A model generated the notes under the pieces. That model worked only from the letters and a program-made list of their open reading frames with translations. It searched no databases and had not been told where the DNA came from. This document shows positions 1 to 51,001 of a DNA stretch of 51,001 nt, in pieces. A program made the position numbers and the translations under genes. The stretch covers positions 1 through 51,001 of the forward strand of contig CADEFJ010000012.1 in assembly GCA_902826575.1 (NCBI GenBank), written 5' to 3'. Within the stretch, counting starts at the first letter, position 1. Each line of letters begins with the position of its first letter. Source of the stretch: an uncultured Pseudomonadota bacterium (GTDB taxonomy: Bacteria > Pseudomonadota > Gammaproteobacteria > Steroidobacterales > Steroidobacteraceae).

Positions 1-126
1 GGCCGGTTACACGAATTTGACTGCGCTGCAAGGGTGGTTTGAACTTCCTATCCGCCCGGTTACCGCCGCCGTGCTGGACCAAAACCCTGACTTTGAATCT
101 CGATGGTTTACGTGTTGTCGCATCTG

Positions 127-144
127 CTCACTCACGGTGAGCAA
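127..144. repeat. 18-bp repeat, copy 1, with hairpin
   Basis: The 18 bases CTCACTCACGGTGAGCAA recur exactly at 8299-8316. In this copy the flanks extend a hairpin, TGCTCAC-TCACG-GTGAGCA (125-143). It lies 28 bp past the stop of higA, and the other copy lies 27 bp past the stop of another gene, so it may be a small mobile repeat or an RNA 3'-end element. The rest of bases 1-171 shows no gene that I can support. Confidence 0.6.
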
Positions 145-171
145 AATTCCTGTTGCGCAACCTTCTGCCCA

Positions 172-465
172 TCAAGCCGCAGCACTTCCGCGCTGGGCGA
201 TGGGTCTCACCTTGCCGCGGAACTTCTTCTTCGCCTGCCACAGGTCGTAGTTGACCTGCATGCCGTACCAGAACTCCGGTGACGTGCCGAGCGCCTTGGA
301 CAGGCGCATGGCCATCTCCGCGCTGATGCCCGTGGCGCCATTCAACAGGCGCGAGAGGGCCACGCGACCCACGCCTAGGCGCTTGGCCGCATCGGTCACG
401 CTGATCTCGCTCAAGGCTTCCTTGAGCACTTCGCCGGGGTGGCAGGGGTTGTGCATCTGGCTCAT
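172..465 (-). CDS. higA: HigA-type antitoxin, XRE helix-turn-helix
   Basis: This 97-residue protein is a HigA/VapI-type antitoxin and is the second gene of a toxin-antitoxin pair. It starts with the family's usual HPGEVLKE segment, followed by a Cro/C1-type helix-turn-helix at about residues 20-65 (DAAKRLGVGRVALSRLLNG) and the typical PEFWYGMQVNYDLW segment. In this family the antitoxin binds and neutralises HigB and represses the operon by binding a palindrome near the start. It begins 10 nt after the toxin gene ends, in the toxin-first order characteristic of higBA. The C-terminal tail after about residue 80 (FRGKVRPIAQRGSAAA) is basic and low in complexity. The family call is secure; the partner is inferred from adjacency. 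Confidence 0.92.
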   Translation of the reverse strand: MSQMHNPCHPGEVLKEALSEISVTDAAKRLGVGRVALSRLLNGATGISAEMAMRLSKALGTSPEFWYGMQVNYDLWQAKKKFRGKVRPIAQRGSAAA

Positions 466-475
466 GTCGCCTCTC

Positions 476-757
476 CTAGTGATAGTCCTCGTAGTCGAGC
501 AACACGGCGTCCGTGCCCTCGAAGATGAAAGTCAGCCGCCAGTTGCCGTTGACCGTGATGGACCAGCGACCAGCCTGATTGCCTTTCAGTTCATGCAGGC
601 GCCAGCTCGGGATCGCCGCGAGGTCCTGCGGCAATGTCGCCGCATCCAGTGCAGTCAGTTGCGAGCGCAGCTTCTTGTCGTGCTTTGGCTGAATGCCGGC
701 CTTCGAGCCTGTGCGGTAGAAGCGTTCAAGCCCATCGTGGCGGAATGACTTGATCAC
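476..757 (-). CDS. higB: HigB-type toxin, RelE superfamily mRNA interferase
   Basis: This 93-residue protein is a HigB/RelE-like toxin. The opening (MIKSFRHDGLERFY), the central GNQAGRWSITVNGNWRLTF strand region and the terminal DYEDYH match the HigB family along its full length. Family members cut ribosome-bound mRNA and are held inactive by HigA. The start is GTG at 757, which gives exactly the family N-terminus; no ATG fits. A perfect palindrome lies 9-25 bp upstream and is a likely HigA operator. The gene looks intact. Whether the pair is active cannot be read from the sequence. Confidence 0.92.
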   Translation of the reverse strand: MIKSFRHDGLERFYRTGSKAGIQPKHDKKLRSQLTALDAATLPQDLAAIPSWRLHELKGNQAGRWSITVNGNWRLTFIFEGTDAVLLDYEDYH

Positions 758-765
758 GGCGTATC

Positions 766-782
766 GTATCCTGATAGGATAC
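766..782. promoter_or_regulatory. Probable HigA operator palindrome
   Basis: GTATCCT-GAT-AGGATAC is a perfect 7-bp inverted repeat with a 3-nt centre, placed just upstream of the higB GTG start. HigA antitoxins autoregulate through palindromes overlapping the promoter. Its position fits that role, but no binding has been shown. A half-copy (GTATC at 761-765) precedes it. Confidence 0.6.
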
Positions 783-1353
783 AGGTTGCAAGATGGATGA
801 TTCCGGCGAGAATGCCCGCCAATTGTTCATCGCCTCAGGGATCGCGTTCCGTGCTTCTGCGCTCTATCGGCAGCATGCACTGCCAAGCGGCACGTTCCGA
901 CGGTCATCTTGACGGTAAAATCTTCGCGCTCTCGGAAGAACTTCAGTAGTGGCGGCAACTTGCATTGCTCGTAGACAAGTGAGTGGGAGTAGGGGTGCTG
1001 CGGCGGATCGCCATCTCGCCACAAGGTTCGGTCGTGGCCGGGGCCGCTCCTGAAACGATGCGGCAACGCCGTATCCGTCCCTCGAATTCCGCATCGCATT
1101 TCGGCGCAGGCCCGACGAATCGCCTGGCTGAACGGCATTCTCCGTGCGCGTCGCCGATGGTTTGCTTGACCGGACCCGGTGTGTAGACTGAGCCACGAAC
1201 GGACTGTTCGTCGCTGTTCCCGTCCGCTTGAACGGCGAAGAGATTCGACATGCCGGAGGATGCATGTGCGCCCGGTTTCGCCGCTTGCGCATCGCGGCCA
1301 GGCCGCCTTCGCCAGATCCAACGGCGTGATGCTTTTCTCAACAGGAGACCTGC
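783..1353. other. Gene-free stretch between higBA and the cresol operon
   Basis: I see no recognisable gene on either strand in these 570 bases. Open frames exist on the minus strand, but none reads like a known protein. The stretch separates the divergent higBA pair from the plus-strand dehydrogenase operon and must hold that operon's promoter. I could not identify a confident -35/-10 pair. A good ribosome binding site (AGGAGA) sits directly before the ATG at 1354. Confidence 0.5.
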
Positions 1354-2442
1354 ATGAAGATCCAGGCCGCGGTGACCCATACCCGGAGCGCCGCATTTTC
1401 GATCGAAGAAGTGACCTTGTCGGGTCCGGGTCCGAATGAAGTGCTCGTCCGTGTCGTCGCGACCGGTGTCTGTCACACCGATGCCGTCGGGCGGGATCTC
1501 GCGGTTTCCCCGTATCCGGTAGTCCTCGGCCATGAGGGCGCCGGGGTCGTCGAGAAGGTCGGCGACAATGTCACCGGTCTTGTGCGGGGCGACCATGTCG
1601 TCATGTCGTTTGCGCATTGCGGCCATTGCGGCAACTGCCTCACGGGACATCCAACCGTCTGCGACACGTTCAACGTGCTGAACTTCGGCGGTCGCATGGA
1701 AGACGACACGGCGCGCCTGCACCAGGGCAAGACGGATCTTTCGACGTTTTTCGGCCAGTCTTCGTTCGGCACTCATGCGGTGGCCCACGAGCGCAACGTC
1801 GTCAAGGTCGACAAGAGCGTTGATCTCGCGCTGCTTGGCCCGCTTGGTTGTGGCATCCAGACCGGAGCCGGCACCGTACTGAACCGTCTGAAACCCGCGT
1901 TTGGCACCTCGATCGCCGTTTATGGCTGTGGTGCGGTCGGCCTCAGCGCAATCATGGCGGCAAGGATCGCCGGCTGCCCGCGGATCTTCGCGATCGACGT
2001 CCACGAAAACCGGCTCGAACTGGCCCGCGAACTCGGCGCGACGCATGCGTTCAACGGCAGGAAGGTCGACGTCGTCAAGGAAATCAAGGCAGCCTCGAAC
2101 GGCGGCAGCCATTACTCGGTCGAAACGACCGGCGTGCCGCCGGTCGTTCGCCAATGCCTCAATGCGCTGCGCCCGCTTGGTACCGCGGCGATCGTCGGCG
2201 TGACACCGAAGATGGAAATCGACGTCCACAACGACCTGATGGCCGAAGGCAAGAGCATGATCGGCGTCATCGAGGGCGATTCGGTGCCGCGCGTCTTCAT
2301 TCCGCAACTCGTGGAGTTCTACAAGGCTGGACGGTTTCCGTTCGACCGCTTGATCGGCTTCTATGATTTCGCCGACATCGACAAGGCCTTCGAGGATTCC
2401 GCCAGCGGCGTGACGGTCAAACCGGTCCTGCGCATGTCCTGA
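1354..2442 (+). CDS. Zinc-dependent alcohol dehydrogenase, aryl-alcohol type
   Basis: This 362-residue medium-chain zinc alcohol dehydrogenase probably oxidises an aromatic alcohol to the aldehyde with NAD(P). Catalytic zinc ligands are visible at Cys40 (GVCHTD) and His60-Glu61 (GHEGAG). The structural zinc set is Cys89, Cys92, Cys95 and Cys103. A Rossmann loop (YGCGAVGLSA) follows at about residue 188. Overall it resembles benzyl/aryl-alcohol dehydrogenases of the XylB kind. It is the first gene of a run with PchC, PchX-like and PchF genes 38 nt downstream. The natural inference is that it converts 4-hydroxybenzyl alcohol to 4-hydroxybenzaldehyde after p-cresol hydroxylation. In the Pseudomonas pch cluster the equivalent position holds an aldehyde dehydrogenase (pchA), so this arrangement differs. 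The exact substrate is not determined. Confidence 0.88.
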   Translation: MKIQAAVTHTRSAAFSIEEVTLSGPGPNEVLVRVVATGVCHTDAVGRDLAVSPYPVVLGHEGAGVVEKVGDNVTGLVRGDHVVMSFAHCGHCGNCLTGHPTVCDTFNVLNFGGRMEDDTARLHQGKTDLSTFFGQSSFGTHAVAHERNVVKVDKSVDLALLGPLGCGIQTGAGTVLNRLKPAFGTSIAVYGCGAVGLSAIMAARIAGCPRIFAIDVHENRLELARELGATHAFNGRKVDVVKEIKAASNGGSHYSVETTGVPPVVRQCLNALRPLGTAAIVGVTPKMEIDVHNDLMAEGKSMIGVIEGDSVPRVFIPQLVEFYKAGRFPFDRLIGFYDFADIDKAFEDSASGVTVKPVLRMS

Positions 2443-2479
2443 CGGCAGTGCTGCAATCGCTCGAACGAGGAATCAGTCC

Positions 2480-2833
2480 ATGAAGCCACAAGCGAATACA
2501 ACGGCGTCGAAGCGCATCATCGCGACGATTTCGCTCTTGTCACTGCTGTCGAGCGTCACCCCGCTGCATGCACAGGAACGCCAGTGGCGCAGCGGGGAAG
2601 ATCTCTACAACAAGGTCTGCGGCTATTGCCACAAGCCCGAGGTCGGTGTTGGCACGGTGATCCAGGGGCGCGGCCTGCCGCCCGAGTACCTCACGATCAT
2701 CGTGCGCAATGGCTTCAATGCGATGCCGGCGTTTCCGGCTTCGTACGTCGACGATGCGTCGATCGTCGAACTGGCGAAGTACCTCGCGAACCTGCCAGCC
2801 ATACCACCTGCGCCAGCCGGAGCGACGCCATGA
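2480..2833 (+). CDS. pchC: Cytochrome c subunit of p-cresol methylhydroxylase
   Basis: This 117-residue exported c-type cytochrome has a Sec signal peptide ending near residue 31 (TPLHA-Q). One haem motif Cys47-Gly-Tyr-Cys50-His51 follows, and a distal Met ligand lies in the segment NAMPAFP. It matches the small cytochrome partner that takes electrons from the FAD subunit of 4-cresol (or eugenol) hydroxylase in the periplasm. The flavoprotein gene lies 0.7 kb downstream, which supports the assignment. Its stop overlaps the next start in an ATGA arrangement, so translation is coupled. Length and haem count are normal for PchC. Confidence 0.9.
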   Translation: MKPQANTTASKRIIATISLLSLLSSVTPLHAQERQWRSGEDLYNKVCGYCHKPEVGVGTVIQGRGLPPEYLTIIVRNGFNAMPAFPASYVDDASIVELAKYLANLPAIPPAPAGATP

Positions 2834-3522
2834 CGATCGATCGCCGCACGGTGGTCAAGGGCATGGGCTTGTTCGGCCTCTCGGTGCCATTCCTCGGGCG
2901 ATCCGTGACGGCGCCCGCCACACCAGGTGAGGCTGCTATGGCGGAGAGGGGGTCGACCGTATTGCTCGTGTCGGCCGGCGCGGCCGATTCGGCCTTTGTG
3001 CATGGTGCCCGCGCCGGCGTCGGCGCATCCGGGCTCACACTGCTCGAGGCAAGCCGCGAACTGGCATTCGTGCTTGGCTTCGAGAAAGCCTTGCGCGACG
3101 GCCAACCCACGCGCGCAATGGGCATGCTTGACGATGCCCTCGCAACGCTGTTGATCGACCTCGCGCGCAGCGCCGGCGCACGCGTGCCATGGATCGGTCA
3201 CCACGGCTGCCATGCTTCGGGTTCGAGGCACCATCGCCTGTCGAGCACGCCGACAACCGAACGCTGCGCCGCGCGATTGAGTGCGCAATTGCACCTCGGC
3301 GTCGACGGCTTCATGCCGGTCGACGAGGACCGTAATCGCGTCCCTGTCGTACGCGGGATCGCCACTGGTGCGCGCAGCGCGGATCGTGCCGACCACTGGG
3401 CCGCAATGCTCGGGTACATGCTCGCATCACCCGGCACGGGTGATCCCGGTCCGGCACCGACGTTTCGCGCAGGCCGAACACCGCTCGCCGGCAGTTTCGT
3501 GTCCTTTCTGATCGAGTCCTGA
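2830..3522 (+). CDS. pchX: PchX-like protein of unknown function with Tat-like leader
   Basis: This 230-residue protein is encoded between the cytochrome and flavoprotein genes, starting at ATG 2830 inside the cytochrome's last codons. In Pseudomonas putida the cresol cluster is pchACXF (from memory), with X uncharacterised; this gene occupies the X position, so the symbol rests on position rather than on a sequence comparison. The N-terminus has a twin-arginine-like pattern (DRRTVVK, residues 4-10) and a hydrophobic stretch to about residue 22, suggesting export or anchoring. An unusual His/Cys-rich segment (GHHGCHASGSRHH, residues 123-135) could bind metal or haem. It might help assemble the FAD-Tyr bond, the haem or the subunits, but no function can be read directly. 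Confidence 0.7.
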   Translation: MTIDRRTVVKGMGLFGLSVPFLGRSVTAPATPGEAAMAERGSTVLLVSAGAADSAFVHGARAGVGASGLTLLEASRELAFVLGFEKALRDGQPTRAMGMLDDALATLLIDLARSAGARVPWIGHHGCHASGSRHHRLSSTPTTERCAARLSAQLHLGVDGFMPVDEDRNRVPVVRGIATGARSADRADHWAAMLGYMLASPGTGDPGPAPTFRAGRTPLAGSFVSFLIES

Positions 3523-3535
3523 AGGAGTCGGGTTC

Positions 3536-5107
3536 ATGACCGAAGCAAATGAAGTGGTGTTGCCGCGGGGGGTCAGCGCCGAGGAATTCGGCAAGGCCCT
3601 CGAGAAATTCCGTGCCCTGCTCGGTGACGCCAACGTGCTGTCGCGCCCCGAGCAACTCGTCGCGTACGGCAAGATCATGATGCCCGTCGAAAATGCCGCA
3701 CATGCACCATCGGCTGCGCTCACGGCAACCACGGTCGAACAGGTGCAGGGCATCGTCCGCATCTGCAACACGCACAAGATTCCGATCTACGCGATTTCGA
3801 CCGGCCGCAATTTCGGCTACGGCTCGGCGGCCCCGGTGCAACGCGGACAGGTGATCCTCGACCTGAAGAAGATGAACAAGATCATCAAGGTCGATGCCGA
3901 GATGTGTTACGCACTGGTCGAGCCGGGCGTGACGTTCCAGCAATTGTACGACCATATCAACGACAACAAGCTCGGTCTCATGCTGTCGTTTTCGGCACCC
4001 TCGGCGATCGCCGGACCGGTCGGCAACACGATGGACCGCGGCGTCGGCTACACGCCGTATGGCGAACACTTCATGATGCAGTGTGGCATGGAGGTGGTGC
4101 TCGCCAACGGCGATGTCTATCGCACCGGCATGGGCGGTGTGCAAGGCAGCAACACCTGGCAGATCTTCAAGTGGGGCTACGGGCCGACACTCGACGGCAT
4201 GTTCACCCAGTCCAACTACGGCATCACGACGAAGATGGGTTTCTGGCTCATGCCGAAGCCACCGGTCTTCAAGCCGTTCGAGGTCATCTTCGAGAACGAG
4301 GAGGACATCGTCGAGATCGTCGACATCCTGCGCCCGCTGCGCATCTCCGGAACGATCCCGAACTCTGTCGTGATCGCCAACATCCTGTGGGAAGCCGGCA
4401 GCGCACACCTGCGCCGCGCGGACTACATCACCGAGCCGGGACATACACCCGATTCGGTGCTCAGGAAAATGCAGGACGACACCGGCATGGGTGCCTGGAA
4501 CCTCTATGCCGCGCTGTACGGCACGCAGGAACAGGTCGACGCGGACTGGAGGCTCGTCGCCGCAGCCTTCCGCAAGCTCGGCAAGGGACGCATCGTCACC
4601 GCGGAGGACGCCGGTGACACCCAGCCGTTCAAGTACCGCGCCGAATTGATGTCGGGCGTGCCGAACCTGCAGGAATTCGGGCTGTACAACTGGCGAGGCG
4701 GCGGCGGCTCCATGTGGTTCGCGCCGGTCAGCGAGGCGCGCGGCAGCGAGTGCCGCAAGCAGGCTGCCCTGGCCAAGCGCATCCTGCACAAGTACGGACT
4801 CGACTACGTTGCGGAGTTCATCGTTGCCCCGCGCGACATGCACCACGTCATCGACGTCCTCTACAACCGCACCGATCCCGAAGAGGCCAAGCGCGCCGAC
4901 GCCTGCTTCAACGAACTGCTCGACGAATTCGAGAAGGAAGGCTACGCCGTTTATCGGGTCAACACGCGATTCCAGGAACGCGTGGCGCGCAGCTACGGCC
5001 CGGTCAAGCGCGACCTCGAACACGCCATCAAGCGTGCGGTCGATCCGAACAACATCCTCGCCCCGGGCCGCTGCGGCATCGACCTCGCCACCTACCGGAA
5101 AACGTGA
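3536..5107 (+). CDS. pchF: p-Cresol methylhydroxylase flavoprotein subunit
   Basis: This 523-residue FAD enzyme of the vanillyl-alcohol oxidase family hydroxylates the methyl group of p-cresol with water and passes electrons to PchC. The FAD-binding stretch is clear (TGRNFGYGSAAPVQRG, about residues 90-105). The family's covalent FAD-tyrosine falls at Tyr384 (GLYNWRGGGG), the same number reported for PchF. The sequence agrees with remembered PchF over nearly its whole length, more closely than with vanillyl-alcohol or eugenol enzymes. No signal peptide is visible, so export probably relies on a partner, as proposed for PCMH. A ribosome binding site (AAGGAG) precedes the ATG. A related phenol such as 4-ethylphenol could be the true substrate. 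Confidence 0.94.
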   Translation: MTEANEVVLPRGVSAEEFGKALEKFRALLGDANVLSRPEQLVAYGKIMMPVENAAHAPSAALTATTVEQVQGIVRICNTHKIPIYAISTGRNFGYGSAAPVQRGQVILDLKKMNKIIKVDAEMCYALVEPGVTFQQLYDHINDNKLGLMLSFSAPSAIAGPVGNTMDRGVGYTPYGEHFMMQCGMEVVLANGDVYRTGMGGVQGSNTWQIFKWGYGPTLDGMFTQSNYGITTKMGFWLMPKPPVFKPFEVIFENEEDIVEIVDILRPLRISGTIPNSVVIANILWEAGSAHLRRADYITEPGHTPDSVLRKMQDDTGMGAWNLYAALYGTQEQVDADWRLVAAAFRKLGKGRIVTAEDAGDTQPFKYRAELMSGVPNLQEFGLYNWRGGGGSMWFAPVSEARGSECRKQAALAKRILHKYGLDYVAEFIVAPRDMHHVIDVLYNRTDPEEAKRADACFNELLDEFEKEGYAVYRVNTRFQERVARSYGPVKRDLEHAIKRAVDPNNILAPGRCGIDLATYRKT

Positions 5108-5395
5108 TCGCAGGACCCCCGCTGCAACGCTGAATCTTGCGCCGGGCAGCTTGACCGGCTCGGCATCGGGCGGCATGGGCATCGCACGCAGCCTCGCAAG
5201 CGGCAGCATTCGTTGCCGATAGGCTTGAACGGGCGGGCCAGTTCGCTCGAGGACTCGTGGGCCGCGGCGCTGGCAACGTCCGGTTTACCCGCGTGTTGCC
5301 GCACTGATCAAGATGCGCCAATGCACCAGAACTCGCGCACAGGCTTGGAATGGCCGCGCGAGCGTCCGCGCATCGACGGGCAGGCTCGATGCCCG

Positions 5396-5672
5396 CGCAA
5401 GATCTCCTTTGGCGGAAGTCTGTATCTGCTCGTTCGGCTCCAAGGCGGGCGGTACTGGCACTACCACTACCGGTACGGCGGCAAGCAAAAGACGCTTTCG
5501 CTCGAGACCTGCCCTGATGTCCCGACTGCCCTGGCGCAGGCGCGCCATCGCGCCGCGCGACGGCTGCTCGCGCGGGCATCGATCCGTCGCTGCGGCGGCG
5601 CGAACTGCGGCTGATGGACGGTGACAGCTGTGCGGCCACCGAACTTCCCGGGACCTGGCGTCAGGCGGGGTG
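5396..5672 (+). pseudogene. Frameshifted remnant of a P4-type integrase N-terminus
   Basis: Translation from about 5396 gives an Arm-DNA-binding (DUF4102) segment typical of phage P4-like integrases: GGSLYLLVRLQGGRYWHYHY, then YGGKQKTLSLETCPDV and a helix of Ala/Arg residues ending RRLLA. The expected continuation GIDPSLRRRELRL is present in the next frame after about 5565, so one base has been lost. That frame ends at 5672 and no catalytic domain follows. This is a dead integrase fragment about 90 residues long, consistent with this segment having been a mobile island. Bases 5108-5395 upstream hold no gene or tRNA that I can see. Confidence 0.75.
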
Positions 5673-5676
5673 AGAG

Positions 5677-5733
5677 GTTTACGGTCAGCCCGAAATAGTC
5701 ACCGAGGGTGACTAAACTGGCTGGGTCGTAAAC
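5677..5733. promoter_or_regulatory. Nested inverted repeats upstream of the Fic gene
   Basis: Outer arms GTTTACG (5677-5683) and CGTAAAC (5727-5733) enclose a perfect hairpin TAGTCACC-GAG-GGTGACTA (5696-5714). The following 100 bases are unusually AT-rich for this window (ATTAATGACAAG... TTTATAAGGCTAATATT) and look promoter-like. The likely role is an operator or regulatory RNA structure for the fic operon. Alternatively it is the end of a lost mobile element next to the integrase remnant. Confidence 0.45.
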
Positions 5734-5861
5734 CGAACTGACCGCGACAGCGGTCACGGTACCGGCCAATTGGGACCCGAAAATTAATGACAAGCTACTG
5801 TTTATAAGGCTAATATTCCGGCCGTGGAACCGGCCAAAACCCATGTTCGTGGGAGCGTGTT

Positions 5862-7037
5862 TTGACCCCCGTCGCCGCCGAGCCGTTCATGCCGACCGAG
5901 GGCACGGCCGTGCTCGAGAATCTGGCCTTCGACCTGGCCCGGGAGGCCAGCGAGCTGTCGGCCCAGTTGCACCCCGTAGTTCGGTCGTCAGTCGCGGACC
6001 TCGTGCGGTCGATGAACTGCTATTACTCGAACCTGATCGAGGGCCACAACACCCATCCTCGCGACATCGATCGCGCCCTGGCCGCGGATTATTCCAGCGA
6101 TCCGCATCGCCGCGACCTTCAGCTCGAGGCGCGGGCCCACATCGAAGTGCAGCAGATGATCGACGAGCGAGTGGAGGACCTGCCGCGTCCGCCCGCTTCG
6201 CGTGCCTTCATCGAATGGACGCATCGGGAATTCTGCAGGCGGTTGCCCGAGAGTCTGCTGGTTGTGGAGAACCCTGACACAAAGGAGCGCATTCCGGTCG
6301 TCCCGGGGCAGCTTCGCTCGCGTACGGTCGCCGTGGGTCGGCATGTTGCGCCTGCGGCCGAGGATCTCCCGGCTTTCATGGGCAGGTTCGGGGAAGCCTA
6401 CGATGCGGCCCGCCTGACCAAGCCGCGTCAGGTGATCGCCGTTGCCGCAGCTCATCATCGGTTTCTGTGGATACATCCCTTCCTCGATGGCAACGGCCGC
6501 GTCGCGCGCCTGATGTCGCACGCGATGTTGCTGGAGATCGGAATCGGCTCTGCCCTCTGGTCCGTTTCGCGCGGGCTCGCGCGCAGTTCCAGTGACTACG
6601 AAGGTCTGCTGATGGCGGCCGATGAGCCACGCCGCAACGATCTCGATGGACGAGGGGCGCTCTCTCACGACGCGTTGATCGACTTCTGCAGGTTCTTTCT
6701 CGAAATCTGTCTCGACCAGATTCGCTACATGCGCGTGCTGCTCGACCCTGCGGAGCTTCAGCGTCGCATGGAGCTGTATGTGCGCGATGAGGAAAGCGCA
6801 GAGCGACTGCCCAAACGCAGCTACGTGGTGCTGCGCGAGGCGTTGCTCTCGGGTGAGCTGGAGCGCGGCCGCATCCCTCAGCTAATCGACACGAGCGAGC
6901 GCACGGCGCGTCGCGTGATTTCCGCGCTGATCGACAAGCGACTGCTGGTCTCAGGCACGCACAAGGCGCCATTGCGACTGGGATTCCCCATCGACGTCGT
7001 CGAGCGCTGGTTCCCGAAGCTCTATCCGGTGACGTGA
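5862..7037 (+). CDS. Fic-domain AMPylase-type protein with winged helix
   Basis: This 391-residue Fic protein has the complete active motif HPFLDGNGRVAR (His205 to Arg216), expected to transfer AMP or another nucleotide group onto a target protein. An inhibitory helix of the N-terminal class (S-x-x-x-E-G; Ser56 to Gly61, SNLIEG) is present, so the enzyme is probably self-restrained. The C-terminal 90 residues (from about 300) contain a winged-helix-like segment (RIPQLIDTSERTARRVISAL). I chose the TTG at 5862 because GGGAG lies 7 bp upstream; the in-frame ATG at 5889 has no such site. The stop overlaps the next gene. It lies between an integrase remnant and other accessory genes, which suggests acquisition by transfer. 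Its target is unknown. Confidence 0.9.
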   Translation: MTPVAAEPFMPTEGTAVLENLAFDLAREASELSAQLHPVVRSSVADLVRSMNCYYSNLIEGHNTHPRDIDRALAADYSSDPHRRDLQLEARAHIEVQQMIDERVEDLPRPPASRAFIEWTHREFCRRLPESLLVVENPDTKERIPVVPGQLRSRTVAVGRHVAPAAEDLPAFMGRFGEAYDAARLTKPRQVIAVAAAHHRFLWIHPFLDGNGRVARLMSHAMLLEIGIGSALWSVSRGLARSSSDYEGLLMAADEPRRNDLDGRGALSHDALIDFCRFFLEICLDQIRYMRVLLDPAELQRRMELYVRDEESAERLPKRSYVVLREALLSGELERGRIPQLIDTSERTARRVISALIDKRLLVSGTHKAPLRLGFPIDVVERWFPKLYPVT

Positions 7038-8272
7038 TGGTCAAGGCGGCCGACTGGGCCTTCACCAAGCGCTTCCGTCGCGGTGGCTTCGGATGGCGGG
7101 CCAATCGGCTGGCCAGCGAGCGCATTGCCGAGGCGCTTGCGGAAATCCACTCCGTCGCGCGCCATAATCCGTTGTGCGCTGCGGACGGTGCCGTAAAGTT
7201 TCTCGTGAAGCTGTCACCGGCGTTGGAACAGGTCGACAGCTCGTCAGGCGCTCTGGGCAGCGCAGCGCGTGCCGCCGTCGACGCGCTCGTTCCGGTGATT
7301 GCGCAGGCACCCGCCGATGAGGCGATGCGTGAGAAATGGCTCGAGCAGTTGTTCGAGGCGATCCAGGACGATGATCCGCCCTATCTCGAGCTGCTCGACG
7401 AGCGCTGGGGTGAGGTGTACGCGATGCCGGAAGTCGCGTCGCGTTGGGCGGATCGCCTGATGGGTCTCGTGCGGCATGTCCACGCCGATCGTCGTCGCGG
7501 GCAATTCGCCTTCTCGCGGGCCGAGTCGGCCTGCTACAGCGCGTTGTTCGCCGCGGACCGGCACGAGGAATTGATCACCCTCATCGGCAGTGATCCGCGC
7601 CCCTCCTGGCATGACCTGTTGTGGGTCGGCCGCTGCAAGGTGGCCCGAGGCGAGATCGACGAGGCCATCGAGTTCATGACCAAAGCCGTGAACCCGTGGA
7701 CACCGATGGCAGGACTCGCGCGCTTCGCCGAAGGCGTCCTGCTGACGGCGGGCCGCCGCACCGAGGCGTATGAGAAGTATGCGCTGGAGGCGAATCGCGC
7801 CACGACCTACCTCGCGACATACCGTCTGGTGTCGAAGAAGTATCCCGAGATCGATGCGGACCGGTTGCTGACGGACCTCATGGCGACCACGCCCGGCGAG
7901 GAGGGCAAGTGGTTCGCCACGGCGAAGACGCTCAAGCGATTCGATCTCGCGATGCAGCTGGCGTGGAAATCACCCTGCGATCCGAAGACGCTGATTCGGG
8001 CCGCACGAGACAATGTTGGAAAGGCGCCTGCGTTTTCCTCAGAGGTAGCGCTCGCGGCGTTGCACTGGATCTGCCAGGGCAGGGGCTATGAGTTGACCGC
8101 GCTCGACGTGCAGATGGCGTACCGGCTCGCGACCGAGGCCGGTCAGGCGCTCGGGCAATCGGAGCGAGTGGCGTTTCGAATGCAGACGACGCTCAAGCCG
8201 ACGACCCACGAGGTTCGATGGGTCAGAGAGATTTTGAACTTGCCGGCTTCTTCGGAAGCGGACCCCTCGTGA
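7034..8272 (+). CDS. Unknown helical-repeat protein coupled to Fic
   Basis: This 412-residue protein (GTG 7034; or 411 from ATG 7037) overlaps the fic stop, so the two are translated together. It has no signal peptide or membrane segment. The N-terminus is basic (KRFRRGGFGWRANR). The rest is alpha-helical and rich in Ala/Leu, with tetratricopeptide-like stretches around residues 195-270 (WVGRCKVARGEIDEAIEF, then YEKYALEAN). It somewhat resembles uncharacterised proteins of the DUF6880 kind, but I cannot assign it firmly. Coupling suggests that it regulates, delivers or is modified by the Fic protein. It ends 27 bp before the second 18-bp repeat. Confidence 0.8.
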   Translation: MMVKAADWAFTKRFRRGGFGWRANRLASERIAEALAEIHSVARHNPLCAADGAVKFLVKLSPALEQVDSSSGALGSAARAAVDALVPVIAQAPADEAMREKWLEQLFEAIQDDDPPYLELLDERWGEVYAMPEVASRWADRLMGLVRHVHADRRRGQFAFSRAESACYSALFAADRHEELITLIGSDPRPSWHDLLWVGRCKVARGEIDEAIEFMTKAVNPWTPMAGLARFAEGVLLTAGRRTEAYEKYALEANRATTYLATYRLVSKKYPEIDADRLLTDLMATTPGEEGKWFATAKTLKRFDLAMQLAWKSPCDPKTLIRAARDNVGKAPAFSSEVALAALHWICQGRGYELTALDVQMAYRLATEAGQALGQSERVAFRMQTTLKPTTHEVRWVREILNLPASSEADPS

Positions 8273-8298
8273 CCAGACGCTTTCGGCATCAATCGCGA

Positions 8299-8316
8299 CT
8301 CACTCACGGTGAGCAA
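8299..8316. repeat. 18-bp repeat, copy 2
   Basis: This is an exact copy of the element at 127-144 (CTCACTCACGGTGAGCAA), located 27 bp past the stop of the Fic partner gene. The core CTCAC-G-GTGAG is self-complementary. The two copies bracket an 8.2-kb block containing higBA, the cresol operon, the integrase remnant and the fic operon. Confidence 0.6.
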
Positions 8317-8393
8317 GACACGAGATTCGCAAACCTCATGCGCGCCCGCGGGGCAGGCGATTCAGGTCTCGATCCTTCCGGAACGGTCGGCTT

Positions 8394-8433
8394 TATAATC
8401 CGGATTGGACGGGCATATAATCCGGATTGGACG
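8394..8433. promoter_or_regulatory. Two tandem AATCCGGATT operators upstream of ATPase gene
   Basis: The 18 bases TATAATCCGGATTGGACG occur twice, at 8394-8411 and 8416-8433, exactly 22 bp apart. Each contains the perfect 10-bp palindrome AATCCGGATT (8397-8406 and 8419-8428), preceded by a TATAAT that could be a -10 box. A degraded third copy (GATCCGGGATTGAC) runs into the start region of the ATPase gene. Spacing of two helical turns is typical of cooperative repressor binding. Confidence 0.6.
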
Positions 8434-8458
8434 ACCCAGTAGATCCGGGATTGACCAC

Positions 8459-9718
8459 ATGCCGGCAATTGACGATTCCCTCATTCCGCGCCATGCAACC
8501 AGGCAGGTGGCAATCGCGCTTGCGGATACACCAGTGGTCATGGTCAACGGACCGCGCCAGTGCGGCAAGACCACGCTGGTGCGCGGCTTCGCTTTGGATG
8601 GAAGGCGGTATATCAGCCTGGATGATGAGACGGCGCTGACAGCAGCGCGCGATGATCCGGCAGGTTTCCTGCGCCCTCTCGACCGCGCCACCCTGGATGA
8701 GGTGCAGCGAGCGCCGGAACTGCTTCGCGCGATCAAGCTGTCCGTCGATCAGGATCGGCGCCCAGGCCGGTTTCTCCTCACTGGCTCGGCAGACCTGCTC
8801 TCGTTGCCGACCGTATCCGACAGCCTTGCCGGGCGCATGGAGGTAGTGACCCTGTTGCCGCTGTCGCAGGCCGAGTTGCATCGAACCGCCAGCCGCTTTA
8901 TGGATCAGGCCTTTTCGGGGAAGGCGCCGGAGGCACCTGCGGCAGCCACAGACGGGAGGCTGGTGCAACGAATCCTGCGTGGCGGATATCCGGAGATGTT
9001 GCGGCGTGCCGATCCTGCGCGACGTCGCAACTGGGCACGCGACTACATTGCTGCCATCGTGCAACGGGATGTTCGCGATATTTCCTCGATCGAAAGGCTC
9101 GATGTACTGCCCCGACTGCTGCGTATCCTCGCGCAGCACTCGGGGCAATTGACCAATTTCACGCAGCTCGGCGGTCAGATCGGCCTGGACGAAAAGACAG
9201 CCCGCAAGTACCTGGGCGTAGTGGAACAGCTGTTCCTGGTTCGTCGTCTGGAGCCGTGGCACAGCATTCGACTGAGCCGCCTGGTCAAGACGCCGAAACT
9301 GCACTTCCTCGACTCTGGTCTACTGGCAGCGCTGCTCGGCGTGACGCCGGAGCGCGTGGCCGGTGATCGCACGGTTCTCGGCGTTCTTCTTGAGACATTT
9401 GTGTTCACCGAGGTGCTCAAGTTGGCGACAGTCTCCGAGCGGCAGATCGCCCTCTACCACTATCGTGACAAGGACAAGAACGAGGTGGATATCGTGATCG
9501 AGGACGAGGCAGGTGGAGTCGTCGGACTGGAGATCAAGGCTTCCGCGACTGTTCGCCCCGCAGACTTCGCTGGACTGCGGAAGCTGGCGGCGGCAGCCGG
9601 CAGGAATTTCCGGTCAGGCGTGGTCCTCCACGATGGAGACGCGGTCATCGGGTTCGGAGAGCATCTCTTTGCAGCGCCGCTGTCATGTCTCTGGCGATCA
9701 GAACCAAGGGGGACCTAG
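8459..9718 (+). CDS. AAA ATPase with DUF4143 and nuclease-like C-terminus
   Basis: This 419-residue protein belongs to the widespread AAA_14/DUF4143 ATPases. Walker A is GPRQCGKT (residues 31-38) and Walker B is LDEVQ (79-83); an arginine/sensor region LLTGSADLL follows. The DUF4143 part covers about residues 190-355 and includes a DNA-binding-like helix (GLDEKTARKYLGVVEQLFLV). The end carries a PD-(D/E)xK-like pattern, NEVDIVIE then GLEIKAS. Such proteins are common on genomic islands and are often suspected of nucleic-acid or defence roles; the biochemical job is largely unknown. I chose ATG 8459 because the upstream frame crosses the operator repeats. The gene stands alone and ends beside an IS remnant. 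Confidence 0.88.
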   Translation: MPAIDDSLIPRHATRQVAIALADTPVVMVNGPRQCGKTTLVRGFALDGRRYISLDDETALTAARDDPAGFLRPLDRATLDEVQRAPELLRAIKLSVDQDRRPGRFLLTGSADLLSLPTVSDSLAGRMEVVTLLPLSQAELHRTASRFMDQAFSGKAPEAPAAATDGRLVQRILRGGYPEMLRRADPARRRNWARDYIAAIVQRDVRDISSIERLDVLPRLLRILAQHSGQLTNFTQLGGQIGLDEKTARKYLGVVEQLFLVRRLEPWHSIRLSRLVKTPKLHFLDSGLLAALLGVTPERVAGDRTVLGVLLETFVFTEVLKLATVSERQIALYHYRDKDKNEVDIVIEDEAGGVVGLEIKASATVRPADFAGLRKLAAAAGRNFRSGVVLHDGDAVIGFGEHLFAAPLSCLWRSEPRGT

Positions 9719-10092
9719 TGGACTGTAACGTCTGATGTGGAAGTAATGCGCCGCGAGGGATCGAAGTACTTCCATTTCACGGTTCTGGGCGCTTGGTTGT
9801 AGAGACGGATGTACTTCATGAGTTTTCTCTTCAGGTCGGAGACGGAAGTGAACACGCCGCGGGCGATGACATCGCGCTCGATCTTGGCGAACCACAGCTC
9901 GACCTGGTTGAGCCAGGAGGAGTACGTCGGAGTGAAGTGCAGATGAACCTTGGGATGCGCTGCCAGAACGTCCTTGACCGGCTGGCTCTTGTGCGCCGAG
10001 AGGTTGTCGGCGATGACGTGGATCTCTTTGCCGCGCGGCTGGTTGATCACAATGTCAGTGAGGAGGGCGACGAACTCGGCCGAGGTGTGGGT
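9715..10092 (-). pseudogene. IS630-family transposase, C-terminal fragment
   Basis: The minus strand encodes the last 125 residues of an IS630-type DDE transposase: HTSAEFVALL, then KEIHVIADNLSAHK with a catalytic Asp, then HFTPTYSSWLNQVELWF with the conserved Glu, then TVKWKYFDPSRR. Homology begins abruptly just after an in-frame TAG at 10093-10095, where sequence of a permease gene begins. The N-terminal half, including the first catalytic Asp, is missing, so the element is dead. Its 3' end overlaps the ATPase stop codon by 4 bp. Confidence 0.9.
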
Positions 10093-10095
10093 CTA

Positions 10096-10329
10096 TCGCT
10101 CGCCGTGAGTCTGTCGACGATGCTGATGGGCTTCGCGCGCTACAGCCGCGATTGCAGCTTTGGCGTGATCGGGCGGAACCGTCGCTTCATCCTCTTCATG
10201 GCGGCAGGGTCATTGGCTGGCGCCTTTGCGGGAGGTCTGCTGCTGGGCGTCGTGCTGAGTGCTGTGCTGCTGCCGACTCTGGCGGTGATCCTGCTGGTCT
10301 CCGCCATCAAGATTTGGCGACACGCATGA
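10096..10329 (+). pseudogene. TauE/SafE permease, C-terminal fragment
   Basis: The plus strand from the IS junction to 10329 encodes the last 77 residues of a TauE/SafE-type anion permease. The segment GFARYSRDCSFGVIGRNRRF matches the family, and two hydrophobic helices with an ending IKIWRHA follow. No start or upstream half exists; the IS630 fragment abuts it head-on. The fragment shows that a once complete permease gene was cut by transposition and then lost its 5' part. Confidence 0.8.
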
Positions 10330-10372
10330 CCGGCTCCAGAACCAGATCCAGATAAAATTACGTGTCGCGATC

Positions 10373-10522
10373 TCACGGCCGCAGTAGATACCGAGTGCGA
10401 GGGAAGTTGCGGCTGAACGCGCGGCCGACGGCGCCGCCCGTCAGCAGTCCGTTGCTCAAGTTGGCGTGCCCGGACTGGGTGGGGCTGTCTCCCGGGAGGC
10501 TCACCTTCTGGTCCGGGCGCAT
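10373..10522 (-). CDS. Possible 49-residue protein coupled to the sensor kinase
   Basis: A short frame starts with an ATG overlapping the kinase stop in a TGATG arrangement and runs 49 codons. The product contains GDSPTQSGHANLSNGLLTGG, then basic residues (RAFSRNFPRTRYLLRP). I recognise no family. The coupling and the non-random look of the peptide make it worth recording. It could instead be the tail of a decayed gene next to the permease fragment. Confidence 0.3.
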   Translation of the reverse strand: MRPDQKVSLPGDSPTQSGHANLSNGLLTGGAVGRAFSRNFPRTRYLLRP

Positions 10523-11808
10523 CAGGTGACAATCGGCTCGCTACGAGCCGCGGGAAAACGGATCTCGACGCGGGTGCCAACCCCGGGGCTGCTGTCGATC
10601 GTCACCGGCCAGCCGAACCGGTCGGACAGCCGGCGAACGATCGTGAGTCCGACGCCGTGTCCGCCGCGCCGCAGCGCGTCGCCGCGAACGAACGGCTGAT
10701 ACATCGCATCGACCTGCCCCGGCGCGATGCCCACGCCGGTGTCGCGGATCACGACCGACGCGGCGCCGACGTCCACCGTCACCTCGCCGGCGTCGGTGTA
10801 CGAGAACGCGTTGCGCAGCAGGTTGCCGAGCAGCACGTGGAGAACCTTCTCCGGTGCATCGACGTGCAGGCGGTGCGTGGCGCCGAGGCGCGATTCGATG
10901 GGCTTTCCGGCTGCGAGCAGTCGCGCACGGTCGAGCTCATCGTCGAGTACGTCGTTGACGCAGATGGGCTCGAGTGGCAGGCCAGTGTGCGTCTCGCGCG
11001 CGAGCAGCAGGAACGCGCTGGTCAGTTCCTCCATGTCACGCGCAGCCCGCACTATGCGCGCGACGGACCGCCGGCTGGGGTCGCTGAGTCCGGCGTCGGC
11101 TTCGAGCATGCCAGCGGCCATCTGGATCACCGTGAGCGGGCTGCGCAGCTCGTGACTGGCGTCGCGCGTGAAGTTGCGTTCCCGGTCCACGAACTCGTTC
11201 AGGCGCTGGGCGTAGCGCGCGAGCGCGTCGGCCAACTCGCGCACCTCATCGTCGACGTCGCGCGGCAGCCGGGCGGGGTCGAGCTGGGCGGGATCCGGCG
11301 CCGCGGGATCGAGCCCGCGCACCTGTCGCGCCAGTGCGATGACTGGCGAGAACGCGCGACGTGAGGCACGGAACGCGAGCCACGTCGACAGGTACAGGAC
11401 CAACAGCACCATCGCAAGCGGCAGGAGACCGAACACGGTGGCCAGCCGTCCGACGCCGCTGCGGTCGAACACCAGGTAGAGACGTTGCCCACCGCGGTCC
11501 GTGACGTAGACGACGGTCGCGACACCGTCGATCACGCGGTCGTGGTATCCGGTTGGCAGGTTCGCAAGCGCGGTTGGGGCGGTATCGAGGTACCCGGTGA
11601 GATTCAACGTCCCGGGCAGCGGAAACACACCATCGCGCTCGCGCTGCAGCCAGAAGTGAGCGGCCTCTTCGCGCAGGGCCTGGCGGATCAGCACGCCCTC
11701 GAGCAGCAGACTGGCGAGGAACACGCCGACCACGGCCGCCGCACCGATGAACGCGGCCTGCAGCAGGAATGCGCGGCCGAGCCTGGCCCGCAGTCCGCTA
11801 GCGGCCAT
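10522..11808 (-). CDS. Two-component sensor histidine kinase
   Basis: This 428-residue inner-membrane sensor kinase has transmembrane helices at about residues 10-37 and 121-143, enclosing a periplasmic sensor of some 85 residues. A HAMP-like linker follows, then the dimerisation helix with phospho-accepting His219 (RDASHELRSPLTVI). ATP-binding boxes follow: N box NLLRNAFSYT, G1 DTGVGIAP, G2 GHGVGLTIV. It overlaps the response-regulator gene by 11 bp and acts with it. Membership in an operon with membrane and lipid-type genes suggests an envelope signal. The stimulus cannot be read from the sequence. Confidence 0.93.
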   Translation of the reverse strand: MAASGLRARLGRAFLLQAAFIGAAAVVGVFLASLLLEGVLIRQALREEAAHFWLQRERDGVFPLPGTLNLTGYLDTAPTALANLPTGYHDRVIDGVATVVYVTDRGGQRLYLVFDRSGVGRLATVFGLLPLAMVLLVLYLSTWLAFRASRRAFSPVIALARQVRGLDPAAPDPAQLDPARLPRDVDDEVRELADALARYAQRLNEFVDRERNFTRDASHELRSPLTVIQMAAGMLEADAGLSDPSRRSVARIVRAARDMEELTSAFLLLARETHTGLPLEPICVNDVLDDELDRARLLAAGKPIESRLGATHRLHVDAPEKVLHVLLGNLLRNAFSYTDAGEVTVDVGAASVVIRDTGVGIAPGQVDAMYQPFVRGDALRRGGHGVGLTIVRRLSDRFGWPVTIDSSPGVGTRVEIRFPAARSEPIVT

Positions 11809-12511
11809 CGTCGGCCGCGAGCTGGTATCCGGCCCCCGCGATCGTGCGCAGCAGCGGGCGCGCGAACGGCTTGTCGATCGCCTTGCGCAGCGTGTAGAGG
11901 TGACTGCGCAGCGTGTCGCTGTCCGGCAGCAGGTCGCCCCAGACCTCGCGCTCGAGCTGTTGTCGAGTCACGACCCGGGGCGAGGCGCGCATCAGCACGG
12001 TGAGCAGCTTCAGGCCGATCGGCGTGACTGTCAGCGACTGGCCACCGCGTGTGACCCGCAGCGTGGCGGTGTCGAGCGTCAGGTCGTCCACGGCATAGGT
12101 CTCGCGCGCGACGGCCCCACGGTGACGACGCAGCAGCGTGCGGATGCGCGCCTCGAGCTCGCGGACCTCGAATGGCTTGACGAGGTAGTCGTCGGCCCCG
12201 GCGTCGAGGCCGGTGATCTTGTCGTCGAGGGTATCGCGGGCTGTGAGCATCAGCAGCGGCGTGTCGTTACGGGCTTCCTCGCGCAGCTTGCGGCACACGG
12301 ACAGGCCGTCGAGGCCGGGCAGCATGATGTCGAGCACGATCACGTCGTAGGGGTTCGTCACCGCGAGGTGCAGGCCGGTGACGCCGTCTGCCGCGTAGTC
12401 GACGGCGAAGCCGCGGTGCTCGAGGAAGTCGACGATCGCGCCGGCGATGTCACGGTGGTCCTCGATCAGCAGGACGTTCGGCTCGCTCGGCTGTCTCGGG
12501 TCGTCCGTCAT
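11798..12511 (-). CDS. OmpR/PhoB-family response regulator
   Basis: This 237-residue regulator has a receiver domain (residues 12-125) with the acidic pair ED17-18, phospho-acceptor Asp61 (VIVLDIMLPG) and the KPF switch segment. A winged-helix DNA-binding domain of the OmpR/PhoB type follows (about 140-232; LRSHLYTLRKAIDKPF). It resembles the QseB/PmrA branch. It is co-transcribed with the kinase downstream. The lipocalin gene ends 67 bp upstream, so the pair probably belongs to the same transcript as the envelope genes or shares their regulation. Confidence 0.94.
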   Translation of the reverse strand: MTDDPRQPSEPNVLLIEDHRDIAGAIVDFLEHRGFAVDYAADGVTGLHLAVTNPYDVIVLDIMLPGLDGLSVCRKLREEARNDTPLLMLTARDTLDDKITGLDAGADDYLVKPFEVRELEARIRTLLRRHRGAVARETYAVDDLTLDTATLRVTRGGQSLTVTPIGLKLLTVLMRASPRVVTRQQLEREVWGDLLPDSDTLRSHLYTLRKAIDKPFARPLLRTIAGAGYQLAADDGR

Positions 12512-12578
12512 GGCGATTGTCTGCCTGTGCCCGCAGTGTAGCGCGGTTGCCGTCCATTTCGCCCTGCGCGGTTCGATG

Positions 12579-13142
12579 TCATTCCCAGCGCTGCGGGACC
12601 TTCCGGATCCTGGTCGTGTCGTAGCCCTGCGCGTCCAGGAACTCGATGATCCTGCGATAGTCGGCGTCCGCGATGGTCGGCTTGCGGGCCATGATCCAAA
12701 CGTAGTCGCGCTTGTTGCGGCCGATCACCGTCTGCGAGTAGGCCTCGTCGAGCCAGATGATGCGGTAGTCGGCCTTGACCGGCCATACGAACCGCATTCC
12801 CCACACCGCATTGCTCTGACGGTCCTCGACGAAGCCGCGCGGATTGTAGGTCTTCAGCTCGCCATCGAAGCCGTCCTTGCGGAAGGTGAACGTCGTGGCG
12901 ATCGATCCGTCCTCGTCGATCTTGTAGCTCTCTACGGCGTTGTGTGCGCCCTTCTCGATGAACGTCGGGATGTTCGCAACCACGTACCAGTCGCCCATGA
13001 AGCGCTCGAGATCGACGTGCTCGACCGTCTTGAGTTCCTGTGACGGACCGCCGGCGCAGCTGGCCAGCGCAAATACGGTCAGGCACGTCACCCCCGCCCG
13101 CAGCCAGGCGCCCGGTGAGCCCTTGCTTCTGTCGGCGATCAC
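12579..13142 (-). CDS. blc: Bacterial lipocalin lipoprotein (Blc-like)
   Basis: This 187-residue lipocalin has a lipoprotein leader ending in a lipobox near residue 28 (LFALASC). The signature FMGDWYVVANIPTFIEKGAH follows, with the later strands ending in the family motif (GYDTTRIRKVPQ). Blc-type proteins are outer-membrane lipoproteins that bind fatty acids or lysophospholipids and are linked to envelope stress. The gene starts with ATG overlapping the DUF6134 stop (4 bp), so it is coupled to that gene. The 45-residue N-terminal region is longer than in E. coli Blc, but the leader is convincing. Confidence 0.92.
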   Translation of the reverse strand: MIADRSKGSPGAWLRAGVTCLTVFALASCAGGPSQELKTVEHVDLERFMGDWYVVANIPTFIEKGAHNAVESYKIDEDGSIATTFTFRKDGFDGELKTYNPRGFVEDRQSNAVWGMRFVWPVKADYRIIWLDEAYSQTVIGRNKRDYVWIMARKPTIADADYRRIIEFLDAQGYDTTRIRKVPQRWE

Positions 13143-13864
13143 CGAGCGGTCTCCGGGTCGCCGACGCGGGTCGCCTGGACGACGGACGACGCACCCAGCT
13201 CGCCAGGACTGCGGCGGTAGCGCAGCGTCCGGCCGCCGTCGAGCCTGCTGTCGAGCGCCACCCAGTCGCCGCCGTCCATGGTGTAAGCGAGCAGGATGTC
13301 GAGGCCCTGGCCCTTGATCGCATAGCGTTCCACGTCCACGTCGCGTCCACCGATGCGGACTCGATCAGGCCCGAGCGCGTCGATCCGAACCGGCATGTAC
13401 TCGCCGGTCTGGGAATTCAGCAGTCGCTGCCGCTGCAGCAGGATGTCCTTGTCCCAGTACGCGAAGCTTGCCACGCAGTCGCCGAGCCCCCGTTCGCCCT
13501 CGTTCGTCGCGACGACGAACCCGGTATCTCGCGCCCGACCGCTGACGGTGTGCTTCTTGCCATTGGAGTCGGTGCGCGAGTCGATCGACTGCAGGCAGCC
13601 ACCCTGCCACAGCTCGCTATTGTGGTGGTCGTACGCGAAGGCGGTGATCAGCAGCAACTTCACCTCGAACTCCGCCTGGGTCTCGATGCGCGTGCCATCC
13701 CCGGCCGGCGTCAGCGCGAAGCGCTGGTAGCCGATCGCGCGATCGTCGAGGAAGACGTCGAAATTCAACGTGCGAGCGCCGCCAACGGCAGTGGCGCTTA
13801 CGGGCATCGACGGCACGAGTGCGAGTGACGCCGTCACGGCGAGCAGTGTCAAAAGGGATTTCAT
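13139..13864 (-). CDS. DUF6134-like exported protein
   Basis: This 241-residue protein starts at ATG 13864 (MKSLLTLLAVTASLALV) and has a Sec signal peptide cleaved near residue 24 (VSATA). The mature part contains the pattern NFDVFLDDRAIGYQRFAL and strand-rich segments such as AFAYDHHNSELWQGGCL and ASFAYWDKDILLQ. I associate this with the DUF6134 family of periplasmic proteins of unknown function. It sits in a tight run with DUF1295 (16 bp upstream) and lipocalin (overlap), an arrangement often seen with lipid-modifying genes. A role in handling or sensing a lipid is plausible but unproven. Confidence 0.8.
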   Translation of the reverse strand: MKSLLTLLAVTASLALVPSMPVSATAVGGARTLNFDVFLDDRAIGYQRFALTPAGDGTRIETQAEFEVKLLLITAFAYDHHNSELWQGGCLQSIDSRTDSNGKKHTVSGRARDTGFVVATNEGERGLGDCVASFAYWDKDILLQRQRLLNSQTGEYMPVRIDALGPDRVRIGGRDVDVERYAIKGQGLDILLAYTMDGGDWVALDSRLDGGRTLRYRRSPGELGASSVVQATRVGDPETAR

Positions 13865-13880
13865 GGGCAGGCGCCTCCAG

Positions 13881-14657
13881 TCAGGCCGCACGCGGCGGGC
13901 GGGGAAAGAACGCATTGGTGCGGCGAACGTATTCGCGGTAGGCGGGACGGCGCTCGCCGATGTCCTTCTCGAGCAGCGCGACGCCCGAGACCTTCAGCAG
14001 CAGGAAGGACATCACCAGCGGGCCGACCACGCTCCACCAGCCGCCCGCGGCCAGCGCAATCAGGAACAAGCCCCACCACACGCAGAAGTCGCCAAAGTAG
14101 TTCGGATGGCGGGTGTAGCGCCACAACCCGGTGTCGAGCACCTTGCCTCGGTTGGCCGGATTCCCCTTGAAACGGGCCAGCTGCCAATCGCCGCCCGCCT
14201 CAAAGACCATGCCGATCAGCCACAGCGCCGCGCCGATCGCGTCCAGCCACCCGAGCGGCGCCGTGGAGTTGATCGCAGCGAGCAGTGGCAGGGATATCAT
14301 CCAGGCAAGCAACGCCTGCAGGCCGAAGACGATGTACAGGCTCTTGAAGGCGAAGCCCGGCTGGTTGTTGGCACGGATCTTCCGGTACCGGAAGTCCTCG
14401 CCGTGGCCACGGTTGCGCCAGAAGATGTGGGCAGCGAGCCTGATCGACCAGAGGCCCACCAGCGTGATCACCAGCCAGGCGCGCGGGCCGGGAGTGGCCT
14501 GCCCGGCCGTGTAGGTGAGCGCGGCCAGCAAGAACATCAGCGACCACATGCTGTCCACGATGCTGACGTTGCGAAGGGGCAGGCTCAGCAGCCAGCCCAC
14601 TGCCGCGAAGGCTGCGATCACCGCGAGCCCGTCGAGCCAGAGGCTGAGTTCAAACAT
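13881..14657 (-). CDS. DUF1295 membrane protein, steroid 5-alpha-reductase fold
   Basis: This 258-residue integral membrane protein of the DUF1295 family is distantly related to steroid 5-alpha reductases and isoprenylcysteine methyltransferases. About six hydrophobic helices are visible. The signature near the C-terminus, GLWRYTRHPNYFGDFCVWWG, is the family's NADPH/substrate region, and a terminal segment with REYVRRTNAFFPRPP follows. It starts 8 bp inside the end of the DUF2878 gene. The enzyme's substrate in bacteria is not settled; a lipid or sterol-like enone is the usual guess. Confidence 0.9.
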   Translation of the reverse strand: MFELSLWLDGLAVIAAFAAVGWLLSLPLRNVSIVDSMWSLMFLLAALTYTAGQATPGPRAWLVITLVGLWSIRLAAHIFWRNRGHGEDFRYRKIRANNQPGFAFKSLYIVFGLQALLAWMISLPLLAAINSTAPLGWLDAIGAALWLIGMVFEAGGDWQLARFKGNPANRGKVLDTGLWRYTRHPNYFGDFCVWWGLFLIALAAGGWWSVVGPLVMSFLLLKVSGVALLEKDIGERRPAYREYVRRTNAFFPRPPRAA

Positions 14658-15228
14658 TGCCAGGCGCCTCCTGCGGAACTTGTGACCAGGTTGCCAGCGG
14701 GGCCGGTCCGAAGCCGTTCAGACGCGCAGCCAGGTGGGTCAGCATCGGAAGCAGCACGGCCCAACCGAGCGCCTGCACGCCGAGCGCCAGTACCGGGTCG
14801 GGCATCTGCAGCCCGCCAAGGCGCTCGCCGGCCAGATAGGCGAGCGGACCGCCGACGGCACCGAACGTGGCAGCCAGCCACCGCCGACCCTTGAGCCATG
14901 CCATCGACAGGTTGAGCGAGGTGGCGAACAGTGCCCACATGGCAACGATCCAATAAGGGGCGAGTCCCGGTGCGATGTTGCCGGTGGAGTAGCTCATCAG
15001 CCCGACCGCCACCAGCCCGCTGTCCCAAACCAGGCCGATCACCGTGGCCACGGCGATGAGCAGCACTTCAGGGAGGCGCCGCTGCGCGAGCGACAGGTGC
15101 AGCGCGATCACGGCGCCAACGACCATCGTGCCGGCCAAGGCCTGGTCGTTGGCGCCGCCGAGCACGCAGGCGAACCAGGCCGCCTGGAAGGCGACAAAGT
15201 TGAGGAGGACTCTTCGCTCGACTCTCAT
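14650..15228 (-). CDS. DUF2878 membrane protein
   Basis: This 192-residue protein has five or six hydrophobic helices and the opening NFVAFQAAWFACVLGGA typical of DUF2878. The start at ATG 15228 (MRVERRVLLNF) puts the first helix directly after a short basic stretch; the frame stays open upstream without a good ribosome binding site. It is the first gene of the DUF2878-DUF1295-DUF6134-lipocalin run. In other proteobacteria DUF2878 and DUF1295 genes are often together, near fatty-acid-modifying enzymes. Function unknown. Confidence 0.85.
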   Translation of the reverse strand: MRVERRVLLNFVAFQAAWFACVLGGANDQALAGTMVVGAVIALHLSLAQRRLPEVLLIAVATVIGLVWDSGLVAVGLMSYSTGNIAPGLAPYWIVAMWALFATSLNLSMAWLKGRRWLAATFGAVGGPLAYLAGERLGGLQMPDPVLALGVQALGWAVLLPMLTHLAARLNGFGPAPLATWSQVPQEAPGNV

Positions 15229-15263
15229 GGTCCCGGTTCCATGCCTTCCTGCACGCAGGTTTC

Positions 15264-17645
15264 TCACCAGGAGCGCTCGAAGATGAGGCCGATGATGGGA
15301 AATGCTTCCCCTTCGTCTGCGACAATTACGCCCCGCCGCGGGTCGAACTCCTGCGAACCGCCGCCTGGACCGCCATAGACGTTGATCACGTCCAGGAACG
15401 CGACGAGGTCCACCGGGCCGAGGGTACGCCGGTAATCAACCCGGATATTGAGCGAGTGATAGTCATCAAGCCGGAGCGCGTTCTGCTGCGTCAGTTCCTT
15501 CGAGTAGCGCAGCGGCTGTCCAGGTCCCAGCACGTCACTATTGATGATGAAGTCGTCCGTGGGTCGCCCGGTCGCCCATTTCCAACGTGCACCGAGCTTC
15601 CAGCGTGCGCTGATCTCCCAGCTGCCGCCGATGGAGAAGAAGTGCTCGCGGTTGAAATCGGCGTCATAGGCCCCCAAGCCGTCGTTGTTGTCGATCCGGG
15701 CATCGTTGTAGGCGTAGACGACATTTCCGAACCAGCCATCTGCAAAACTCCGCGACAGAACGACGTCCACACCGAAATTCGTGCCTTCCCCGTCATTGGT
15801 GACCCGGCCGCTGGTGCGCTCCTGCTCGACGACGAGATTCTCCAGCCACTGGTAGTACGGCTCGACGAGCAGCGACCAGTCCTGGCCGAAGTACCGCTCG
15901 AAGCCGACGCTCACGTGCGTGATTCGCTCGTTTTCGATATCGAAGTTCTCCGGGCTCGCCGCGCGGACCAGGAAGCGCGGCGACTGATAGAACATGCCCG
16001 CAGTCGCTGACACCCGCGTGCCCGGCCCGGGGCGCCAGTTCGCCGCAAGCCGCGGCGAGATGAGCGATTCGTCCGAAAAGCCATCGCGATCGTAACGAAG
16101 CCCTGCTCTCAGATCCCAGTGAGTGAACTCGAACACCTGCTCGCCGTAGGCGGCATAGCTGGTCTCCTTCGCCTCATAAACCGAATTGATGCTATCCGGT
16201 GTCAAGGTAATGTATTGCTGCCCGGGCGGTCGCGGATCGGTCGAACGATAGACGAACCGGTCCCAGTCCTCCCTGAGGAAAGTCGAATAATCAACGTCGG
16301 TCTGCCAGACGCGCAGCCCGGCCGATCCCTGGCCGAAGCGGTTGCGAGTCACATAGTCGCTGTGCCAGCCAATCTCGGTTTCCTTCTCGGTGACGGCAAT
16401 CAGGCGCTCGCGCACCGGCACGTCCGGGGCCGGCGTACCCTCCGGCACGAGGTCCGGATAAGCCTCACCCTCCGCTGAAGTCTTGTCGTTGGCGCGGTGG
16501 TAGATGCGATTCGTCCATTCACCGTTCACTCCGACCAGGCGGCGCCAGGTCAGCCCCGTCAGGTACAGGTCCTGCTCGGTGTCCATCAGCGACACGTCCT
16601 CGAAATCCGGGGACTCGAGGACGTTGTAGATATCGCGCGTGTATTCCTCCGGCGCGTATATACCGAGAAATTCAATCGTGTTGCGAGAATCGAGGGAAGT
16701 CACCGTCTTGATGACGATATCGGTCAGCTCCGGCTGGCCAATGTCCAATTCTTCAATCATCTCGAAGACGCGGCCGAAATCGAATTGGCGCGCCGTGAGA
16801 AACACGGTCGTGTCTTCATGGATGCCGCTTGGCCCCTCGTAGTTGAGTTCGAGCCCTGCGATGTCGACCCGCAGGCTGGCGCTGGGCGTCGGGCTGCCGC
16901 CTGCGACGTCGAGCTTCAGCAGGGAGCCCGAGCGCCCTCCGTACGCGGCGCTCCAGCCGCCGGGCGAGAATTCCGCACCCGCGATCGAATTCGGCGCGAA
17001 GATCGAATAGCGACCACCGCCACCGATGTCCTCCTCCTCGCCGAGTGTCTGGTCGAAGTGAACCACACGGTCAAACGGGATATCGTCAATCAGGATCAGG
17101 TTGTCTCGGGGTCCGCGGCCGCGCACGGAGAAGCTGGCGAATTCGCCGTTGGAAATCAGCCCCGGCAGGCCGTCAAGCGCTCGCATGACGTCACTGCCTG
17201 TGCCCGGGGCGCTGCGCAGTTCCTCCCGGTTCAGCAAGGAGTTGCTCACCGCCCCATGCGGGTCGGCAATCTGCGCGCGGGCCAGAACCACGACTTCCTC
17301 GAGCGCCTCCGTGCGGGCGAGCATCTCGAGGTTCAGCGGAGTCACCTTGCGGCCGACTACACGTACGCTGGGTTCGCTGGCTGCAACCAAGCCCGGTCCG
17401 TCGGCCGTGACCGCATAGAGCCCTGCGCCAAGGTCACTCAATTCGACAGTTCCGTTGGCCTGCGTGCGACCGGTAATGACGTTGCCGTAGCGGTCGGTCA
17501 CGGTCACAGTCACGCCCTCGAGAGGCCTCTGTGTCTCCACACTGACGACCGCAATGCGCATCCCGCCATCCGCACCCTGTGCCATCGCGGCAAATGGTCC
17601 GCAGAAGGCCAGCGCTCCCGAGAGAATTCGAATGATGCTCTTCAT
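15264..17645 (-). CDS. TonB-dependent outer-membrane receptor
   Basis: This 793-residue receptor starts at ATG 17645 after a GAGGAG ribosome binding site. The signal peptide ends near residue 22 (AAMAQ). A carboxypeptidase-regulatory-like beta domain follows (about 30-110, GVTVTVTDRYGNVI), then a plug (from about 125; GTGSDVMRALDGLPGLIS and NLILIDDIPFDRVVHFD) and a 22-strand barrel ending in Trp (LIFERSW). Its architecture resembles SusC-like/CarboxypepD_reg receptors that import large or rare ligands. No siderophore or vitamin gene is nearby, so the ligand is unknown. It is divergent from the porin at 17965. Confidence 0.92.
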   Translation of the reverse strand: MKSIIRILSGALAFCGPFAAMAQGADGGMRIAVVSVETQRPLEGVTVTVTDRYGNVITGRTQANGTVELSDLGAGLYAVTADGPGLVAASEPSVRVVGRKVTPLNLEMLARTEALEEVVVLARAQIADPHGAVSNSLLNREELRSAPGTGSDVMRALDGLPGLISNGEFASFSVRGRGPRDNLILIDDIPFDRVVHFDQTLGEEEDIGGGGRYSIFAPNSIAGAEFSPGGWSAAYGGRSGSLLKLDVAGGSPTPSASLRVDIAGLELNYEGPSGIHEDTTVFLTARQFDFGRVFEMIEELDIGQPELTDIVIKTVTSLDSRNTIEFLGIYAPEEYTRDIYNVLESPDFEDVSLMDTEQDLYLTGLTWRRLVGVNGEWTNRIYHRANDKTSAEGEAYPDLVPEGTPAPDVPVRERLIAVTEKETEIGWHSDYVTRNRFGQGSAGLRVWQTDVDYSTFLREDWDRFVYRSTDPRPPGQQYITLTPDSINSVYEAKETSYAAYGEQVFEFTHWDLRAGLRYDRDGFSDESLISPRLAANWRPGPGTRVSATAGMFYQSPRFLVRAASPENFDIENERITHVSVGFERYFGQDWSLLVEPYYQWLENLVVEQERTSGRVTNDGEGTNFGVDVVLSRSFADGWFGNVVYAYNDARIDNNDGLGAYDADFNREHFFSIGGSWEISARWKLGARWKWATGRPTDDFIINSDVLGPGQPLRYSKELTQQNALRLDDYHSLNIRVDYRRTLGPVDLVAFLDVINVYGGPGGGSQEFDPRRGVIVADEGEAFPIIGLIFERSW

Positions 17646-17964
17646 GCCCAACTCCTCACTGCGCTCGGCGTGGCCGCCATGAATGGCAAGCAGAACTGCA
17701 CTGTAGACCAACCGGGGTGAAGGCCGCGTGAAGAGTGCGCGGCGGCAACTGTCGAGTGCAACTTGAAAGGTCGATCTCGCCGCACGATCGTCCGGGCTAC
17801 GCCCGCCATCGCCCGGAGTGCGTGCCGGGATTGCCTGTGGCGGCAGGGGCGCTTTGAACTTCCTGTCCCCCCGCGGCACGCCGCACTGGCGTCCGTTTGA
17901 CGTACATCAGTTCGCATCCTGCGGATCGCGTGTCTGATTGGAGGCAGTCCGTGGAGGTCAGTTG
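17646..17964. other. Divergent promoter region
   Basis: This is a 319-bp stretch between the divergently transcribed TonB receptor and porin genes. I see ribosome binding sites at both ends (GAGGAG for the receptor, GGAGG at 17953-17957 for the porin). I found no clear operator and no gene. Confidence 0.5.
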
Positions 17965-19206
17965 ATGGACATGAGAAGGCGACATGTTTGGAGTCTCGCG
18001 GCGTTGGCTGCGTGCGCATCGTACGTGCACGCAGACGAGCAGAGGCAATCCGTGGATGCGGCGCTGAAGGCCACGGTGCCGCTGGTCGATGTGCGCCTGC
18101 GCTACGAGAACGTCGACCAGGACGGGCTGCCCGAGGACGCTGAGGCCTTGACGCTGCGCGCAAGGCTGGGTCTCGAGACCGGCAAGGCCTGGAACACCTC
18201 GGTGCTGGTCGAGGGAAATTTCATGCTGCCGCTGCAGAACGACTACAGGGCCGATCCGGCCGTCGCGCACAACGTGCAGTATCCGGTGGTTGCCGATCCG
18301 GAGAACTACGCGATCAACCGCCTGCAGCTGACCAACAGCTCGCTGCCGCAGACGACGATCACCCTCGGCCGGCAGCGGATCAACCTGGACGACCAGCGCT
18401 TCGTCGGCAATGTGGGCTGGCGCCAGACCGAGCAGACCTACGACGCGTTGCGCGTCGTGAACAAGAGCTTGAAGAACCTCACGCTGGACGTGACCTGGCT
18501 GAACCAGGTCAACCGCGTGTTCGGCAGGGATTCCCCGCAGGGTCGTTACAGTGGCGACAGCCTGCTCGCAAATATGGGATATCGCCTGCCTGTCGGCCTG
18601 CTGACGGGCTTCGGTTACCTGCTCTCGTTCGATCCCATGACAGCGGTTCCCGCCGCGCAGGATTCATCCGCGACCTGGGGCTTGCGGTTCAATGGCGAGC
18701 GCGCCCTGCAGAACTCCGTCAAGTTGACCTACGCGGCTTCCTATGCGCATCAGCGTGAGCGCGGCGCGAACCCGCTGAGCTTCGAGAACGACTACTATCT
18801 CGCCGAGTTCGGCGCCGCGTATCGGCAGTTCAACGTGGGATTGGGTTGGGAGATCCTCGACGGTGACGGCCGCAAGGGTTTTGCGACGCCGCTCGCCACG
18901 CTGCACAAGTTCCAGGGCTGGGGCGACAAGTTCCTCGCGACGCCGGTGAACGGCATCGACGACCGCTACGCGAGTGCAGGCTTTGTCACGAAATCGGCCG
19001 GCCCGTTCGACAGCCTCGCGCTGCTCGTGAGCCATCACCGGTTTGCCTCGCAACGCCTGTCGCAGGCATACGGCTCCGAGACTGACCTGCAGGCGCAGGT
19101 CAAGCGCCACCGCTTCACCGGCACGCTCAAGTTCGCAGACTACGATGCCTCTGGCTTCGCAACCGACACGAGCAAGCTCTGGTTGCAGGTCGAATACACG
19201 CGCTGA
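17965..19206 (+). CDS. Alginate-export-like outer-membrane porin
   Basis: This 413-residue beta-barrel starts at ATG 17965, 7 bp after GGAGG, with a Sec leader ending about residue 24 (YVHADE). The mature protein reads as alternating amphipathic strands. It includes the family-like stretch TTITLGRQRINLDDQRFVGN and the end FADYDASGFATDTSKLWLQV. This is the pattern of alginate_exp-type porins, many of which transport hydrocarbons or organic acids rather than alginate. A decayed paralogue tail is at 27717-27800. No polysaccharide genes are near, so the substrate is unknown. Confidence 0.87.
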   Translation: MDMRRRHVWSLAALAACASYVHADEQRQSVDAALKATVPLVDVRLRYENVDQDGLPEDAEALTLRARLGLETGKAWNTSVLVEGNFMLPLQNDYRADPAVAHNVQYPVVADPENYAINRLQLTNSSLPQTTITLGRQRINLDDQRFVGNVGWRQTEQTYDALRVVNKSLKNLTLDVTWLNQVNRVFGRDSPQGRYSGDSLLANMGYRLPVGLLTGFGYLLSFDPMTAVPAAQDSSATWGLRFNGERALQNSVKLTYAASYAHQRERGANPLSFENDYYLAEFGAAYRQFNVGLGWEILDGDGRKGFATPLATLHKFQGWGDKFLATPVNGIDDRYASAGFVTKSAGPFDSLALLVSHHRFASQRLSQAYGSETDLQAQVKRHRFTGTLKFADYDASGFATDTSKLWLQVEYTR

Positions 19207-19455
19207 GGCAGGCCCGAAGGGCGAATCACGCTCATCGGCGCTTTCGGAGGTCACCCGCTCGCTCCAGGAAAACCTCCCGATCCGGACGACGCAGGTCGCG
19301 CCGGACCGAGTCGTGATTCCCTCGAAGTTGGCGGGCGGGCTACGCAGACGCAGCCGGCGCTCCGGCGCAGCATCGTCGACAGCATCATCACCATCATCCA
19401 TGGTGCCGGCTGCCTGTTCCTCTACAATCTGCGGCGGCAGGGCAGGGGAGAGCGC

Positions 19456-22404
19456 ATGTCGAAGTCGGGACGCCGGTGGTACGGCAGGTGGATTGCGGGC
19501 TGCTTCATCGCAGGCGCCTGTTTCGCGGGGCAGGCGGCTGCAGCCACTTTCTTCGAGGACGTGCAGGACTCGCTCACCTGCACCGGCCTCGCGACGCCCG
19601 ACGAACGCGCGGCGTTGCGTGCCGCCTGGCTGACCGCAAGCGATGCGGACGGGCAGCGCCGCTATTTCGGCGCGACCCGCGCCGGCTCGCGTGAGTTCCA
19701 CTTCCGCTACCTCACGCTGTTGCAGGCAGTTGCGAACCTGGCCGATGAAGTCGATGACCAGGTCGTGCGGCGGGAAGTCCTCGCGCGCATTCTCCAGTAC
19801 GCGGCGCGGCCTGAACTGAAGGCCGCCACGGACCCGCTTTTTCGCCAGGTCCAGCGCTGCGCATGGTTCCAGGCCGTGGAGTCCGTGCTCGCGTCGCGCG
19901 ATCGCGCGCTGCTTGGCGGCAGCGTGCAGCGCCTGCTTGCAAGCTACCGCGCGATGCCGCACGAGCTGCCGGTGGAGGACTGGCCGTTGATCCTGGCGCT
20001 GCGCGACGTGCGCGGGGACGCGAATGTCTCCCCGGAGCTGGCCGGGCTTGCCACGCTCGCGCTGGAGCGGGGCAATCTCCACGCGGGCCGGCAGGAGACG
20101 GCGCGCGCGCAGCGCGCCTGGCTCGCCGCCGCGCGCGGATTGTTCGAACTGGGCGAGGCGGAAGAGGCTTTCCAGTCCGCGATGGCCGGCGTGCGCGCCG
20201 ACACCGCTGGCACGGCCTCGCAATCACAGCGCTGGGGCGCGTATCCCGTGCTGTTCGATTACTTCATGGCGGGCGGCAGAATCGATGATGCGGTAGGGCT
20301 CGAGGCCCTGTTCCAGGGCAACTTCGCGCCTTCCGACCCGAGGGATCACGTCGCGAACTTCGAGGTGTTCCAGCGCCTCGCACGCGCCGCGGACAGCGTC
20401 ACCGAACGCTACATCAACGACGCGGCCTTCCGTGGCCGCGCGAGCGGCAACGTACTGGACAGGCGGATCACGCAGAGCAGCGAGTTCGGGCTGGCCGCGG
20501 ACCGCGAGATGAAGGACTACCATCTGTCGCTGACTTCGCTGCGGCGCGCGCAGCGTGAGCTCACCGATCAGGCCTGGGAGCCGGACTTCCTGCCGCAGTT
20601 GACGCGCGCCGACCCGAACCATGCGCCGGGGCTTGCGCGCACCTACCTCGACATGGCGCGCAAGCAGACCGCTACGCACCTGAAGTCCGGCATGCTGGTC
20701 AGCAAGCGCGAGCGCATCATTTACCGGCGGCAGTACTCGAGGCTGATCGGGGATTTCGCGAGGCTGTTGCCTTACGTGGAGCGCGAGCGCAGCGACCTGG
20801 TCGAGCAGAGCTTCGCGCTGGCGCAGATGGCCTCGCACAACGGCGCCTCGGCGGTCGCCACCAGCGGGCTCATGGGTCTCAACCGCAGCGGCGTCACGGC
20901 TGACTCGCTGACCTGGAACCTGCGGATGATCGAGAACCCCGCGGCCTACCTGCAGACGCTGCTTGCCGGTGTCGACGCGGCGTATCCGGCGGGCGTTGCC
21001 GCCAACCGCAATGTCAGCCTGGATGCCCCCTGGCAGCTCATCGCCCTGACGCGCAGCGATGTGTTCGAGAACCGCGAGCAGTTCGCGACGCTCCTCTACC
21101 AGCGCGACCCGCAGCTTGCGGCGTTCACGCTCGGGGCGCCTTTCCCGATCGCCACCTACCGGAAGTTCCTCGGGCCGAAGGACGCGCTGGTGGCCACGCA
21201 CGTCGCAAGCGACGCGGTCCATGTCTGGGTGCTCACCGCGCGCGGCGCGCGACTCGCGTCGACCAAGGTGGCGGCGGGCGAGGTCGAGGCCCTGGTGGGC
21301 CGCGTGCGCGCGAGTGTCGAGCAGGCCGTGAAGGACCCGCTGCGAGCGCAGATTGACTATGACGCCGAGGCGGCATGGAAGTTGTTCGGGCTGACCTTCG
21401 AACCGGTGATGGCGCAGCTTGCGGGCAGCGCGCGTGTCTACTGGTACGGCGACAAGGCGCTTGCGGCGTTGCCGCCGGCGATCCTGCTGACGAAGGCCCC
21501 GGCGAAGCCGCGGCTTGCGACGTTCAATGAACTGAAATCGGCGTCGTTCCTTGCCAGCGAGTTCCCGCTGGTGAGCATGCCGGAGCTGTCCATCTATCCG
21601 CTGGCGCTCAATCCCACACGCCGGCACGACGCGGGGAGGCCCGGGGGTGCCGGGCCGGAGTTCCTCGGTATCGGCGCTACCGGTTTGTCCGCGCAGGAGC
21701 TGCAAGCCGGCAGCTTCTCGCGCTCGCTGGAGCTTGCCGGCGCCGGCAATGCCGCGGTGGCACTCGCCGGCCTGCCGAAGCTGGAGGAAACCGTTTCGCA
21801 GTTGCGTGCCATCGAGCGTTCCATCGGTGCGGACCGGTCCACGCTTTGGCTCGGACCCGAAGCAACGAGGCAGAAGCTGCTGGATGCCGACCTCACTGCC
21901 TATCGCGTACTCGTCATCGCCACGCATGGCTTCCTGCCGGGCGAGATGGAGCAGTGCGGAATCGGTCCGTACCCCTCGCTGATGCTCTCGCCGCTCGCGG
22001 ATTCGGCGGCGCCCTGCAAGGATTCACTGCTGACTACGCGCGACATCTCACAGCTGAAGCTCGATGCCGATCTCGTGGTGCTTTCCGCCTGCAACACGGC
22101 GCGCAGCGGCAGTCGCGGCGGTGTCGAGGATGAATCGTTCCTCGGGCTTGCGGCATCCTTTGGCGCCGCCGGTGCGCGCAACCTGGCCGTGAGCCACTGG
22201 CCGGTGCTCGTCGGCGCGGCCAGCGACCTGACCGCGGGCATGATCGGCGCAACGAAAGCCGAGGGCGTGGCCCTCGATGTCTCGCTGCAGCGATCGATCG
22301 CGCGCTTGCGCGCGACGGCGCAGACCGCGCTCGAGGCGCATCCGGCCTACTGGGGGCCATTCGTGCTGGTGGGTTCAGGGCGCAGCACGCTGCGCGGCGA
22401 ATAG
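19456..22404 (+). CDS. Exported CHAT-domain caspase-like protease
   Basis: This 982-residue protein has an N-terminal hydrophobic leader (residues 11-30, IAGCFIAGACFAGQAAA), a long alpha-helical repeat region (about 35-550) and a C-terminal CHAT peptidase domain (about 690-980). The catalytic pair is visible as His824 (VIATHGF) and Cys879 (LSACNTARSG). The late segment NLAVSHWPV and the closing YWGPFVLVG are also typical. CHAT proteases are caspase relatives, many activated by partners bound to their helical repeats. Here the enzyme would act in the periplasm or at the membrane. It converges with a FecR-like and a CHASE2 gene, 22 bp away. Substrate unknown. Confidence 0.9.
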   Translation: MSKSGRRWYGRWIAGCFIAGACFAGQAAAATFFEDVQDSLTCTGLATPDERAALRAAWLTASDADGQRRYFGATRAGSREFHFRYLTLLQAVANLADEVDDQVVRREVLARILQYAARPELKAATDPLFRQVQRCAWFQAVESVLASRDRALLGGSVQRLLASYRAMPHELPVEDWPLILALRDVRGDANVSPELAGLATLALERGNLHAGRQETARAQRAWLAAARGLFELGEAEEAFQSAMAGVRADTAGTASQSQRWGAYPVLFDYFMAGGRIDDAVGLEALFQGNFAPSDPRDHVANFEVFQRLARAADSVTERYINDAAFRGRASGNVLDRRITQSSEFGLAADREMKDYHLSLTSLRRAQRELTDQAWEPDFLPQLTRADPNHAPGLARTYLDMARKQTATHLKSGMLVSKRERIIYRRQYSRLIGDFARLLPYVERERSDLVEQSFALAQMASHNGASAVATSGLMGLNRSGVTADSLTWNLRMIENPAAYLQTLLAGVDAAYPAGVAANRNVSLDAPWQLIALTRSDVFENREQFATLLYQRDPQLAAFTLGAPFPIATYRKFLGPKDALVATHVASDAVHVWVLTARGARLASTKVAAGEVEALVGRVRASVEQAVKDPLRAQIDYDAEAAWKLFGLTFEPVMAQLAGSARVYWYGDKALAALPPAILLTKAPAKPRLATFNELKSASFLASEFPLVSMPELSIYPLALNPTRRHDAGRPGGAGPEFLGIGATGLSAQELQAGSFSRSLELAGAGNAAVALAGLPKLEETVSQLRAIERSIGADRSTLWLGPEATRQKLLDADLTAYRVLVIATHGFLPGEMEQCGIGPYPSLMLSPLADSAAPCKDSLLTTRDISQLKLDADLVVLSACNTARSGSRGGVEDESFLGLAASFGAAGARNLAVSHWPVLVGAASDLTAGMIGATKAEGVALDVSLQRSIARLRATAQTALEAHPAYWGPFVLVGSGRSTLRGE

Positions 22405-22426
22405 CGCCGCGTGTGCGCGGGATCTT

Positions 22427-23320
22427 CTAGGGCGGCGCGCCGCCCGGCCCCCACAGCAGCAGATCACCGAGCTTGCCGGCCAGCGGATCGCCGGCCCGGA
22501 TTCGCGGTGCGAGCAGATCGAAGCTCTCGAAACGCCAGCGGCCCGCGTCCTGCTCGGCGAGCCAGTACGCCTGGGCCAGCAGCGCAAGATTTGCGCCTCC
22601 ATCGGTGGCGAGGTCGTCCGGCGGTGCGGGCCTTGCAGCCACGGTATCCAGCGCCAGCCGTTTGGTGTCGGTGGCCGTGGCGATCTCCACGGCGACGCGG
22701 CCGGCCGGAAGCACGATCTCGCGAAAGCGCGCCGCGCGATTCGACGTGACGGTGCGGGCGATTTCCCCGCCGCGTGCATCGCGCACCACAACGGTGAACG
22801 GCGCGCATCCGCCTTTCCATGCAAAGCGCAGGTCGCGCGTGCCCGCGACCACTGCCGAGCCCTCCGGAAACAGCGGCACGTCGATCGCACCGGCGCCGGC
22901 GCAGTCCTCGCCGCCCTGCGAGGCCGCGATACGGCTGGCGCGGTAGGGCTCGCCGAAATAGCCCTGGAGGCTCGCGAGCATCTTCCCGACCATGCCGAGT
23001 CCCTTCGCGGAAGCCGGAGCCAATGCCAGCGTGCCGGGGCCAGTGATTCGCGTGGCGCCGCCATCGGCCCCGGTCACGATCACCAGGCCGCCGGCGGGCA
23101 GTTCGACCATGTCGCCAGCATAGACTTGTGTGCCGATCGTCAGCGGCGCCGGCGCCGTCCGTGCCGGCCCGGTGATCGAGTAGCGATCCTTGACCGGCTG
23201 GTATTCGGCAACGATGCCGACCGGCTCGCGGGCTTGCGCACCAGCGGTGGCCTCAGCGAGTCCCAGGCACAACGGCAGCGCGAACAACGCGCGCAGCAGG
23301 GTTTCCAGCCTCTTGTTCAT
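22427..23320 (-). CDS. FecR-like exported protein
   Basis: This 297-residue protein has a signal peptide (residues 1-29, ending TAGAQA) and a beta-rich region at about 30-115. That region resembles a FecR domain: alternating strands with GTQVYAGDMVELPAGGLVIV and an ITGPGTLAL closing strand. The remainder contains a segment like an immunoglobulin-type strand set (FAWKGGCAPFTVVV) and an alpha-helical end. No transmembrane helix remains after cleavage. It lies 10 bp downstream of the CHASE2 gene and is co-transcribed with it. FecR domains often occur beside CHASE2 sensors and CHAT proteases, so it may help sense or relay an envelope signal. Confidence 0.72.
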   Translation of the reverse strand: MNKRLETLLRALFALPLCLGLAEATAGAQAREPVGIVAEYQPVKDRYSITGPARTAPAPLTIGTQVYAGDMVELPAGGLVIVTGADGGATRITGPGTLALAPASAKGLGMVGKMLASLQGYFGEPYRASRIAASQGGEDCAGAGAIDVPLFPEGSAVVAGTRDLRFAWKGGCAPFTVVVRDARGGEIARTVTSNRAARFREIVLPAGRVAVEIATATDTKRLALDTVAARPAPPDDLATDGGANLALLAQAYWLAEQDAGRWRFESFDLLAPRIRAGDPLAGKLGDLLLWGPGGAPP

Positions 23321-23330
23321 GGTTGCCGAT

Positions 23331-24638
23331 CTACTCCTTGCGCCCCGGTATCGAAAAGAAATAGTCCAGTTTCCTCTGCGCCGCGAACCACTCCCGGACG
23401 AGTTCCCAGAGCTTGCGGGTGCCGGCGAGGACCACCATCAGCGAAATCGCCACGATGATCACCTCGAACACCGTGAAGGTACCGAACCAGCGGATCGCGC
23501 CGGTGGCCAGCGCGACGAGTATCACCAACTGCGTCGCGATGCGAAACCGCTTCATCAGCAGGTCGGCCGCGAGCAGCAGCGCAAACACCGCGAGCGTCGC
23601 CAGCCGGAATCCCCAGCCATAGCTCGCACCGCGCAGCCCGGACAACTGCCCCAGGTAGACCTGCTGCGCAAGGATCTCCACGCCTGGCAGGTTGCCATAG
23701 GCCGTGCGATGGAAATCGCGCGATGCAGGATGCGAGGCACCGATGAACACGACTCTGCCGCCAAACAGTGCCGCGTCGTCGCGGTGAGCGTCGCTGTCGG
23801 CGACCAGCCGCGCCGGTACCGAGGCGAAGCGCGGAGTCACGATGGTGGTGCCCCTGCCCGCAACGCCGCGCAGGCCGGCCACGCTGGTGACGAGCAGGCG
23901 TGGCCGGTGTTGCACCTCGGCGATTCCACGGCAGTCGCCGGAAAGGCGCGGCGGATCCGGTCGCGGCAGCAGCCCGCCACCATCCGCTGCGCTCACCAGC
24001 GCGGCGAGCCGCGCAGGGATCGACGGCAGGATTTCGGTACCGCCGTCCGTACACACTTCGCGCCACAGCGACCAGTGCCTCACGACGCCATCGTCGTCGG
24101 AATCGAGCATCGCGTCGGCCCACACCAGGTTGTCGCGGCCCTGGAACACCGCGTCGTAGTGACCGGGCGCCGGGCTGCGTGCGCCGTCAGCAGCCACTTC
24201 AAGGCGCTTGGGAAAAACAATGGGCGGCGCATCGACCGGATATCGTTCGAGGAAGGGCAGCAGCCCGTCGGGTTCCTGGGGCGTGCCGAGATCGATGTCC
24301 ATCACGATGGCCAGAGGACTGCTGCCGGGCCCGGGCCGCAGCAGGTTGGCGACGATGCTCGCGAGTTCGGCGCGCGGCGTGGCCGCCGGCTCACCCCAGA
24401 GCTTCCACGTCTGTGCATCGATGTCGACGATGGCCACCGGCACGCCTTCGCGACTCGCAAGGCGCTCCGCGGACACGGCGCGCAGGATGCCATCGGTGCT
24501 GATGTCGATGCGCCCGAGGTAACGCACGATCCATGGCGAGGCGATCGCGCCGAAAATCAGGAACAGGAGAGCGAGCGGCAGCGCCAGGACCATGGTCCTG
24601 CGATGGCGTGTTCGGCCCAGGTATTCAGCCATGCGCAT
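23331..24638 (-). CDS. CHASE2-domain membrane sensor without output domain
   Basis: This is a protein of 435 residues (433 if started at ATG 24632). One N-terminal transmembrane helix (about 16-37) leads into a periplasmic CHASE2 domain (about 40-330). CHASE2 hallmarks include VAIVDIDAQTWKLWG, a VMDIDLG strand and GGRVVFIGASHPASRDFHRT. Three C-terminal transmembrane helices (about 340-410) follow, and then only a short cytoplasmic tail rich in basic and aromatic residues. Most CHASE2 proteins end in a cyclase, kinase or phosphatase; this one does not, so its output must be a partner, plausibly the FecR-like or CHAT protein next door. Confidence 0.88.
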   Translation of the reverse strand: MRMAEYLGRTRHRRTMVLALPLALLFLIFGAIASPWIVRYLGRIDISTDGILRAVSAERLASREGVPVAIVDIDAQTWKLWGEPAATPRAELASIVANLLRPGPGSSPLAIVMDIDLGTPQEPDGLLPFLERYPVDAPPIVFPKRLEVAADGARSPAPGHYDAVFQGRDNLVWADAMLDSDDDGVVRHWSLWREVCTDGGTEILPSIPARLAALVSAADGGGLLPRPDPPRLSGDCRGIAEVQHRPRLLVTSVAGLRGVAGRGTTIVTPRFASVPARLVADSDAHRDDAALFGGRVVFIGASHPASRDFHRTAYGNLPGVEILAQQVYLGQLSGLRGASYGWGFRLATLAVFALLLAADLLMKRFRIATQLVILVALATGAIRWFGTFTVFEVIIVAISLMVVLAGTRKLWELVREWFAAQRKLDYFFSIPGRKE

Positions 24639-24790
24639 TGTCCATTTCTATCACAGTCGCGAATCGCGCATCCGCTGCGCACTGTCATGGCCGTACATGG
24701 CCCCCTTCCACGCCGACGCAGCGGCGTTGTCGAGACGCGGGCGGCACGGTACGCTGTACAGACGACCTGATCCAGCCTGGCGGATGCACC

Positions 24791-25210
24791 ATGAGAGAAC
24801 ATCGCCTCGCCCATGCCTTCACCCGCGTCGCCAAGTCGACCGCGCGTATCTCGGGTCGCCCTGTCGTGTTCGGCCTGGCTGTGTTGGTGATCGTGGTCTG
24901 GGCGACCAGCGGCCCCTTGTTCGGCTTCAGCGACACGTGGCAACTGGTCATCAACACGGGCACGACGATAGTCACGTTCCTGATGGTGTTCCTGATCCAG
25001 AACACGCAGTACCGGGATACCGAGGCGTTGCAGATCAAACTCGATGAGCTGATTCGCGCGCTCGACGGCGCGCACAATGCAATGATGGCCCTCGAAGAGC
25101 TGGAGGACGAGCAGCTCGAAGCGATACGCAAACGGTATGCGCGCCTGGCCGAGGCCGCAAGGAAGCATCTCGAAGACGACCTGCGCGGGAATGACGAAGC
25201 CCTGGGGTAG
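24791..25210 (+). CDS. Low-affinity iron permease family membrane protein
   Basis: This 139-residue protein has two transmembrane helices (about 27-47 and 55-74, VFGLAVLVIVVWATSG and TIVTFLMVFLIQNTQ). A charged helix follows (DTEALQIKLDELIRAL, residues 79-94), with an acidic coiled-coil end. This is the pattern annotated as low-affinity iron permease family; transport by bacterial members is not well shown. It starts at ATG 24791 and stands alone, divergent from the CHASE2 gene with about 150 bp between. Confidence 0.82.
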   Translation: MREHRLAHAFTRVAKSTARISGRPVVFGLAVLVIVVWATSGPLFGFSDTWQLVINTGTTIVTFLMVFLIQNTQYRDTEALQIKLDELIRALDGAHNAMMALEELEDEQLEAIRKRYARLAEAARKHLEDDLRGNDEALG

Positions 25211-25439
25211 ATCTCATGGCATCCACAAGCACGCCGCGCGTACTTGTGCCGGTAATGGTCTGGGAGTCATCTGGTCGCCCCTGCCGAATCGGCGTTCGCG
25301 AAAGCGCAAAGCGGTATTCGCCGAGGCTCACGGGGTAGTGCTCAGTTGGCGGGCGCCGCGCATCGCGCCATCGTGGTGCCGGATTCGACTGTCGGCGCAT
25401 CCATGCTAACGTCGCGTGGGAAATCGAACGTAGAAGGCA

Positions 25440-26192
25440 ATGAAACTCAAGGAAAGGACAGCGCTCATCACCGGCAGCAGCTCGGGCATCGGCCGCGGCA
25501 TCGCAGTTGCGTTTGCGCGCGAGGGCGCCGCCGTCGTCATCAACCATCCGGCACGGGCGCAGGCCACCGAAGCGGCAGCGGCGTGCGCGGCGATCCATGC
25601 GGCGGGCGGCCGCGCGGTCGCGATCGAAGCGGACGTGAGCCGTGAGGCGGACGTCGAGCGTCTCGTCGACGAGACGGTGCGCGCCTTCGGACGAGTGGAC
25701 ATACTCGTCAACAACGCCGGTATCGCGGCGGCAGCGCCGGTGCAGGATATTCCCGTCGAGCAGTGGGACCGCGTCATCGGCGTGCACCTTCGCGGTACCT
25801 TCCTGATGACGCGGCGTGTGCTGCCGCTCATGTACGCGCAGGGCTCGGGACGCATAATCAATACGGCGAGCCAGCTCGCATACAAAGGCGCCGCCGGCTT
25901 CGCGCACTACACCGCCGCCAAGGGCGCCATCATCTCATTCACGCGCTCAGTGGCGCTCGAGATCGGCGATCGGGGCATCACGATCAACAGCGTGGCGCCC
26001 GGCGCCACCCGGACTCCGATTCTCGCGGATGTGCCGGGCGAGCTGCTCGAGCAGATCCGGCGCGCGATTCCGCTCGGCCGGATTGCCGAGGTCGACGATA
26101 TCGTGCCGAGCTACGTCTTCCTCGCGAGCGAAGACGGCCGTCATTTCCACGGCCAGTGCCTCAGTCCGAACGGGGGCGACGTCTTCCTCTGA
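25440..26192 (+). CDS. Short-chain dehydrogenase/reductase, classical type
   Basis: This 250-residue NAD(P)-dependent oxidoreductase has the Rossmann motif TGSSSGIGRG (11-20), the NNAG motif (about 91), Ser in INTASQLA and the catalytic Tyr-x-x-x-Lys as HYTAAKG. The C-terminal sequence is close to 3-oxoacyl-ACP reductase and sugar dehydrogenase subgroups. A -10-like CATGCTAAC precedes the gene. It has no operon partner and converges with the malic enzyme gene across a long inverted repeat. Substrate cannot be told from sequence. Confidence 0.88.
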   Translation: MKLKERTALITGSSSGIGRGIAVAFAREGAAVVINHPARAQATEAAAACAAIHAAGGRAVAIEADVSREADVERLVDETVRAFGRVDILVNNAGIAAAAPVQDIPVEQWDRVIGVHLRGTFLMTRRVLPLMYAQGSGRIINTASQLAYKGAAGFAHYTAAKGAIISFTRSVALEIGDRGITINSVAPGATRTPILADVPGELLEQIRRAIPLGRIAEVDDIVPSYVFLASEDGRHFHGQCLSPNGGDVFL

Positions 26193-26262
26193 GCGCTCAG
26201 CACAGCCCGTGGGGCAATGTGTGGGATCCCGCAGCTGCTGAGGGTGCGCGGGAAAATCAACT

Positions 26263-26347
26263 GGCGAACAGCGAGTGGCGAACAGATTACGGCCAGAGAT
26301 GCGCGCCACGCTTCTGGCTGAAATCTGTTCGCCACTCGCCGTTCGCT
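26263..26347. repeat. Long imperfect inverted repeat, MITE- or terminator-like
   Basis: Arms 26263-26296 and 26314-26347 are about 34 bp each, pair with few mismatches, and are separated by 17 nt. The core of each arm is CGAGTGGCGAACAGATT (or its complement). It lies between two convergent genes and overlaps the last bases of the malic enzyme stop. It could end transcription in both directions or be a small non-autonomous mobile element. No U-run follows. Confidence 0.65.
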
Positions 26348-27641
26348 ACCGAGCCGCTTCCCTCACGCGCGCGGCAACTCTGGCATGCACTTCGCGATCG
26401 AGCGGATTCGGCGCGGCTTCATCGTCGGGCGCGAGATCGGCAAGTGCCTCGGCGGCCTCGAACAGCATGGCATCGGTGATTGCCGTTGCGCGGGCATCGA
26501 GCGCACCACGAAAGATGCCCGGGAACCCGAGGATATTGTTGATTATCTTGCCGTCGGCCGCGAACGCGGCGCCGGCATCCAGCGCCGCGATCGGATCGAT
26601 TTCGGGGTCGGGATTCGACAGGCTCAGCACGATCTGCCCGGGGCGAATCATCGCGGGCGCGACGAGGCCCGGAACACCGCTCGTCAGCACGACGGCGTCA
26701 CAGCGCTGCATGACGCCCGCCAGCGTGTCAGGCGTACCGCCGAGCGCGCGCAGGCGCTCGAGCGCCTCCGGCCTGATGTCCGTGCCGCGCAGCGAGCGAC
26801 AGCCGTAGCGCGCAAGCAGTGAGCAGATGCCGATCCCGGCGGCGCCGAGGCCAACCTGGCCCACGTTGAGTGAGTGCAGGTCATGCCCGTAACGACGGCA
26901 GACGCGCAGCAGTGTGGCCAGCACGACCACGGCAGTGCCGTGCTGGTCATCGTGCAGGACAGGGATCGAAAGCCTCGCGCGCAGCCGGGATTCGAGCTCG
27001 AAGCAATCGGGTGCGGAGAAGTCTTCCAGCAGTATTGCGCCGAACGAGGGTTCGAACGCCGCGATGGCCGCGACCAGGGCATCGACGTCGCGCCCCTCGA
27101 CGGCGAGCGGCAGCGCCACGATGTCGACCAGACTGGCAAGCAGCGCGGCCTTGCCTTCGATGACCGGCAGTGAGGCGAGCGGGCCGACGGCGCCGAGGCC
27201 GAGCACGGCCGTGCCGTTGCTGATGACGGCGACGCTCTGGCCCTTGATCGTGTAATCGCGCGCCAGTTCGGGCTGTTCCGCGATGGCGGTCGAGACCACG
27301 GCGACACCGGGCGTGTAGACATCGCGCAGGATCTGCTGGGTGGAGATCGCGAGCGTCGGCCGCACCGAGATCTTTCCGCCCCGATGCCGCTGGAACACGC
27401 GGTCGGAGCGGCCCACGTAGTGCGCATCCGCAAGTCCCGCGAGCTCCTCGAGCGCGCCCTCGAGCATCGCCGGGGTGACCTCGACCGTGAGCTCCCAGCG
27501 GGTCCAGCCGCGCTCGCGCGAGAGCGCATGCAGATGCTCGAGGTTGATGCCGTGATGCGCGAGCACCTGCAGCGCGCTCGCCAGTGTGCCCGGGCGATGT
27601 CGGGTCTCGATGAGAAGAACTTCCTGGATCCTGCGCGCCAT
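26346..27641 (-). CDS. NAD(P)-dependent malic enzyme with N-terminal ACT domain
   Basis: This 431-residue enzyme decarboxylates malate to pyruvate with reduction of NAD(P). The first 75 residues form an ACT-like regulatory domain (VLLIETRHRPGTLASALQVL) that usually binds an amino acid. The malic enzyme domain follows with YTPGVA, then SNGTAVLGLGAVGPLA and the metal-binding FHDD-like segment VLHDDQHGTAVV. A Rossmann region contains GLGAAGIGICSLLARYG. The end has INNILGFPGIFRGALDARA. The length is typical of the short bacterial type fused to ACT, not of MaeB with a PTA domain. It could supply NADPH for polymer synthesis from the nearby PHA genes, which is an inference. Confidence 0.92.
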   Translation of the reverse strand: MARRIQEVLLIETRHRPGTLASALQVLAHHGINLEHLHALSRERGWTRWELTVEVTPAMLEGALEELAGLADAHYVGRSDRVFQRHRGGKISVRPTLAISTQQILRDVYTPGVAVVSTAIAEQPELARDYTIKGQSVAVISNGTAVLGLGAVGPLASLPVIEGKAALLASLVDIVALPLAVEGRDVDALVAAIAAFEPSFGAILLEDFSAPDCFELESRLRARLSIPVLHDDQHGTAVVVLATLLRVCRRYGHDLHSLNVGQVGLGAAGIGICSLLARYGCRSLRGTDIRPEALERLRALGGTPDTLAGVMQRCDAVVLTSGVPGLVAPAMIRPGQIVLSLSNPDPEIDPIAALDAGAAFAADGKIINNILGFPGIFRGALDARATAITDAMLFEAAEALADLAPDDEAAPNPLDREVHARVAARVREAAR

Positions 27642-27716
27642 GAATGGATGGTAAACGAAAGCCGGGGTGCGGGACCCGAATTCGCCGCCATTGCGAACCC
27701 GGTGCGCGCGCGAGCC

Positions 27717-27800
27717 TCAGCGCACGTATTCCACCTGCACCCGGAGTTTGCGCGTATCCGTGGCAAAGCCTGAAGCGGTGTAGTCCGCGTACTTGAGGAT
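27717..27800 (-). pseudogene. C-terminal remnant of an alginate-export-like porin
   Basis: Minus-strand translation gives ILKYADYTASGFATD, then TRKLRVQVEYVR and a stop. This lines up with the end of the porin at 17965-19206 (LKFADYDASGFATD, then TSKLWLQVEYTR). Twenty-seven codons are clearly homologous, and nothing recognisable precedes them. It is the tail of a lost paralogue. An IS5-type remnant begins about 140 bp to the right. Confidence 0.72.
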
Positions 27801-27939
27801 GCCGGCAGGCGCTGCGAGTGAAATCGATGACGACCCGCGAGCCGCGCTAGGCTGTCAAGAGGGCCGGCAGGCTTCGTGAGATAGCCGGCATTCGCATGGC
27901 GGTCGTCGATGCCGTTTGCCAGGGTCGCGAGAACCTATC

Positions 27940-28044
27940 TCAAAACTGTTTGAGCAGCATGCACAGAGCCGCAAGCTGCACGAAGCCGAGGAAATTGGCC
28001 GGGTAGTATTCCCAGCGCACGACACGATGCGATCGTGGCCAGCA
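27940..28044 (-). pseudogene. IS5-family transposase, C-terminal remnant
   Basis: The frame ends VVRWEYYPANFLGFVQLAAL and then a Leu/Lys tail. This is the ending of IS5-family (IS427-like) transposases, where the same helix closes the DDE domain. Only 34 codons remain. The adjacent AACCTATCTCAAAA (27931-27944) resembles such an element's inverted end. Bases 27801-27939 and 28045-28220 hold no other recognisable gene. Confidence 0.7.
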
Positions 28045-28220
28045 CCGCGAGATTCCACGGGTGCAATACTTTCGTTCCCATCGAAGGATCTCCGGAGGCT
28101 CGCTTCGGGCCCCACCGTTGCCCGTGCAGCCGCGCAGATCCGGCGAAAAGCGCGCAACCCGGACTGCACGCCATGGGACAGGCAAAGTGCCGGTGGTGCC
28201 TTGACGCCGATCAATCGGCG

Positions 28221-28967
28221 TCAACCCATGTGCAGACCGCCGTTCACCGAGAAATCGGCTCCGGTGGCGAACGCCGCCTCGTCCGACGCGATCCAGGACA
28301 CCATCGAGGCGATTTCCTCGGGAAGCCCGAGGCGCTTCACCGGGATCGTCGCGATGATCTGTTCGAGCGCTTCCGGCTTCATGGCACGCAGCATGTCGGT
28401 CGCGATGTAACCCGGCGACACCGTGTTCACGGTGACGCCCTTCGCCGCGACTTCCTTGGCGAGCGACATCGTGAAGCCGTGGATGCCCGCTTTTGCGGTC
28501 GAGTAGTTGGTCTGACCGATCTGGCCGCGCTGGCCGTTGACCGAGGAGATGTTGACGACGCGGCCGAAACCGCGATCGATCATGCCGTTGATCACCTGCT
28601 TCGTCACATGGAACAGCGAGTTGAGATTCGTCTCGAGCACGATGTGCCACTGCTCGTGCGACATGCGCCGGAACGTGGCGTCGCGCGTGATGCCCGCATT
28701 GTTGACGAGAATATCGACAGGGCCGATTTCGCGAACGACTTGCTCGAACGTGGCGCGGGTCGACTCCCAGTTCGAGACATCGCCCTCCGAGGCGTGCACG
28801 ACGTAATCCTGCGCACGCATGTCCGCGAGCCAGCGGTCCCTGCGCGGGGAGCCGGGGCCGCAGCCCGCCACGACCGTGTGGCCGTCGCGGCAAAGGCGCT
28901 TGCAGATCGCGGTGCCGATCCCCCCCATGCCTCCCGTCACATAAGCGATACGCTTGCTGGCCGCCAT
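28221..28967 (-). CDS. phaB: Acetoacetyl-CoA reductase
   Basis: This 248-residue short-chain reductase makes (R)-3-hydroxybutyryl-CoA, the monomer for PHB. It has the Rossmann segment TGGMGGIGTAICKRL, NNAG, and the PhaB-type active-site run VNGQRGQIGQTNYSTAKAG with catalytic Ser, Tyr and Lys. The end FSVNGGLHMG is characteristic. It starts 15 bp after the class I phaC stop, so both are in one transcript. No thiolase (phaA) is in the window. Confidence 0.95.
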   Translation of the reverse strand: MAASKRIAYVTGGMGGIGTAICKRLCRDGHTVVAGCGPGSPRRDRWLADMRAQDYVVHASEGDVSNWESTRATFEQVVREIGPVDILVNNAGITRDATFRRMSHEQWHIVLETNLNSLFHVTKQVINGMIDRGFGRVVNISSVNGQRGQIGQTNYSTAKAGIHGFTMSLAKEVAAKGVTVNTVSPGYIATDMLRAMKPEALEQIIATIPVKRLGLPEEIASMVSWIASDEAAFATGADFSVNGGLHMG

Positions 28968-28982
28968 GGTGTGCCCCCGTGC

Positions 28983-30794
28983 CTACTTCTGGTGAATGTA
29001 TTCTCCGGGCGCGTCCGCCACCGGCGCGTAGCCACGCGCCGCATTGCCCATTGCGGGCGGCGCCACGCGCTCCGCCGACGAGTGCGCCGCAAGCCACTGT
29101 GCCCAATGCGGCCACCAGGAGCCGGAAACCGGGTCTGTCTGCGCATACCACTCGTCGGGTGTCAGCGTCGTCGTCGCATCGCTCCAGGTGCGCGCGCGAT
29201 GGCGCCGGCGCGGATGCGCGGGCCCGCTCACGATGCCGGCGTTGTGGCCGCCGGAGGTGAGCAGGAAGGTGTAGTCGGTCGAGCGTGTGAGGCCGCGCAG
29301 CTTGTAGACCGAGTGCCATGGCGCCACGTGGTCGGTTTCGGTACCGACGACATACATCGGTACGGTGACTTGCGCGAGGTCGACCGGTTCGCCGGCGACC
29401 GTGAAGCGGCCCTGACCCAGTTCGTTGTCGAGATACAGCCGCTTCAGGTATTCGGTGTGCATGCGCCAAGGCATCCGCGTGCCATCGGCGTTCCAGGCCA
29501 TCAAGTCGTTCGGGCGGTCGCGCCGGCCGCGCAGGTAGGTGTTGATCGCCGGCGACCACAGCAGGTCCTGGGAGCGCAGCATCGCGAACGCGCCGCCCAT
29601 GCGGCTCGCCTCCAGCACGCCGCTCTGGTGCATCACGGCCTCGAGCATGTTGATCTGGCTCGGACTGATGAACAGCGACAGTTCGCCCGGCTCGCTGAAA
29701 TCCGCCTGCGCGGCGAGCAGGCTCACGCTCGCGAGCGGCGCGCGTTGACGGCGCGCGAGCGGGCCGCCCGCGGCGATCGACAGCAGCGTGCCGCCAATGC
29801 AATAGCCCACGGCGTGCACCGGGCGATCCCCAACTATCGCGCCGACCGCGGCCAGGGAATCCAGGATGCCGAGTTTCAGGTAATCGTCCATGCCGAGATC
29901 ACGATCCGCGGCGGACGGGTTCTTCCACGAGATCATGAAGACCGTATGGCCGGCCTCGACCAGGAAGCGCACCAGCGAATTGTGCGGCGACAGATCGAGG
30001 ATGTAGTACTTCATGATCCACGCCGGCACGATCAGGATCGGCTCGGCCGAGACACTCGGCGTGGACGGCGAATACTGGATCAGCTCGATCAGCTCATTGC
30101 GCAGCACGACCTTGCCGGGGGTGCTCGCGACATCCTTGCCCACCACGAAGCGCTCGGTGCCGGATGGACCCTGGCCTTCGAGCATCCGCTGCACATCTTC
30201 GGCCCAGTGGCTCGCACCTCTTAGCAGATTGCGTCCTTCCTCGGCGCGGGTCGCCTCGAGCAGCTCGGGGTTGGTCGCCAGGTAGTTTGCCGGCGACGTG
30301 GCGCTCAGCATCTGGCGGCCCATGAACTCCACCTGCCGCGCGCTCGCCTCGGGTACGCCGGGCACCTGCGTGAGCGCATCGCGCCACCAGTCGGCCCAGT
30401 TCGAATACATGCGCGCGTAGACGTTGAACGGCCACTGATTCCACGCCTCGTGCGCAAAGCGCGGATCCGCGCTGGGCGCTTCGGCGGGCGCGCCGCCCGT
30501 CAATGCCGAGGTGCCTGCCTGCAGCGCGAACTGCCAGTTGTCGGCGACGCGCGCCATCGCGCTCGTGGCGAGTTCATTCTGTTTCGCGGGGGCGCTCGAC
30601 AGGCCGAACATCCAGTCGAGCCAGGCGCGCGCATAGACGTCCGGGGCGAGGCCGCCGGAGACCATGGCGAGCTGCGCGCGCATGGCGCGCTGGCATTCTG
30701 CCGCCTGGTCCGCGGCCTGATCCGCCGCGGAAGCTGTGGAAGCCGATGCACCTCTTGTCACCCGTGATCGCTCCTTGGTGTTCGCTGTGAGCAT
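28983..30794 (-). CDS. phaC: Class I polyhydroxyalkanoate synthase
   Basis: This 603-residue PHA synthase polymerises hydroxyacyl-CoA at the granule surface. The start at ATG 30794 (MLTANTKERS) is preferred to an upstream ATG that lies inside the terminator. The lipase-like box holds the nucleophile Cys332 (VGYCIGGTL), with the catalytic Asp in TETDHVAPW and His in TSGGHNAGI. The N-terminal region contains NPLLYQ-like and PWA(W)I-type segments (LIVPAWIMKYYILDL). Length places it in class I, which acts without a partner subunit. It lies downstream of the phasin and a strong terminator, and upstream of phaB. A second, class III synthase is encoded 3 kb away. Confidence 0.95.
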   Translation of the reverse strand: MLTANTKERSRVTRGASASTASAADQAADQAAECQRAMRAQLAMVSGGLAPDVYARAWLDWMFGLSSAPAKQNELATSAMARVADNWQFALQAGTSALTGGAPAEAPSADPRFAHEAWNQWPFNVYARMYSNWADWWRDALTQVPGVPEASARQVEFMGRQMLSATSPANYLATNPELLEATRAEEGRNLLRGASHWAEDVQRMLEGQGPSGTERFVVGKDVASTPGKVVLRNELIELIQYSPSTPSVSAEPILIVPAWIMKYYILDLSPHNSLVRFLVEAGHTVFMISWKNPSAADRDLGMDDYLKLGILDSLAAVGAIVGDRPVHAVGYCIGGTLLSIAAGGPLARRQRAPLASVSLLAAQADFSEPGELSLFISPSQINMLEAVMHQSGVLEASRMGGAFAMLRSQDLLWSPAINTYLRGRRDRPNDLMAWNADGTRMPWRMHTEYLKRLYLDNELGQGRFTVAGEPVDLAQVTVPMYVVGTETDHVAPWHSVYKLRGLTRSTDYTFLLTSGGHNAGIVSGPAHPRRRHRARTWSDATTTLTPDEWYAQTDPVSGSWWPHWAQWLAAHSSAERVAPPAMGNAARGYAPVADAPGEYIHQK

Positions 30795-30799
30795 AGGCG

Positions 30800-30830
30800 A
30801 AAAAAAAGGGCGGTGCCAAAGCACCGCCCT
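30800..30830 (-). terminator. Intrinsic terminator after the phasin gene
   Basis: On the minus strand a perfect 10-bp stem (30830-30821 with 30816-30807, AGGGCGGTGC type) with a 4-nt loop is followed by eight T residues. It lies 33 bp past the phasin stop and a few bases before the phaC start. Such placement would make phasin mRNA abundant and allow only some read-through into phaC and phaB. Confidence 0.9.
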
Positions 30831-30862
30831 CAGTCGTCAAAAGGCTGAGCCCGATGGGGGGA

Positions 30863-31222
30863 TCAGGCAGCCTTTCTGGTCGCCTCGGTCGCCTTGACGG
30901 CGCTGTCGGCGAACAACTGGGTCATCGCAGCCTGCGACTCCGTCGCAATCTTAAGCAGCTCCTGCGAGCGCTTCTGCAACTGCTCACCGATGCGGGTCGA
31001 GAACTCGTTCTGCTGCGCGGCGAACTCGGGGGCGCTCCGGGCGGCCAGCGAGGTCTTGGCATGCGCAAGCGACAGCTCGAGGACGTCGCCCGCGACTGCG
31101 TACTGGTAGTGCGCAATGCGGCTCAGGGCCTTGAGGCCTTCCTGCTGCGCGGCGATGAACGGGGCGAATGCCGTGCGGTAGGCGTCGAAGAAGGCGGTCT
31201 CGGGGGCGGTGCGGTCAACCAT
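30863..31222 (-). CDS. phaP: Phasin family granule protein
   Basis: This 119-residue, largely alpha-helical protein is rich in Ala, Glu and Gln, with the phasin-like core HYQYAVAGDVLELSLAHAK and a C-terminal amphipathic helix (SQAAMTQLFADSAVKATEA). Phasins coat PHA granules and set their size and number. It has its own promoter (31265-31293) and a strong terminator, as expected for a protein made in large amounts. The neighbouring phaR, phaC and phaB genes support the role. Confidence 0.9.
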   Translation of the reverse strand: MVDRTAPETAFFDAYRTAFAPFIAAQQEGLKALSRIAHYQYAVAGDVLELSLAHAKTSLAARSAPEFAAQQNEFSTRIGEQLQKRSQELLKIATESQAAMTQLFADSAVKATEATRKAA

Positions 31223-31264
31223 GTCTGCAATCTCCGTGGGGGGTGGCGATCAACTCTGGGCGCC

Positions 31265-31294
31265 ATACTACCGGGAGTTTGTATGCAGTGCAAG
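31265..31294 (-). promoter_or_regulatory. Phasin promoter with probable PhaR operator
   Basis: The minus strand has -35 TTGCAC (31293-31288), a 17-bp spacer and -10 TAGTAT (31270-31265). The -35 overlaps TTGCACTGCATAC, which is nearly repeated as TTGCAACGCATAC at the -35 of phaR. PhaR is known to repress phasin and its own gene through GC/TGCA-type sites, so this shared box is probably its operator. Bases 31295-31435 are AT-rich, with no gene. Confidence 0.65.
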
Positions 31295-31435
31295 AGGAAT
31301 TTGTCCGGCCCGTGCCCGACTACGTAAATTGCTGATTAATTCTAGTTATATCAATAATTTACTGTAAACAGCGCGGACCTTTAGACATCCACTATCGCGC
31401 TTTTTCTACTGCGCTGCATTAGGTTCCTGTGCAAC

Positions 31436-32197
31436 CTAGATCCGCAGGCCGCCATCGAGATCGATGCAACGCCCGGTGAAGAACTCATTGTCGACGATGA
31501 AATTCGCGGCTTCCGCGATCTCGTCGGCGCCGCCGAGGCGCTGCAGCGGAACCGGCGCGATTACCTTGGCGAGGATCTCCGGCTTCATCGACGAGAGGAT
31601 GTCGGTGCGCGTGAAGCCGGGCGCGATGGCGCCGACCCGGATCCCGTAGCGCGCCAGTTCCTTGGCCCACACCACGGTCATCGCCGCAACCCCGGCCTTG
31701 GCCGCGCTGTAGTTCGTCTGGCCGACATTGCCGTGGCGCGAGACGCTCGAGATGTTGACGATGACACCGCCGCGCCCGAGCTCGATCATCTGTGCGGCGG
31801 CCTCGCGCGTGCAGAGGAACACACCGGTAAGGTTCACGTCGATCACCGCCTGCCACTGCGTCAGCGACATGCGGTTCACCACGCGCCCGTCCGCGACCTT
31901 GAGCAGCAGCGCGTCCTTGCAGATGCCGGCATTGTTCACGAGTACATCAAGGCGCCCGAAGTCGCGTGCGATGGCCTGCATCGCCGACTCCACCTGGGCC
32001 TCGTTCGCTACGTCCACGACATAAGTGCGCGCCGTGACTCCTTCCGCTTCGACGAGTGCGCGCGTTGCGGCGAGGTCCTCCGCATTCAGATCGAGCAGTG
32101 CGAGGTCGTGCCGGCGGCGTGCGAAGCGCACGGCGAGCGAACGGCCGATGCCGCGGCCGGCTCCGGTGACGACGGCCACCTTCGTTTCGGTTCCCAT
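31436..32197 (-). CDS. Short-chain reductase, FabG/PhaB-like
   Basis: This 253-residue NAD(P)-dependent reductase has TGAGRGIGRSLAVRF (nucleotide binding), NNAG at about 91, and the active-site stretch NISSVSRHGNVGQTNYSAAK (Ser, Tyr, Lys). It is related to 3-oxoacyl-ACP and acetoacetyl-CoA reductases but is less canonical than the phaB product. It begins 3 bp after phaR and is transcribed with it. It may provide longer or substituted 3-hydroxyacyl-CoA units. The substrate is not proven. Confidence 0.88.
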   Translation of the reverse strand: MGTETKVAVVTGAGRGIGRSLAVRFARRRHDLALLDLNAEDLAATRALVEAEGVTARTYVVDVANEAQVESAMQAIARDFGRLDVLVNNAGICKDALLLKVADGRVVNRMSLTQWQAVIDVNLTGVFLCTREAAAQMIELGRGGVIVNISSVSRHGNVGQTNYSAAKAGVAAMTVVWAKELARYGIRVGAIAPGFTRTDILSSMKPEILAKVIAPVPLQRLGGADEIAEAANFIVDNEFFTGRCIDLDGGLRI

Positions 32198-32200
32198 CGA

Positions 32201-32683
32201 TTACTTGCCTTTCTTCTTGTCTGGTTCAGGGGGAGGGGCAGGGGGCGTCGTCGCCGAGAACATCGACGCCTGCATCTGCATCCACAGTTCCATGTTGCGC
32301 CGGGCGAGTTCGGCCACCGGGGCGAAGGGCGTTTCGAGCGCCTTGGCCATCTCGGCCTGCATCACCTGCTGCTGGCGCAGCAGCGTGCCGACACTCTGCT
32401 CGAGGTACTGGGTGAGCATGCCCTGCACGGGATTGCCATAGAAACGGATGATGGCCTCGAGGAGCTGGGTGCTGAGCACCGGCATGCCGAAGCTCTCCTG
32501 CTCGGCGATGATCTGCAACATGACGGCGCGCGTGAGGTCTGCGCCGGACTTGTCGTCGACGACCTTGACCCGGTTGCCGGCCGCGATCAGCTTGCGGATG
32601 TCATCGAGCGTGACATGCTTGCTGTCCGTCGCGTCGTAGAGGCGCCGGTTCGCATATTTCTTGATGACATGTTCGGCTGTCAT
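32201..32683 (-). CDS. phaR: PHA synthesis repressor PhaR
   Basis: This 160-residue protein has the PHB_acc_N DNA-binding part (KKYANRRLYDATDSKHVTL, residues 8-26) and the PHB_acc region (LTRAVMLQIIAEQESFG), with a proline-rich tail. PhaR senses nascent PHA, leaves DNA when it binds polymer, and represses phasin genes and itself. A site matching the phasin promoter lies at its own -35. It is divergent from phaE, so it could also govern the class III operon. Confidence 0.95.
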   Translation of the reverse strand: MTAEHVIKKYANRRLYDATDSKHVTLDDIRKLIAAGNRVKVVDDKSGADLTRAVMLQIIAEQESFGMPVLSTQLLEAIIRFYGNPVQGMLTQYLEQSVGTLLRQQQVMQAEMAKALETPFAPVAELARRNMELWMQMQASMFSATTPPAPPPEPDKKKGK

Positions 32684-32695
32684 GATTCGGGCCCG

Positions 32696-32724
32696 AGCAT
32701 AACACCGGGTGTATGCGTTGCAAA
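32696..32724 (-). promoter_or_regulatory. phaR promoter with the same TTGCA..GCATAC box
   Basis: The minus strand shows -35 TTGCAA (32723-32718), a 16-bp spacer and -10 TATGCT (32701-32696). The box TTGCAACGCATAC matches the phasin-promoter box in 11 of 13 positions, including its place at -35. This supports autoregulation by PhaR. Confidence 0.6.
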
Positions 32725-32871
32725 ATGAGCAGGCGCGAAGATTGGGAGTGTTGCGGCAAATGCGAGTGATTTATGTATTTATTTCATAAGGATACGTGCT
32801 TTGAAGGAATCCCTGAATCGTGACACACCGCATACTATTGGCTGCTGCGACGCATAAATCGGGGAGAGTCC

Positions 32872-33438
32872 ATGCGCTGGGATGAGGGAGCAATGGGAGC
32901 CTGGGCACAGATGCTGGGGCAACTGCAGCAGCCATTTGCGTCGCCGTTTGCGCCCTTGAATCTGGCCGGCGGGCAGGGCGCGCGCCTCTATGAGGCGCAG
33001 ATGCGCATGCTCGGCGAGACGCTGCAGCGCTTCGCCAGCGGTTTCGTGGAGCGGCAACAACGCAGTCCCGACCCGATCGGCATGCGCGAACTGTACGATC
33101 TGTGGATCGACTGCGCCGAGGCCGCATATGCCGGACTGGCGCGCGACCCGGCGTTTGTAGCCGCGCAAGCCGCCGCCGTCAACGCGGCGTACGTTGCCTT
33201 CGGTGAGCAGCGACCAGGTGCACCGACGTCCGCCGAGTTCGAAGCGCTGCGCCAGCGGATTGCGACGCTCGAGGGACAGCTCCAGGAGCGGCGCGAGCCC
33301 GAGGTCGAGCGCAAGCGTGACTGCGCCCGCGGGGCGCAACCGACGCGCAAGGCGCAGCGGCCCCGCAAGGCTCAACCGGCCCGCAAGGCCCAACCCTCTC
33401 GCAAAGCCCCGCCCACCAGCAAAGCTCGACCCAAGTGA
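32872..33438 (+). CDS. phaE: Class III PHA synthase subunit PhaE
   Basis: This 188-residue protein fits a short PhaE: an N-terminal segment with WAQMLGQLQQPFASPF, then the PhaE core RMLGETLQRFASGFVERQ, and ELYDLWIDCAEAAYAGLARD, the conserved helix before the synthase-binding part. A coiled-coil helix follows (FEALRQRIATLEGQLQER). The last 40 residues are a basic repeat of RKAQ/P units, like the tails of PhaF or AlgP that bind DNA. PhaE activates the class III PhaC. It overlaps phaC in a GTGA arrangement and has a GGGGAGAG ribosome binding site. Confidence 0.88.
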   Translation: MRWDEGAMGAWAQMLGQLQQPFASPFAPLNLAGGQGARLYEAQMRMLGETLQRFASGFVERQQRSPDPIGMRELYDLWIDCAEAAYAGLARDPAFVAAQAAAVNAAYVAFGEQRPGAPTSAEFEALRQRIATLEGQLQERREPEVERKRDCARGAQPTRKAQRPRKAQPARKAQPSRKAPPTSKARPK

Positions 33439-34520
33439 ACGCGCCTGCCTTCGACCCGCAAGCACTGCGCCGCGAGTGGCAGGACCTCGCCGCGCGTGCG
33501 GCGGCGCTGGCGCAGGCGTTGCCGGCAGTGCCGACTGCACCGGCCGGTGCGCCGCGCGACGCCGTATGGACGCGCGGCAGGACGACGCTTTATCGCTATC
33601 GCGCAAATGCCGCCGATCACACAGGGGCCGGGCGCAGCCGCCGTCGTCCGCTGCTGATCGTGTTCGCACTCGTGAATAGTCCCGACGTTCTCGATCTGCA
33701 GCCGGGCAGGTCTCTCATCCGCGGGCTGCTTGCACAAGGCCTCGACGTCTATCTGATCGACTGGGGCCGCGCCGACGCTGCGGATCGCACACTGGGTCTC
33801 GATGATTTTCTGGACGGCGCGCTCGACGGGGCCGTGTCCCACATTCTCGCCGGCACCGATGACCTTGGCGCGCTCGACCTGCTGGGTGTCTGCCAGGGCG
33901 GAACGATGTCGCTTTGCTACACGGCACTTCACCCGGATCGCGTCGCGAATCTCGTCGCGATGATCACGCCGGTCGATTTCCGCACACCCGACAATCTCCT
34001 TTCGTACTGGGCGCAAGGCCTCGACGTGGACCGCATCGCCAACGCCGGCAATGTGCCGGGGGCGCTGCTGAATGGCCTGTTCCTCGCGCAGAAGCCGTTT
34101 CGGCTGATGCATCAGAAATATTTCCACGCGCTCGATCTCGCATACGATCCGGCGGGGCTCGAAAGCTTCGTGCGGATGGAACGCTGGATTTTCGACTGCC
34201 CGGACCATCCGGCCGAAGTATTCCGGGCATTCGTGCGCGACCTGTATCAGCAGAACCGGCTGGCGCGCGGTGCGTTCGAGGTGGGCGGCCGGCGGGTCGA
34301 CCTGCGCGCGATAACTCAGCCGGTCCTCAACATCTACGGTGCGAAGGATCATCTCGTGCCACCGAGCGCGTCGATACCCCTCGGGCGGCTCATCGGCAGC
34401 CGCGATTACACGCCGCTCGAACTCGATGCGGGACACATCGGCATGTATGTGAGCCGCGCTGCCAGGGCGCTGCCCGCACAAATCGCCGCATGGCTCGCTC
34501 GATCGGGAGACCGCACATGA
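33435..34520 (+). CDS. phaC: Class III PHA synthase subunit PhaC
   Basis: This is the 361-residue catalytic subunit of a class III synthase. The active Cys153 is in LLGVCQGGTMSL (a GxCxG box), Asp in YGAKDHLVPP and His in DAGHIGMYVS. The GTG start at 33435 overlaps the phaE stop, and its own stop overlaps the next ATG. At 40 kDa it is the right size for class III, in contrast to the class I synthase at 28983-30794. The two subunits together should prefer short-chain 3-hydroxyacyl-CoA. Confidence 0.95.
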   Translation: MNAPAFDPQALRREWQDLAARAAALAQALPAVPTAPAGAPRDAVWTRGRTTLYRYRANAADHTGAGRSRRRPLLIVFALVNSPDVLDLQPGRSLIRGLLAQGLDVYLIDWGRADAADRTLGLDDFLDGALDGAVSHILAGTDDLGALDLLGVCQGGTMSLCYTALHPDRVANLVAMITPVDFRTPDNLLSYWAQGLDVDRIANAGNVPGALLNGLFLAQKPFRLMHQKYFHALDLAYDPAGLESFVRMERWIFDCPDHPAEVFRAFVRDLYQQNRLARGAFEVGGRRVDLRAITQPVLNIYGAKDHLVPPSASIPLGRLIGSRDYTPLELDAGHIGMYVSRAARALPAQIAAWLARSGDRT

Positions 34521-35926
34521 CGACTTCGCAACCCGCGCAGGCATTGGGCCTGTTGCGTAACCGCACTTTCGACGAGCTCGCGCTCGGCGACAGCGCCTGC
34601 ATCGAACGCACGCTGACGCAGCAGGACATCCAGTGGTTAGCGGGGATCTGCGGCGACGTCGATCCCGGGTTCGTTCGATCCACGCGCGAACAGGGCGTGA
34701 TCGCGCAGGGCATGTGGGGCAGCGCGCTGATCGCGGCTGTGCTGGGCACGCGTCTGCCCGGACCCGGCACGACCTACCGCAGTCAGGCGCTGCGCTTCCT
34801 CGCGCCGCTGCAGCTGGGTGACCGAATGGCGGTGCGGCTGACGGTCGTCGCGAAGGACCCGGCGACACGGTGCGTGACACTGACCTGCGCCTGCACCAAC
34901 CAGGCCGGCGTGGTGGTGATCGAGGGCGAGGCCGGGGTGATCGCCCCGGACGAGCGCATCGAACTCTCACGAAGCACGCTGCCGGAGATCCGCCTCGACG
35001 TGGCCGGCAACGACGGCCTGCAACGGCTGCTCGCCCACGTGGCGCCGTTGCAGGCGATCCGCGTGGCTGTGGTTCATCCCTGCGATGCATTGAGCCTCTC
35101 GGGTGCGCTCGATGCGCGCGACGCCGGCCTGATCGTGCCGGTGCTGATCGCGCCGCGCGCGAAGCTTGCGGCAGCTGCCGCTGAGGCAGGGGTCGACCTG
35201 TCCGGGCTCGAGACCCTGGACGTGCCGCACAGCCATGCTGCCGCCGCGCGCGCTGCCGAACTGGCCGCCAAGGGCGAGGTGGAGGCGCTGATGAAGGGCA
35301 GCCTGCACACCGACGAGCTGATGGCCGCGGTGGTGGCCTCGGCCGCGGGACTGCGCACCAAGCGCCGGGTCAGCCATTGCTTCGTGCTGCAAACACCGCA
35401 CTATCCGCGACCGTTCATCGTCACCGACGCCGCGATCAACCTCGCGCCCGATCTCGCGCAGAAGGCCGACATCGTCCGCAATGCCATCGACCTGGCTCAC
35501 GCCATCGGCGTGGCCGAACCGAAAGTGGCAATTCTGGCCGCGGTGGAGACGGTCAGCCCGTCGATGCCGGCGACGCTCGACGCCGCGGCGCTGTGCAAGA
35601 TGGCCGACCGCGGGCAGATCACCGGCGCCCGCCTCGATGGCCCGCTGGCGCTGGACAATGCGGTGTCCATCACCGCTGCGCGCACCAAGGGCATCGTCTC
35701 GGACGTGGCGGGCCGGGCCGACATCCTGGTTGCGCCGGATATGGAGAGCGGCAACATGCTGGCCAAGCAGCTGATGTACCTGGGCGAGGCCGCCAGTGCC
35801 GGCATCGTGCTCGGCGCCAGGGTGCCGGTGGTCCTGACGAGCCGCGCCGACTCGCGCGAGTCGCGCATCGCCTCGTGCGCGATCGCGCTGCTGCTCGCCC
35901 ACCGTTACCGGAGCGCGCCGCCGTGA
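34517..35926 (+). CDS. MaoC-phosphotransacylase fusion
   Basis: This 469-residue fusion has an N-terminal MaoC-type hot-dog domain (about 12-140, TLTQQDIQWLAGICGDVDP) and a C-terminal phosphate acetyl/butyryltransferase domain (about 155-465). The latter includes HTDELMAAVVASAAGLRT and ADILVAPDMESGNMLAKQL. This is the form annotated as bifunctional enoyl-CoA hydratase/phosphate acetyltransferase. It is translationally coupled to phaC and to the kinase gene. The PTA domain would interconvert acyl-CoA and acyl phosphate, and the MaoC domain could hydrate enoyl-CoA to the (R)-3-hydroxyacyl form used by PhaC. The preferred acyl chain is unknown. Confidence 0.9.
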   Translation: MTTSQPAQALGLLRNRTFDELALGDSACIERTLTQQDIQWLAGICGDVDPGFVRSTREQGVIAQGMWGSALIAAVLGTRLPGPGTTYRSQALRFLAPLQLGDRMAVRLTVVAKDPATRCVTLTCACTNQAGVVVIEGEAGVIAPDERIELSRSTLPEIRLDVAGNDGLQRLLAHVAPLQAIRVAVVHPCDALSLSGALDARDAGLIVPVLIAPRAKLAAAAAEAGVDLSGLETLDVPHSHAAAARAAELAAKGEVEALMKGSLHTDELMAAVVASAAGLRTKRRVSHCFVLQTPHYPRPFIVTDAAINLAPDLAQKADIVRNAIDLAHAIGVAEPKVAILAAVETVSPSMPATLDAAALCKMADRGQITGARLDGPLALDNAVSITAARTKGIVSDVAGRADILVAPDMESGNMLAKQLMYLGEAASAGIVLGARVPVVLTSRADSRESRIASCAIALLLAHRYRSAPP

Positions 35927-37152
35927 GTGTCGCGCGTGACCGCTATCCGACTCGCGGCGCGCTGATCCTGGTGCTCAACTGCGGCTCCTCGAGCATCAAG
36001 TTCGCGCTGTTCGACGCCGGGCAGTCGCCGCTGCCGCGCGCTCCGGTGTGGAACGGCAAGGTGCAGGGCATCGGCGGCCCGGTGCCGACCTACGGTGAGA
36101 CCGGAATCGCGCCAAAGCCGCTCGCGCTGGATCCGCAGCACCCGTATCGAGCCGCGTTACAGCGCATCCGCGCGGGCGTGCTCACCCGCCTCGGTGATCG
36201 CAGGTTGCACGCCATTGCACACCGCGTGGTGCACGGTGGCAGCAAGTACTTCGATCCGGTGTGCGTGGACGCGCAGGTGCTGGCTGACCTGAAAAGCTAC
36301 ATCCCGCTTGCGCCGCTGCACCAGCCGTTCGCGCTCGAAGCGATCGAAATCCTGTTGGACGAGCGCCCGGACCTGCCGCAGGTAGCCTGTTTCGACACCG
36401 GCTTCCACCACACGATCCCGATGGTCGAGCAGATCCTGCCGCTGCCGTACGACGCCTGGCGCCGCGGTCTGCGTCGCTACGGTTTCCACGGCCTGTCCTA
36501 CGCCTACCTGAGCACCGTGCTGCCCGAGCGCCACGGCGAGGTCGCGCGCGGTCGCACCGTGATCGCGCACCTCGGCAGCGGCGCCAGCCTGTGCGCGATG
36601 CGTGAGCTGCGCAGTGTCGCCACCACCATGGGCTTCTCCGCGCTCGATGGACTGATGATGGGCACCCGCACCGGCGCGCTCGATCCGGGCGCGCTGATCT
36701 ACCTGATGCAGATCGAGAAGCTGTCGCTCGAGCAGGTCGGTCACCTGCTGTACCACGACTCCGGCCTGCTCGGCGTCTCGGGTCTCTCGTCCGAGCCACG
36801 CGTGATCGTGAAACACGAGGCTGACGAGGGCGAGGTCGGCGAACGCGCGCGCATCGCTCTCGCGCTGTACGTGCGTCGCATCGTGCGCGAGATCGGTGCG
36901 CTTGCCGCAGTGCTTGGCGGCCTTGACCTGCTGGTGTTCACCGCCGGCGTCGGCGAGCACAACGCTTTCATACGCGAACGTGTCTGTCGCGATCTGGCCT
37001 TCCTCGGCGCCGACTTGGATGCAGCCGCCAACGAGGCCGACGCAACTGTGATTTCTTCGCCGGCGAGCCGGGTCCTGGTCGGAGTGGAGCCGACCAATGA
37101 GGAGTGGATCGCAGCGCGCGATGCGGTAGCGTTCGCTAACGGCCGACCGTGA
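35923..37152 (+). CDS. Acetate kinase-type enzyme
   Basis: This 409-residue acetate/propionate-kinase-type ASKHA enzyme starts with GTG at 35923, overlapping the preceding stop. The nucleotide-binding opening is LVLNCGSSSIKFALFD. Later come ACFDTGFHHTIP with catalytic Asp, RYGFHGLSYAY, HLGSGASLCA, and VFTAGVGEHNAFIRERVC. It pairs with the upstream phosphotransacylase, so acyl-CoA could be turned into ATP plus acid, or acid activated to acyl-CoA for polymer. The ackA-like sequence favours acetate, but a longer acid is possible. Confidence 0.92.
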   Translation: MSVARDRYPTRGALILVLNCGSSSIKFALFDAGQSPLPRAPVWNGKVQGIGGPVPTYGETGIAPKPLALDPQHPYRAALQRIRAGVLTRLGDRRLHAIAHRVVHGGSKYFDPVCVDAQVLADLKSYIPLAPLHQPFALEAIEILLDERPDLPQVACFDTGFHHTIPMVEQILPLPYDAWRRGLRRYGFHGLSYAYLSTVLPERHGEVARGRTVIAHLGSGASLCAMRELRSVATTMGFSALDGLMMGTRTGALDPGALIYLMQIEKLSLEQVGHLLYHDSGLLGVSGLSSEPRVIVKHEADEGEVGERARIALALYVRRIVREIGALAAVLGGLDLLVFTAGVGEHNAFIRERVCRDLAFLGADLDAAANEADATVISSPASRVLVGVEPTNEEWIAARDAVAFANGRP

Positions 37153-37373
37153 TCGAAGGATCGAGCCGCTGCAGCGTCTTGCCGGCCGTGAGCGCACCCG
37201 CCGCGCTTCAGTTCGTCCTCCGTGTAGCTGCGCCCGGCTACGGCGCCGCAATCGTCATCCTTGCGCTCGATCCGGCTCGCGGTGCCCGGCGCGCACATGC
37301 GCTCGATCGCCTCGGTACGGCCCTCGACGATCGTGTCCTGGGCCGACGTGCAGCCGGCCAGCCAGTCCCGGAT
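37136..37373 (-). pseudogene. Decayed small lipoprotein
   Basis: Minus-strand translation shows a lipobox-like LAGC followed by TSAQDTIVEGRTEAIERMC, then RSYTEDELKRGG. After a one-base shift the reading continues as GALTAGKTLQRLDPSITVGR and a stop. The lipobox lies only eight codons past the TAG that ends the porin, so the signal peptide is missing. It looks like a gene that has lost its start and gained a frameshift. The rest of the stretch from 37153 to 37375 holds nothing else. Confidence 0.4.
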
Positions 37374-37375
37374 TT

Positions 37376-38959
37376 CTAGAACGCCAGAATCCCCTGGATC
37401 ATGGGCACCCAGCCGTCGAGGCCGGAAGTGTAGGGCGTAAAGGTGCCGCTATAGGGTGCATTGTGTACGCGCATGATTTCGGCGTTGACCCACATCCGCT
37501 CGGTCGGCACGAAGTACCACTTCACGCCCGCGGCGTACTCCCACGAGTCGCCGAACTCCCCATAGACCCTTGAGCCGCGGCCATACACGGCCACCTTTTC
37601 GGGAACGACGAAGTAACTCGCCGACAACTCGAAGCCGTGGTCGCGCATGGAATCGAGCGGCATCGGGCCATCGGCGCTGAAGTCGCTGACCCGCCGGGAA
37701 TAGAACTGCCCGTTTACCGCGAGCCCGTTCCACTTCAGTCCGGCATCGATCGCCAACATTTCGTAGGTGGCCTCCTCGACGGTCACACCCGGGGCAAACG
37801 CTCCGGTCGAGAAAGTCAGGATGCCATCGGAGTTGTACATGGACGTGTTCTCGGGACTCGATTGATCGAGATTCGAGAAGCGGTCCTCGCGCGACCTGGT
37901 GAATGCGGTTCCGAGCCGGATGCGAACCTGGTCGGACGCGAAATAGTCGTCGTACATGTGGCGTGACTTGCCGGCCTCGCCGTAATCACCGAGCGGCTCC
38001 CACCAGACACTGCCGGAGTACATGAGGTTCTCATCGATCTTGGTCGCCGAAAGACTCAGGGTGTTGAGGCCGTTGCCGACGAACGCCAGATAGTTCAGCC
38101 CGTCGATCAACTCGCCCTTGGCCCAGATCCCCTGCGTGAAGCCGGGGCGGAAGAAGTTGTCCGCCATGCTCCGGTCGCTGGCCGTGAAGAACGGAAAGGT
38201 GTCGACCAGCGAGCGGCTGCCAGGAACGCCGGTATACCCTCCGGTGAGTGTCAGGTGCTCGTTGAACTGCCAGCCGATCGTTCCGGCAATGACTATCGAC
38301 GCGGCGCCGGCCGACGTCCATACCGTGCTGCTGTAGCGCAGCCTCGGGTCGAATATGTAGCCGCCCAGGATGAACATCGTGCGGTTCACGGTGATGTCAT
38401 TGCGCGTATTGACATCGTGCACGCCGCCCAGGTGGTCGGTGAAGGTCTCCTCCGAATCGAGCGAGTTCAGGTAGCGGACTTGCGTATTGACGTTGAACTT
38501 CAGAAGGAAGGGCACACTGGCGTCGTGGGGCGTCTGCCACACGACGATGCCGTCCTGGTACCGATCGACGATATTGCGCGTGGCTTGCTCCGCGAAGCTC
38601 GCGGGAACCGTGACCGGGACTTCGGTTGCGGCTGTCGCTGCGGGCGTGTCAGGCGCGGATTGCAGCGGCGTCGCGGCCACGCCGGTCGTGGCGACCACGC
38701 CAGGCGTGGCCGCCACGGCTCCGGCGGTCGCACCCGTATTGCGACGCAGGCTCTCGACCAGCTCGAGCAGTTCTCTCTGCTGCTCGTCCAGCCTGCGCAA
38801 CTGTTCGCGCATGAGCGCGTTCTCGCCCTTCAGGGCCTCGACGTCGCCCTGTACGTCACCGGCATTGCGTTCATCCGCACGGGCGGGCGTCGCGAGCAGC
38901 GCGGCCGAGCACGCTGTCGCGACCAGCAGTCCGAGTCGGGTACGCTGCTTCAATTTCAA
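37376..38959 (-). CDS. Outer-membrane porin with N-terminal coiled coil
   Basis: This is an outer-membrane beta-barrel protein of about 527 residues. I place the start at TTG 38959 (MKLKQRTRLGLLVATACSAA), 11 bp after the serine dehydratase stop, so the signal peptide is complete; the start is uncertain. Next comes a coiled coil (about residues 30-70, MREQLRRLDEQQRELLELV), an Ala/Thr/Pro linker to about 115, and a barrel with strands ending in Phe (GILAF). The layout resembles the porin at 48656-50197 and a few phosphate-selective-like porins. It is co-transcribed with the exported serine dehydratase and may pass its substrate or product. Confidence 0.85.
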   Translation of the reverse strand: MKLKQRTRLGLLVATACSAALLATPARADERNAGDVQGDVEALKGENALMREQLRRLDEQQRELLELVESLRRNTGATAGAVAATPGVVATTGVAATPLQSAPDTPAATAATEVPVTVPASFAEQATRNIVDRYQDGIVVWQTPHDASVPFLLKFNVNTQVRYLNSLDSEETFTDHLGGVHDVNTRNDITVNRTMFILGGYIFDPRLRYSSTVWTSAGAASIVIAGTIGWQFNEHLTLTGGYTGVPGSRSLVDTFPFFTASDRSMADNFFRPGFTQGIWAKGELIDGLNYLAFVGNGLNTLSLSATKIDENLMYSGSVWWEPLGDYGEAGKSRHMYDDYFASDQVRIRLGTAFTRSREDRFSNLDQSSPENTSMYNSDGILTFSTGAFAPGVTVEEATYEMLAIDAGLKWNGLAVNGQFYSRRVSDFSADGPMPLDSMRDHGFELSASYFVVPEKVAVYGRGSRVYGEFGDSWEYAAGVKWYFVPTERMWVNAEIMRVHNAPYSGTFTPYTSGLDGWVPMIQGILAF

Positions 38960-38970
38960 CAGCGGGTTGC

Positions 38971-40581
38971 TCAGCAGAGCGTCACCGCCACCGCGAGTCC
39001 GCCCTCCGAAGTTTCCTTGTACTTCGAGTTCATCTCTTTCGCAGTGAGCGCCATCGCCGCAACCGTCGTGTCGAAGTCCACGCGCCGGTCGACGGGGATC
39101 TCGTTGCTCGCGATCATGAATCCCGTCCATGCCTTGACGGCCCCGTAGGCGCAGCGCTCGATGCAGGGGACCTGCACATAGCCGGCCACCGGATCGCAGG
39201 TCATGCCGAGGTGATGTTCGAGCGCCGATTCAGCGGCATTGGCGACGACCTGGTGGTCGAAGTCGTGCGCCTGCGCGATAAGCGCCGCGCCCATGGCGGA
39301 GGCGACACCGATCTCGGCCTGGCAGCCGCCTTCGGCGCCCGCCAGCGTCGCGTTGTGCTTGCCGAGATACCCGACACAGGCGGCCGCGAGCAGGCCGCGG
39401 CGGATCTTCGCCTGCGGCAGCTTGCGTCCACCTGCGCCTAGCGCATAGACGAGGGCCGGAATCACGCCGGCCGAACCGCCGGTGGGCGCGGTCACGACCA
39501 GATGGCCGCGCGCATTTTCTTCGGAACCGGCCAGCGCATACGCGGCGATCACGCCGATGCCCTGTTCGCGCGCGTACTCGTTGTCCTGCGCGCGCTTCAG
39601 CACCTCGCCCGCCTTGGTCTTGAGCTTGATGGGCCCGGGCAGGACGCTGACCGGCATCGAGAGGCCCGATTTCACGATGTTGACCATCGCGGTGCTGATC
39701 TTGTCGAGGAAGGCGTTGATTTCCTGCTCGCTCTTGCCGGAGACGGCGACCTCGTTCGCCATCACGACATCCGCGATGCCGATCTTGTTGGCGACTGCGT
39801 GCTTCTGCAGCTCGGCCATGGTCGCGTACGGATACTTGGGCTGGCCCTTCTTCGGCGGCGTATAGCCTTTCCATTCGATGAAACCGCCGCCCACCGAGTA
39901 ATACTCGAGCTCGTGCAGGACCGTGTTGCCGCCCATGAGCTTGCAGGTCATGGTGTTCGGGTGCGGGAATTCACCCTTCGGTGCGTCGTAGATGATGTCT
40001 TTCAGCGACGCGTTGAAAGTCTTGTTGCCGAGCTTGACCGGGAAGCCCTGGTCCGGCCTGTCGCGCAATTCATCGAGGAACAGCGGGTCGATCGTGGCCG
40101 GCTCCTTGCCGATGATGCCGGCGAGTGCGGCACGCTCGGTGCCATGGCCCTTGCCGGTGGAGCTCAAGCTGCCGTAGAGATGGACTTTGAGCGCTGTTGC
40201 CTTGGCCAGCGTCGCGGCGGGCAACTTCGTGCAACGCTGGTAGAAATCGTAGGTGATGCGCATCGGGCCAATGGTGTGGGAACTCGACGGGCCCGGGCCT
40301 ACCTTGTAGAACTCCTCGAGCGTGGTCATCACCGGACCCTTGCCGCGCTTTGCGACAAAGAGTGTCGGCGACATGCCGCTCATGGGCGAAGTGGCGCCGG
40401 CCGCTTTCTTCGCCGTCTCCTGTGCCGTCGCGGGGGGCGCGCCGGACAGCACCGCCACCGCGCTGATCATCGCGCTGCGCATCATGAAGGCGCGCCGATC
40501 GACGCCCGACGGAAGTTCAGGGATGTCCGTCCCAATTTCCGTCGGGGCCATGCTTTTCGAATCGCTGTCGTTTGAACTCAT
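38971..40581 (-). CDS. Iron-sulfur L-serine dehydratase with Tat leader
   Basis: This 536-residue single-chain L-serine deaminase of the 4Fe-4S type converts serine to pyruvate and ammonia. Serine binding is seen in GPGPSSSHTIGPM. The cluster cysteines are Cys420 (GGCQAE), Cys462 (MTCDP) and Cys473 (VPCIERC), with spacings 42 and 11 as I recall for the Legionella enzyme. The terminal residue is Cys536, the mobile tail ligand. Unusually, the protein carries an N-terminal twin-arginine pattern at Arg29-Arg30 (DRRAFMMRSAM) and a hydrophobic run ending PPATAQ, absent from cytosolic relatives. Tat export would suit a folded iron-sulfur protein. Start ATG 40581 is chosen because upstream codons look noncoding. 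Confidence 0.9.
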   Translation of the reverse strand: MSSNDSDSKSMAPTEIGTDIPELPSGVDRRAFMMRSAMISAVAVLSGAPPATAQETAKKAAGATSPMSGMSPTLFVAKRGKGPVMTTLEEFYKVGPGPSSSHTIGPMRITYDFYQRCTKLPAATLAKATALKVHLYGSLSSTGKGHGTERAALAGIIGKEPATIDPLFLDELRDRPDQGFPVKLGNKTFNASLKDIIYDAPKGEFPHPNTMTCKLMGGNTVLHELEYYSVGGGFIEWKGYTPPKKGQPKYPYATMAELQKHAVANKIGIADVVMANEVAVSGKSEQEINAFLDKISTAMVNIVKSGLSMPVSVLPGPIKLKTKAGEVLKRAQDNEYAREQGIGVIAAYALAGSEENARGHLVVTAPTGGSAGVIPALVYALGAGGRKLPQAKIRRGLLAAACVGYLGKHNATLAGAEGGCQAEIGVASAMGAALIAQAHDFDHQVVANAAESALEHHLGMTCDPVAGYVQVPCIERCAYGAVKAWTGFMIASNEIPVDRRVDFDTTVAAMALTAKEMNSKYKETSEGGLAVAVTLC

Positions 40582-40818
40582 ATGGCACACGCCGTGAGGC
40601 GCCCTCCACAAAGCTGTGTCCGGGTTGGTGGAACTGCGACAGGGCGAGACTCTATGCGCCGCCTTCTGGCGTTGGTACTGCCCCAAGAGGCAGACCCTGC
40701 GCGCCCCTGCGGCAGTGTTGCAGTCGCTCCGGTGCTCCATGTTTCCCTTATGGGCAGGGGACGAGCGGTCCGAGGCGGGTGCATCTTGGGCGGGCAGCGG
40801 GATTCGCGGGGAAAGTCA

Positions 40819-41355
40819 ATGAAACTGTGTGCGCAGCTCGTGTTCCTGGCAGCGCTGGGAATGATCGACACGCCGACAACGGCACAAGAGTCTTCGCAAT
40901 CAACGGCCACGGGCCTGTCCGAAGTGACGTGGACCAGCGAGGGCAGCTACGAATGGAGCCGCCCTTTGCATGTACGGTACGTACTGATCCGGGCCCGCGG
41001 CGGCGGCGCAGGCGCGGCCACCACTACCACGCTACTCGGTCCGTTCTCGTCCGACCGCTACACCATCGTCATCGGACGCGGAGGCTCCGGTGGTGCGTCC
41101 AAGGTTGCATCCCGCTCGAGCAACGACCCGAAGGGTTCCGGCGGTGAAGGCGGAACGCCGACCAGTTTCACCGGCGAAGATCTGTCGTTCGGGTCGCCGG
41201 GCGGGTTCGGGGGCACCGCCGGCAAGGCGCAAAGCCGCATGAGCGCCGGGGGAACGATGTACGAATTCGTCGTGACTCGCGCGGGCGGCAGTGGCGGCAT
41301 GTATCCCGGCGGCGGTACCGCGCAGGACGGCGCGCGGGGCGATCGACTCCGCTAG
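40819..41355 (+). CDS. Glycine-rich exported protein
   Basis: This 178-residue protein has a Sec leader (MKLCAQLVFLAALGM, cleavage near TAQ at residue 23). The mature part is extremely rich in Gly and Ser (GGGAGAATTT, GRGGSGGASK, GSGGEGGTPT, GGSGGMYPGGG). It reads like a structural or surface-associated protein. The start at 40819 follows GGGGAAAG. It runs 12 bp into the next gene, which codes for a barrel, and is divergent from the serine dehydratase. I recognise no family. Confidence 0.65.
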   Translation: MKLCAQLVFLAALGMIDTPTTAQESSQSTATGLSEVTWTSEGSYEWSRPLHVRYVLIRARGGGAGAATTTTLLGPFSSDRYTIVIGRGGSGGASKVASRSSNDPKGSGGEGGTPTSFTGEDLSFGSPGGFGGTAGKAQSRMSAGGTMYEFVVTRAGGSGGMYPGGGTAQDGARGDRLR

Positions 41356-41367
41356 CCAGGAGTTCCC

Positions 41368-42201
41368 ATGGGCAGCACGTGGCGATTGACCTGTTTGCTG
41401 GCGGCGGCCTTCCTGACGTCCCCGACGGAGGCTTGCGCCGCCGATGCCGTCGACTGGCGGTACTCGATGGGCCTGCACGATCTTGCCGTGCCGGACGTCG
41501 GCTCTGATACGTTCGGCATCAACGCATCGGCCTCGGTCGACATGCGCACCGCCGCCGGCCGCCACTACTTCGGGTCGGCCGACCTGTTCGTCGACCGTGA
41601 CCGGGACCACCTGGACCCGGACCACATCCCGGTCTGGTGGATGCTGCACGCTGGCACGGATGGCACGTGGCTTGCGCTCGGCGGGAACGGTCACCTCGGC
41701 TGGACGGCGGACGCCGACACGCGCATGAACACGACTAGCTCCATCGAGCGGCAGATCAAGCTGCTGTCGGCGGTCGTGCTCGGCTACGGCGGTGACGCCG
41801 TGCAGGCGTCGCTCCTGGCCGGTGTCGGCTGGTTCTTCCAGGAGATCGACGACGATGCGCCGAAGGAACGCGGGTTCACCCGCGAGGGGCTGCGCCATAC
41901 GACGGTGGCGGAATCCTGGGGCGGGAAAGTCGCGGCGCGCCTCGGCGGCGGCTGGAGCCTCTCGGGTTCGGCGCGGCAATGGCGCGATGGCGACGAATGG
42001 CTCGAGACGGAGTACGGCGCGCAGCTGCACCTGGCTGCCGACCGCTGGTTCAAGGCGAGCGGCAGCGAGTTCGTGCTCAGCGTCGAGGTCCACGAATACA
42101 ACCTGGATCCCTACCCGCATTCGGCGCAGGGGTCTGCCGTCCTCGGCTGGAACGACGACTTGCTGATCCGCCTGTCCTGCAGCCTGCCCTGGGCGCGCTA
42201 G
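41368..42201 (+). CDS. Exported beta-barrel-like protein of unknown function
   Basis: This 277-residue protein starts with a signal peptide (residues 1-25, CACAADA-type end, LTSPTEACA). It reads as alternating hydrophobic and polar residues with many aromatic and Trp residues (AAGRHYFGSADLFVDRD, LLAGVGWFFQEID, SGSARQWRDGDEWLE), consistent with an outer-membrane barrel. The ending LIRLSCSLPWAR lacks a classical terminal Phe. It sits 12 bp after the glycine-rich gene. No family is evident. Confidence 0.6.
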   Translation: MGSTWRLTCLLAAAFLTSPTEACAADAVDWRYSMGLHDLAVPDVGSDTFGINASASVDMRTAAGRHYFGSADLFVDRDRDHLDPDHIPVWWMLHAGTDGTWLALGGNGHLGWTADADTRMNTTSSIERQIKLLSAVVLGYGGDAVQASLLAGVGWFFQEIDDDAPKERGFTREGLRHTTVAESWGGKVAARLGGGWSLSGSARQWRDGDEWLETEYGAQLHLAADRWFKASGSEFVLSVEVHEYNLDPYPHSAQGSAVLGWNDDLLIRLSCSLPWAR

Positions 42202-42759
42202 CGGTTTGCCTTGGGCCGCGGCGGCACCGTGCCGAGGCAGGTGTAGTTCTCCTTCAGCTCAGCGTCGCAACGTCGGTGGCGGCAATCGTGGAGAGCCGGC
42301 GATACTGGGCGCCCACGATGTGCTCGTTCCAGCTCCATGGCTGCAAAGTACCGTGTGCGAATTGCAGATCTTGCCGAACTCGGTGACGAGCTTCCCGCTC
42401 TTCGCGTCCGCCTGATCTCCAACCTTCTTCTGCGCGGCGAGCGGCGCCTGGATGCTGCCGGTACGAACGTACTGCACCCTGCGCCGTTGGCCGCCGGCGT
42501 GGTGCGCGGGCGAGCCCCAGGCCGTGAGGGTTCCGTCGCGGAATGCTGCGTCCCCCAACCGCTTCTGCAGTTCCTTGACGATCTCGCCCGCTCGCTCCTG
42601 CTGAGTCAGGTCGCACTTGAATCAGGTGGCGTGGATGTACGGCTCGGGTGGATCGTACTACGCGCGCGCGATACCCCACCATCTCGCATACACCAGCGAC
42701 GCGAGAGCAGTCGCCCCGATGATTCCTTTCACCATGGCATTACCCTTGTCGGCCTGCAT
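42198..42759 (-). pseudogene. Decayed gene with stops and a frame change
   Basis: In one minus-strand frame, a membrane-like start (MVKGIIGATALASLVYARW, from 42735) ends at a TAG at 42658-42660. The same frame is then interrupted by a TGA a few codons on, but afterwards continues with a protein-like sequence (LTQQERAGEIVKELQKRLGD, then GDQADAKSGKLVTEFGKIC). A plausible C-terminus (ELKENYTCLGTVPPRPKANR) lies in another frame. I read this as one degraded gene; it may instead be two tiny genes and noncoding DNA. Confidence 0.35.
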
Positions 42760-42805
42760 GGCCGATCCTGGGGTCCCAGTACAGACCTTTGGCCAGCCAT
42801 GACGT

Positions 42806-44116
42806 CTACAGCTGAAGCTGCAGGCGTGTCTGGAAGAACTGCGTCGCACCCCGCAGCCCGAAGCGATCGAGCACGCCATAGCCGTAGGCGAACTCGAGGC
42901 GCACGTTGTCGCTCAGGTGCCAGTTCACGAGCGGGGTAATGCGCCAGAACTTGCCGCCCTGGATCGCGCGGGAGTCGAGGTCGGTATAGGAGTAGCGGAG
43001 TACGAACTCCCAGGCGCCGGGACCACCTTCGAATACGGTCCGCGCGGGCGAGACGCGATCGAACGTGGTCGTCGTGGTGTTGTACGGTCGAACTTCGCCG
43101 GTGGCGATCCAGGCGATGAACGCTTCCCCGCCGTGGAAGAATGGGTCTTCCGCCTCTCGCGAATGCACCTGGTCGAAGAAGTACTCCATGCCGAACAACA
43201 GCGGGCCCGGGCGGTAATAGGTCTCGATGGCGACGATGTCGGAGCCCTGCGCGGCGAAGCGACCGGTGTCAATGGCATAGCTCTGGGCGGGAAACGACTC
43301 GGGCTTCGAGCGCATTTGCAACGTGCCGTCGTCGGCTTTCGCATGGCGCCATGCCATGCCGAGGTGAAGCAAGCGCTCGGGGTCCGAGAGCAGGAAGGGC
43401 AGCCACACCACGCGCCCCACCACCTGGCTGTCGCTGCGATTGAACGATTCGTCGTCCGAGAGCTGGTCGCCGAACCAGCCGAGGCTGTAGGCGATGCGGC
43501 CGTCCTTCGAGTTGCCCATCCACTTGATGCCATCGGCGAGGATCGGCAGGAACGCATCGTTCGCGGTGGCGCGCTCCATCGTCCATCCCTGGTAGCCCAC
43601 CATCATCTTGTTGGTGGATATGCCTTCCTTGGTGCGCCCGACGAACACGCGGCCGCGCAGCGCCGGGACTTCGTATTGCAGGCCCGATTGGCGGAACTTC
43701 CATTCCTCGGTGGCTGCGTCGTACATGTAGCCGAGCGTGTAGCTGAGTCCCTCGATGCGCGTGAAGCGGCCTTTCAGCAGGAAGCGGAAGTCGCGCAGCT
43801 TGTCGGTCGGCTCGAGTCCCATCTGCTCCTTGCTGTCCGCATCCTGACTGTAGGCTGCGTGGTCGTACAGGAAGCCCCCGCCGATGCGCAGCGTGGCCCA
43901 CGGGCCCTCGATTTCGTTCCAGTTGACCAGGCGGCGACGAGGCACGTCGCCGTCGGCGCCCGCCGCTTCGGCGGTGGCGGTGAGCTGCGCTGTGTCGGGC
44001 TCCGGCTGTGTGTTCGCTTCGGACGAGACCTGCGCGGCGGCGAAAGTGCCGTACGCGCAGTTGACGATCAGGCCGGCAACGACCGCGACCGGCGCGGAAC
44101 TGCGCCGGCCGGTCAC
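42806..44116 (-). CDS. Porin_O_P-type outer-membrane porin
   Basis: This 436-residue protein starts at GTG 44116, only 2 bp after the asparaginase stop. It has a signal peptide to about residue 28 (GTFAAAQV), a short polar linker, and a 16-strand-like barrel with segments such as ATLRIGGGFLYDHAAYSQD and WRITPLVNWHLSDNVRLEF. The end is QTRLQLQL. It resembles the phosphate-selective OprO/OprP family, whose members also carry other anions. Tight linkage with asparaginase and aspartase genes suggests passage of amino acids, or of ammonium or fumarate. Confidence 0.88.
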   Translation of the reverse strand: MTGRRSSAPVAVVAGLIVNCAYGTFAAAQVSSEANTQPEPDTAQLTATAEAAGADGDVPRRRLVNWNEIEGPWATLRIGGGFLYDHAAYSQDADSKEQMGLEPTDKLRDFRFLLKGRFTRIEGLSYTLGYMYDAATEEWKFRQSGLQYEVPALRGRVFVGRTKEGISTNKMMVGYQGWTMERATANDAFLPILADGIKWMGNSKDGRIAYSLGWFGDQLSDDESFNRSDSQVVGRVVWLPFLLSDPERLLHLGMAWRHAKADDGTLQMRSKPESFPAQSYAIDTGRFAAQGSDIVAIETYYRPGPLLFGMEYFFDQVHSREAEDPFFHGGEAFIAWIATGEVRPYNTTTTTFDRVSPARTVFEGGPGAWEFVLRYSYTDLDSRAIQGGKFWRITPLVNWHLSDNVRLEFAYGYGVLDRFGLRGATQFFQTRLQLQL

Positions 44117-44118
44117 GC

Positions 44119-45180
44119 TCAGTACGCGCCGAACAGGGCCTGGATGTCGGCGGCTTTGCGCGGCTTCAGCAGCGCGAGCGAAAGCAGCACGCGCGACTTC
44201 TGCGGGTTCAGCTCGTCCGAGGCGATGAAACCGAGCTTGTCGTCGTCGAGTTCCACGTTGCGGCCCACGAACCCGGTCGCCACGCGGCTGCTGCGGACCA
44301 CGAACACGCCCTTCTTCACCGCGCGTGCGGCAGCGTCCACCATCGCCTTGTTCATGTTGCCGTTGCCCACACCTGCGATCACGATTCCCTTTGCCCCGCG
44401 CTCGACCGAGGCATCGATCAGGTCGGCGGCGGCGTCGACGCCGCCATACACGATGTCGACCCTCGGCAGGCTCTTGACCTTCGAGATGTCGAACTCGCTC
44501 GCGGTCGTGTGCTTCCAGGACGGCGACTGGTAGAAGTCGTTCTTGCCGTAGCTCGCGATGCCCACCACGCCGCGCACCGGCGAGAGGAAGGTTTCCACCG
44601 CGGTCGTGCTGGTCTTGGTGAGCGAATGCGCCGCGTGGATCCTGTCGTTCATCACGACCAGCACGCCGCGTCCCTTCGCATCCGGGTCCACCGCGACGCC
44701 AACCGCGTTATAGAGGTTCAGCGGGCCGTCGGCACTGACCGCGGTCGAAGGGCGCATCGAGCCGACCATCACCACCGGCTTGTTCGTCTTCACCGTGAGA
44801 TTCAGGAAGAAGGCCGATTCCTCCATGGTGTCGGTACCGTGCGTGATCACGAAGCCGTCGACCTTTGGATCGGCGGCGAGCGCGTTGATGCGTCGCGCGA
44901 CCTTCATCAGGATGTCGAACGACATGTCCTGCGAGCCGACGTTCGAGATCTGCTCGCCCTTCACGGTGGCGAGCTTGTCGATGCCGGGCACGGCGGCGAG
45001 CATGGCGTCGATGGTGACCGCGCCGGACGTATAGCCCGACTGCGTGCCGGTGGCGGCGGCGCCGGCGATGGTGCCGCCGGTGGCGAGGATGACCACGTTC
45101 GGCTTGCGATCGGCCGCGTGGGCGAGCGAGAGCATCGCGAGCATCGCGATGCCCAGTGCGTGTCGTGTCATTGCGCGCAT
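44119..45180 (-). CDS. ansB: Type II periplasmic L-asparaginase
   Basis: This 353-residue asparaginase hydrolyses asparagine to aspartate and ammonia. The start at ATG 45180 follows GGAG by 7 bp, with a Sec leader ending LAHA (about residue 22). The catalytic Thr37 is in ILATGGTIAGAA, and the second Thr-Asp pair is in HGTDTMEES. The remaining substrate loop and SSRVATGFV are present. Type II enzymes work in the periplasm with high affinity. The gene is in a tight operon with aspartase upstream (16 bp) and a porin downstream (2 bp). Confidence 0.94.
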   Translation of the reverse strand: MRAMTRHALGIAMLAMLSLAHAADRKPNVVILATGGTIAGAAATGTQSGYTSGAVTIDAMLAAVPGIDKLATVKGEQISNVGSQDMSFDILMKVARRINALAADPKVDGFVITHGTDTMEESAFFLNLTVKTNKPVVMVGSMRPSTAVSADGPLNLYNAVGVAVDPDAKGRGVLVVMNDRIHAAHSLTKTSTTAVETFLSPVRGVVGIASYGKNDFYQSPSWKHTTASEFDISKVKSLPRVDIVYGGVDAAADLIDASVERGAKGIVIAGVGNGNMNKAMVDAAARAVKKGVFVVRSSRVATGFVGRNVELDDDKLGFIASDELNPQKSRVLLSLALLKPRKAADIQALFGAY

Positions 45181-45196
45181 GGCCAATCTCCAGTGC

Positions 45197-46675
45197 TTAC
45201 TGCGGATACGTGCCCAGGTTCGAGAGCTTCACGGGGTCCAGCAGATCCTTGATCTGGGCCTCGGTGAGGATCTTCTTCTCGCGGATGAGTTGAATGAGCC
45301 CCTTGTCGGTGCGATAGGCCTCGTCCGCGAGCTCGGTCGCTTTCTCGTAGCCGATCACGGGATTCAGCGCGGTCACGATGCCCACCGTCGTCTCCATGTA
45401 GTGCGCGAGCACCTTCTCGTTCACCGTGATGCCGTCCACCGCCCTGGTGCGCAGCGTCCCGGCGCCGCGGCGCAGGATCTCCTGCGATTCGAGCACCGCG
45501 AGGCCCGTGAGCGGCTCGTAGGCGTTCAGCTGCAGTTGCCCGGCATGCGAGGCGATACCCACCGCCGCGTCGTTGCCGATCACGCGGAACGCGATGACAT
45601 TGATGAGTTCCGGTACCACCGGATTCACTTTGCCGGGCATGATCGAGGAGCCCGGCTGGATGGCTGGCAGGTTGATCTCCGCGAGACCCGCGCGCGGTCC
45701 GGATGCCAGCAGGATCAGGTCGCCGGCGATCTTCGACAGCTTGATCGCGACGCTCTTGAGCGCCGCGGAGTAGATCACGAAGCCCTGCTGGTCCCAGGTG
45801 GCCGCCAGCATGTCCCCGGCGGGCACGATGGGTTTGCCGGTGAGTTTCGCGAGCTCGATGGCGACCGCCGCCGTGTAGCCTTGCGGCACGTTGATCCCCG
45901 TGCCGATCGCGGTGGCACCCATGTTCTGCGAGTACAGCGCCTTCTCCGCTTCCTTGAGGAACATGATCTCCGATTCGATCGAGGCACCGAAGGCGTGGAA
46001 TTCCTGGCCGACTGTCATCGGCACCGCGTCCTGCAGTTCGGTGCGACCCATCTTCGGGATTCTGAGGAATTCATTGCCCTTGGCGCGGAACGCGCGCGCG
46101 AGCTGGCCGAGTTCGGCGACGAGTTTCTCGTTGCGCAGGATGAAGGCGACCTTGATCGCGGTCGGATACGAGTCGTTCGTCGACTGCGACATGTTCAGGT
46201 CGTCGTGGGGCTCGAGGAACTGGTACTCGCCCTTGCGATGGCCGGTGAGCTCGAGCCCGACGTTCGCCATGACCTCGTTGACGTTCATGTTCGCCGAGGT
46301 GCCTGCGCCGCCCTGGTACCAGTCGACGAGGAACTGATCGCGATACTCCCCGGCGCGGATGGCCTTGGCAGCCATCTCGATCGCGGCAAGGCGCTCGGGC
46401 TTCATCGCGCCGACCTGGGTATTCGCGCGCGCGGCGGCGAGCTTGACGATCACGAACGCGTCGACGAATTCGGGGTAGTGGTTCATGTCGACGCCGGAGA
46501 TCTGGAAGTTCTCGAGCGCGCGCGCGGTCTGCACGCCGTAATAGGCCGCGGCTGGCACCTGTTTCTCGCCCAGCAGGTCGTGTTCGGTGCGGGTGGCGCC
46601 CTGGTCCGCGGCGAGCGCCGCGACCGACGCCATCAAGGACAGCAGGGCGGCAGCCAACCACTTCTCGCCTGACAT
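45197..46675 (-). CDS. aspA: Aspartate ammonia-lyase with signal peptide
   Basis: This 492-residue enzyme of the aspartase/fumarase superfamily has the signature GSSIMPGKVNPV (Ser343-Ser344 in the mobile loop), TNDSYPTAIK and the conserved HDDLNMSQSTND. The sequence is aspartase-like throughout (LLGEKQVPAAAYYGVQTARA). It releases ammonia from aspartate and leaves fumarate. Unlike cytosolic aspartases it begins with a Sec-type leader (residues 1-22, WLAAALLSLMASVAALA). The start ATG 46675 follows GGGGAGA. It lies next to the asparaginase that makes its substrate. An alternative is a fumarase, but the active-site runs favour aspartase. Confidence 0.9.
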   Translation of the reverse strand: MSGEKWLAAALLSLMASVAALAADQGATRTEHDLLGEKQVPAAAYYGVQTARALENFQISGVDMNHYPEFVDAFVIVKLAAARANTQVGAMKPERLAAIEMAAKAIRAGEYRDQFLVDWYQGGAGTSANMNVNEVMANVGLELTGHRKGEYQFLEPHDDLNMSQSTNDSYPTAIKVAFILRNEKLVAELGQLARAFRAKGNEFLRIPKMGRTELQDAVPMTVGQEFHAFGASIESEIMFLKEAEKALYSQNMGATAIGTGINVPQGYTAAVAIELAKLTGKPIVPAGDMLAATWDQQGFVIYSAALKSVAIKLSKIAGDLILLASGPRAGLAEINLPAIQPGSSIMPGKVNPVVPELINVIAFRVIGNDAAVGIASHAGQLQLNAYEPLTGLAVLESQEILRRGAGTLRTRAVDGITVNEKVLAHYMETTVGIVTALNPVIGYEKATELADEAYRTDKGLIQLIREKKILTEAQIKDLLDPVKLSNLGTYPQ

Positions 46676-46746
46676 GTTTCGTCTCCCCGACGCCCGATCC
46701 GGGCACCGGGGACGCTACTCCCGCGTTGGCAGCGGAAGTACTGCCT

Positions 46747-48585
46747 CTAGGGGAAGCCTGTGAATGTATCGACCACCCGCCCGAGGGTGAGCATCGGCAC
46801 GCCGCCGCATTCGACGATGGCGTCGTTGAACCCGCGCAGGTCGAAGCGGGCCGCCAGCGTTTGCCGTGCCTGCGCACGCAGCCGGTTGATCTCGCTGTGG
46901 CCGATCTTGTAACCGCAGGCCTGGCCGGGCCAGGCGCAATAGCGATCCACTTCGCTCGTCACTTCCTCGAGACCTGAGCCGTTGGTGCTCGCGAACCACT
47001 GGATCGCCTGGTCGCGGGTCCAGCGCCGGGCATGCAGCCCGGTGTCGACGACCAGCCGGCAGGCGCGGAAGGCGATCGATTGCAGGTAGCCGAGGCGCCC
47101 GAGCGGATCGCCGTCGTAGACGCCGAGTTCGTCGGCCAGCTGTTCGGCGTAGAGCGCCCAGCCTTCCGAGTACGCATTGAAGGCGAGCAGTGAACGGGCG
47201 AGCGGCAGGCCGAACGTGTACTCGCCCTGCCACACGTGTCCCGGGATCGATTCGTGGAATACCAGCGTGGGCAGCGAATAGCTGCGCCATACGTTCATGT
47301 CGTGCAGGTTGATCCAGAACTTGCCAGGTACCTTGCCGTCAATCGTACCGGGGCCGCCGTAGGCACCGGGGGCGCCCGGCTCCACCTCGGGCGGCATGCG
47401 CTTGATCTCGAGCCGGCCGGGCACCAGCTTCGCAAACGCCTGCGGCAGCCGTGGGCGGATCCGGTCCACGCTCTCGTGCAGGTAGGCCATGAGTCTCGCG
47501 CGGTCCGCATCGGTATCGGCATAGCGGTAGCGTGGCTCGCGGCCGAGCGCCGTCATGCGCTCACCGACCGAGCCCTGTGTCATGCCGAGATCGCGCAGGA
47601 TGACGTCCATGCGCGCCTGCAGGGCGCGCAGCTCCTCCTCGCCGCGGCGGTGGATTTCCTCGGGCGTCTCGCGGGTGGTGGTTCCAGCTACGAGGCACCA
47701 CGCGTAGTACTCATCGCCGTGCGGAAGCTTCCAGACGCCGGCATCCGCCGTCGCGCGCCGCCGGTGGGCTTCGAGTTCGGCAAGCTGGCGCGCGAGCGCC
47801 GGCGCCACCGCGTCCTTCGCAATCCGCGCGGCGTGCTCCCCGTAGGTGCCGCCCATGCCCCGGGTGCGTTCCACGAGCGAAGCCACCAGCGGCCACGCCG
47901 AGACATCGCCACCCTGCGCGATGCGCAATTGCGCGAGTGTCTTGTCGAGCAGGAAATCCGGTGCGATCACACCCAGCGCGGCCGCGCTTCGCAGGCGTTC
48001 CGTCTCCCCATCGAGCTGCCTTGCATAAGAGGCGAGCCGCTCGAGGTAAGACTCCGCGTCGTCGCGATTGGCCACCGCATGCTGCTCGGTGAGCAGGCCC
48101 GGGATCTCGAGGAACGCCCCCGTGTTCTGCGCGACGACATAGGGCGCGTTGCGCCACGACCAGTTGAGGTTGAGCAGCGCCACGTCGCCGTAGGGAAACC
48201 GCATGCCTTCCGTCGCGAATTCATGCGCGGTGCGCAGTACGTCGATGTCGATGCGTTCCACGGGGGACAGCGCCGACAGGTCGATCGATCCGATGCGTTC
48301 GAGTCGCGCCGCGACACGGCTGGCGATGGCCGCCTGCCCCTCGGCGGAGCGATCCGAGAGGCGCGACTTCAGCGCGCCACGTGCACCGTGGTCGATTCCG
48401 AGGGCGGTCGCGTTCTCGGGGTATTCCGCGAGCAACTCATCGGCGAACGGTGCAAGCAGCCGTTCGCGATCATGGGCGGCGGAACGGGTGGCCGCACGGG
48501 CGGGTAGTTGCGCGGCGAGCAGCGCTGCGCCGCTCGCGGCCATGAATTCCCTGCGGGTGGCGGTGGAGCCTGCGGACCTGGTCAT
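46747..48585 (-). CDS. DUF885 exported peptidase-like protein
   Basis: This 612-residue protein has a Tat-type leader (Arg-Arg at residues 11-12, ATRREFMAASGAALL, cleavage near PARA). The body matches DUF885, related to zinc metallopeptidases, with HESIPGHVWQGEYT (His-Glu...Gly-His) as the metal-binding helix. Downstream is the usual YAEQLADELGVYDGDPLGR. It probably cuts small peptides in the periplasm. It lies between a porin gene (upstream) and aspartase (downstream), all on one strand with 70-bp gaps. Confidence 0.88.
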   Translation of the reverse strand: MTRSAGSTATRREFMAASGAALLAAQLPARAATRSAAHDRERLLAPFADELLAEYPENATALGIDHGARGALKSRLSDRSAEGQAAIASRVAARLERIGSIDLSALSPVERIDIDVLRTAHEFATEGMRFPYGDVALLNLNWSWRNAPYVVAQNTGAFLEIPGLLTEQHAVANRDDAESYLERLASYARQLDGETERLRSAAALGVIAPDFLLDKTLAQLRIAQGGDVSAWPLVASLVERTRGMGGTYGEHAARIAKDAVAPALARQLAELEAHRRRATADAGVWKLPHGDEYYAWCLVAGTTTRETPEEIHRRGEEELRALQARMDVILRDLGMTQGSVGERMTALGREPRYRYADTDADRARLMAYLHESVDRIRPRLPQAFAKLVPGRLEIKRMPPEVEPGAPGAYGGPGTIDGKVPGKFWINLHDMNVWRSYSLPTLVFHESIPGHVWQGEYTFGLPLARSLLAFNAYSEGWALYAEQLADELGVYDGDPLGRLGYLQSIAFRACRLVVDTGLHARRWTRDQAIQWFASTNGSGLEEVTSEVDRYCAWPGQACGYKIGHSEINRLRAQARQTLAARFDLRGFNDAIVECGGVPMLTLGRVVDTFTGFP

Positions 48586-48655
48586 GGGCGCATTCTTCAG
48601 GCCGGGCGGCCGAAGATCAACATCGTGCCGCCCGGCCGGGGCCGGGCGGATCGAC

Positions 48656-50197
48656 TCAGAAGTTCAGCTCGAAATTGAGGTGGAAGACGTCCCCGTTGCC
48701 GCCGACGGGATAGGGCACGGCCGTATAGCCGACGGGGATGTCATCGAGGCGTAGCCATTCGCCATTCACGCGGATGCCGCGCATTTCCTTCGGGAAGTAA
48801 TTCATGCCGAGGCGCAGCTCGCCCGAGTCTCCGTAACGGCCGTGGATCTCGGAGTAACCGGTGTAGACCTGGAACAGCTTCGGCACGAGCATCGCCGAGG
48901 CCTGTACCTGGAAGCCGGTATCGTCGATATCGTCGATCAGTCCGGGCGTCACGCCGGGCCCGCGGAAATCGCTGAGGTGGCGCCAGTAGTACTCGGCCTC
49001 GAGGGAGTAGCCGCGGTACTTGATGCCCGCGTCGAGGCTCGCCATCTGGTAGCGGACATCGTCGACTTCGATGCCGGGACCGAAAAGATTCGGCGTGAAA
49101 ATGATGTTGCCATCCGTCAGCCGGATCTGGGTGTTCTCGATATTGTCGGTGCCCGGCTGCTCCTGGCTGTTCTCGGTGCTGTGCGTGTAATGCACGCCGA
49201 TTCGCGTCGCGACTTGCTGGTGGTTCTCGAAGTCGCCGAAGGCGCCGATCGGCCCGAACTCATGTGTGGTCGGCAGCCAGTTGAGCATCAGCGAATACGT
49301 GTCGATCTTGTTGTCGATCTGCGAGGCACTGACTCCGAGGATGCTCATGTTGGTGGCGAGCATCGCCTGGTAGTTGAGTCCGGGCACGATGGTGCCCTTG
49401 AGCCACACACCCGTCGAGTAGGACGGCCGCATGAACTCATCCGCCGTCATGCGATCGTCGACGCCGAGCCAGTAAGGAAACTGGCCTTCGGTGCTGCGCA
49501 CCCCGGGCAGCGAGGTGATGCCCATGCCGAGCGTCATCCGCTCGTTGAAGACCCAGCTCAGGTTTCCCGCGCCGACAACCTGCGCAGGATCGCCCTGTGC
49601 CGTGTTCGCCGACCAGACATAGAGATAGAAGCGGAACTTCGGGTCGAGGAACCAGCCGGAGAACGGCAGGAAGAATTTCTGCAGCTGGAAGTCCTGACGC
49701 AGTGGCACCTCTTTCACGTTGCCGAAGGAGTCGGTATAGGTCGGGTCGAGTCCCTTCTGGTTCAGGTAGCGCGCGTAGCTGAAGAGGCGCATGTAGAACT
49801 GTGCCCGCTCGCCGTCGTAGATCTTCACGCCGAGGTTGCCGATGTATTCCGGCGCATCCGTGCCTTCGAGGCGTGCGGATGCAGCGCCGGCGGACTCGAC
49901 GGCTGGGGCGGACGTGGCGGCGGATGCTGCGGACGCGGTCGAAAGGGTGGTCGCAGCGCTGTCGGTCGTTGCGGTCGGCGGGGCAGTAGTCACGGCGGCC
50001 GCGGCCGCAGGCTGTGCAGCCTTGGCGCCCAGCGCCTCCTGCAGCAGCCGCTCGAGTTCGCGGATGCGGGCGTCCTGCGCGGCAAGCTGCTCTTCGAGGT
50101 GCAGCTGCCGTTCCTCGACGGAGCGTGTGTCCGGCGCGCCGCTCGCCAGCGCGGGCAGGGCGACGAGGAACAGTACGGAGCGGCGGAGTCCCTGCAT
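48656..50197 (-). CDS. Outer-membrane porin with N-terminal coiled coil (paralogue)
   Basis: This 513-residue protein starts at ATG 50197 with a signal peptide ending near residue 20 (ALASGA). A coiled coil follows (about 22-55, QLHLEEQLAAQDARIRELER), then an Ala/Thr/Ser linker to about residue 110, and a barrel with a terminal Phe (LNFELNF). The barrel has segments matching the other coiled-coil porin (for example GLNYQAMLATNMSILG against GLNYLAFVGNGLNTLS). It precedes DUF885 on the same strand. It probably forms a specific channel. Confidence 0.88.
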   Translation of the reverse strand: MQGLRRSVLFLVALPALASGAPDTRSVEERQLHLEEQLAAQDARIRELERLLQEALGAKAAQPAAAAAVTTAPPTATTDSAATTLSTASAASAATSAPAVESAGAASARLEGTDAPEYIGNLGVKIYDGERAQFYMRLFSYARYLNQKGLDPTYTDSFGNVKEVPLRQDFQLQKFFLPFSGWFLDPKFRFYLYVWSANTAQGDPAQVVGAGNLSWVFNERMTLGMGITSLPGVRSTEGQFPYWLGVDDRMTADEFMRPSYSTGVWLKGTIVPGLNYQAMLATNMSILGVSASQIDNKIDTYSLMLNWLPTTHEFGPIGAFGDFENHQQVATRIGVHYTHSTENSQEQPGTDNIENTQIRLTDGNIIFTPNLFGPGIEVDDVRYQMASLDAGIKYRGYSLEAEYYWRHLSDFRGPGVTPGLIDDIDDTGFQVQASAMLVPKLFQVYTGYSEIHGRYGDSGELRLGMNYFPKEMRGIRVNGEWLRLDDIPVGYTAVPYPVGGNGDVFHLNFELNF

Positions 50198-50279
50198 TGC
50201 GGCGATCTTATCGTCACCTCGACGCAATGACGCCCGCCGCGACCTGCCCTTAGGTGCAGGTCGCCACACGCCTTGTCCG

Positions 50280-51001
50280 TCAGAACTCCGCGCGCAGCGT
50301 GAGCACGAAGCGCCGCGGCTGCTCGTAGTAGGTTTGCCAGCTCGCGTCGTTGAAGAAATTGAGGAGCGGCTCGGTCGTCGCAACCGTCTCGTCCAGCAGG
50401 TTTTCGCCGGCGAGCTCGAGGCGCAGTGCATCGGTCAATTGCACGGCGACGCGCACGGCGATGTCGTGGAACGCGTCCTGCCGCAGGCGCGGATCGGCCG
50501 AGAAGCCGGTGTTGTAGCGGTCGGTCCAGGTCCAGTCGAGGCGTGCGCTGGCGGGCGCTCCCCCCAGCCTGAAGGGTTGTTCAACGGCGAACCAGACTTG
50601 CCAGGGCGGCGCGTCCACAGGTTGTTCCCCGGTGAGGTCGCAGGCGCCGGCGATGCTGCCGTCGGGAACGCGCCCGGGCCAGCACATGCCCGTCGTGTTC
50701 CTGCCATAGCGGAACTCGGCGTATGACACGGAGAGGCTCGCGCGCGTGCCGGCCTCGGCCAGGAATTCCGCCTCCACTTCAAAGCCGTCGAGATCGGCCC
50801 GCCCGGCGTTGCCAACCGTGAACTGTGCGCTCGCAAAGGCCGCGTCCTGGTAGTCGTGGTAGCGCGTGCGAAACGCGGACGCGCTGAGTCGCCCGCGGCC
50901 ACCGGCGAATCCCAGCCGCCCGCCGGCCTCAAGGTGAGCGATGCTTTCGTCGCCGAACTCGCGCGCGGCCAGCGGCGCGTTGCCGCAGCCGGTATTGAAG
51001 C
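50280..51001 (-). CDS. TonB-dependent receptor, C-terminal part (cut by window)
   Basis: The visible 240 residues are the end of a TonB-dependent receptor barrel. The conserved receptor motif FGDESIAHLEAGGRLGF opens the fragment, and later strands include TWTDRYNTGFSADPR and the closing RRFVLTLRAEF with terminal Phe. The gene continues beyond base 51001. It is 82 bp upstream of the porin gene and may head the peptide-catabolism operon. Its ligand is not evident. Confidence 0.88.
   Translation of the reverse strand, partial: FNTGCGNAPLAAREFGDESIAHLEAGGRLGFAGGRGRLSASAFRTRYHDYQDAAFASAQFTVGNAGRADLDGFEVEAEFLAEAGTRASLSVSYAEFRYGRNTTGMCWPGRVPDGSIAGACDLTGEQPVDAPPWQVWFAVEQPFRLGGAPASARLDWTWTDRYNTGFSADPRLRQDAFHDIAVRVAVQLTDALRLELAGENLLDETVATTEPLLNFFNDASWQTYYEQPRRFVLTLRAEF

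Follow-up and report, generated by a model that had tools for sequence, protein, structure and literature searches.

Genes at the locus

The window, by which we mean the whole analysed stretch of 51,001 nucleotides from an uncultured Steroidobacteraceae bacterium, carries the following genes and features; the cleavage sites given were placed by eye.

34520..37152, + strand: bifunctional hydratase/phosphate acetyltransferase and acetate kinase (NF006045, 700 bits against a cut-off of 282; TIGR00016, 337 against 293)
37376..38962, - strand: PorinA, outer-membrane porin adjoining SdaA; start uncertain, the longest open frame running from 39130, inside SdaA
38971..40581, - strand: Tat-SdaA, one-chain [4Fe-4S] L-serine dehydratase of 536 aa, ATG at 40581
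40423..40581, - strand: predicted Tat leader of SdaA, with Arg29-Arg30, a hydrophobic stretch and cleavage between ATA and QE
42806..44116, - strand: Porin_O_P-type porin directly downstream of AnsB (PF07396, E 5e-19)
44119..45180, - strand: type II L-asparaginase AnsB, ATG at 45180 or 45171, leader at about 45115-45180
45197..46675, - strand: AspA, putatively exported aspartase of 492 aa, ATG at 46675
46610..46675, - strand: predicted Sec-type leader of AspA, about 22 aa, cleavage between ALA and AD
46747..48585, - strand: DUF885 peptidase with a Tat-type leader, ATG at 48585 (PF05960, E 7e-146)
48656..50197, - strand: PorinB, a relative of PorinA in the same neighbour cluster

Aspartase and the iron-sulfur serine dehydratase are standard cytosolic enzymes. 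An earlier note on this DNA had nevertheless described four leader-bearing enzymes here, and SdaA, AspA, AnsB and the DUF885 peptidase are indeed all present on the minus strand and belong to the families it named. Read from the ATG at 40581, the N-terminus of SdaA is MSSND...GVDRRAFMMRSAMISAVAVLSGAPPATAQE, which contains Arg29-Arg30 at exactly the residues that the note had assigned to a Tat-like leader. We judged leaders by sequence motif and hydrophobicity; SdaA combines the features of a Tat substrate (RRxF, a hydrophobic stretch and an AxA site or lipobox), so that its export is predicted; TatC is encoded in the same genome. Homology to solved L-serine dehydratases begins only at residue 89 of a 539-residue query, equivalent to residue 86 of the SdaA protein. 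The enzyme itself matches both fused Pfam domains, SDH_alpha and SDH_beta, passes the TIGR00720 equivalog for one-chain iron-sulfur L-serine dehydratases (375 bits against a cut-off of 345.1) and finds the L-serine dehydratase 4rqo as its top PDB match (E 3e-78).

In AspA a hydrophobic leader directly precedes the start of the aspartase, homology to solved aspartases setting in at residue 28-29. Pfam assigns the protein to Lyase_1/FumaraseC_C only. Profile NF008909 (PRK12273) is matched with 637 bits against a cut-off of 510; TIGR00839 gives 596, below its cut-off of 681 yet above the 420 for fumC. PDB aspartases are matched at E 1e-143 and named fumarases from about 1e-95, and motifs other than GSSIMPGKVNP differ from those of a fumarase-like relative (L116). 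Profile and motifs mark the protein as an aspartase rather than a fumarase.

AnsB meets TIGR00520 with 435 bits against a cut-off of 314, has a leader in frame and matches 1wsa (E 5e-111), as expected of a type II L-asparaginase. Since these enzymes are ordinarily periplasmic and normally carry a leader, its leader is no surprise. The DUF885 peptidase has a predicted leader composed of TRREF, a hydrophobic stretch and ARA. The note had made this peptidase part of the system, a role that we reject: neither 80 SdaA loci (the best 80 of 83) nor 12 flanks of exported AspA contain a relative, and the gene, though co-located, is probably not a core component.

Leader-bearing families of SdaA and AspA

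Relatives of SdaA were collected by a search with short peptide patterns, which is why distant ones are missed, and of 83 confirmed matches the 80 best were retained. Within these, RRxF followed by a hydrophobic stretch is present in 75/80, as against 0/30 canonical SdaA (Fisher 4e-22, sequences being counted as independent of kinship). All 80 rows were kept for this count, including L068 and L114, which run off their contigs and were scored as lacking the motif; in three others of the best 80 of 83 (L046, L086, L106) no RR lies in frame though the contig extends upstream. By pattern, an AxA site is recognised in 59 of the 75 motif-bearing proteins and a lipobox in 13, and the latter suggest that a membrane-attached form of SdaA may exist. 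Such conservation rules out that the SdaA leader is an artefact of start-codon choice, one of the outcomes that the note had offered as its own refutation.

The exported SdaA form a single clade, one side of a branch with an SH-aLRT value of 100 in a quick tree. An alignment of 117 rows (76 exported and 41 canonical, with cores below 400 aa, late-starting and identical rows left out) gives a mean identity of 38% between the two sets. Three cluster cysteines, the C-terminal cysteine and PSSSHT are kept in 76/76 exported sequences; the cluster cysteines align with chain positions 361, 403 and 414 of 4rqo, together with its C-terminal cysteine, residues that have ligand roles in the Legionella LSD. 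At 25 positions the two sets are fixed differently, three of these being gaps in the canonical set, and the exported proteins have an extra invariant cysteine, reading IERC where canonical SdaA has IERN. Canonical SdaA is cytosolic and leaderless; because the window-type protein has an RRxF leader and falls in a separate clade, we file it as a distinct exported subfamily. Cultured carriers of the locus among the matches include Caulobacter sp. Root1455, Microvirga lupini and Edaphobacter aggregans DSM 19364.

A comparable division is seen in AspA. A hydrophobic leader (score of at least 2.05) precedes 14/14 AspA at 63% identity or more, as against 1/15 at 60% or less, and this lone exception sits in a much longer open frame. 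The count covers 29 rows, excluding matches shorter than about 350 residues, late-starting and identical rows and the contig-end AspA of L042, L077 and G499. The leader-bearing proteins form one clade with support of 100/100 and keep the active-site motifs; GRTE is found in 14/14 of them and GRTQ in 13/14 canonical AspA. They depart from the canonical description of a cytosolic enzyme that lacks a leader. Taken alone, the window would permit a leaderless form from an in-frame ATG at 46633, inside the leader. The leaders conserved across the family speak against this shorter start, and for AspA too we dismiss the start-codon artefact that the note had allowed for.

Gene neighbourhoods and porins

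In the neighbourhoods of 44 full-length Tat-SdaA loci we find PFL (33), PflA (33), AckA (25), Pta (23), AspT-type carriers (21) and MFS carriers (15), each of which is found in 0/12 canonical SdaA neighbourhoods; neighbour clusters were checked against profiles by one representative each. In eight of the 44 loci we see neither any of these fermentation and carrier genes nor AspA/AnsB. The most complete arrangement is that of an acidobacterial contig, where SdaA, MFS, Pta, PFOR, a DHODH-like protein, AckA, PFL, PflA, AspA, AnsB and Dcu follow one another on one strand. Among 296 Sphingomonadales genomes, Tat-SdaA occurs in 6, two of which were seeds; all 6 belong to the 8 with a PFL over the cut-off, and in each the distance from Tat-SdaA to PFL is 1.36-1.41 kb. 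Leader-like starts extend to further neighbours, namely RidA-family proteins near Tat-SdaA (4/4 loci), glutaminase near Tat-SdaA (all 5 loci that were read, out of 6) and the AnsB relatives beside exported AspA; AnsB is also encoded in the AspA flanks of L152 and L155.

Porins are linked to both lyases, as the note had anticipated when it proposed to search genomes for leader-bearing SdaA and aspartase with linked porins. Leaders are present in 75/80 SdaA (best 80 of 83) and 14/14 AspA, relatives of PorinA lie near Tat-SdaA in 15/80 loci (again the best 80 of 83), and exported AspA has Porin_O_P or DcaP porins in its vicinity. Relatives of the Porin_O_P-type porin lie near AspA or AnsB in L146, L150, L151, L154 and L155, and those of PorinB in L063, L067 and L113. 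The porin comparison used 13/16 rows, leaving out L113 (stop in frame), L073 and L048. PorinA has no Pfam match. Its structural model is a beta-barrel with a pLDDT of only 54.8, and the fold search gives only a porin barrel, OprP/OprO first; we therefore rejected an assignment of its substrate from structure.

A proposed route for periplasmic deamination

We propose, with a probability of roughly 70%, that the window holds two exported ammonia-lyase modules, joined elsewhere to import and fermentation genes, which would deaminate amino acids in the periplasm so that the carbon skeletons can be fermented inside. Amino acids would enter the periplasm through porins. AnsB would convert asparagine to aspartate there and AspA aspartate to fumarate and ammonium, while Tat-SdaA, exported folded with its cluster, would convert serine to pyruvate and ammonium, so that nitrogen is left outside the inner membrane. 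An MFS or AspT-type carrier would then import the pyruvate, and PFL or PFOR would cleave it to acetyl-CoA, which would yield ATP via Pta-AckA. A Dcu, AspT-type or SLC13-type carrier would bring in fumarate, probably in exchange for succinate; inside, the fumarate would serve as a carbon source or as an electron sink in fumarate respiration.

The note had read a free-standing periplasmic pathway from asparagine via aspartate to fumarate and from serine to pyruvate. Sequence supports the export of SdaA, AspA and AnsB, so that these conversions would take place outside the inner membrane; the free-standing pathway gives way to two separable modules. In other loci these stand beside genes for importers and for pyruvate/acetate fermentation, and we therefore prefer to see in them the outer part of a fermentation route.

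The inner half is harder to place in the window organism itself. Its Pta and AckA could possibly belong to it. They lie on the strand opposite to the lyase genes, and since PHB families adjoin them, they may lie near SdaA by coincidence. Neither PFL nor Dcu was found in the 89%-complete genome, which leaves PFL fermentation or the use of Dcu in this organism unsupported; the export step should nonetheless be the same there.

Some soil and water bacteria appear to ship serine and aspartate ammonia-lyases across the inner membrane, as judged from their genes, and to re-import the carbon skeletons as fuel. At somewhat less than even odds, we further suggest that amino-acid fermentation of this form is widespread and has probably been passed on horizontally, the exported lyases releasing ammonia outside while nothing but carbon skeletons passes the inner membrane, perhaps in exchange for succinate, formate or acetate; substrate uptake would then be nearly free and the ammonia left outside. 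Several of the lineages concerned are aerobes. This counts against the proposal, given that SdaA of C. jejuni is oxygen-labile (PMC4178425). If the proposal holds, the exported clades of SdaA and AspA, conserved in several phyla and in the case of SdaA tied genetically to PFL, Pta-AckA and carriers, would mean that cells can divide the central catabolism of amino acids between the two sides of the inner membrane. It would also add a new class of Tat cargo, predict carriers for pyruvate and fumarate, and account for most PFL in Sphingomonadales (8/296 genomes with PFL, 6 beside Tat-SdaA).

Alternative readings

The AnsB/AspA/porin module, the module of Tat-SdaA and its porin, and a DUF885 gene with no relation to either might have met by chance and have no joint function, which we consider unlikely though worth keeping in mind. 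The modules do occur apart: G010 encodes leader-bearing AspA and AnsB, its SdaA matches reaching only the canonical level of identity, and AspA lies near Tat-SdaA in just 7/80 loci (best 80 of 83). Three of these seven AspA bear a leader (L089, L090 and L077, the last with a leader in the full copy of G330), three are leaderless (L039, L059, L107) and one is cut (L042). Against chance, SdaA, leader-bearing AspA and AnsB share contigs in G330 and G336, and leader-bearing AspA is encoded in 8/42 genomes with Tat-SdaA (43 of the 80 loci) as against 3/295 other genomes of the window's order (Fisher 4e-6, genomes being counted as independent of kinship and taxon).

It is rather improbable that nitrogen scavenging or local alkalinisation is the purpose of the exported lyases, ammonia being what the cell gains from them and the carbon skeletons incidental. 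AnsB and the exported glutaminase are deamidating ammonia releasers and would suit this purpose, as would the lack of a detected PFL or Dcu in the window's genome at 89% completeness. The recurrent neighbours are, however, carbon-acid carriers and PFL/Pta/AckA, and a Pfam comparison of 30 neighbour proteins shows no ammonium carrier, glutamine synthetase or urease among them.

We give little credence to the idea that Tat-SdaA is exported and acts on something other than serine (cysteine, for example, or a different hydroxy amino acid), which would make pyruvate formation from serine a wrong assignment. The 38% identity to canonical SdaA, the 25 fixed differences and the additional cysteine of IERC would fit such a shift, yet the TIGR00720 equivalog cut-off is passed, PSSSHT and the cluster cysteines are invariant, and Tat-SdaA is linked genetically to pyruvate enzymes. 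A reading of the N-terminal extensions as anchors or folding tails, on enzymes that act in the cytosol or at the inner face of the membrane, is hardly credible: the long N-terminal regions before the RR in SdaA and the lipobox-like site in 13/75 could be so explained, but an anchor on the inside has no need of RR, AxA sites are present in 59/75 and lipobox-like sites in those 13, and the linked AnsB, RidA and glutaminase also start leader-like.

Relation to known systems

Among the open-access papers listed in our searches, none was found to describe an exported SdaA or AspA. Periplasmic deamination followed by fermentation inside the cell nonetheless resembles several known systems in part. 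Like the membrane-bound L-amino acid deaminase of Proteus, it would bring Tat-targeted amino-acid deamination across the inner membrane; the Proteus protein is an FAD enzyme that feeds the electron transport chain, whereas the enzymes here are predicted non-oxidative ammonia-lyases of other families with a link to fermentation (PMC5651824, PMC9561763). Pfam gives only SDH, Lyase_1/FumaraseC_C and Asparaginase in the three enzymes, and no flavoenzyme fold.

Campylobacter jejuni imports serine by SdaC and turns it into pyruvate with an oxygen-labile [4Fe-4S] SdaA, the same reaction in the same enzyme type (PMC4178425). Tat-SdaA differs in having a leader and in its recurrent neighbours, MFS or AspT-type carriers and PFL. 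The asparaginase and GGT of C. jejuni likewise convert asparagine and glutamine to aspartate and glutamate outside, before uptake; only side-chain ammonia is removed there and aspartate itself is taken up (PMC4178425).

The closest likeness for the aspartate branch is the AnsB-AspA-DcuA route of Actinobacillus succinogenes, in which periplasmic asparaginase II, aspartase and a Dcu antiporter are encoded in one gene row and fumarate acts as electron acceptor; in that species aspartate is what enters the cell and AspA is assigned to the cytoplasm, in contrast to the leader-bearing AspA described here (PMC10634366). Dcu, not found in the window's genome at 89% completeness, is encoded in 7/14 genomes with exported-type AspA and missing from the other 7. 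Because this AspA itself carries a leader, it is fumarate, and not aspartate, that would be imported.

Serine Dehydratases With a Tat-Type Leader

The genes considered here occupy one strand of the window, with two further open reading frames on the other:

37376-50197, - strand: porinA, SdaA, Porin_O_P porin, AnsB, AspA, DUF885 protein and porinB
40582-41355, + strand: possible gene, between SdaA and the AnsB side
41368-42201, + strand: possible gene, in the same interval

One of the two plus-strand frames has a weak Gly_rich_2 match; the other (277 aa, leader-like start) matched nothing in Pfam or NCBIfam. The contig end at 51001 cuts a TonB-receptor fragment.

The window SdaA carries MSSND...DRRAFMMRSAMISAVAVLSGAPPATAQE ahead of its first homology to a solved L-serine dehydratase. 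Relatives were sought in one genome per species (84,980 species), and among the best 80 of 83 confirmed, RRxF followed by a hydrophobic stretch occurs in 75. Of these 75, 59 add an AxA site and 13 a lipobox-like one; of the remaining five relatives, two are contig ends and three have an open upstream frame without RR. This arrangement is present in none of 30 canonical SdaA, which comprise 29 loci (one each from 29 genomes, out of 43 with a match among 59 searched) and the canonical copy of the window's genome. The 80 relatives, many from metagenome bins, are labelled as Gammaproteobacteria, Alphaproteobacteria (Microvirga, Sphingomonas, Caulobacter, Phenylobacterium), Acidobacteria, Verrucomicrobia and Bacteroidetes. 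The leader proposed in the earlier note is thus real, and we regard export of SdaA as very likely. Among the 59 genomes searched for the canonical set, the 58 besides the window's held no match above 43% identity. In a set of 43 genomes that includes the window's, 22 have a single SDH_alpha match; because Tat-SdaA loci led to these 22, the sole copy found in them is the exported one.

The exported SdaA form an intact enzyme family, as a comparison of 117 distinct sequences (76 exported, 41 canonical) shows. Neither the three cluster cysteines nor PSSSHT varies in either set, and the C-terminal cysteine is present in 76/76 and 40/41, respectively. After an offset of 18, the aligned chain numbers match C343, C385, C396 and the C-terminal cysteine of Legionella LSD, which serve there as ligands. 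An additional cysteine, four residues past a cluster cysteine (PCIERC / IERC motif), is invariant in the exported set and replaced by Asn in 41/41 canonical sequences; it may alter cluster ligation or oxygen tolerance. Altogether 25 positions are fixed differently, and at three of these the canonical sequences have a gap. Identity never falls below 59% inside the exported set and reaches at most 43% between sets, and in a quick tree a branch with SH-aLRT 100 sets the exported enzymes to one side. Their tree needs nine phylum-label changes against a minimum of three (18 rows unlabelled; the starred branches taken alone force fewer than nine), an excess that hints at transfer, short of proof.

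Leader-Bearing Aspartases and Asparaginases

Profile searches identify the window's AspA as an aspartase. Among 29 distinct sequences, a hydrophobic leader is found in 14/14 at 63% identity or more vs 1/15 at 60% or less, and the 14 form one clade (support 100/100) nested within aspartases. The second proposed exported lyase is likewise genuine, and its export is highly probable. At E 1e-150 the exported type occurs in 4/296 genomes of the window's order, its own included. In Acidobacteriota, the phylum of genome G337, 12/297 genomes have a match at this threshold, three of them (one the seed) at 72% identity or more; one of the three, cut by a contig end, is counted by identity and not by leader. 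The exported type occurs in Bacteroidetes as well. GRTE is present in 14/14 exported aspartases and GRTQ in 13/14 canonical ones, possibly reflecting a shift in substrate or pH.

AnsB adjoins exported AspA in 9/12 flanks, and two of the other three meet a contig end in or shortly past AspA. Dcu is present in 3/12 flanks and a glutaminase with leader-like start in 2/12; others hold AspT-type carriers, SLC13-type carriers or porins. With AspA type set by identity, Dcu occurs in 7/14 genomes with the exported type vs 3/34 others.

The two lyases do not always travel together. Among 42 Tat-SdaA genomes searched, 12 have an AspA match (E 1e-120), of the leader-bearing type in eight. The seven AspA near Tat-SdaA are leader-bearing at loci L089, L090 and L077 (the last judged from a full copy in genome G330), leaderless at L039, L059 and L107, and cut at L042, a mixed state that argues against a simple picture.

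Fermentation Genes Near Tat-SdaA

Neighbours of Tat-SdaA, all loci; loci of at least 20 kb
PFL: 45/80; 33/44
PflA: 42/80; 33/44
AckA: 34/80; 25/44
Pta: 32/80; 23/44
MFS: 28/80; 15/44
AspT-type carrier: 27/80; 21/44
porinA: 15/80; 7/44
DcaP: 13/80; 8/44
AspA: 7/80; 2/44
AnsB: 6/80; 2/44
Glutaminase: 6/80; 4/44
RidA: 4/80; 1/44
Dcu: 3/80; 1/44

Each of these 13 families is absent from 12 canonical SdaA neighbourhoods (taken from the window's own genome plus 11 others located via Tat-SdaA loci; three under 15 kb). Clusters were profile-confirmed on one representative per main cluster: PFL (TIGR01255, 1137 vs cut-off 994), PflA (TIGR02493, 269 vs 232), Pta (PRK11890, 513 vs 413), AckA (TIGR00016, 368 vs 293) and, likewise, Asp-Al_Ex. 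Among 296 genomes in the order of G321 (Sphingomonas), PFL exceeds its cut-off in eight, and these include all six with Tat-SdaA (two of them seeds), in which 1.36-1.41 kb separate the two genes. A Pyrinomonadaceae contig (G336:C75) encodes on one strand SdaA, MFS, Pta, PFOR (TIGR02176, 1768 vs 911), DHODH-like, AckA, PFL, PflA, leader-bearing AspA, AnsB and Dcu (TIGR00770, 437 vs 331).

From genes, leaders, conserved residues and conserved neighbours we infer the export, activity and substrates of these lyases, their carriers and the direction of flow; the reading we favour is a fermentation that couples steps outside and inside the inner membrane (probability roughly 0.7). Tat would carry folded [4Fe-4S] SdaA and Sec would carry AspA and AnsB, a sensible division because Tat exports folded proteins (PMC10924467). 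The search for leader-bearing lyases with linked porins did find them (porinA in the table), and the phenomenon is wider than the earlier note saw, although the DUF885 peptidase that it included falls away.

The window's genome, a 3.11 Mb draft (225 contigs, 89% complete), encodes TatC, a canonical SdaA (G000:C1; 41% identical) and a fumarase-like protein, named by motifs, 43% identical to AspA; neither PFL nor Dcu was found in this draft.

In the excerpts matched, the nearest described route is AnsB-AspA-DcuA of A. succinogenes (PMC10634366), where AspA is kept inside, whereas here AspA itself bears a leader. SdaA of C. jejuni is fed by the importer SdaC (PMC4178425), unlike the leader-bearing window enzyme, and Proteus LAAD shares Tat targeting, yet its chemistry is oxidative (PMC5651824, PMC9561763). 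The 'ammonia-lyase' passages of PMC10924467 and PMC4758666 have no bearing on export of either lyase, and among the matches listed no excerpt describes exported SdaA or AspA.

Other Neighbouring Genes

RidA-family proteins near Tat-SdaA have hydrophobic leader-like starts at 4/4 loci:

L077:5536-5970, RidA family
L080:3142-3579, RidA family
L099:11716-12147, RidA family
L113:8984-9415, RidA family

RidA acts on the enamine that serine dehydratases release, so that these starts would fit a dehydratase working outside. An exported Rid protein is in itself unexpected. Glutaminases near Tat-SdaA have leader-like starts in 5/5 read; such glutaminase-family (PF04960) N-termini near exported SdaA or AspA are at:

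L063, L067, L073, L107, L113, L146, L153

A DUF3300 and/or DUF2950 gene recurs at L038, L039, L047, L049, L077, L080, L083, L088, L089, L090 and L113, and an amidohydrolase recurs together with porins at L048, L063, L067, L073 and L113, its N-terminus being leader-like at no fewer than four of these five loci. In the window, 28224-37152 holds a PHB cluster (PhaC, phasin, PHB regulator, SDR reductases, PHA-synthase-III-E-like gene) together with a hydratase/phosphate acetyltransferase fusion and an acetate kinase, on the + strand and adjoining the SdaA region.
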